A program made the position numbers and the translations under genes. From the NCBI GenBank assembly GCA_011374975.1, contig DRNU01000183.1:1-32458 (forward strand): DNA of 32,458 nucleotides. The letters are read 5' to 3'. Position 1 is the stretch's first letter, and every line of letters begins with the position of its first letter. The notes beneath the pieces were generated by a model that worked only from the letters and a program-made list of their open reading frames with translations, searched no databases and had not been told where the DNA came from. The stretch is from Gammaproteobacteria bacterium. GTDB lineage: Bacteria; Pseudomonadota; Gammaproteobacteria; DSM-19610. This document shows, in pieces, positions 1 to 32,458 of this stretch.

Positions 1-864
1 GACCGGGTTGCTGTAGAAATCCGAGCCATCGATGGCATCGTACAGCAGCTTCGCCTTGGCGTGGTTAATCTTGGCGACGGCTTCCAGCCCGCCTTTCTGC
101 TTCAACCAGTCGAACACCAGGCCCGCCAGGTACCAGCCGTAGGTCGGCGGGGTGTTGTACATGGAATCGTTGTTGGCGTGGGTCGCGTAATCGAACATGA
201 CCGGTTGACCCTCGACCGGCCGGCCGATCAGGTCGTCGCGCACGATCACCACGGTCAGGCCGGCCGGGCCGATATTCTTCTGGGCACCCGCGTAGATGAC
301 GCCGTAACGACTGACGTCGATCGGCCGCGACAGGATGGTCGAAGACATATCCGCCACCAGCGGCACGTCTCCGACATCGGGAATCCAGTGGTACTCGACG
401 CCGCCGATGGTTTCGTTCGGCGTGTAGTGCACGTAGGCCGCATCGGCATCCAGCTGCCAGCCGGCAGGCTCGGGGATGGTGGTGAACTTGTCGGCTTCAG
501 AACTGGCGGCCACGTTGACCTTGCAGTAACGCTTGCCCTCGGCAATGGCTTTCTTGCCCCAGGCGCCGGTCCAGATGTAGTCCGCCTTGTCCTTGCCGCG
601 CAATAGATTGATGGGCACCATCGCGAACTGGCTGGATGCGCCGCCCTGCAGGAACAGCACCTTGTAGTTGTCCGGGATTTTCATCAGCTCGCGCAGGTCG
701 GCTTCCGCCTGCTGCGCGATGGACATGAATTCCTTGCCACGGTGACTCATTTCCATGACCGACATACTGCTGCCGTGCCAGTCCACCAGTTCATCGCGCG
801 CGCGCTCCAGCACTTCTGCCGGCAATACTGCGGGCCCGGCGCTGAAGTTATACACCTTGCTCAT
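1..864 (-). CDS. serC: Phosphoserine aminotransferase, C-terminus beyond the window
   Basis: PLP enzyme that converts 3-phosphohydroxypyruvate and glutamate to phosphoserine in serine synthesis; it also acts in pyridoxal phosphate synthesis. The frame is open for 288 codons from ATG at 862-864 to the window edge, against about 360 in the family, so about 70 residues are missing. Family motifs are clear: NFSAGPA at residues 6-12, HRGKEF at 41-46, FLQGGASSQF at 71-80, and the PLP-lysine segment AGAQKNIGPAG with Lys196. A good AGGAG ribosome site (complement of 873-877) supports the start. It lies downstream of gyrA on the same strand, an order common in gammaproteobacteria, but a palindromic element separates the two, so shared transcription is uncertain. 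Confidence 0.96.
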   Translation of the reverse strand, partial: MSKVYNFSAGPAVLPAEVLERARDELVDWHGSSMSVMEMSHRGKEFMSIAQQAEADLRELMKIPDNYKVLFLQGGASSQFAMVPINLLRGKDKADYIWTGAWGKKAIAEGKRYCKVNVAASSEADKFTTIPEPAGWQLDADAAYVHYTPNETIGGVEYHWIPDVGDVPLVADMSSTILSRPIDVSRYGVIYAGAQKNIGPAGLTVVIVRDDLIGRPVEGQPVMFDYATHANNDSMYNTPPTYGWYLAGLVFDWLKQKGGLEAVAKINHAKAKLLYDAIDGSDFYSNPV

Positions 865-899
865 GCTCTACCGCTCCTGGGATATAAAATTAAACCGTA

Positions 900-1011
900 C
901 GTTGTTTGCCTGACAGGGCGTTTACAGACACGCTGTAAATACATCCCTGTACGCTCGGCGGCGGCATCCGTGCTGCCGACGGTCTGTAAACGCCCTGTCA
1001 GGCAAACAACG
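900..1011. repeat. Palindromic repeat element, copy 1 (gyrA–serC spacer)
   Basis: A perfect 30-bp inverted repeat (900-929 against 982-1011) encloses a 52-nt core (930-981). The core contains TACATCCCTGTA and a smaller GC-rich hairpin near its end. The same core, with few changes and exactly the same length, recurs at 3653-3704 with arms of unrelated sequence. It sits between the gyrA stop and the serC start, so it would form a strong hairpin in any gyrA–serC transcript. No U-run follows the stem on either strand, so it is not a textbook intrinsic terminator. It may be a REP/BIME-like or MITE-like element; I cannot name the family. Confidence 0.9.
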
Positions 1012-1027
1012 CACACATTATAAAAAC

Positions 1028-3598
1028 CTAGTCGGCCGGCGCGCTGCTCTCGCCGCTGTCGTCCTCGTCATCGTCCTGTACATCGACGATACGCTCGACA
1101 CCGACCAGCCGTTCATCATTGTGCAGGTTGATGAGGCGCACACCCTGGGTGTTACGGCCCATCGTCGAGATCTCGTTGACACGCGTGCGCACCAGGGTGC
1201 CGCCGTTGCTGATCAACATGATTTCGTCATCGTCACTGACCAGTACCGCACCGACCACGTCGCCGTTGCGGTCCGAACCCTGGATCGAAATCACACCCTG
1301 ACCACCGCGCCCGTGGATCGGGTAATCGGATACCAGGGTACGCTTGCCGTAGCCGTTTTCAGTCGCCATCAGCACCGTACCTTCATCCACGATGATCAGC
1401 GCAATGACTTTTTGTCCGGCATTAAGGCGGATACCACGCACGCCGCAGGCGGTACGTCCCATGGGCCGCACATCGGCTTCCTTGAAGCGGATCGCCTTGC
1501 CGGCGCTGCTGAACAGCATGACGTCGCGGGTGCCGTCGGTAATTTCGACATTGACCAGGTAATCGTCGGCGCGCAGGTCGACGGCGATAATGCCGTTGCT
1601 GCGCGGGCGCGAGAAATCGGACAGCGGGGTTTTCTTGACCGTGCCCTGCGCCGTGGCCATGAAGATAAACTGGTCTTCGCTGTACTCGCGGATCGGCAGC
1701 ACCGCGTTGATGCGCTCGCCCTCTTCCAGCGGCAGCAGGTTGACGATCGGCTTGCCGCGCGCCAGGCGTCCGGCCTGCGGCAGCTGGTACACCTTGAGCC
1801 AGTAGGCCTTGCCCCGGCTGCTGAAGCACAGGATGGTATCGTGGGTGCTGGCGATGAACAGCTTGTCGATGAAGTCTTCTTCCTTGACCCGGGTCGCCGA
1901 CTTGCCGCGCCCGCCACGCCGTTGCGCACGGTAATCGGACAGCGGCTGGGACTTGGCGTAACCCGAATGCGACAGGGTCACCACCACGTCTTCCTCGGTA
2001 ATCAGGTCTTCCATGCTGAGGTCGAGCTGATCCACCATGATTTCGGTGCGGCGTTCGTCACCGAACTGGTCGCGGACTTCAACCAGCTCGTCACGGATCA
2101 CTTCCATCAGGCGATCCGGGTTGTTCAGGATATTCAGCAGCTCGTCGATGCGCTCGATGACTTCTTTATACTCATCGACAATCTTGCCCTGCTCCAGCCC
2201 GGTCAGCTGGTGCAGGCGCAGGTCGAGTATCGCCTGTGCCTGGGCTTCCGACAGGTGGTACACATCACCGTGATAACCGAACTGTGACTCCAGCCCGTCC
2301 GGGCGCGATGCCTCGCTGCCGGAACGCTGCAACAAATCACCGACAATGCCCGGTTCCCAGCCGCGCCCCATCAGTTCCGCACGGGCCTCGACGCGGCTGC
2401 TGGATGACTTGATCAGCGCAATGATTTCATCGATATTGGCCAGCGCAACCGCCAGCCCTTCCAATATATGGGCGCGTTCGCGCGCCTTGCGCAGCAGGTA
2501 GACCGTGCGCCGCGTGACCACCTCACGGCGGTGGCGGACAAAGGCTTCCAGTATCTGCTTCAGGTTCAGCAGGCGCGGCTGGCCGTCGACCAGCGCTACC
2601 ATATTGATGCCGAACACGCTCTGTAACTGGGTGTGTTTGTACAGGTTGTTGAGGATGACTTCCGCCACTTCCCCGCGCTTCAGTTCGATCACCATGCGCA
2701 TGCCGTCCTTGTCGGACTCGTCGCGCAGGTTGGAGATGCCCTCGAGCTTCTTGTCTTTTACCAGTTCGGCGATTTTTTCCAGCAGCCGGGCCTTGTTGAC
2801 CTGGTAAGGCAGCTCGGTAACGACAATGCTCTGTTTGGGGCCATCCTCACCCTCGATGTGGCTGCGCGCACGAATACGGATGCGGCCGCGCCCGGTGTGG
2901 TAAGCCTCGTGGATACCGCGCACGCCATTGATGATAGCGGCGGTCGGAAAATCCGGGCCGGGGATGATTTCCATCAGCTCGGGGATACTGAGCTCCGGGT
3001 TTTCGATCAACGCAAGACAGCCGTTGACGATCTCGGTGAGATTGTGCGGCGGGATATTGGTCGCCATGCCGACCGCGATGCCTGCGGAACCGTTGATGAG
3101 CAGGTTCGGCAGCCGGGTCGGGAAGACCGACGGCTCGTGTTCGGATTCATCGTAGTTGGGCGTGAAGTCGACCGTTTCCTTGTCAAGGTCGGCAAGCAGT
3201 TCGTGCGCGATCTTCGACATGCGCACTTCGGTGTAACGCATGGCAGCCGGAGAATCGCCGTCCACCGAACCGAAGTTACCCTGGCCGTCGACCAGCATGT
3301 AACGCAGCGAAAACGGCTGCGCCATGCGTACGATGGTGTCGTATACAGCCGTATCACCGTGGGGGTGGTACTTACCGATAACATCACCGACCACACGTGC
3401 GGATTTCTTGTAGGGCTTGTTCCAGTCGTTGCCGAGCACGTTCATGGCGTAAAGCACGCGGCGGTGCACCGGCTTCAGGCCGTCACGCACATCCGGCAGC
3501 GCACGCCCGACGATGACGCTCATCGCGTAATCGAGATAGGACTGCCGCATCTCATCCTCGAGATTGACCGGCAACACTTCTTTGGCGAAATCAGCCAT
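1028..3598 (-). CDS. gyrA: DNA gyrase subunit A
   Basis: Breakage-reunion subunit of the A2B2 type II topoisomerase that introduces negative supercoils using ATP hydrolysed by GyrB. The 856 residues follow E. coli numbering at the N-terminus: the active-site tyrosine is Tyr122 in RYTEVR, and the quinolone-pocket positions are Thr83 and Asp87 in GDTAVYD. Threonine at 83 is the natural residue in some gammaproteobacteria such as Pseudomonas aeruginosa, where E. coli has serine. The GyrA-box QRRGGRG opens the DNA-wrapping C-terminal beta-pinwheel, and the protein ends in an acidic tail ([11 protein letters not shown]). No strong Shine-Dalgarno is visible before the ATG. Palindromic elements lie on both sides of the gene. 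Confidence 0.98.
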
Positions 3599-3625
3599 GA
3601 ATACCCAAATTTATCCGCAGTGGTG

Positions 3626-3731
3626 CGAGCCAGCGCCGCACCCTTCACAGACGCGCTGTGAATACATCCCTGTACGCTCGACGGCCGCATCCCTGCGGCC
3701 GACGGTCTGTGAAGGGTGCGGCGCTGGCTCG
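3626..3731. repeat. Palindromic repeat element, copy 2 (upstream of gyrA)
   Basis: A perfect 27-bp inverted repeat (3626-3652 against 3705-3731) encloses a 52-nt core (3653-3704) closely matching the core at 930-981, including TACATCCCTGTACGCTCG and a GC hairpin (CGGCCGCA facing TGCGGCCG). Only the six innermost arm bases (ACAGAC/GTCTGT) and scattered neighbours are shared with copy 1; the outer arms are unrelated yet each is perfectly self-complementary. It starts 28 nt upstream of the gyrA ATG and would lie in the gyrA leader if the promoter near 3790 is used. Confidence 0.9.
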
Positions 3732-3789
3732 ATCTTAGTTTTCAGTTATCCTGAGACGCGCTCAAACAACGAGAGCCCGTAAAAAGGGC

Positions 3790-3798
3790 ATCATAGCA
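3790..3798 (-). promoter_or_regulatory. Possible extended -10 promoter for gyrA
   Basis: Read on the minus strand, the sequence is TGCTATGAT, an extended -10 (TGn followed by a hexamer matching TATAAT at five of six positions). No convincing -35 is present, as is allowed for extended -10 promoters. Initiation here would give gyrA a leader of roughly 185 nt containing palindromic copy 2. This is sequence inference only. Confidence 0.35.
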
Positions 3799-3881
3799 CA
3801 TACAGGCGGGGTACCGCATCAGGACAATCGGGGCTGAGAAAGCCTCTGAGACAGCCTGAACGACATTGCGTCAATTTACCG

Positions 3882-4922
3882 TCACGCCATCATGGCAGAC
3901 ATTTTGGCCGGATCCGGCCGTTCGACGACACCGCGTTCGGTGACGATCACATCCACCAGTTCGGCCGGCGTGATGTCAAAAGCCGGGTTCCAGGCCTGCG
4001 CGCCGGCTGCCGCCACCGGCTGCCCGGCCAGTTCCAGTACTTCTTCAGGAGCCCGGTTTTCGATAGGGATATCGGCGCCGGTAGCGATTGCCATATCGAC
4101 AGTAGAAGCCGGCGCTACCACCATAAACTTCACCCCGTGATGGCGTGCGGCCACCGCGGCGCTGTAGGTACCTATCTTGTTGGCCACATCGCCATTGGCG
4201 GCAATGCGATCTGAACCGACAATCACCCACTGCACCCGGCCCTGCCGCATCAGATGCGCGGCAGCGCCATCCACCAGCAGAGTCACCGGGATATTGTCGC
4301 GCACCAGCTCCCAGGCAGTCAGGCGCGCGCCCTGCAACCAGGGCCGTGTTTCATCGGCGAATACCGAACTCAGGCGGTCGGCCGCCCAGGCGCTGCGGAT
4401 CACCCCCAGCGCGGTTCCGTAACCCCCGGTGGCCAGCGAACCGGTATTGCAGTGCGTGAGCACGCCACTGCCGGGTTCGATAAAAGCCGCGCCCAGCTCG
4501 CCCATGGTGCGATTGGCCTGTATATCCTGTGCATGGATATCGCGCGCCAGCGCCAGCAGCCCCGGGACCGGGTCACCCTGCAGGATTTCAGCCTGCTCAC
4601 GCATGCGCTGCACCGCCCAGCCCAGGTTGACCGCGGTGGGCCGTGCATTGTTCAGATGAACCAGGTCCTGCTCGAACGCGACACGCCAGGTGTCGGGGTT
4701 CTCCGCAAAGCGGCGGCGCGCGGCGATAACCGCCCCATAGGCCGCCGTCACACCGATAGCCGGCGCACCGCGCACCACCATGTCACGAATCGCATCGGCC
4801 ACGGCCGCACAATCATCCAGCACCAGCGTTTCTTCCACCTGTGGCAGACGACGCTGGTCCAGCAGGTGCAGGACGTCATCCACCCATTCCACGGCGCGCA
4901 CCTGGTCATAACGATCTGTCAT
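3882..4922 (-). CDS. mtnA: S-methyl-5-thioribose-1-phosphate isomerase
   Basis: Isomerises methylthioribose-1-phosphate to methylthioribulose-1-phosphate in the methionine salvage pathway. The 346-residue length and eIF2B-like fold match the family. Diagnostic motifs are RGAPAIG at residues 51-57, [14 protein letters not shown] with catalytic Cys158, and [11 protein letters not shown] with Asp238, followed by NKIGTYS. The ATG at 4922 has only a weak ribosome site. The gene lies upstream of gyrA on the same strand, as in Pseudomonas, and is divergent from the MscS gene. A MTA/SAH deaminase is encoded about 1.2 kb away on the other strand, which fits the variant salvage route in which methylthioadenosine is first deaminated to methylthioinosine. 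Confidence 0.95.
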
Positions 4923-4955
4923 ATCTGAATAGCCCGGTTAACTGACAAAGACGAA

Positions 4956-4984
4956 TGTATAGTTATTACTGACCACACTTGCAA
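4956..4984 (-). promoter_or_regulatory. Candidate sigma-70 promoter for mtnA
   Basis: On the minus strand TTGCAA (4979-4984) and TATACA (4956-4961) are separated by exactly 17 nt, about 35 nt upstream of the mtnA ATG. Each hexamer matches the consensus at four of six positions, so this is plausible but not strong. Confidence 0.4.
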
Positions 4985-5050
4985 GCCATTTGACAAACGG
5001 TTTTACTTACCGGCAAACAACCACACAAAAACCTGAATGAGGAGACTATC

Positions 5051-5881
5051 ATGGAACAGATCACCGCTGTCGACTGGAGCGACCCCGCTGTCATCCAGTC
5101 CCTGCTGATTCCCTGGGGCATCCGCCTGGGCGTTGCCATTGCCATTTTCGTCATCGGCCGCTGGATTGCCCGGTGGTTGTCAGGCGTGCTGCGCAAACTG
5201 ATGACACGTTCGAAAATGGACGAAATGCTGGTCAACTTCCTCGGCAACATCGTCTACACGGTACTGATACTTGTCGTCGTCATGGCGGCCCTCGACCACC
5301 TGGGAATAGAAACCACATCCCTGCTGGCTGTGTTCGGTGCCGCCGGCCTGGCCATCGGCCTGGCGTTAAAAGACTCGCTGGCCAACTTCTCCTCCGGTGT
5401 CATGATCATCCTGTTCCGCCCCTTCAAGGTCGGCGACTTCATCGAGGCCGGCGGTGCCACCGGCGTAGTCGAGGAAGTGCGCATGTTCGCCACCATCCTG
5501 CGCACCGGCGACAACCGGCAGATCATCGTGCCGAATGGCAACATGTATGGCGGCCTCATCATCAACTACTCCGCCAAGGCCACACGCCGCATCGACCTGG
5601 TCTTCGGCATCGGCTACGGTGACGACATGGCCAAAGCGAAAAAAATCCTCGACGACATCATGCAACAGGACGACCGCATCCTGTCCGATCCCGCACCCGC
5701 CATCGCACTGGGCGAACTGGGCGACAGCAGCGTCAACTTCAACGTGCGCCCCTGGGTCAAGAGTGAGGATTACTGGGCCGTACGCGCGGACATGCTGGAA
5801 AAAGTCAAACTGGCCTTCGACGCCAACGACATCAGCATCCCCTACCCGCACCAGGAAGTGTACATGCACAACGTGGCCTGA
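5051..5881 (+). CDS. mscS: Small-conductance mechanosensitive channel, MscS family
   Basis: Inner-membrane heptameric channel that opens under membrane tension and releases solutes on osmotic downshock. At 276 residues it is close to E. coli MscS (286). Three hydrophobic segments are visible at about residues 22-43, 64-84 and 90-125; the third is the Gly/Ala-rich pore helix (GAAGLAIGLALKD) running into FRPFKVGDFIEAGG, the family signature. The beta domain follows (IIVPNGNMYGG is the family's PN motif), then the mixed alpha/beta C-terminal domain. AGGAG nine nt before the ATG supports the start. It is divergent from mtnA and probably monocistronic, since a 29-bp palindrome follows it. Confidence 0.95.
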   Translation: MEQITAVDWSDPAVIQSLLIPWGIRLGVAIAIFVIGRWIARWLSGVLRKLMTRSKMDEMLVNFLGNIVYTVLILVVVMAALDHLGIETTSLLAVFGAAGLAIGLALKDSLANFSSGVMIILFRPFKVGDFIEAGGATGVVEEVRMFATILRTGDNRQIIVPNGNMYGGLIINYSAKATRRIDLVFGIGYGDDMAKAKKILDDIMQQDDRILSDPAPAIALGELGDSSVNFNVRPWVKSEDYWAVRADMLEKVKLAFDANDISIPYPHQEVYMHNVA

Positions 5882-5929
5882 CACCCTGCCTGGAGGAAGA
5901 ACCAGGAAAACAAGGTCCGGTGACCCGGT

Positions 5930-6014
5930 TTTTTGCGCCGTGCCGGGTATCCCTTTCCTGCGCCTTGCGCCCCGCGCCTGAAGCCGGAAAGGGATACCCG
6001 GCACGGCGCAAAAA
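5930..6014. repeat. Long perfect palindrome between mscS and mtaD
   Basis: A perfect 29-bp inverted repeat (5930-5958 against 5986-6014) with a 27-nt loop. The arms begin TTTTTGCGCCG and end AAAAA, so the T-run precedes the stem and neither strand carries the U-tail of a normal intrinsic terminator, although the hairpin could still stop or protect the mscS transcript. Its loop does not match the 52-nt core of the palindromes flanking gyrA. Confidence 0.88.
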
Positions 6015-6094
6015 GGCCTCTAACAGAGAGCCACCTCAAACATCCCCCGTCACCTGAAAGCCAGCCAGGTTTCCCTGTTACGAACATCCCCCGC

Positions 6095-6100
6095 TATACT
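6095..6100 (+). promoter_or_regulatory. -10-like hexamer abutting the mtaD start
   Basis: TATACT (five of six to TATAAT) ends six nt before the ATG. If it is used as a -10 element, transcription would start at or within one or two bases of the ATG. No good -35 is visible. Confidence 0.4.
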
Positions 6101-6106
6101 GCCCCA

Positions 6107-7435
6107 ATGAAAACAACAGAAACCCTGCTCCACGCCCGCTGGATTATCCCCGTGGAGCCGGACACCACGGTCCTCGAATACCACAGCATCGCCATCGACG
6201 AAGGCAGAATCAGCGCCATACTGCCGACCACCCGGGCACGCAAGGCCTACCAGGCCCAGACCGTCATCGAACTTGACCGGCATGCACTGATACCGGGACT
6301 GGTCAATGCACACACCCATGCCGCCATGACCCTGCTGCGCGGCATCGCCGACGACCTGCCGCTGATGGAATGGCTGCAAAAGCATATCTGGCCGGCGGAA
6401 AAAAAATGGGTCAGCGAACAGTTCGTGCACGACGGCACCCAACTGGCAGTCGCGGAAATGCTGCGCAGCGGCACCACCTGCTTCAACGACATGTACTTCT
6501 TCCCGGAAGTCAGCGCCCGTGTCGCCGCCGGCGGCATGATACGCGCCTGCCTGGGCATGATCCTGCTCGACTTCCCGACCGTCTACGCGGAAAACCCGGA
6601 GCAGTATTTCGCCAGAGGCCTGGCGATGCACGACGAGTACAAACATCATCCGCTCATCCGCTGCGCCTTCGCCCCGCATGCGCCCTATACCGTCTCGGAC
6701 CAGCCCTTGCAAAAGATACGCATGCTGGCCGACGAACTGGAACTCCCGATTCATATTCACCTGCATGAAACACCCACAGAAATCACCGACAGCGTACGGG
6801 ACACCGGCCTGCGCCCGCTCGACCGGCTGGAACAACTGGGTCTGCTGTCCCCCAACCTGGTCGGCGTTCACATGACCCAGCTGCAAGACGACGAAATCCG
6901 GCGCCTGGCCGAAAGCGGCGCCAGCGTGGTGCACTGCCCCGAATCCAACCTGAAACTGGCCAGCGGTTTCTGCCCGGTACAGAAACTGCTCGATGCGGGC
7001 GTCAACGTGGCGCTCGGCACCGATGGCGCCGCCAGCAACAATGACCTGGATATGCTGGGTGAAATGCGCAGTGCCGCATTGCTGGCGAAAGCCGTGCAAC
7101 AGGATGCCAGCGCCCTGCCCGCCCACACGGCACTACGCATGGCGACCCTGAACGGCGCGCGCGCACTGGGCATGGCCGATGACATCGGTTCGCTGCAAGC
7201 CGGAAAATGGGCCGATATCACCGCCATCAACCTGTGCGCCCTGGAAACCCAGCCGCTCTACGACCCGGTCTCGCAACTGGTTTACGCCGCCGGGCGCGAA
7301 CAGGTCAGCGACGTCTGGGTGGCAGGGCAGCAGGTACTCAAGAACCGCGAACTGACACACCTGGACAGCCAGGAACTGATCCAGCGCGCCCGCGGCTGGC
7401 AGACACGTATCGCGGCGGGTGATTCGGGCGCCTGA
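6107..7435 (+). CDS. mtaD: 5'-methylthioadenosine/S-adenosylhomocysteine deaminase
   Basis: TRZ/ATZ-type metal-dependent amidohydrolase. Pseudomonas homologues in the same gene order deaminate methylthioadenosine to methylthioinosine. The 442-residue protein shows the metal motif HTHAAMTLLRG (His69, His71), HIHLHETPTE at 216-225, a conserved His in GVHMTQL, and the metal-binding aspartate in GTDGAASNNDLDM (Asp306). An in-frame extension to 5933 would run through the palindrome and is rejected. The ATG at 6107 matches the usual N-terminus. There is no Shine-Dalgarno; instead TATACT ends six nt before the ATG, suggesting a leaderless message. ubiG follows after 18 nt. Confidence 0.92.
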   Translation: MKTTETLLHARWIIPVEPDTTVLEYHSIAIDEGRISAILPTTRARKAYQAQTVIELDRHALIPGLVNAHTHAAMTLLRGIADDLPLMEWLQKHIWPAEKKWVSEQFVHDGTQLAVAEMLRSGTTCFNDMYFFPEVSARVAAGGMIRACLGMILLDFPTVYAENPEQYFARGLAMHDEYKHHPLIRCAFAPHAPYTVSDQPLQKIRMLADELELPIHIHLHETPTEITDSVRDTGLRPLDRLEQLGLLSPNLVGVHMTQLQDDEIRRLAESGASVVHCPESNLKLASGFCPVQKLLDAGVNVALGTDGAASNNDLDMLGEMRSAALLAKAVQQDASALPAHTALRMATLNGARALGMADDIGSLQAGKWADITAINLCALETQPLYDPVSQLVYAAGREQVSDVWVAGQQVLKNRELTHLDSQELIQRARGWQTRIAAGDSGA

Positions 7436-7453
7436 TTTCGGTATTGTGTCACC

Positions 7454-8167
7454 ATGAACACAAGCACACATAACGTAGATCCCGCCGAGATCGAAAAATT
7501 CGAAGCCCTCGCCTCACGCTGGTGGGACCCGCACAGCGAATTCAAACCGCTGCACGACATCAACCCGCTGCGGCTGGACTACATCAACGACCATGCCCCA
7601 CTGCAGGACCGCAAGGTCATCGACGTAGGCTGCGGCGGCGGCCTGCTGTCGGAAGGCATGGCACAAATGGGCGCCCGGGTCACCGGCATCGATATGGGTG
7701 AAGCGCCGCTCAGTGTGGCGCGCCTGCACCAGCATGAGTCCGGTATCGAGGTCGACTACCAGTGCATCAGCGCCGAACAGATGGCCGCACAGCACCCGGG
7801 CCGGTTCGATACCTGCACCTGCCTGGAGATGCTGGAGCACGTCCCGGACCCGGCCTCCGTGGTGCAGGCCTGCACCGACCTGGTCAAACCCGGTGGCGAC
7901 CTGTTCTTCTCCACCATCAACCGCAATCCAAAATCCTGGCTGTTCGCCGTGGTCGGCGCGGAATATATCCTGCGCATGCTGCCCAGGGGCACCCACGACT
8001 ACCGCAAGTTCATCCGCCCCTCGGAACTGGCACGCTGGGGACGCGCAGCGGGGCTGGAACTGAAAGACCTGACCGGCATGACCTACAACCCGCTGACCCA
8101 GGAATACAGGCTGGGCAACGATGTCGACGTGAACTATCTGGTCTGGTTTAAAAAACCGGGTAAATGA
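7454..8167 (+). CDS. ubiG: Ubiquinone biosynthesis O-methyltransferase
   Basis: SAM-dependent methyltransferase that performs both O-methylation steps of ubiquinone synthesis. It has 237 residues, against 240 in E. coli. The SAM-binding glycine motif [16 protein letters not shown] lies at residues 55-70 and ends its strand with [18 protein letters not shown] is the family's post-motif II, and the N-terminal [11 protein letters not shown] is typical of UbiG. The start has TATTGT six nt upstream and no ribosome site. The stop overlaps the next gene's start by four nt (ATGA), indicating translational coupling with the phosphatase. Confidence 0.96.
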
Positions 8168-8826
8168 GCCGGCACATCAACACGGTACTCTTCGACCTTG
8201 ACGGCACCCTGCTCGATACAGCCCCCGATCTCGCCAATGCGCTGAACGCCGTCCTGGTGCAGAACGACCGCACCGCGCTCCCGTTTGAAAAAATCCGCCC
8301 GGTAGTCTCACACGGCGGCCGCGCCCTGATCGAACTCGGCTTCGGGCTGTCGCCCGCACACCCGGAGTTCGAACCACTCAGGAAACAACTGCTCGATTAT
8401 TACCAGGCTCACATTGCCGACGAGACACGCCTGTTCCCCGGCATGGGCGAAGTGCTGAACAACCTGGAAAACCGGGGCATACACTGGGGCGTGGTCACCA
8501 ACAAACCCGGCTGGCTGACCGAGCCCCTGATGGACGCGCTCGACCTCACCCGCCGCGCCGCCGGTATCGTGTCCGGCGACACCCTTGAAGAACGCAAGCC
8601 GCACCCCGCGCCGTTACTGCACGCTTGCGACATTATCGGCAGCAAGCCCGCAGACTGCCTGTACGTCGGCGATGCACAACGCGACATCGAGGCCGGCCAC
8701 AATGCCGGCATGCCCACCCTGGTTGCCCTGTTCGGTTACCTGATGGAACAGGACAGGCCGGAATCCTGGGGTGCAACGGCCTTGATTCACAGCCCGGAGG
8801 AGATTCTGGGCTGGCTGGGCCACTAA
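8164..8826 (+). CDS. HAD phosphatase, MupP / phosphoglycolate phosphatase type
   Basis: Haloacid dehalogenase-superfamily phosphatase of 220 residues. Motif I is [10 protein letters not shown] (nucleophile Asp11, acid Asp13), motif [10 protein letters not shown], the motif III lysine is in KPHPAPLL, and motif IV is [12 protein letters not shown]. Often annotated gph. Two observations favour MupP, the N-acetylmuramate-6-phosphate phosphatase of peptidoglycan recycling: the gene overlaps ubiG and, apart from an inserted block, precedes yciK, the Pseudomonas mupP position; and the tail (FGYL, then [15 protein letters not shown]) resembles MupP. Substrate is not decided by sequence alone: phosphoglycolate remains possible. 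No AmgK or MurU gene is visible in the window. Confidence 0.85.
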
Positions 8827-8873
8827 CCAACCGCCACATGCATGAGTCAGTCAGACGCGAAAAAAGGAACGGG

Positions 8874-8908
8874 TTTATTTATTTTGGCCTATCTGGAAAA
8901 TAAATAAA
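8874..8908. repeat. AT-rich inverted repeat upstream of rmuC, possible REP/RAYT remnant
   Basis: A perfect 12-bp inverted repeat (TTTATTTATTTT at 8874-8885 and its complement at 8897-8908) sits inside a longer imperfect one spanning about 8859-8924. The right side reads AAATAAATCTGACCCC, which I recall as similar to short terminal repeats linked to REP-associated tyrosine transposases in proteobacteria. No transposase is present. It separates the phosphatase from rmuC and lies next to the rmuC -10. Confidence 0.6.
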
Positions 8909-8929
8909 TCTGACCCCTTTTAGTCTTGA

Positions 8930-8935
8930 TATGAT
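8930..8935 (+). promoter_or_regulatory. -10-like hexamer abutting the rmuC start
   Basis: TATGAT (five of six to consensus) ends seven nt before the ATG at 8943. It supports 8943 as the start rather than the in-frame ATG at 8931 that lies within it, and would give a nearly leaderless transcript. Confidence 0.45.
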
Positions 8936-8942
8936 AGGCCCC

Positions 8943-10232
8943 ATGAATATCTCAATGTGGCTGATCCTGCTGGCAGGTATCGCACTGGCGGCAACCGTCG
9001 GCTGGTTGCTCGGACATGCCCGCGCCCAGCGTGATGTCACCCGCCTGCGGGAAGACCGGGCGCGCCTGACCAGCCAGCTGGAAACCCAGCAGGCCGCTTT
9101 TGAGGAAAAAGCCCGTTTGCTCGAAGAAGTCCGCGCACAGTTCGAGACCACCTTCAAATCACTTGCCAGTGACGTCCTCAAGGCCAACAGCAGCGAATTC
9201 CTGAAACTCGCGGAAACCAATTTCAAGGCACTGAATACCCGCGCCAGCAGCGAGCTGGAACAACGCGAAAAAGCGGTCGAGAGCCTGGTGAAGCCGATAC
9301 GCGAAACGCTGGAGAAAACCGACCAGCAGATCCGCAAGATGGACAAGGAACGCCACGAGGCGTTCGGCTCGCTCAGCCGTCACCTGGAATTCATGGCCAA
9401 AGCCCAGGAACAGTTACAGGGTGAAACCCGCAACCTGGTCAAGGCGCTGCGACGCCCCGAAGTGCGTGGTCAATGGGGCGAACTGACACTGAAACGGCTG
9501 GTGGAGCTGGCCGGCATGGTGGAGCACTGCGATTTCGAACAACAGCACAGCGTCGATACCGAGCAGGGCCGGCAACGGCCGGACATGGTGGTGCGCCTGC
9601 CGGGCGGGCGCGAGATCATTGTCGATGCCAAGGCACCGATGGACGGCTATCTCGGTGCTGTCGAGGCAAAGGACGATACCGAGCGTGGCCTGGAACTGCA
9701 GCGCCATGCCCGCAACCTGCGCGACAGGGTGCGTGAGTTATCCAACAAGGGCTACTGGCAGCAGTTTTCCCAGTCACCGGATTTCGTGGTGCTGTTCGTA
9801 CCCGGCGACCAGTTCCTGAGTTCGGCACTGGAAGCGGACCCGGCACTGCTGGAAGACGCCATGGCCGACAAGGTCGTGCTGGCCACCCCCTCCAGCCTGG
9901 TGGCGCTGCTGCGTGCCGTGGCCTACGGCTGGCGCCAGGAAGCGCTGGCAGAAAATGCCGAGCATATCCGCACCGTGGGCGAGGAGTTGTACGAACGTCT
10001 GTGCACTTTCGCCGAGCATCTCGGCAAACTGGGCAACAGCCTGAACCGCAGCGTGGAAAGCTACAACAAGGCGGTCGGCTCATTCGATACACGCGTGCTG
10101 CCCGGGGCGCGCAAGTTCAACGAGATGGGCATACAGCGCAAGAAAGCCGTATCACAGCCACAACCTGTCGAGACGTTGCCCCGCGAGGTGCAGGGCGAGC
10201 CCGAAATCGAACCGCCAGGCGATGTCCACTAG
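8943..10232 (+). CDS. rmuC: DNA recombination protein RmuC
   Basis: RmuC-family protein of 429 residues (475 in E. coli), linked genetically to limiting inversion between short inverted repeats; the biochemical activity is not settled, and a nuclease-like fold is assumed for the conserved domain. An N-terminal membrane anchor (about residues 5-23) is followed by a long charged coiled coil to roughly residue 150. The conserved RmuC domain then begins at RRPEVRGQWGELTLKRLVEL, with IIVDAKAPMDGYL and VLFVPGDQFLSSAL as signatures. The gene overlaps hpnC by 11 nt. A locus rich in long palindromes is a suggestive setting for this protein, but that is only association. Confidence 0.93.
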   Translation: MNISMWLILLAGIALAATVGWLLGHARAQRDVTRLREDRARLTSQLETQQAAFEEKARLLEEVRAQFETTFKSLASDVLKANSSEFLKLAETNFKALNTRASSELEQREKAVESLVKPIRETLEKTDQQIRKMDKERHEAFGSLSRHLEFMAKAQEQLQGETRNLVKALRRPEVRGQWGELTLKRLVELAGMVEHCDFEQQHSVDTEQGRQRPDMVVRLPGGREIIVDAKAPMDGYLGAVEAKDDTERGLELQRHARNLRDRVRELSNKGYWQQFSQSPDFVVLFVPGDQFLSSALEADPALLEDAMADKVVLATPSSLVALLRAVAYGWRQEALAENAEHIRTVGEELYERLCTFAEHLGKLGNSLNRSVESYNKAVGSFDTRVLPGARKFNEMGIQRKKAVSQPQPVETLPREVQGEPEIEPPGDVH

Positions 10233-11115
10233 CCCGCCCGGGGCACAGGAAGGCTATCGCTGGTGCCGCGCCCTCGCCCGTTCCCACTACGAAAATTTTC
10301 CTGTTGCCTCCCGGCTGCTACCCGCCCGCCTGCGTGATCCGGTGGCAGCCATCTATGCGTTCGCACGTACGGCCGATGACATCGCCGATGAAGGCGACAC
10401 CGGCGCCGGTGAACGCCTGCAACAGCTGGACGATATGGCACGGAAACTGGACGCTATCAGCACGGGCCATGTGCCGGACATCCCGCTCTACCAGGCGCTG
10501 GCGGACAGCATCGGCCGGCACCGACTGCCGTTCGAACCTTTTCACGATCTGCTCGATGCCTTCCGCCAGGACGTCAACCAACAACGCTATGCCGATTTCG
10601 GTGAGCTCATGAATTACTGCCGACGCTCCGCCAACCCGGTGGGGCGCCTGCTGCTGCACCTCAACGGGCAGGCCACAGAACGCAACCTGGCACTGTCGGA
10701 CGCGGTCTGCAGCGCACTGCAGCTGATCAATTTCCTGCAGGATATCGACGCGGATTACCGCGCACACGGGCGCATTTATATCCCGCAGGATGAAATGCAG
10801 CGCTTCGATGTTACCGAAGACGACATCGCGCAACGCCGCAACAGTTTCCAGTTCCGGTTACTGATCCGGCACCAGGTCGACCGCGCAGAGAAACTGCTGC
10901 GTGCCGGCAGCCCGCTGGGCATGCGCCTCGGCGGGCGCTTCGGCCTGGAGCTGCGCGCCATTATCCTGGGCGGTGCCCGGGTACTGGAAAAGCTGCGCCG
11001 GCAGGACGATATGTTCAGCCGTCCGCAGCTCACCGGCAGTGACCGCCGACGCATTCTGCTCGGCGCCCTGAAACAGGGTTTTGTACGACTTTCACCCGCG
11101 CGGCGCTTGCCGTAA
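10222..11115 (+). CDS. hpnC: Hydroxysqualene synthase HpnC
   Basis: Squalene/phytoene-synthase-fold prenyltransferase of 297 residues. In the bacterial three-enzyme route HpnC converts presqualene diphosphate to hydroxysqualene. The two Asp-rich motifs are present: ARTADDIADE (Asp52, Asp53, Asp56) and NFLQDIDADYRAHGRIYIP (Asp174, Asp178), with YCRRSANPVGRLLL between them. It is distinguished from HpnD mainly by position (HpnC precedes HpnD) and by the CRRSANPVG motif. The ATG lies inside the end of rmuC, so its translation is likely coupled. hpnD begins 10 nt after the stop. Confidence 0.94.
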   Translation: MSTSPPGAQEGYRWCRALARSHYENFPVASRLLPARLRDPVAAIYAFARTADDIADEGDTGAGERLQQLDDMARKLDAISTGHVPDIPLYQALADSIGRHRLPFEPFHDLLDAFRQDVNQQRYADFGELMNYCRRSANPVGRLLLHLNGQATERNLALSDAVCSALQLINFLQDIDADYRAHGRIYIPQDEMQRFDVTEDDIAQRRNSFQFRLLIRHQVDRAEKLLRAGSPLGMRLGGRFGLELRAIILGGARVLEKLRRQDDMFSRPQLTGSDRRRILLGALKQGFVRLSPARRLP

Positions 11116-11125
11116 AGTCTGCGCC

Positions 11126-11998
11126 ATGTCACCTGACCAATACTGCCAGGACAAGGCCGCCAGAAGCGGCTCCAGCTTCTATTACAGTTTCCTGTTCCTG
11201 CCCGCCGCACAGCGCCGCGCCATCACCGCGCTGTATGCCTTCTGCCGTGAAGTCGACGATGTGGTCGATGAATGCAGCGATACCGATGTCGCGCGACGCA
11301 AGCTGGACTGGTGGCGCGAGGAACTGGAACGCTGCTTTGCCGGCGAACCCCGCCACCCGGTCACACAGGCACTGCAACAACCGCTTGCAGACCACAATTT
11401 ACCCATCGAATATTTCCAGGAAATTATCGACGGCATGACGATGGACCTGGACCAGACACGTTACGAATCCTTCAACGAACTGGCCCTGTACTGTCACCGC
11501 GTGGCCGGCGTGGTAGGCCTGCTGTCGGCGGAGATCTTCGGCTACCGGCACCGTGACACGCTGAAATATGCGCAACAGCTGGGCACCGCCTTCCAGCTCA
11601 CCAATATCATAAGAGATGTCCGCGAAGATGCTGAACGCGGCCGCATCTACCTGCCGCTGGATGAACTGCTCGAATACCGCATCAACCCGCACAACCTGCT
11701 GCAGGGCAACTTGACGGATGAACTGCACGACCTGCTGGCCTTCCAGGCACAGCGTGCACGCCAGTACTACCAGCGCGCCCTGTCGCAGCTGCCGGTGCAG
11801 GACCGCTATGCACAGCGCAGTGGCGTGATCATGGCCGCCATTTACCAGACCCTGCTGGATGAGATGGAAGCCGACGGTTTTCGTGTCATGCAGCAACGTG
11901 TCCGCCTGACGCCAATACGCAAACTGTGGATTGCCTGGAAAACCGCACGCCGCGAGCGCAGACATCGGCAGCGGGGAAAAAGCTCCGCCCATGCCTGA
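11126..11998 (+). CDS. hpnD: Presqualene diphosphate synthase HpnD
   Basis: Condenses two farnesyl diphosphates to presqualene diphosphate, the first committed step to squalene. The 290-residue protein has both Asp-rich motifs, FCREVDDVVDECSD (Asp44, Asp45, Asp48) and NIIRDVREDAERGRIYLP (Asp163, Asp167), plus YCHRVAGVVGLL. The ATG at 11126 begins MSPDQYCQDKA, the usual HpnD start; the longer in-frame extension from 11081 lies in the end of hpnC and is rejected. TAAAGT overlaps the hpnC stop and ends seven nt before this ATG, without a ribosome site. The end overlaps hpnE by eight nt. Confidence 0.95.
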   Translation: MSPDQYCQDKAARSGSSFYYSFLFLPAAQRRAITALYAFCREVDDVVDECSDTDVARRKLDWWREELERCFAGEPRHPVTQALQQPLADHNLPIEYFQEIIDGMTMDLDQTRYESFNELALYCHRVAGVVGLLSAEIFGYRHRDTLKYAQQLGTAFQLTNIIRDVREDAERGRIYLPLDELLEYRINPHNLLQGNLTDELHDLLAFQAQRARQYYQRALSQLPVQDRYAQRSGVIMAAIYQTLLDEMEADGFRVMQQRVRLTPIRKLWIAWKTARRERRHRQRGKSSAHA

Positions 11999-13322
11999 AG
12001 CGCCGAGCAAGGAATACCCTGTCGTCATTGCCGGTGCCGGCTGGGCCGGTCTTGCCACCGCGGTGGAACTCTCTACACACGGCATCCCCGTCCTGTTGCT
12101 GGAGGCGGCACGCCAGCTGGGCGGGCGCGCGCGCAGCATCCGTTCCGGCGACATGATTGTCGACAACGGCCAGCACCTGATGATCGGTGCCTACCGGTCG
12201 TTGCTGACACTGATGGAACGTGTGCGTGTCGATCCCAAAAAGGCGTTCCTGCGCCTGCCATTGACGCTCAACATGCGCAGGGGCAGCAGGATCAGCCTGT
12301 ATTTCCGGACACCGCGCCTGCCACCACCGCTGCACTTGCTGTGGGCCATCCTCACAGCACACGGACTGGGCTTCAATGACCGTGTGCAGGCACTGCGTTT
12401 CGGCAGGAAACTGCCGACACTGGAAATCCCGGCCAGCGGCGATATCAGCGTGCAGGCGCTGTTGCACAGCGAGGCGCAGTCACCCGCCCTGATCCGGAAA
12501 CTCTGGGAACCACTGTGCGTGGCCACGCTCAACATGCACACCGGCGATGCCTCGGCACGCCTGTTCCTGCAAGTACTGCGCGAGACTTTCCTGGACCTGT
12601 GCCGACACTCCGACCTGCTCATACCACGCAGCGAACTCAGCGCTGTCCTGCCCCGCCCCTGCGCCGACTACCTGGAGCGCAAGGGCGCACGGGTGGAAAT
12701 GGGGCAGCGCGTGACCGGCCTGCAAGTGGTAAACGACACTGTGCGCGGGGTCAAACTGCACGGGCGCGATATCGCGGCCAGCCACGTGGTGCTGGCGACA
12801 CCCCATCTCATCAGCCGCCGCCTGATGTCGCATCATGCGCCGCTGCATACGGTGTGCGAACAACTGGCCGGACTCGGTAACGAGCCCATCGCCACATTGT
12901 ATCTGCAGTACCCGCCGCGCACGCGTTTGCCAACGCCGGTAGTGGGGCTGGAAAACACGCTGTCGCAATGGGTCTTCGACCGCCGTGTGTGCGGCCAGCC
13001 CGGCATGATGGCGGTGGTTATCAGTGCGCGCGGTGAACACACCGGCATGACAGCGGACGCCGTGACAGCCCGGGTGGCCGGCGAACTGAGGCGTGCCTTC
13101 CCCGGCTGGCCGGCACACCGGCACAGCTTGCTGGTGCGCGAAAAACGCGCCACCTTCAGCGCTCGCCCCGGCATCGACTGCATTCGCCCCGACAATGCCA
13201 CGGCGCTGCACGGCCTGTGGCTGGCTGGCGACTACACCGCCACCGGCCTGCCCGCCACACTGGAAGGCGCAGTACGCAGCGGTATCCGCTGCGCCAATGC
13301 TATTCTTGAACAGGTGCGCTAG
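11991..13322 (+). CDS. hpnE: Hydroxysqualene dehydroxylase HpnE
   Basis: FAD-dependent amine-oxidase-like enzyme that reduces hydroxysqualene to squalene, completing the HpnCDE route. It has 443 residues. The dinucleotide motif VVIAGAGWAGLATAVEL is at residues 11-27 and continues with LLLEAARQLGGRARS, the GG-doublet of this flavoprotein family. The C-terminal FAD segment is LWLAGDYTATGLPATLEGAVRSG. The ATG at 11991 is preceded by a GGGGAAAA-type site and overlaps the hpnD end by eight nt; upstream in-frame codons fall within hpnD. Squalene-hopene cyclase, needed for hopanoids, is not in the window. Confidence 0.94.
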   Translation: MPEAPSKEYPVVIAGAGWAGLATAVELSTHGIPVLLLEAARQLGGRARSIRSGDMIVDNGQHLMIGAYRSLLTLMERVRVDPKKAFLRLPLTLNMRRGSRISLYFRTPRLPPPLHLLWAILTAHGLGFNDRVQALRFGRKLPTLEIPASGDISVQALLHSEAQSPALIRKLWEPLCVATLNMHTGDASARLFLQVLRETFLDLCRHSDLLIPRSELSAVLPRPCADYLERKGARVEMGQRVTGLQVVNDTVRGVKLHGRDIAASHVVLATPHLISRRLMSHHAPLHTVCEQLAGLGNEPIATLYLQYPPRTRLPTPVVGLENTLSQWVFDRRVCGQPGMMAVVISARGEHTGMTADAVTARVAGELRRAFPGWPAHRHSLLVREKRATFSARPGIDCIRPDNATALHGLWLAGDYTATGLPATLEGAVRSGIRCANAILEQVR

Positions 13323-13325
13323 AAT
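13320..13325 (+). promoter_or_regulatory. -10-like hexamer abutting the yciK start
   Basis: TAGAAT (five of six to TATAAT) overlaps the hpnE stop codon and ends seven nt before the yciK ATG. It is one of five similarly placed hexamers between 6,095 and 13,325. Confidence 0.45.
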
Positions 13326-13332
13326 CCCGCCG

Positions 13333-14094
13333 ATGCAAATACCTGACAACTGGCAAGCCCGCAGCGGCCTCCTCGCAGAACGCGTAATCCTGATAACCGG
13401 TGCCGGCAACGGCATCGGCGCCGCCGTCGCCCGCGCCTGTGCGCAACACGGTGCCAGCGTGATCCTGCTGGACAAGTCGGTGCGTAACCTGGAGCAGGTC
13501 TACGACGCTATCGAAGCCGACGGCGGTACCCAGGCCGCGATTTACCCGATGGACCTGGAAGGCGCCTCGGAACAGGATTACCGGGATCTCGCGGACACCA
13601 TCAAAAAAGAGTTCGGGCGCCTGGACGGGCTGTTGCACAACGCCGCCATGCTCGGCGCGCTGGTGCCGATCGCACACTTCGAATCAGAGCTCTGGTTCAA
13701 AATCATGCAAATCAATCTGAACGCGCCCTTCCTGCTGACACGTGCTTGCCTGGAGCTGCTGATGCAAAGTCCGGATGCCTCGATCCTGTTCAGTTCCGAC
13801 CGCGTTGCAAAACAGGGCAAGGCATACTGGGGCGCCTATGGCATCAGCAAGGCGGCAACGGAAAATTTCATGCAGGTTCTGGCGGATGAAATGGAAACCA
13901 ATACCCGCGTGCGTGTCAACAGCCTGGACCCGGGTGCGGTCGCCACCAACCTGCGCAACCTGGCCTACCCCGGCGAGAACCCCGAAAAGCTGGCCATGCC
14001 GGAAGACGTGGTATTGCCGCACCTGTATCTGCTGGGGCCGGACAGCAAGGGCACCACTGGCCGGCAGTTTAACCTCCAGGGGAACGCAGATTAA
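13333..14094 (+). CDS. yciK: YciK-family short-chain dehydrogenase
   Basis: NAD(P)-binding short-chain dehydrogenase/reductase of 253 residues, close to E. coli YciK (252). Rossmann motif TGAGNGIG is at residues 22-29, HNAAMLG matches the NNAG-like motif, and the catalytic serine in LFSSDR precedes Tyr169 and Lys173 in YGISK. The physiological substrate of this family is not established. In Pseudomonas yciK directly follows mupP; here rmuC and hpnCDE intervene. TAGAAT overlaps the hpnE stop and ends seven nt before the ATG, so the gene may have its own promoter and a leaderless message. A convergent gene follows after a short palindrome. Confidence 0.93.
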   Translation: MQIPDNWQARSGLLAERVILITGAGNGIGAAVARACAQHGASVILLDKSVRNLEQVYDAIEADGGTQAAIYPMDLEGASEQDYRDLADTIKKEFGRLDGLLHNAAMLGALVPIAHFESELWFKIMQINLNAPFLLTRACLELLMQSPDASILFSSDRVAKQGKAYWGAYGISKAATENFMQVLADEMETNTRVRVNSLDPGAVATNLRNLAYPGENPEKLAMPEDVVLPHLYLLGPDSKGTTGRQFNLQGNAD

Positions 14095-14103
14095 TTCAAA
14101 AAC

Positions 14104-14131
14104 CGTCATTCCGGCATGCGCCGGAATGACG
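14104..14131. repeat. REP-like palindrome between convergent genes
   Basis: A perfect 12-bp inverted repeat (CGTCATTCCGGC and its complement) around a four-base centre. GTCATTCC…GGAATGAC palindromes are a very common intergenic repeat class in proteobacteria. It lies between two converging stop codons and could act as a bidirectional transcript end, though there is no U-run. Confidence 0.8.
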
Positions 14132-14141
14132 AATACACCCG

Positions 14142-15173
14142 TTACTGCATAAGATCCACGTGCACGCCCTGCGCTTCCAGCGCATCGGCACGTGTCTGTA
14201 TATAGCGCTGGAAACTCGGTTGTTCCCGGTAGGCGCCGGACAACACGTAGTCCATGGCAGACTGTATGTGAAAGGCTTTCAGATAAGCATCGGTACGGAA
14301 GACCTCCTGCCCCCCTGCATCGAACATAATCAGGGTCGGGGCGTACTGGACACCCAGTTGCTTCGACCATTTCGCCGCCGTGGACTGCGCACCGGCCGGT
14401 GTCTGCACCGGGGTCTCCGACCACATGTCCAGCAACACCACATCGAAACCCTTTAACAGGGAAACACTCTCCTTGCGCTGCAGGATATCCAGGTGCAGCT
14501 CGTCGCAGTTGACGCAGTCTTTCTGCTCGAACAACACCAGTAACGGCTTGTCACTCCTGCGTTCAGCCAGTCGGTACGGTGCCTGCAGGTAGCTCTCGTC
14601 CTGGTGCAGCACCCCCTTTGCGGCCACTGGAGAGAGCTTTGCCCAGTAGTCACGGAAGCTGCCTTCCTTTTCCCTGTGCTGGCCGACGAAATCAACCACT
14701 GCACCGAATCTGTGCGGCGGGTAGTAACCGTTGAGGCGCACCAGTACCTTGCCCTGTTCGTCGAGGAACAGCAGTGTCGGGGTAAACATGACCTTGAGAT
14801 CCGTCGCAAACTGTTTTTCGGTGATACTGTTGCCATCCAGGTCGGTCACCTCGCGGTCTCCCCACATGTTGATAGCGATCACATCGAAATATTTGCGCGT
14901 CCGGTCCGTGATGTCGCGCAGGCCAAAATTGGTTTCCAGCAACTTTTTACAATAGGGACAACCATCCTGGTAGAAATACAGCAGTACACGCCTGTCCTGT
15001 TGCGCAGCCTCGGCAATGTCCTCGCGGATATCCAGGAACGACTGTTTGAACCAGTCCGGTTTTTCATGGAAACCGGGATTTACCATGCCGGCCTGCATGA
15101 CATCACCAGACGTCTCGGCAGCCATAGCCGGCTGCAGCATGATCAGTAACGATACCAACAGAATTTTCAACAT
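14142..15173 (-). CDS. Exported protein with two thioredoxin-fold domains
   Basis: A 343-residue protein with a clear signal peptide (hydrophobic residues 3-17, likely cleavage after AMA at residue 18). The first thioredoxin-like domain has FYQDGCPYCKKL (Cys72, Cys75) and the cis-proline segment FTPTLLFLD. The second has FEQKDCVNCDEL (Cys220, Cys223) and YAPTLIMFD. This suggests a periplasmic thiol-disulfide protein in the SoxW/DsbD-domain group. The partner is unknown: neither sox nor dsb genes adjoin it. The ATG at 15173 is chosen because it begins the signal peptide and has GGGAG about 10 nt upstream. It is divergent from the diguanylate cyclase gene. Confidence 0.85.
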   Translation of the reverse strand: MLKILLVSLLIMLQPAMAAETSGDVMQAGMVNPGFHEKPDWFKQSFLDIREDIAEAAQQDRRVLLYFYQDGCPYCKKLLETNFGLRDITDRTRKYFDVIAINMWGDREVTDLDGNSITEKQFATDLKVMFTPTLLFLDEQGKVLVRLNGYYPPHRFGAVVDFVGQHREKEGSFRDYWAKLSPVAAKGVLHQDESYLQAPYRLAERRSDKPLLVLFEQKDCVNCDELHLDILQRKESVSLLKGFDVVLLDMWSETPVQTPAGAQSTAAKWSKQLGVQYAPTLIMFDAGGQEVFRTDAYLKAFHIQSAMDYVLSGAYREQPSFQRYIQTRADALEAQGVHVDLMQ

Positions 15174-15422
15174 GGTGATGTACTCCCGGGAATGACATTT
15201 TCCCGCTGCCCGAAGCCCTATGGTGTCCGAGTCGGCATGGACGTTGCAAGTTCCCGTCACGACAGAAATCCGACACCTGCCTGCGGCAAGGAAGCGGCAA
15301 TAACTTCGTCGTATTTTTGACGCTTTGCCGCCCGTGTCACCGGGCAGATTACGTATCACTCTGTTTATTATTGGTTTTGTAGATTCAGGAAGAGATGGCA
15401 TGAATATCGCATTTCTTTGTCC

Positions 15423-16367
15423 ATGCGTGTGACTGACCCGGTAACTCCTATGAACAAACCGCTACACCATATTGCGAGCACATTGAATGCAACCCCGGAT
15501 TCCGGGCAAGGTTCAGTATTGCGTGAGCAAACGGCAAGGAAGTCGCTGGAAATCACCCAGAGCCTGCAGGTGAGCCTTGACCCAACCCGGCTGATCGAGG
15601 TGTTCAGCATGGAGGTCGGCGCACTGATCGTTCACCAGGGGGTCCGCTACCGTAATGACGACCTGGAACTCGACCTTAAACTCGGCCGCCAGGCACGTCA
15701 CAGCTGCACCTATAAACTGAACATCGGTGACGAACCGCTGGGCAAGCTGACTTTCCGTCGCAACCAGAAATTTACCGAGGCGGAAATCGAGGCGCTGGAA
15801 CAACTGCTTTGCAGCCTGCTGTACCCGCTGCGCAATGCCCTGCTCTACCAGGATGCCCTGCAACTGGCACAGAAAGACCCGCTGACCGGGATCTGCAACC
15901 GTGCCGCGCTGGACGAAATGATGAGCCGGGAGCTCAGCCATGCACGCCGCCATGATTCCAGCTATGCGCTGCTGATCCTGGACATCGACCACTTCAAGCG
16001 GGTCAATGACCGTTATGGACATATTATCGGTGATTGCGCACTGAAAGCGGTCGCCGGCATGATCGGCGCCTGCAAGCGCGACGGCGACCTGCTGTTCCGC
16101 TATGGCGGTGAGGAATTCGTGGTGTTGATGCGTGACACTGACCGTGACGGCGCACACCTGCTGGCGGAACGCATCCGTACCTTCATTGAAAGCAGCCCGT
16201 GCACCTGCTCCGGTGCCGACCTGGATATCCGCGTCAGTATCGGCCTGAGCGTCCTGCAGGAAAACGACAGCCCGGTGTCACTGTTCGCGCGTGCCGACCA
16301 GGCACTCTACAACGCCAAGCGCAACGGTCGTAACCAGGTCTGTGTTGCCGAACCCTCGGAAGACTGA
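15423..16367 (+). CDS. Diguanylate cyclase with GGEEF and I-site
   Basis: Makes c-di-GMP from two GTP. From ATG 15423 the protein has 314 residues. The first 145 or so form a soluble domain I do not recognise, possibly a GAF-like sensor (IGDEPLGKLTFRRNQKFTEAE resembles a GAF end). The GGDEF domain begins at DPLTGICNRAALDE, has LDIDHFKRVNDRYGH, and the active motif GGEEF at 228-232. An RDGD inhibitory site sits exactly five residues before it, so product feedback is expected. The start is uncertain: TTG 15417 and ATG 15450 are alternatives and none has a clear ribosome site. No membrane segment is present. Confidence 0.88.
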   Translation: MRVTDPVTPMNKPLHHIASTLNATPDSGQGSVLREQTARKSLEITQSLQVSLDPTRLIEVFSMEVGALIVHQGVRYRNDDLELDLKLGRQARHSCTYKLNIGDEPLGKLTFRRNQKFTEAEIEALEQLLCSLLYPLRNALLYQDALQLAQKDPLTGICNRAALDEMMSRELSHARRHDSSYALLILDIDHFKRVNDRYGHIIGDCALKAVAGMIGACKRDGDLLFRYGGEEFVVLMRDTDRDGAHLLAERIRTFIESSPCTCSGADLDIRVSIGLSVLQENDSPVSLFARADQALYNAKRNGRNQVCVAEPSED

Positions 16368-16379
16368 CCTTTCTTATCA

Positions 16380-16417
16380 TGCGGGAGCATGCCTTCCAGT
16401 ACCGGGCTGCTCCCGCA
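16380..16417. terminator. Hairpin between convergent genes
   Basis: A 10-bp perfect stem (TGCGGGAGCA paired with TGCTCCCGCA) with an 18-nt loop, just after the diguanylate cyclase stop and just before the stop of the converging flavoprotein gene. It lacks a proper U-run on either side, so termination is inferred from position. Confidence 0.4.
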
Positions 16418-16424
16418 AAAGGTT

Positions 16425-17039
16425 TTACATCCCGTTTTTAAACTTTTCTGTCGCGGTCACACCACTGGCCCGCACCTGGCCCAGCGCCAGCGCATACTGT
16501 TGCAGGATCTTCAGCGCAAACAGGATTCGCTCCCGGAAATAGGCATCGGCTTCGGTATCGTTCCGGGCCGGGTCGTCATTCAGCACGCGCTCGACGTTGC
16601 GTACAATCACCTGCTCGGGGATATAACAAATACGATTATTCTTGTAGCTGCTCATACGCAGTTCGGCAACCGGGTAGGCACCGCCATCCGCGGATGACAC
16701 AGTCACGATCAGGGCCGGCTTGTGCGCCAGTTCGCCCTTGCCCCACATCAGGAAAAAATTCTTCAGGCCGGATGGCACCTGCCCGTGCCATTCCGGTGCA
16801 ATAACCACAAAGGCATCGCTGGATGCCAGTTCGGCGGAAACCGGCGCCAGGCGCTGCTGCCATTCACTGTCGCCTTCCCAGATGCTTTCCTCCCACAGCG
16901 GCAGCGGATTCCCTGCCAGGCTGAACAGCCAGCTGTCATCACACAGTTTCTGCTCTTCGAGGGTACGCTGGATAAAGCGTGCGACTTTCTCACTTTGCGA
17001 CGCTGTGCGGTGACTGCCGCTGATAATGCTTATTTTCAT
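16425..17039 (-). CDS. NADPH-dependent FMN reductase-like flavoprotein
   Basis: Flavodoxin-like fold protein of 204 residues in the NADPH-dependent FMN reductase family. The FMN-phosphate loop is GSHRTASQSEKVA at residues 8-20, and APEWHGQVPSGLKNFFLMWG at 81-100 corresponds to the family's PEYNGSIPGxLKN motif. The substrate (free flavin, quinone or an azo compound) cannot be decided. The ATG at 17039 begins directly at the first beta strand (KISIISGS). It lies four nt after the stop of the upstream diguanylate cyclase gene, with an AAAGG site within that gene's last codons, so the two are very likely cotranscribed. Confidence 0.87.
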   Translation of the reverse strand: MKISIISGSHRTASQSEKVARFIQRTLEEQKLCDDSWLFSLAGNPLPLWEESIWEGDSEWQQRLAPVSAELASSDAFVVIAPEWHGQVPSGLKNFFLMWGKGELAHKPALIVTVSSADGGAYPVAELRMSSYKNNRICYIPEQVIVRNVERVLNDDPARNDTEADAYFRERILFALKILQQYALALGQVRASGVTATEKFKNGM

Positions 17040-17043
17040 CGAC

Positions 17044-18069
17044 TCAGCCTTTGTAGGGCAAGACACGGTTGCGGCCCTTGAGCTTGGCCTGGTACAGCGC
17101 CTTGTCCGCCCGATCCAGTATGCTTGCAGGTGTATCTTCCGGACGTGCGCAATCGTAACCGATACTCACGCTGACCTTGCCCAGCGGCTCACCCGTATCG
17201 GTGCGTTTCAGGTTACTCTCGTCGATCTGTTCACGTATCGTTTCGGCAACACGCTGCACACCGGAGCGCGGTGAATTCTCGACAATAACCGCGAATTCAT
17301 CACCGCCGAAGCGCGCCACCAGGTCCTTGCCCTTGAAATTCTTCTTCAGTACGACGGCGATATATTGCAGTATCTTGTCGCCGATCTGGTGGCCATGCTT
17401 GTCGTTGACTTCCTTGAAGTGATCGACATCGACCATCAGCAGGCAGATGCTCTTCATCTGCAACAGCGTTTCTTCCAGCGACTCGGCCAGGCGCTCGTCG
17501 AAAGCACGCCGGTTGGAAAGACCGGTCAAGGGATCGCGCACCGCCTCCTTGCGCACCCGGTCCAGCTCCGCGCGCAACTTGTCGATTTCCGCAGCGCGTT
17601 CTTTGAGCGATCCAGCAGTGCTGCTGTTGGACTCGGACATTTTTCGCGTATCCGTCATCAAAGTACGGACCACCTTGCGGATATCGCGGATATCGTCAGC
17701 ACTTTCCAGGCGCGAAGTGCAGCTCTGCAGCAAGGCGCTGTAATTACTGAGATCCAGGCCGGAATCAATGACGATCTGGACGATATCCGCCAGCAGCCGA
17801 CACACCTCAGACTCAATCGCTTCCAGTGTTTCGACGCCCGGCGCGGCAACGTAGCGCATGAACAGCGCCCTGGCCTTTTCGGGCTCATAGGCTTCGGCAC
17901 CGCTTTCGAGCTTGTCCAGGGCTGCAACCAGGTCTTCGGAACGACCCAGCTGGTACTCATACCAGAGTGCATAATTGAGCGGATTCATGGGAATCTGCAG
18001 GCGCGTCATCAAGGGGAAAACCAGACGTGCTATCTCCTGGGTCTGGTCATAATCCTGCTGATAGTCCAT
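17044..18069 (-). CDS. Diguanylate cyclase with GGDEF, degenerate I-site
   Basis: Soluble 341-residue c-di-GMP synthase candidate. Residues 1-145 are helical and contain no membrane segment. A coiled coil (about 152-175) leads into the GGDEF domain at DPLTGLSNRRAFDERL, with MVDVDHFKEVNDKHGHQIGD and the active motif GGDEF at 255-259. The position of the inhibitory RxxD reads KGKD, so feedback control by c-di-GMP may be lost, unlike the cyclase encoded 700 nt away on the other strand. It lies 78 nt downstream of a thioredoxin gene and directly upstream of a flavoprotein gene, a redox setting that might supply the signal (inference). Confidence 0.9.
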   Translation of the reverse strand: MDYQQDYDQTQEIARLVFPLMTRLQIPMNPLNYALWYEYQLGRSEDLVAALDKLESGAEAYEPEKARALFMRYVAAPGVETLEAIESEVCRLLADIVQIVIDSGLDLSNYSALLQSCTSRLESADDIRDIRKVVRTLMTDTRKMSESNSSTAGSLKERAAEIDKLRAELDRVRKEAVRDPLTGLSNRRAFDERLAESLEETLLQMKSICLLMVDVDHFKEVNDKHGHQIGDKILQYIAVVLKKNFKGKDLVARFGGDEFAVIVENSPRSGVQRVAETIREQIDESNLKRTDTGEPLGKVSVSIGYDCARPEDTPASILDRADKALYQAKLKGRNRVLPYKG

Positions 18070-18147
18070 ATCTTGGTATCCACTGCACCCGGGGGCTTTG
18101 AGAATGATTTCGGGGCAGAAAACTTGCCCGGCTTCAAAGGCATTGAA

Positions 18148-18498
18148 TCAGACAGGGTCAGCAATATCAACATGTTCCCGGAGAAATGACAGAACCTGCG
18201 ACCGGGAACGGGCGCCACTGAAACGCCCGCGTTCTTCGCCATCGACAAACAGGATAACGGTCGGAAAACCACGCACCCGGTAATGACCTGCGAGCTTCAT
18301 ATTCTCTCCCTCATCCACCTCGAGCTTGGCCAGTCCGGCCGCACCCGCCAGGTCGGCCATGACACTTTCCAGTATCGGTGCTATGACCAGACAGGGCGAA
18401 CACCACTCCGCCCAGAAGTCGACCAGGATGGGTCGTTGCCGGGAGGCTTGCACAACATCCTGCTCAAAGGTTTCCAGTGAAGTGGTAAATACAGTCAT
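18148..18498 (-). CDS. Thioredoxin-like protein with WCSPC centre
   Basis: A 116-residue cytoplasmic thioredoxin-fold protein without a signal peptide. The active-site segment is FWAEWCSPCLVIAP (Cys33, Cys36), where classical thioredoxin has WCGPC, and the cis-proline is in RGFPTVILF. The Gly-to-Ser change in the CxxC loop usually alters redox potential, so it is probably a specialised thioredoxin rather than the main trxA. The ATG at 18498 is preferred; a TTG at 18522 would add eight residues and would place the start against the upstream hairpin. The gene starts only 22 nt past that terminator-like hairpin, so it depends on read-through or an overlapping promoter. Confidence 0.9.
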   Translation of the reverse strand: MTVFTTSLETFEQDVVQASRQRPILVDFWAEWCSPCLVIAPILESVMADLAGAAGLAKLEVDEGENMKLAGHYRVRGFPTVILFVDGEERGRFSGARSRSQVLSFLREHVDIADPV

Positions 18499-18520
18499 AC
18501 GGGGACCAATAACGAACAGC

Positions 18521-18546
18521 AAAAAGGGCGGCCATCAGCCGCCCCT
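18521..18546 (-). terminator. Intrinsic terminator or attenuator between the small membrane gene and the thioredoxin gene
   Basis: On the minus strand GGGCGGC, a five-base loop and GCCGCCC are followed by TTTTT, a classical intrinsic terminator. It ends the 42-codon gene just upstream, but the thioredoxin ATG follows after only 22 nt, so it may serve as a partial terminator. Confidence 0.75.
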
Positions 18547-18569
18547 TTGCTCGTGTATTTGTAACGGTC

Positions 18570-18698
18570 TTACAGCAAACCGCCGTCAAAAAACACCACG
18601 ATGAAAGCAATAGTCCCCGCCAGCAGCACTGCACTGGTAGTGATCACTGTCTGCACACGGCAATACCTGCAAGCCGCACATTTTTTGATTTTTTCCAT
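18570..18698 (-). CDS. Small cysteine-containing membrane protein, 42 residues
   Basis: A short gene of 42 codons plus stop. The protein starts with a basic, cysteine-rich segment (MEKIKKCAACRYCRVQ: Cys7, Cys10 and Cys13 in CxxCxxC spacing), followed by one hydrophobic helix (about residues 18-37) and ends FFDGGLL. I recognise no family. Support for a real gene is strong for its size: GGAGAAAAG ribosome site six nt before the ATG, a good sigma-70 promoter at 18750-18779 and an intrinsic terminator just after the stop. The neighbouring thioredoxin and the cysteine triplet suggest thiol or metal chemistry at the membrane, as inference. Confidence 0.7.
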   Translation of the reverse strand: MEKIKKCAACRYCRVQTVITTSAVLLAGTIAFIVVFFDGGLL

Positions 18699-18749
18699 GC
18701 CTTTTCTCCAGCACCAGGAAAGTTATGACCAAAGGTTTTCTGGGCGCGC

Positions 18750-18779
18750 ATTCTAGCTATTCCCTACCCTTTTAGTCAA
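18750..18779 (-). promoter_or_regulatory. Sigma-70 promoter of the small membrane gene
   Basis: On the minus strand TTGACT (18774-18779) and TAGAAT (18750-18755) are separated by 18 nt; each matches consensus at five of six positions. Transcription would start near 18743, leaving a leader of about 45 nt before the 42-codon gene. Confidence 0.7.
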
Positions 18780-18872
18780 GATAAAGCCCCTGCCCGGCAA
18801 ATTTCCCGGTCACTCCACAAAATCCGCTCTACAAATGCGGTAACGGCAGCTCTATCCGACCTCAATAATCTA

Positions 18873-18885
18873 TCGACAATGTCGA
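18873..18885. promoter_or_regulatory. Possible operator upstream of the sensory operon
   Basis: TCGACA and TGTCGA flank a single base, forming a 13-nt palindrome in an AT-rich stretch about 90 nt before the binding-protein frame. A further TATCGA follows at 18889-18894. No clear -35/-10 pair was found. Tentative. Confidence 0.25.
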
Positions 18886-18972
18886 ATTTATCGAATATGT
18901 TGTTTATATCGTTTTTGTTGATAGAAGCCGCCCGAATCCGGCCAGCCGAACACGGATCAGTTTCGCGCACCC

Positions 18973-20013
18973 TTGATTCCCGGGAGAGCATTAATTGCTA
19001 TTAAAACAACAAGTTATATAGACACCACCAACGCCTTGCCAGGGATCGGCCAGATTCACCCCGCGCGACACCCCAGGCCGGCTTCCGGCCCCGGACGCCT
19101 TGTTCTGCTGAAACTGCTGCTGGTGATCAGCGCCATCTCCTACTGCGCAGCGGCTGCCGAGCGTGCGAATATTGCGATCCTGTTCCCACAAGTCGCGAGC
19201 ACGCATGCCAGAATATACGAAGAAATCATGCACGGGGTGTCCGAACACGCACTGACCAACACCAGCACCTTTGCCGTCACCGCAGAGACCCGGCCACAGG
19301 ACATCTCTGCCTGGCTGAATAAAACAGCCGCGCAGGCCATCCTGGTACTGGGTCAGCGCAGTTTCCGGCTGGTGCAGGAACTGGATACCGACATGCCCAT
19401 GGTGGTCGGTGCCGTGGTGGCACCCGCTGACAGTTACCCGACCCTGAGCCTGAGCGGTGATCCGGACATGTTTTTCAGCCATCTCAAAAGTCTGGCACCG
19501 CGCGTTAAACGGGTCTTTATTGTTTACAGCGAGGCCAGCAGCGGCTGGCTGGTCCGACTGGCTGAAATCTCCGCCCGCAAACACGGGCTGGAACTGGTCG
19601 CACGACCGGCCGAGACCATTCGCGAGGCGGTGCTGCACTATCGCAGCGTGCTGGAAACGGCACACAGTGACAGTGACGCAATCTGGCTCCCCATGGACCG
19701 GGTTGCGCCGGACAAAACCATTCTGCCGATGGCACTGGATGCGGCCTGGAAACGTCGCCTGGTCGTATTCTGCAGTAACCCCCTATATGTAAAAAGAGGG
19801 GCGCTGTTTGCGCTCTACCCCGATCACCGCAAGATGGGAAGCACGTTGGCGGACATGGCACTGGAGCAAATAGGCAATATTACCCTCGACGGAGCAAGGC
19901 CGACCCGCACGCTGAAACTGGCGGTCAACCAGCGCACCGCATCGCACCTCGGCCTGCATTACCCGCCGGACCAGGAACGTACTTTTGATCTTGTCTATCC
20001 AGGCCCACGCTAG
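18973..20013 (+). CDS. Periplasmic substrate-binding protein (ABC_sub_bind-like)
   Basis: Resembles the ABC transporter substrate-binding family of TrpX type (PF04392-like): a signal segment, then ANIAILFPQVASTHARIYEEI and VKRVFIVYSE, a two-lobe alpha/beta pattern, ending LKLAVNQRTASHLGLHYP, typical of the family's last segment. No permease or ATPase gene is nearby. Instead a membrane histidine kinase follows after nine nt, suggesting a sensory accessory protein like TorT or LuxP. The start is uncertain: the frame opens at TTG 18973 (346 residues), but the signal helix is only at residues 43-62, so TTG 19036 or an unusual codon after GGGAGAG (18982-18988) may be the true start. Confidence 0.75.
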   Translation: MIPGRALIAIKTTSYIDTTNALPGIGQIHPARHPRPASGPGRLVLLKLLLVISAISYCAAAAERANIAILFPQVASTHARIYEEIMHGVSEHALTNTSTFAVTAETRPQDISAWLNKTAAQAILVLGQRSFRLVQELDTDMPMVVGAVVAPADSYPTLSLSGDPDMFFSHLKSLAPRVKRVFIVYSEASSGWLVRLAEISARKHGLELVARPAETIREAVLHYRSVLETAHSDSDAIWLPMDRVAPDKTILPMALDAAWKRRLVVFCSNPLYVKRGALFALYPDHRKMGSTLADMALEQIGNITLDGARPTRTLKLAVNQRTASHLGLHYPPDQERTFDLVYPGPR

Positions 20014-20022
20014 TCAGCTGAC

Positions 20023-21615
20023 ATGAAATCAACTGCCCCGTTATCGCTCACCAGAACCAGCTTCCACCGGCAGCTGCTGCTGATATTTTCTGTCGGCATC
20101 ATCTTTCTTGCGCTGGTGGCATCCATCACAACCGCCTGGATTACCAGTCAGCAGGTACGCACCCTGCTGGTTACCGAGGGCCTGCAGGTTACCGAAAACC
20201 TGGCCGAGCAGAGTGTACTGGCACTGCTCTATGACAGTGGCGACAATGCCCTCGATGCAGCCCGCACGACACTGTCCTTCCCGGCCATACAGCGCGTGAC
20301 GATTTACAATGCCAGGCACCAGCCGATACTGGCCCAGCAAAAATCGCAAACGCCGGGACTGGATATGGAACGGCTGCAATGGGTACAGGACGGAGCTGCA
20401 CTGATCGAGGAAACACCACAGGCCTGGCATTTCATGGCCCCGGTCTACGTGGAGGCCGATCCCCTGCCCGCCGCACCCAGGACCGGTCGCGAACTGCTCG
20501 GCCATGTCTACGTGATCATGCACAAGGATACACTGCACGAGATCCAGACCAGCACCTTTATCAACAATATCGCCATCGCCGTATTTATTGCAGCCATTCT
20601 TTTGCTGTTACTCAATATGAGTCTTACCCGGCTCACCGACCCCCTGCATACCCTGTCGCGACTGATGGAACAGGCACGACAGGGTGAAACAGAGGTATAT
20701 GCCAGGGTGCACGGGCCGCAGGAAGTCACCCAGATCGCGGCCGCCTTCAACACCATGATGGAAAGCCTTGCCGAACGCGACAGGCGCCTGCGCGAGCACA
20801 ACCTGCAACTGGAAAGCGAAGTCTCACTGCGCACCCGCGAACTGGTACAGGCACGCGACGCGGCACTGGCGGCCAGCCGCCACAAGTCGGAGTTCCTGGC
20901 CAATATCAGCCACGAGCTGCGCACTCCCCTGCAATCCATCATCGGTTACACCGACGTACTTATTGAAAGCATGGAAGACGAGGGCCAGGACACCTACCTC
21001 GCAGACCTGGAACGGGTGCTGCACAATGCCCGTCACCTGTTATCACTGATCGACGGTACACTGGCACTGGCCAAGATCGAGGCCGGACGCATGGACCTGA
21101 ATATACAGGATGTCAGCCTGGAGGCGGTCCTGGCACAGGCGGAAGAGACCATCAAACCGCTGATGAAGGCCAACAACAATCACCTGGAAACACAACTGGA
21201 CAGCAACGGCGAAATGTTGCGGATCGATGCCGGAAAACTGCTGCAGATTTTACTCAACCTGCTCAGCAATGCCGCCAAGTTCACACATGACGGCAAGGTC
21301 ATCATGCGTGTCAGACACAGCAGCCGGATGCTTGCCATTGACATCGAAGACACCGGCATCGGTATCAGTATGGAACAGCAGACAATCATCTTTGACCCGT
21401 TCAGGCAGGGCGATGGCAGTGTCACACGCAATTTCCAGGGTACCGGCCTCGGGCTGTCGATCACACATCGTTTTTGCCAGCTGATGGGCGGAGACATCAG
21501 GGTGATCAGCACACCGGGACAGGGCGCCACCTTTACAGTGACCATCCCGCTACCTGTTTCTGCGGAAGGCCTGGCCGGCAACCGGAAAGCCGGTGATACC
21601 ACGATTGCACTCTGA
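20023..21615 (+). CDS. Membrane sensor histidine kinase
   Basis: A 530-residue class I histidine kinase. Transmembrane helices are at about 17-40 and 181-199, bracketing a periplasmic domain of about 140 residues that resembles CHASE8-type sensors (LALLYDSGDNALDAART…RVTIYNARHQPIL). A HAMP region (about 200-252) and coiled coil lead to the phosphoacceptor His297 in FLANISHELRTPLQS. The ATPase domain has the N box LLNLLSNAAKFT, DTGIGI and GTGLGLSI. It carries no receiver domain. It lies between the binding-protein gene and a hybrid kinase gene with almost no spacers, so the three form one operon, and the hybrid's receivers are the obvious phosphotransfer partners. Confidence 0.93.
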   Translation: MKSTAPLSLTRTSFHRQLLLIFSVGIIFLALVASITTAWITSQQVRTLLVTEGLQVTENLAEQSVLALLYDSGDNALDAARTTLSFPAIQRVTIYNARHQPILAQQKSQTPGLDMERLQWVQDGAALIEETPQAWHFMAPVYVEADPLPAAPRTGRELLGHVYVIMHKDTLHEIQTSTFINNIAIAVFIAAILLLLLNMSLTRLTDPLHTLSRLMEQARQGETEVYARVHGPQEVTQIAAAFNTMMESLAERDRRLREHNLQLESEVSLRTRELVQARDAALAASRHKSEFLANISHELRTPLQSIIGYTDVLIESMEDEGQDTYLADLERVLHNARHLLSLIDGTLALAKIEAGRMDLNIQDVSLEAVLAQAEETIKPLMKANNNHLETQLDSNGEMLRIDAGKLLQILLNLLSNAAKFTHDGKVIMRVRHSSRMLAIDIEDTGIGISMEQQTIIFDPFRQGDGSVTRNFQGTGLGLSITHRFCQLMGGDIRVISTPGQGATFTVTIPLPVSAEGLAGNRKAGDTTIAL

Positions 21616-21616
21616 C

Positions 21617-23962
21617 ATGATGCCCATAACCGAAACACATATCCTGATAGCCAATACCGACCCCGGCGCCCGTGAACAGATACGTCAGTGCCTGGAGGCT
21701 GACGGCTTCAGCAGAGTATCGGAAGCCGCAACCGGCCTGGCGGCAGTCGAAATACTCGGCAAGCATCGCATCGATATTCTGGTCACTGACATTCCGCTGG
21801 GCCCGCTCGACGGCTGGCGCCTGGCGCGCCTGGTACGTTCCGGCGTGCTGGAAAGCCCTGCAGACACACCGATACTCATCGTATCCTCGACCTGCAGTGA
21901 GCGCATTGCCGAGGTTACCGCACGGGAATTCGAGGTTAACCGCTTCATTTCCTTCTCCGCACTGCAACAACTGCCTCTGGAGATACGCGGCATACTGGCC
22001 GGCAACAGGACCCCGGCCCGCCCCACCTTGCTGGCTATCGAGGATCACGCCGACACCACCCGCCTGATCGAGCGCATCCTGAGCCGTCGTTTCGACATCG
22101 AGACGGCCGCTGACGGTGAAGCCGGTCTCGAGGCCTGGCGGGCCCGCCGGCACGACCTGGTACTGCTGGACATCATGCTGCCGAAGCTGTCAGGCGAGCA
22201 GGTGCTGACCTCTATCATAGACAGCAACCCGCACCAGGCTGTGGTCATCATGACCGCTCACAGTTCTGCCGAACGCGCCGCCGCCCTGCTGCTGGACGGC
22301 GCAGTGGATTTCATTGCCAAACCGTTCCGCAGCGAGCAACTGCGCCGTGTATGCGAAATCGCGGTGCGGCGCGAAGACTTCATGGTCAGCAATGCGCAGT
22401 TTTCCCAGCGGCTTGCCGAGTTACACCAGAGTGAAGACCGCTACCGGCGCCTGATCGAGGCGTTCAGTGAAAACCACTTTTTCTATACCTGCAACCGTGA
22501 TGGTGACTATACCTGGCTCAGCCCGTCGCTCGAACATGTGCTCGGCCACACGCATGAGATGTTTATGCTGCACCATGAGGAATACCTGACCGATCACCCC
22601 GTAAACCAGGCTGCCTTGCGACAGCGCCGCATCACCCTCTCCGGCACCCAGCAGCCGCCCTGCGAAATGGAAATCCGCCACAGTACCGGCAGTATTGTCA
22701 GGCTGGAAATCACCGAAATCCCGATCCGTGACAATCTCGGGCAGATCATCGCCCTGGAAGGTATCGCCCACGATATCACCGAGCGCATCCAGATACAGAG
22801 ACAGCTGCGCCAGGCGCAGAAAATGGAAGCTATCGGCCAGCTCACCGGCGGCATCGCACACGATTTCAACAACATTCTTGGCAGTATCCTGGGCTATACC
22901 GGGCTGGCCCAGCAGAAATTTGCGGCGGACGGCGAAGGCAAGCTGGCGGAGTACCTGTCCGAAGTGTACCGGGCCGGAGAGCGGGCACGTGATCTCATTG
23001 CCCAGTTGCTTGCTTTCAGCCGGGGAGGCAGCGCCACACCCCGGGTAATGATGCTGGCGCCCCTGGTCAAGGAAAGCGTCAAGATGATGCGCGTGACCAT
23101 GCCAAGCAGTATCGCGCTGGTCACCGAGGTGGAAGACGACACTGCAGCGGTACTGATGGATGCGGTACAACTGCAACAGCTCATCATGAACCTTTGCATC
23201 AATGCCCGTGATGCCATCGAAGGCAGTAAAGGCTACATCGCTATCCGGCTCCGGTCCGCACACGACATAAAGGCAAACTGCAGTTCCTGCCACTTGCCGC
23301 TAAACGGGGATTTCGTGGAACTGGCCGCCGAGGATAATGGCGAGGGCATCAGCGAAGATATTCTCACCCGGATCTTCGACCCGTTCTTCACCACCAAGGC
23401 AATCGGCAAGGGCACCGGTATGGGTTTGTCGATGGTGCACGGTATCGTGCACGGTCATGGCGGCCATATCCTGGTCGACAGCAAACCCGGCAAGGGTACG
23501 GTTTTCCGCCTGCTGTTCCCGGTACACCGGGGAGCCGAAAACGTGTCGGTCACGCCCGACCTGGCAGACAAGCCGGTTAGCGGCAGTGGCCGGATCATGG
23601 TGGTGGATGACGACCCCGCGTTGACGCACTACCTGGAAGAACTGTTGCAGGAGCGCGGCTACCGGGTCACGGCACTCACCGACTCCCGCGAGGCGCTACA
23701 GCACTTTGAGCAGGACCCGCATGCCATCGACCTGTTGTTGACCGACCAGACCATGCCGGGACTGGCCGGGATCCGGCTGGCACAGGCCATGCTGGCACGG
23801 CGCCCCGATCTGCCGGTAATCCTGTGCACCGGCTACAGCGACAAGGTCGATGCCGGGAAAGCCCATGCCATGAACATCAGCGGCTACTTCACCAAACCCG
23901 TCGACCCGGTCAGGCTGACGCGCCTGATGCACACACTGCTGACGCAGGATACCGGCAACTGA
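21617..23962 (+). CDS. Soluble hybrid histidine kinase, REC-REC-PAS-HisKA-HATPase-REC
   Basis: A 781-residue cytoplasmic phosphorelay protein. Receiver 1 (about 7-125) keeps Asp58 in LVTDIPLG but lacks the conserved lysine (RFISFS where a K-P motif is expected). Receiver 2 (137-250) is canonical, with Asp185 and Lys235. A PAS domain (about 275-390) leads to a HisKA domain of the GGIAHDFNN type, with His415. The ATPase domain has NARDA, DNGEGI and GTGMGLSM, plus an insert with CSSCH at 555-559. Receiver 3 (659-775) has Asp710 and Lys760. The ATG at 21617 lies one nt after the preceding stop; ATG 21620 is possible. It converges with the citrate-synthase-like operon. Confidence 0.92.
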
Positions 23963-23968
23963 CCCCCA

Positions 23969-24001
23969 CGCCCCGCTTTTTTCAGGGCAGGTTGCGGGGC
24001 G
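23969..24001. terminator. Hairpin at the convergent gene ends
   Basis: An 8-bp GC stem (CGCCCCGC with GCGGGGCG) and a 17-nt loop span the gap between the hybrid-kinase stop and the converging citrate-synthase-like stop. A T-run lies in the loop, not after the stem, so the terminator role is only suggested by position. Confidence 0.35.
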
Positions 24002-24809
24002 GCTTGCCCCGGTACTCGATATCGTCGCAGCGCAGTGGCAGGAAGGTATCCGCCGGCTTGTCGCGCGCATCGATATAGCAGGCGACCACACCGCTGGTTA
24101 CACACAGCGCACATAACCGGTATATCTGTTCGGCGCTGAAGCCCTGGTCGGAGAGAAACGCCGAGACATAGCCGCCGATATTCATGCTCTCGTCGTATTC
24201 GCGCTGCAGGATATCCTCGATGGCGTAGGCCAGGTGCATGTGCCTGCCGAGCGGAAACTCCAGTTGAGCGGTAACCGCTTCCAGCGCCGCAATGCGCTCG
24301 TCGCCACTGGCCAGGGGCCGTGCATAGCCCATGATCCTGACCTTGCCGCGAGAGCGCCGCAATTCACGCGCGACGATCTCCCCGGCCGTCATGCCCGCCT
24401 CTACATCGGCCAGCGATTCCCGGATAAACCGCACCCCCTCCAGCAGGGTACGCGCGCCGTACATCGTGGAATCCGCAGCCAGCGCACCAGCCGCAGCTGC
24501 GGCTGTTACGGAACTGCGCGCCGTTCCGGCCAGTGCACCGACCTGGTTGCACCAGATCCGCGGGTCCGGCCAGCTCAGGCAGATGAACGCGGCTTCCAGC
24601 CAGTCGGCGAGGCGGCGCTCCGGTAACCGGCCAAGCACGTTCAGCATCATCACCTGGAAATAGGAGTGTTTACCCACCAGTTCGTCCAGCATCGAATAGC
24701 CGTGGCAGAACACCCCCTTGCCGGCCAGCCAACCACCTTTGCCGCTGTGGATAGTGTCGCGTTGTTTATCCCACAGCCGGGTATCAGTGCTAGCGGTCTT
24801 CGATGACAT
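23982..24809 (-). CDS. Citrate-synthase-fold protein, paralogue 2
   Basis: A 275-residue protein resembling short citrate synthase / citryl-CoA lyase proteins: GKGVFCHGYSMLDELVG at 31-47, WPDPRIWCNQVGALAGT at 80-96, IMGYARPLASGDERIAAL at 159-176 and MNIGGYVSAFLSDQGF at 209-224. By motif alignment the three catalytic positions of citrate synthase appear replaced: Tyr117 where a His precedes GG/GA, Arg164 where GFGH has His, and Gly where N-V-D has Asp. It is thus probably not a normal citrate synthase. It overlaps its upstream paralogue by 20 nt. The ATG at 24809 is preferred; 24818 is possible. Upstream in-frame sequence lies inside the paralogue and is excluded. Confidence 0.75.
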   Translation of the reverse strand: MSSKTASTDTRLWDKQRDTIHSGKGGWLAGKGVFCHGYSMLDELVGKHSYFQVMMLNVLGRLPERRLADWLEAAFICLSWPDPRIWCNQVGALAGTARSSVTAAAAAGALAADSTMYGARTLLEGVRFIRESLADVEAGMTAGEIVARELRRSRGKVRIMGYARPLASGDERIAALEAVTAQLEFPLGRHMHLAYAIEDILQREYDESMNIGGYVSAFLSDQGFSAEQIYRLCALCVTSGVVACYIDARDKPADTFLPLRCDDIEYRGKPPRNLP

Positions 24810-25608
24810 AGTGCGCATCATCCACATGGGGCATGGCGGTAATCGGCTTGTTGGCCTGCTCCAGACCGTGCGCCAGCAGGCCGGGGGCAGCAAGTAACTG
24901 GAACAGGCCGGCACCGTCGCGGGGTCGAAAACCGAGATCAACCAACACTGCAGCAGCCACACCGGCGTTCAACCAGCCTGAGCGGTGGTCAGCGAGCGCC
25001 TGCGCAAAACGGCAACCCCAGCGCAATCCGGGACCACTCCCGGGCAACGCCAGCAGCTGGTCTGCAATGCGCTGAGCCATGCTATCGATATCGCCAAAGC
25101 GGGCACCAAAACCCGGCGGGGCGCATTGCCCATTGCCACCCTGATCGACAGATTCCTGCTGTAAAAGGTCTGCGGCAACCTGTGCGGGATCGCTGTTGAG
25201 ATGCCCGCGCAGGAAACGCATCGCCGCTTCCACATCGCCGGCACCGGCATGGCCGCCTCCCATGACGGTCAGGGCAATGGGCAGAATATGCACCGGGTCG
25301 GTCTTGCCAATACCGGCATTCATGGCTGCACGGGTAGCAGGATGGCGCGGCCCCGGGTTGATCATGCCGATCATCAGTGCTTTCAGCAGCGCGGCCTGGT
25401 CCTCCGTGGGCAGTTCACCGCGGAACAACAGGTATAACACATCGACATAGCTGCGCTCCGCCATCAGGTCCAGCAGGTCGTAGCCATGACAGCGACAGCT
25501 TGTGGCAACATAGGGGTTATGGTCAGCGGGCTGCTCTTCCCAGATACGGGTCATGGTGCGTTCAGCAAAGTTTTCCTTACGCCGTTTGACCGGGGCACGT
25601 TTCTGCAT
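24790..25608 (-). CDS. Citrate-synthase-fold protein, paralogue 1
   Basis: A 272-residue relative of the downstream gene product. Shared landmarks are RIWEEQPADHNPY at 21-33, CHGYDLLDLMAERSYVDVLY at 40-59, and INPGPRHPATRAAMNAGIGK at 83-102. It keeps a histidine in GGGHAGAGD (His120), which could match the first catalytic His of citrate synthase. The GFGH motif reads GFGAR (167-171), and the N-V-D-G motif reads LNAG, so the second His and the Asp appear lost. The start codon overlaps the TonB receptor stop by one base (TGATG), so translation is coupled. It may pair with paralogue 2 as a heteromer, each supplying different surfaces (inference). Confidence 0.75.
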   Translation of the reverse strand: MQKRAPVKRRKENFAERTMTRIWEEQPADHNPYVATSCRCHGYDLLDLMAERSYVDVLYLLFRGELPTEDQAALLKALMIGMINPGPRHPATRAAMNAGIGKTDPVHILPIALTVMGGGHAGAGDVEAAMRFLRGHLNSDPAQVAADLLQQESVDQGGNGQCAPPGFGARFGDIDSMAQRIADQLLALPGSGPGLRWGCRFAQALADHRSGWLNAGVAAAVLVDLGFRPRDGAGLFQLLAAPGLLAHGLEQANKPITAMPHVDDAHYVIEDR

Positions 25609-27782
25609 CAGTAGCCGTCCCCTGTTGCATAACGCAGTTCGGCATAGACGCTGCGCCTGGCACGCGGGTAATCATCGGGGATGGCAGCGGGGCTCGGCTC
25701 GCGCACGTCCACATCAAACAGGTTACGCACGGAACCGGCAAGCTGCCAGTGTCGGCCGATGCGCTTGCGGCGCAGCGTCAGATTGACCAGTGTATAGTCG
25801 TCGATATCCTTGCGCGTGTCCCCGGCCGCGCGCTTGCGACCTTTCACAGTGTTCAGCCCGACATCCAGCAACCAGTCGGGCTGGAAATGCCAGCGCGCAT
25901 CAAAAAAGAACTGCTGTTCGGGTGCGTCGGCAATACGGTCACCGGTATCCCGATCTTCCGAATTCTGGTAAGCATAGTTGGCATTCAGCTGTATACCCGG
26001 CACAGGCTGCCACTGCGCCTCCAGTTCAAAACCGTGACCTTCCTGGTCTCTCGAGTTGCGTGCCGTATTGCCGGTTGCCGGTGCGGCGTCAGGAACAAAC
26101 TCGATAAGATCGTCTATCTCATAGTAGAACAGGCTGAGGCCCGTCCGGATATTGAAGCCGGGGCGATAATCGAAAGCCAGTTCCACGGTATCTATCGTCT
26201 CCGGATCAAGATCCGGGTTACCCTGGATAACCGGGTTATTGATAGAGAACTCCTCGCCAAACGACGGTGCACGGAAAGCCCGGCCGTACATGAATTTGGT
26301 CGTGAGGTTACGCGCTGTCGCCCACACCAGTGCCAGGCGCGGGTTAACGGTGCTGCCGAAGTCCGAGTAATGGTCATAGCGTACACCCGCAGTCAGCTCC
26401 CAGTCGCTGGCGAGTGCCCACTCATCCTGCACAGACAGGAACCAGACCTTACGGCTCTCGTCTTCCATGAAGATATAGGGCGTGCCGCTGACATCCGTCA
26501 GTGTGCCATCGATGGGTGATATGCTGCCGTCGATCACACCCGGACCGAAGTTCTTGCTTTCATCGGGACGCGCCTGCTGGTACTTGTAGCCTGCCGAGAA
26601 ACGCATGTTGTGCCGTTGCAGGCCTTTGTAGAGGGCCGTGGTTTCCATTGCATAGGTGGTTTCGGTACCACCCGGCCGGCCGAGCAAGCCGTCCGGAAAA
26701 GATACAATACCGGCCGGATTCATGAAGTTGACATTGCCATCGGAACCGATGGGCAACACCGTCCCGGCCGGGAACAGGTTGAAACGCGCATCTTCATCGA
26801 GGTACGTGTAATTCAGTCGCAGGCCGAGATCCCAGTCCCGCACCAGCTCTGTATTGCGGTAACGCAGGTCCAGCAGGTACTGGCTGACATCCTGCCCGCC
26901 ACCGGGGTCCAGTGCCTGGGCTGCGCCCGGGCCGAGTCCGGCATCGTCCTGGATCCAGGCCCAGGCACCAAGGTTCCAGTTACCGCGTGCAATATCCAGC
27001 CGCGTATTCAGGATATCGTAACGGGTATCCAGCGCAGCAGGGGCGCGTGATGCGCTGGTGCCGAAATTGTTATCCAGAGTGGTTTGCAGGTCGCTGCCCA
27101 CCTTGTTACTGCGGTCGCCATCGCTGCGCATGTATTCCATGTTAAAGGCGACATCCCAGCCAGCCAGTTCGCTGCCATATTGCAACCAGGCATCACGGCT
27201 GTCGAAAGAACCGGTGCGCAGACCGAGTCGGGTACCACCGATCTCCCCCGCTTTCTTCGGGATGATATTGATCACGCCGGCAAAGGCATCCGCACCATAG
27301 ACCGCCGAGCCGGGGCCGCGGATCACCTCCACGCGCGATATACCGGCTACCGGCAGGCGCAGTGTGGGCGCGCGGCCGCCGGTAAACAGCTCAGTCATGG
27401 GCACACCGTCCATTAACATCAACACCTGCGGGTTCTGACCGGTGTGGATGCCGCGAATGGAAAATATGTCGTTCAAACGATTGGATGAGCTGGACACGTG
27501 CAGGCCGGGCACACTCTCCAGCGCCTCGCCCAGCACGGTGGCGCCCATGGCCTCGATATCCTCTGCGGTGATGACACTGGCAACCGAGGGTGCAAGATGT
27601 ACCGGTTTTCTGGAACCGGTAGCTATGCTGACACTTTCCTCATCACCATAGAGCAGCATCAAGTCTTCTTCCGGGGCGCTACCCTCGCGCGCAGCGGCCA
27701 GTGCTGACATCAATAACAGAAGAAACCCCGTCAACCTGGTGATGGCGTTGATACTCCCGGAGCTGTTACTGCACCAGCACAA
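25608..27782 (-). CDS. TonB-dependent outer-membrane receptor
   Basis: Outer-membrane beta-barrel transporter of about 724 residues. A signal peptide (LTGFLLLLMSALAAA) is followed by a plug domain: SVASVITAEDIEAMGATVLG, then GLHVSSSSNRLNDIFSIRG, VLMLMDGVPM and VEVIRGPGSAVYGADAFAGV. A 22-strand-type barrel makes up the rest, ending RYATGDGY. The plug resembles the BtuB/CirA/catecholate-siderophore group; the substrate is unknown. The start is uncertain: TTG 27782 lies six nt after the upstream stop, and no ATG precedes the signal peptide. It sits between the ThDP-enzyme gene and the citrate-synthase-like pair, which may mean the receptor imports a substrate for those proteins. Confidence 0.93.
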   Translation of the reverse strand: MCWCSNSSGSINAITRLTGFLLLLMSALAAAREGSAPEEDLMLLYGDEESVSIATGSRKPVHLAPSVASVITAEDIEAMGATVLGEALESVPGLHVSSSSNRLNDIFSIRGIHTGQNPQVLMLMDGVPMTELFTGGRAPTLRLPVAGISRVEVIRGPGSAVYGADAFAGVINIIPKKAGEIGGTRLGLRTGSFDSRDAWLQYGSELAGWDVAFNMEYMRSDGDRSNKVGSDLQTTLDNNFGTSASRAPAALDTRYDILNTRLDIARGNWNLGAWAWIQDDAGLGPGAAQALDPGGGQDVSQYLLDLRYRNTELVRDWDLGLRLNYTYLDEDARFNLFPAGTVLPIGSDGNVNFMNPAGIVSFPDGLLGRPGGTETTYAMETTALYKGLQRHNMRFSAGYKYQQARPDESKNFGPGVIDGSISPIDGTLTDVSGTPYIFMEDESRKVWFLSVQDEWALASDWELTAGVRYDHYSDFGSTVNPRLALVWATARNLTTKFMYGRAFRAPSFGEEFSINNPVIQGNPDLDPETIDTVELAFDYRPGFNIRTGLSLFYYEIDDLIEFVPDAAPATGNTARNSRDQEGHGFELEAQWQPVPGIQLNANYAYQNSEDRDTGDRIADAPEQQFFFDARWHFQPDWLLDVGLNTVKGRKRAAGDTRKDIDDYTLVNLTLRRKRIGRHWQLAGSVRNLFDVDVREPSPAAIPDDYPRARRSVYAELRYATGDGY

Positions 27783-27788
27783 ACGGGA

Positions 27789-29693
27789 TCAGGCCTGCCC
27801 GTCCGCCGCTTCGTCAAGCACTTTCATCCTGGCCTGCATGGGCGGCACTTCTTCAGGATCGATATAGACATCGAGCAGTGTCGGCACACGTGCATTGCAA
27901 ATGGCATCGATATCCAGCGCCGCAAAGTCTTCAGGCGCGCGGATAGTCCAGGCCTGGGCTCCCATGGCGCGCGCCACGGCCGCAAAGTCCACCGGCGGCA
28001 ACTCGAAGCCAACAGGTTCAGCGCCACCAAGGCGCTGGCCGTGCTTGACCATGCCCAGCGCCTGATCATTCAGGATAATAAAAACCACCGGCAGTTGCTG
28101 TTGCACCGCAACCGTCAATTCCTGGCCGCTCATCAGGAAACTGCCGTCACCGGTAATGCATACCACCGGCACACTGCGGTTCCCCAGTGCGGTACCGAGA
28201 GCTGCGCCGATGGCCCAGCTCATGGCGCCAAAACCCATACCGATGCGAAAACACCCGCTGCTCTTCGGATGCAGGTAGTGCGTACTCCACGCCCAGCAGT
28301 TTCCGGCATCTGACAGGAAGCGGGTTTGCTCGGGAAAGCGCCGGCCGAGATCAAACATCAGACGCTGCGGTTTCAGCGGAATATCATTCGACAGGCATTT
28401 GTCCGCCTCGTTCAGCGCCACCTTGCGCGGGGTACCGAATGTCATGCGTTTGTTGGAAACCGTCCAGCCGGAGAGCGCCTGCAACGTCGCCTTGCGTGCG
28501 CGTGAATACTGGCCACCGCTGAAACAGCTCTGTTGCTGGTGGTCGACGCTGGTGAACACCTGTACCAGGTCTGAAAAAATTACGCGCAGGTGACCGTAAA
28601 TATGCAGCTGTGCCATCGGTGAGTGCACAAAATTATCCAGCGTGGCATCGATGTGAATGAGCTTTTTGTTAAGCAGTGCGGCTTCATCCCAGCCGTTGGT
28701 GGACAACTCGTCCAGACTGGTGCCTACCACCAGCACCAGCTCCACCTCATCGTCGAGCAGGGTGTCGCGCGCGCTGGAGTGGCCGGCAAAGCCGAATACG
28801 CCGCGGTACAGGTGATGATAGGGGTTCATGCCGCCCTTGCCTGCCGGTGTGGTAACAATAGCGGCGCCAATCAACTCGGCAAACTGTACGATGTTTTCAA
28901 TACAACCACGGCAGTCATTGCCCAGCACCAGCACGATCCGGCGTGCCTTTACCAGCACCTGGCAAAGTGCATCGAAGCTGTGAGTATCCGCCACTTCGGG
29001 CTGGCGGAACAGGGTCGCGATATCAAAAGCACCCGACCCCGCCGCTACCGGTGCACGCTGAACATCCATAGGGATACTGATATGCGCTGGTCCGGCAGGC
29101 TTCTGACAGGCCGACACCATCGCCTTGATCAGTTTTCTTTCCAGCTGCTGTGGATGCGACACCAGGCTGCTGTAACGGGTGCAGTGGGCAAACATGCCGA
29201 CAGTATCGACCGCGTCGCCGGACGATTCCTGCAGTGCCCCGCTGCCAAACCCCGGCAAGGCGGTCTGCGCAGTAATCACCAGCAGCGGAGTGTGATCGGC
29301 ATAGGCCGAGGCAACCCCTGTAATCAGGTTAGTGGTACCCGGGCCGGTAGTTGCACAACAGACGCCGAGCTTGCCTGTCTCGCGCGCATAACCATCGGCC
29401 ATGAAAGCAGCGCCGGACTCGTGGCGCGCCACGATCACCTGTAAACCGGGCGCATTGCGCCGGGTCTTGCGCGACAGCAGGCGGGGTGATGCCAGCGGTG
29501 CCCTGCGCCCCGGGTCATTGCGCGCCTTGCGTGCCAGTGCATTGAAAAAGGGCTCAATGGCGCCACCGGGGACACCGAATATATACTCCACACCGATCTG
29601 TTCCAGGTAGTCCACAATCAGATCGGCACAGGTGCGCTCCGAATCACCGGCGGCATCGGTTACGGGATCAAATTCCTGTAAGTTCGAAGCCAT
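27789..29693 (-). CDS. Acetolactate-synthase-like ThDP-dependent enzyme
   Basis: A 634-residue member of the ThDP-dependent carboligase/decarboxylase superfamily. The N-terminal pyrimidine-binding domain has GVPGGAIEPFFNAL at 40-53 and the catalytic glutamate Glu92 in RHESGAAFMADGYAR. The middle domain has an Rossmann-like GAAIVTTPAGKGG. The C-terminal domain has the diphosphate motif GDG (515-517) ending at Asn542. Between the first motif and Glu92 is a basic insert of some 20-25 residues (RKARNDPGRRAPLASP region) not seen in standard acetolactate synthases. No IlvH-type small subunit is nearby, so biosynthetic acetolactate synthase is unlikely; another 2-oxoacid decarboxylase or carboligase is more likely. 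The ATG is one nt after the regulator stop. Confidence 0.88.
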   Translation of the reverse strand: MASNLQEFDPVTDAAGDSERTCADLIVDYLEQIGVEYIFGVPGGAIEPFFNALARKARNDPGRRAPLASPRLLSRKTRRNAPGLQVIVARHESGAAFMADGYARETGKLGVCCATTGPGTTNLITGVASAYADHTPLLVITAQTALPGFGSGALQESSGDAVDTVGMFAHCTRYSSLVSHPQQLERKLIKAMVSACQKPAGPAHISIPMDVQRAPVAAGSGAFDIATLFRQPEVADTHSFDALCQVLVKARRIVLVLGNDCRGCIENIVQFAELIGAAIVTTPAGKGGMNPYHHLYRGVFGFAGHSSARDTLLDDEVELVLVVGTSLDELSTNGWDEAALLNKKLIHIDATLDNFVHSPMAQLHIYGHLRVIFSDLVQVFTSVDHQQQSCFSGGQYSRARKATLQALSGWTVSNKRMTFGTPRKVALNEADKCLSNDIPLKPQRLMFDLGRRFPEQTRFLSDAGNCWAWSTHYLHPKSSGCFRIGMGFGAMSWAIGAALGTALGNRSVPVVCITGDGSFLMSGQELTVAVQQQLPVVFIILNDQALGMVKHGQRLGGAEPVGFELPPVDFAAVARAMGAQAWTIRAPEDFAALDIDAICNARVPTLLDVYIDPEEVPPMQARMKVLDEAADGQA

Positions 29694-29694
29694 C

Positions 29695-30303
29695 TCAGAC
29701 CACCGCCACCGCTCGAGGAAGCCCGATAGCTTCAAGTAATTTGTCATCCGGCACCGGTTTGGCCAGGCACACCTCGGCGCCGGCAGCAAGGATACGCTGC
29801 ACATTCTCCGGCGTGTAATAGCCGGTCATTGCAATAATGCGTACTGCCTGTGTAGAGGGGTCCTGCTGCATGCGCTGGCAGACCTCAAAACCGTCAAGAC
29901 CCGGCATCATGAGATCGAGCAACAGGATATGGGGCTGGAAGGTCTGCACCTTGATCCCGGCATCGAAGCCATTGTGGGACACTTCGGTACTGATTTCCGT
30001 CGCCTGGCTGTCGAGCAGCTCCACCAGGTAACCGGCCAGCTGCCGGTCGTCATCGACGATCAGGATGCGCAGGGCATCGCCCTCGGGTGGCTGTAGACTG
30101 ATTCCACGCTCGCGCGCAAAGCGCTCGACATCGTGACGCAGGAAGCGCCGGTGTCCGCCTGGGGTGGTCAGAGCGTGCAGGCCGCCTTTCTGCGCCCACT
30201 GCCGTACCGTAACCGGCGACACCATCAGCAGCCGGGCAACATCATTGGGCGTCAGCCAGGATTTCTCTTTTTTTCCGCTACTTATGGCCGCCATCCCGTA
30301 CAT
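29695..30303 (-). CDS. Response regulator: excisionase/MerR-type HTH fused to REC
   Basis: A 202-residue regulator with unusual order. The DNA-binding domain is first: WLTPNDVARLLMVSPVTVRQWAQKG (16-40) and TTPGGHRRFLRHDVERFAR (46-64), a helix-turn-helix of the excisionase/MerR group including the GGHRRF wing. A receiver domain follows (79-195) with acidic Asp84-86, phosphoacceptor Asp130 in LLLDLMMPG, Thr160 and Lys182 in AKPV. It leads the five-gene operon and is probably its regulator. The start may be ATG 30303 or ATG 30294; an AGGGG site fits the second better. The cognate kinase is not certain; the kinases encoded at 20,023-23,962 are the nearest candidates. Confidence 0.9.
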   Translation of the reverse strand: MYGMAAISSGKKEKSWLTPNDVARLLMVSPVTVRQWAQKGGLHALTTPGGHRRFLRHDVERFARERGISLQPPEGDALRILIVDDDRQLAGYLVELLDSQATEISTEVSHNGFDAGIKVQTFQPHILLLDLMMPGLDGFEVCQRMQQDPSTQAVRIIAMTGYYTPENVQRILAAGAEVCLAKPVPDDKLLEAIGLPRAVAVV

Positions 30304-30353
30304 CCCCCTGCCTATGGCCTAGACTTATGGGTGGTAGCTTAGCACCAGAATAT

Positions 30354-30377
30354 ATCGATTTCTACGTTTTAATCGAT
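30354..30377. promoter_or_regulatory. Candidate operator: ATCGATT-N10-AATCGAT
   Basis: A perfect inverted repeat with 7-bp arms (30354-30360 and 30371-30377) and a 10-nt spacer, about 50 nt upstream of the HTH-receiver gene. The arms are about 17 nt apart centre to centre, near two helical turns. A TATAAT -10 on the minus strand overlaps one arm, so a bound regulator could block or remodel the promoter. Confidence 0.55.
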
Positions 30378-30381
30378 TATA
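30376..30381 (-). promoter_or_regulatory. -10 element of the five-gene operon
   Basis: A perfect TATAAT on the minus strand in a very AT-rich stretch (30340-30430). No good -35 stands at 16-18 nt, as would fit an activated promoter. Transcription would start near 30369 with a leader of about 65 nt. Confidence 0.5.
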
Positions 30382-30531
30382 TTGATTTATAACATCTTCA
30401 CGGTCTATATCTTATATATATCTATACCCCATACAGAACCGTGATCCCGTCGACAGAGTGAAGCAGGACCTCGCGCCCTCAATGATTCCGGCAGTGGCGC
30501 GACCAACCGCGGCCGGTACTCAAACCTGCTG

Positions 30532-30762
30532 TTACACATTCTTGCTGACGGGCAACTCTGCCGGCAGAAAGGCTTTCCACTGCACCGGAAACAGGCCGGT
30601 GTACTGCGGGTGTCGCACGCAGGCATGGATACCGTCCTCGCCCGTGCACCAACCGCCGCCCCTCCTGGACAGCAGGATGTAACTCGTTTCGGTGCAGGAC
30701 CAGGTCACGTAATGCGCCGGCTCGGAGGGTTTACCGAAGACTTCCACCAGCTGGCGCCGCAC
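30532..30762 (-). CDS. Hypothetical protein, 76 residues, doubtful
   Basis: Open from GTG 30762 to TAA at 30532, with GC-rich third positions that look coding on this strand. The product includes PAHYVTWSCTETSYILLS and GWCTGEDGIHACVRHP, with three cysteines and several aromatics, and no signal peptide or membrane helix. I recognise no family. There is no ribosome site before the GTG, and an in-frame stop lies nine codons upstream, so this may also be a decayed remnant of a longer gene. It would be transcribed towards the five-gene operon promoter. Confidence 0.35.
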   Translation of the reverse strand: MRRQLVEVFGKPSEPAHYVTWSCTETSYILLSRRGGGWCTGEDGIHACVRHPQYTGLFPVQWKAFLPAELPVSKNV

Positions 30763-31242
30763 AGGGCGGACGACAGCATAGTGCAGTTAATGCAACCGCG
30801 CGTACTGGCCGCCAGCCGGAACACAGACGTGTGTCATATTGCGCGTCTGTTTGTCGAACAGCATGTCGGGGCGATGCCGATGTGACGGACGGGTAATTGA
30901 CCGGCATTATCACGCGCAGCGATATATTAAACGCGGTAATGCGCCATTTCGTACTGGAACTCCGGGCCTGACATAACACCCGTTTTCGTCCGTTGTATAC
31001 TGATCGTCGTCATCGGGAATGGCTTTGCTTCCCTGGCTGTGGCGCAGGAACATACGCTTTGTAGACGACCAGATTACCGATATCCAGCATGTGGCTGCAC
31101 ATGTCCAGCGATGGAAAACCACCGTTCCGGAACATTTTCCGCGCCATTCGAAGCAGCTCGTTACCGTAAAAAACACGCTTGAACGGCGCGACCTGTTTTA
31201 TTTGCGCTATCTAATAAGACCCTCTGCCCGGGCAGGCGCCGA
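30763..31242. other. Stretch of 480 nt without a convincing gene
   Basis: Short overlapping frames on both strands have poor composition or no start context. An imperfect inverted repeat of GC and TAAT blocks lies around 30912-30955. Patches such as the minus-strand frame near 30950-31010 look slightly coding, which might reflect a decayed gene, but nothing can be named. Confidence 0.4.
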
Positions 31243-32199
31243 CTACGAAGCCGTTTCACAATTGCCGTCATCGATCACCGCACTGCCCCCAAACTGCTCC
31301 TTTAACTGTTTGATCAGCGGACAGGGCATACCCTTTACCCCCTTCAGACTGACACGTTTCAGCTCACCAAAATTCAGCATAATCCCGATACTGTCCAGCG
31401 GGTTTTCATCAAGGGTAATGCGCGCCAGGTCCGTTAACCCGCCCAGCGGCTCAAGCGAGCTGACCTGGTTGTACGACAGATCAAGCTCGATCAGCTCGGA
31501 CAGTTGCCCCAGGGCCTCGATATCGGCAATCCGGTTGCCGGCAAGGTACAGGTTTTCAAGTTTTGCCAGTGTCTCCAGTCCGTCCAGGCTGGCCAGCCGG
31601 TTGTCACTCAGGTCCAGTTCCCTCAAGTCGGCCAGGGTCCCGAGCGGATGAATGTCGGAAATGGTGTTATGACTCAGGTCCAGCACCTGCAGTGAATGTG
31701 CATCACCGAGCAATGAGATATCTGTCAGCCCGTTATGTGCAAGCGACAGAAACCTGAGAGCGGGAAACTGCCCGACCCAGGCAACATTCCGGATCCGGTT
31801 ATGATCGAGGTTCAGGTGGGTGACCGACAGGTAAGCAGCACCTTCCGGTATATCACTGACCCGGTTATAACCAAGATCGAGTCGCGCCAGCCTCTTGAGT
31901 CCGTCGACCGGGCGGGTATCTGCAATGGCATTGTGCGCCAGGTCGAGTTCCTTGAGATTGACCAGGTGTTCGATACCGGACAGGTCAGTGATCTGCCTGC
32001 CTTGTGCATTGACACATTGCAGGTGATCGACGTGACCGGCATCGGTCCAGCCGTTTTTCCGGGCTGTCTCGCGCACACAGGCTTTCAGTGCTGCGTCCGC
32101 AAAAGACAACTCATCGATAGCGGTATAGACGTTGGAGGATTCGCTGCAGCCGCCCAGCAGCAACGCCGTCAGGGTCAGGACAAATGTGATAGCGCGCAT
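31243..32199 (-). CDS. Leucine-rich-repeat lipoprotein
   Basis: A 318-residue lipoprotein. The signal peptide MRAITFVLTLTALLLGGC has its lipobox cysteine at residue 18, so the mature protein should be lipid-anchored and periplasmic or surface-exposed. A short region with Cys41 and Cys62 precedes about nine leucine-rich repeats of 22 residues (about 79-290) of the form LxxLxxLDLSxNxIxDIxPLGx, as in SDS22-like and internalin repeats. The tail contains Cys293 and Cys314. Such repeats normally bind proteins; the partner is unknown. ATG 32199 is chosen because it starts the signal peptide, over GTG 32217. The neighbouring DUF202 gene is divergent. Confidence 0.88.
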   Translation of the reverse strand: MRAITFVLTLTALLLGGCSESSNVYTAIDELSFADAALKACVRETARKNGWTDAGHVDHLQCVNAQGRQITDLSGIEHLVNLKELDLAHNAIADTRPVDGLKRLARLDLGYNRVSDIPEGAAYLSVTHLNLDHNRIRNVAWVGQFPALRFLSLAHNGLTDISLLGDAHSLQVLDLSHNTISDIHPLGTLADLRELDLSDNRLASLDGLETLAKLENLYLAGNRIADIEALGQLSELIELDLSYNQVSSLEPLGGLTDLARITLDENPLDSIGIMLNFGELKRVSLKGVKGMPCPLIKQLKEQFGGSAVIDDGNCETAS

Positions 32200-32377
32200 A
32201 TCGAAATCTTCACACACATTAACGGCAGATACAGGTCAGGGTGCTCATATTAGCCTGAACCGGCCTCGAGCGCAGCATCCGGACCGGTGACATTGTTGAC
32301 AGCCGCCTTCAGTCTGATTTGTTTTATACTGCAGGCAAGTAAACCTGTGATGTCTATTCCTCCCGGACTGAAAACAA

Positions 32378-32458
32378 ATGAATCCTGAACCCGATACAAA
32401 CACGCTTGCCCTGGACCGCACAGTACTCGCCAACGAGCGAACCTACGCGGCATGGATA
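32378..32458 (+). CDS. DUF202-type membrane protein, first 27 codons
   Basis: The frame from ATG 32378 runs to the window end without a stop. The segment TLALDRTVLANERTYAAWI matches the N-terminal signature of DUF202/YidH-type small membrane proteins (usual form LALERTxLANERTxLAWIRT). Function is unknown for the family. TATACT at 32325-32330 may be its -10; a TTGACA at 32296-32301 is too far (23 nt) to be its normal -35. Confidence 0.75.
   Translation, partial: MNPEPDTNTLALDRTVLANERTYAAWI

Follow-up and report, generated by a model that had tools for sequence, protein, structure and literature searches.

A recurrent eight-gene locus that may join a ThDP-based small-molecule synthase to its own reception relay

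What is the function of an operon that places a ThDP enzyme and a TonB-dependent receptor beside two citrate-synthase-like proteins, and do these genes belong together? We addressed this question in a contig of 32,458 nucleotides (DRNU01000183.1; "the window" refers to this entire stretch) from a gammaproteobacterial assembly of 3.3 Mb in 249 contigs that is 88.8% complete. An earlier note on this DNA had described a five-gene operon on the minus strand. All five genes are present, and three plus-strand genes converge on them:

30303-29695, minus strand: HTH-receiver regulator (Pfam Response_reg 2.7e-22, HTH_17 1e-13)
29693 (ATG) to 27789, minus strand: ThDP enzyme of the AHAS superfamily (three TPP_enzyme domains, Pfam)
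27782-25608, minus strand, TTG start: TonB-dependent receptor, TBDR (Pfam barrel 8.5e-52, Plug 1e-24)
25608-24790, minus strand: CS1, citryl-CoA-lyase fold (AlphaFold model and PDB match)
24809-23982, minus strand: CS2, citryl-CoA-lyase fold (AlphaFold model and PDB match)
18973..20013, plus strand: SBP, periplasmic substrate-binding protein PF04392 (Pfam ABC_sub_bind 1e-12)
20023..21615, plus strand: membrane sensor histidine kinase (Pfam HAMP, HisKA, HATPase; sCache_4 below cut-off)
21593..23962, plus strand: hybrid kinase/response regulator (Pfam: three receivers, PAS, HisKA, HATPase)

From the regulator to CS2, the operon genes are separated by 1 nt and 6 nt and then overlap by 1 nt (TGATG) and by 20 nt, as previously described. 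The ORF listing offers an alternative in-frame start upstream at 29804 for the ThDP enzyme and a longer one at 24962 for CS2. Sequences resembling promoters or terminators were no more frequent here than expected by chance, and none lay upstream of the first operon gene; co-transcription of the five genes is therefore argued from their spacing and conservation. The regulator, receptor and ThDP enzyme are clearly identified by Pfam and NCBIfam. Identification of CS1 and CS2 as citryl-CoA-lyase-like is weak, and CS2 has no Pfam match at all. The three convergent genes for the SBP and the two kinases (18973-23962), which the earlier note missed, are part of a larger conserved unit; one locus from the window's genus (L089) contains all eight genes in the same order. 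The source genome has a separate AHAS and two citrate synthases outside this locus, so the ThDP and CS genes of the operon are not its housekeeping copies.

The earlier note had proposed a survey of co-occurrence, with separate occurrence of the genes in relatives speaking against a unit. We searched 369 genomes of the same class. A CS2 profile matched 49 of these at E<=1e-6, from which weak citryl-CoA-lyase-like matches (G091, G157, G268, G356 and G365) were left out and broken or short ones (G034, G052 and G064) kept, giving 44 with CS2 proper; 48 genomes passed the threshold for the ThDP clade (E<=1e-120). Both genes were found in 41 genomes, ThDP alone in 7, CS2 alone in 3 (G034, G052 and G128) and neither in 318 (Fisher p 1.7e-43, a statistic that ignores shared ancestry). 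Across a phylum sample, ThDP and CS2 occurred in the same 10 of 398 genomes, with weak CS2 matches in G573 and G621 left out, and 15 of 95 genomes in a sample of relatives had a CS2 match, counting broken and short ones.

We then collected up to 20 kb of sequence around each of 45 module matches, of which 41 came from the class and a further 4 from the sample of relatives. Together with the window and L003-L005 these make 49 loci, chosen because they contain both CS genes or some part of the pair. CS2 is present in 48, CS1 in 45 (plus a fused copy in L065), the ThDP enzyme in 39, a TBDR in 40, an SBP of the module family in 31 and a kinase, histidine or hybrid and of whatever type, in 37, although many loci are cut by contig ends and several absences lie there. 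Restricting the count to the 31 loci of at least 18 kb, window included, gave CS1 in 30, ThDP in 26, TBDR in 28, SBP in 23 and a kinase in 27. At one locus (L064, G056) the first region stops just short of the TBDR, SBP and kinase, which are seen in L141. L003, L004 and L005 each combine ThDP, CS1, CS2 and a related receptor, L003 with SBP and kinase as well, and four of four loci from another class (L110-L113) carry TBDR, CS1, CS2, ThDP, SBP and a hybrid kinase on one strand. The survey thus found ThDP and CS2 together, usually with CS1 and TBDR and often with the SBP/kinase pair.

Other loci are less complete. Ten of the 49 loci have no whole ThDP gene close to CS2; it lies elsewhere in G071, G201, G346, G307, G197, G179, G193 and G136, the local copy is broken in G034, and none is above threshold in G128. 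SBP is absent near the CS genes in 18 of 49 loci and TBDR in 9, some of these at contig ends. L106-L109 have the module enzymes with neither TBDR nor SBP nearby, and both TBDR and SBP are missing from 4 of the 8 non-gammaproteobacterial loci. On the matter of separate occurrence, the outcome mostly favours a unit, which recurs across families and classes, while some members do stand apart. Clustering of neighbouring ORFs, which misses ORFs below 100 aa and very diverged families, revealed no family outside the module that recurs in 8 or more of the 49 loci, and the only transporter-like family among those listed was an ABC ATPase in 4 loci. Seven regions with a single CS-like gene and no ThDP, TBDR or SBP match (L093-L097, L114 and L115) were set aside as an outgroup; the G268 region was left out.

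The ThDP enzyme scored 288.9 bits against the AHAS large subunit model TIGR00118, under the curated cut-off of 538.35, and was therefore rejected as an AHAS isozyme; the genome's own AHAS, on contig C93, scored 895.7 bits. The closest solved structures in a PDB search were BbmA (E 5e-116) and CsmA (4e-104), with AHAS later (3e-77), and the PDB relatives within the AHAS superfamily include benzaldehyde lyase and 2-hydroxyacyl-CoA lyase. Members of the ThDP superfamily are recognized by a conserved Glu and a GDG...N cofactor motif. The corresponding residues, E92, G515-G517 (GDG) and N542, are invariant in 40 alignment rows. The window enzyme thus shares three ThDP domains and intact ThDP-binding and Glu residues with AHAS and with ScyA/BbmA/CsmA-type enzymes, but in a quick tree the module enzymes form a clade separate from the genome's AHAS, and their usual partner is a CS-like pair. 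In the same tree the ThDP enzymes of L106-L109 fall among gammaproteobacterial ones, near that of the window, whereas those of L110-L113 lie outside, which suggests that the gene reached the L106-L109 class by transfer. Long rows, two from the outgroup and one for L136, leave the deepest branches of the tree unsure, so it does not tell which partner enzyme was ancestral.

These relatives raise the alternative that the locus makes a specialised metabolite, such as an antibiotic, a pigment or a compound that protects the cell, and that its sensor serves feedback to the producer instead of cell-cell signalling. The names BbmA and CsmA follow natural-product gene style (a reading of the names alone), and an NCBIfam ScyA-related model matches the enzyme below its cut-off. 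However, no recurring exporter or larger biosynthetic cluster emerged from the clustering of neighbouring ORFs of at least 100 aa, and we consider this explanation improbable.

Could the CS pair perform citrate chemistry? AlphaFold models of CS1 (mean pLDDT 91.1) and CS2 (84.1) both matched PDB entry 6hxp best in Foldseek, with TMq of 0.70 and 0.74, respectively. NCBIfam PRK06224 scores were far below cut-off (CS1 88.7 versus 212 bits, CS2 65.5 versus 245 bits). Citrate synthases use catalytic His and Asp residues, and we set these columns on L094, a relative with complete motifs. Among 46 CS1 rows, the first His column holds P in 41, A in 3, L in 1 and S in 1; the second His is kept in 12, the window's CS1 included; and the third His and the Asp are kept in none. 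Among 49 CS2 rows, the first His column reads P in 48 and the third R in 48, each with one gap, and neither the second His nor the Asp occurs in any row. The second-His column is loosely aligned, and the rows include separate fragments of a degraded copy (L088). The five outgroup proteins all have the first and third His; the second His is absent in four and the Asp in four. Since both families have replaced the Asp and two of the three His expected to be catalytic, ordinary citrate chemistry appears unlikely. Ordinary citrate or citryl-CoA chemistry by the pair was rejected on this ground, and the acyl-CoA condensation suggested in the earlier note, in its ordinary form, is likewise not supported. 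The one His kept in the window's CS1 does not affect this case, because the other positions carry the argument. Compared with the Hydrogenobacter citryl-CoA lyase (6hxp; PRK06224), then, CS1 and CS2 share fold, length and weak profile matches, but are two diverged paralogues encoded together, with the first and third His and the Asp replaced and scores far below the NCBIfam cut-offs.

Thirteen CS2 residues are invariant in 47 rows (among them P81, W86, N88, R164, D170, E171, R172, N210 and C244), and all but one of the 49 CS2 rows retain an Arg beside the third-His column, which the CS1 rows all lack. One might suppose that the pair is an active enzyme with some other acyl-CoA chemistry, for which the ThDP enzyme supplies or takes the substrate. 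The CS2 invariants, including the Arg at a catalytic His position and its kept neighbour, agree with this, as do the ThDP-CS1 fusion described below and the His kept in the window's CS1; against it, there is no evident candidate base or acid for the lost residues, and the pocket residues of CS1 differ between rows. We regard such activity as unlikely, though by no means far-fetched. It is compatible with the synthesis scheme that we propose below, and both may hold.

The divergence of CS1 mirrors that of CS2 (r 0.91, 946 pairs, 44 loci). ThDP divergence tracks that of CS1 and CS2 weakly (r 0.37 and 0.44), its closer match being with the SBP (r 0.71). At L065, ThDP and CS1 are fused in one protein of 886 aa. 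From these sequence relationships we infer that CS1 and CS2 probably form a heteromer in contact with the ThDP enzyme. The coupling is loose in places: in G136 some 0.5 Mb separates CS2 from ThDP and CS1, the two CS genes of G197 are on different contigs, and a CS1 profile search of the G179 genome found no CS1.

We next considered the receptor and its neighbours. In the window, Pfam (E up to 0.01) found plug and barrel but no STN domain in the TBDR; FecA-type transduction by the receptor was rejected because this N-terminal signalling domain was not found. Its subfamily occurs in 39 of 274 class genomes, 7 of which (G032, G117, G177, G213, G218, G232 and G249) lack ThDP and CS2 at the thresholds used, so the subfamily is not specific to the module enzymes. 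Regions from 6 of these 7 genomes, with a second copy of some, showed the TBDR beside YfiR or hybrid kinases in L126, L127, L128, L129 and L131; this was not so in L130 and L132. As counted above, 31 of the 49 loci have an SBP close to CS2. Across 28 chosen genomes, the PF04392 model gave between 0 and 4 matches in each at E<=1e-8, so chance proximity to the module is unlikely; at this threshold the model misses several module SBPs. A sensor kinase adjoins the SBP in many relatives, and the hybrid kinase has relatives in L003, L072 and L076 with receiver, GGDEF and EAL domains (Pfam). The regulator, whose N-terminal HTH is MerR-like (HTH_17), accompanies the module in L089 and L090 as well, and clustering placed its gene family in just 7 of the 49 loci. 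The earlier proposal that a ligand is imported across the outer membrane remains plausible, and the frequent company of the receptor with a periplasmic binding protein and sensor kinases points to sensing.

A TonB receptor is also what one would expect if the locus produced and took up a citrate-like metallophore, as had been suggested, and the TBDR resembles siderophore receptor models below cut-off. However, neither an NRPS/NIS synthetase nor an exporter for siderophores is among the Pfam matches of the 25 window proteins, the operon has no Fur-like site nearby (the one match, at 17021 with 3 mismatches, is at chance level), and the CS catalytic residues are mostly replaced. Metallophore production is thus very improbable. 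Of the earlier interpretation as a whole, the unit is supported, and neither ordinary citrate/acyl-CoA chemistry nor the metallophore is.

The 7 class genomes with ThDP alone provide variant loci, some with other partners. L135 (G132) has the order histidine kinase, SBP, TBDR, methyltransferase and ThDP, the methyltransferase replacing the CS pair, and L136 (G033) the order histidine kinase, SBP, TBDR, FabH-like protein, 131-aa protein and ThDP, the FabH-like and small proteins taking that place. The CS1 profile found no CS1 in the G132 or G033 genomes. The FabH-like protein has what we take to be a Cys-His-Asn triad, as read from its sequence. Solo ThDP genes occur in L138 (G075) and L139 (G203), where a histidine kinase and a FIST protein adjoin on the other strand. 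L137 (G205), from the window's genus, matches the window to 18697 and again from 27823; SBP, histidine kinase, hybrid kinase, CS2, CS1 and TBDR are absent as a single block and ThDP stays, with changes, seen by eye, to GGAIEP motif residues that are invariant in 40 rows. L140 (G204) has ThDP without a module partner in the 19 kb seen, and in L145 (G206) the gene lies at a contig end. Sensors vary as well: L108, of a second class, encodes a Ser/Thr-kinase-AAA-GAF-histidine kinase and a LuxR-type regulator (Pfam, L108 only), and L106, L107 and L109 have ORFs that begin like the L108 sensor.

Taken together, we tentatively favour, at somewhat under even chances, the reading that the eight genes at 18973-30303 are one system, a ThDP-based small-molecule synthase with its own reception relay. 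In the cytoplasm, the ThDP enzyme and a CS1/CS2 heteromer would form a complex that makes a small molecule, perhaps acyloin-like or 2-hydroxyketone-like, by ThDP carboligation; CS1/CS2 would be a partner that binds an acyl or carboxylate group outside citrate chemistry, and not a citryl-CoA lyase. The molecule, whether the cell's own or that of kin, would enter across the outer membrane through the TonB receptor and be bound in the periplasm by the PF04392 protein; the membrane kinase and hybrid kinase would read it and drive the HTH-receiver regulator, with c-di-GMP enzymes involved in some relatives. The observed basis of this reading is linkage, co-occurrence, the ThDP-CS1 fusion, CS residue replacement, intact ThDP residues, and the partner and sensor variants. 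The complex in the window, the class of its product, the equation of ligand with product, and the direction of signalling are all putative.

The main rival holds that the TBDR imports an environmental compound, which the SBP and kinases detect in the periplasm and ThDP, CS1 and CS2 degrade or transform in the cytoplasm. Clustering of receptor, SBP, kinase and enzyme genes is consistent with this, and so are benzaldehyde lyase and 2-hydroxyacyl-CoA lyase among the PDB relatives. However, no outside family among the clustered ORFs recurs in at least 8 of 49 loci, and of the families listed only the ABC ATPase in 4 is transporter-like; the enzymes of L106-L109 lack TBDR and SBP nearby; and a ketosynthase-like or methyltransferase partner looks biosynthetic. 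Synthesis with perception fits better than degradation, because ThDP recurs while partners and sensors differ, receptor and SBP are present, and no outside family recurs beside them in 8 or more loci; we judge the rival rather unlikely.

Several observations count against synthesis with reception. The ligands of TonB receptors are usually large or scarce, unlike a simple acyloin, which speaks against an acyloin-like signal. The His kept in the window's CS1, the solo ThDP genes (L137-L139) and the weak correlation of ThDP with CS divergence also weigh against it, as do the ThDP, SBP or TBDR missing near some loci, TBDRs without the enzymes, and the separation of CS1 from CS2 in G136 and G197.

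The earlier note knew of no described system with this gene set. The open-licence literature that we searched yielded none either, although ThDP and CS2 occur in 41 of 369 class genomes. Tundrenone was considered as a lead and rejected, as passages of PMC7589939 concern another, unrelated system.

In LuxS-LuxP-LuxQ and CqsA-CqsS, a synthesis enzyme is combined with a membrane kinase that feeds a phosphorelay, and LuxPQ includes a periplasmic binding protein. The module resembles these in its enzyme and membrane kinase and resembles LuxPQ in its periplasmic binding protein; it differs in that a ThDP enzyme and CS-like pair replace the known synthases and a TonB receptor is added. Autoinducer systems link enzyme and receptor genes, and such linkage, of the genes alone, is found here as well. 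We consider it possible, though with less confidence than for the window itself, that these loci represent a new chemical-communication family, in which a ThDP enzyme and exchangeable partners, be it the altered citryl-CoA-lyase heteromer, a FabH-like ketosynthase or a methyltransferase, would make diversified signals that a TonB receptor and periplasmic binding protein pass to kinases and c-di-GMP enzymes, and which would have spread by transfer across Proteobacteria. If true, this would be a new route to bacterial signals, in which a citrate-lyase fold is reused as a heteromer and TonB receptors perceive a self-made compound. The variants make the proposal testable, as a different partner enzyme should give a different molecule.

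YfiR-YfiN exerts periplasmic control of c-di-GMP. A sensor of this type is present at L049, where Pfam identifies YfiR (DUF4154) and a CHASE8-GGDEF-EAL protein in that member only; other module members instead carry SBP-histidine kinase or Ser/Thr-kinase-histidine kinase sensors.

The ThDP enzyme of the window, a member of the AHAS superfamily, carries in its N-terminal part (29440-29540) an insert of approximately 25 residues that precedes the catalytic-type Glu. This insert is missing from the first relatives found to carry ThDP, CS1, CS2 and receptor genes (L003-L005), and a similar one is present in L137, the same-genus locus that retains ThDP.

At loci of other genomes, the following were seen:

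L065, 6976-9636: natural fusion of ThDP with CS1, one of the citryl-CoA-lyase-fold pair (886 aa)
L136, 5665-6060: 131-aa protein flanked by the FabH-like protein and ThDP
L142 (genome G136), 9071-12493: short-chain dehydrogenase between ThDP and CS1

The 131-aa protein had no match in Pfam or NCBIfam. In G136, CS2 lies about 0.5 Mb from the ThDP/CS1 locus, and the module copy of G034 (L088) is degraded, with the TonB-dependent receptor, CS2 and ThDP all fragmented.

Outside the module, a leucine-rich-repeat protein (31243-32217), whose N-terminus resembles a lipoprotein signal, scored far under the cut-offs of internalin models. An FMN reductase flanked by two GGDEF proteins (15417-18069) belongs to a stretch whose synteny with L137 reaches the edge of the module. 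Consecutive genes at 10222-13322 encode an amine oxidase together with a pair of squalene/phytoene-synthase-like proteins, an arrangement like that of hopanoid clusters.
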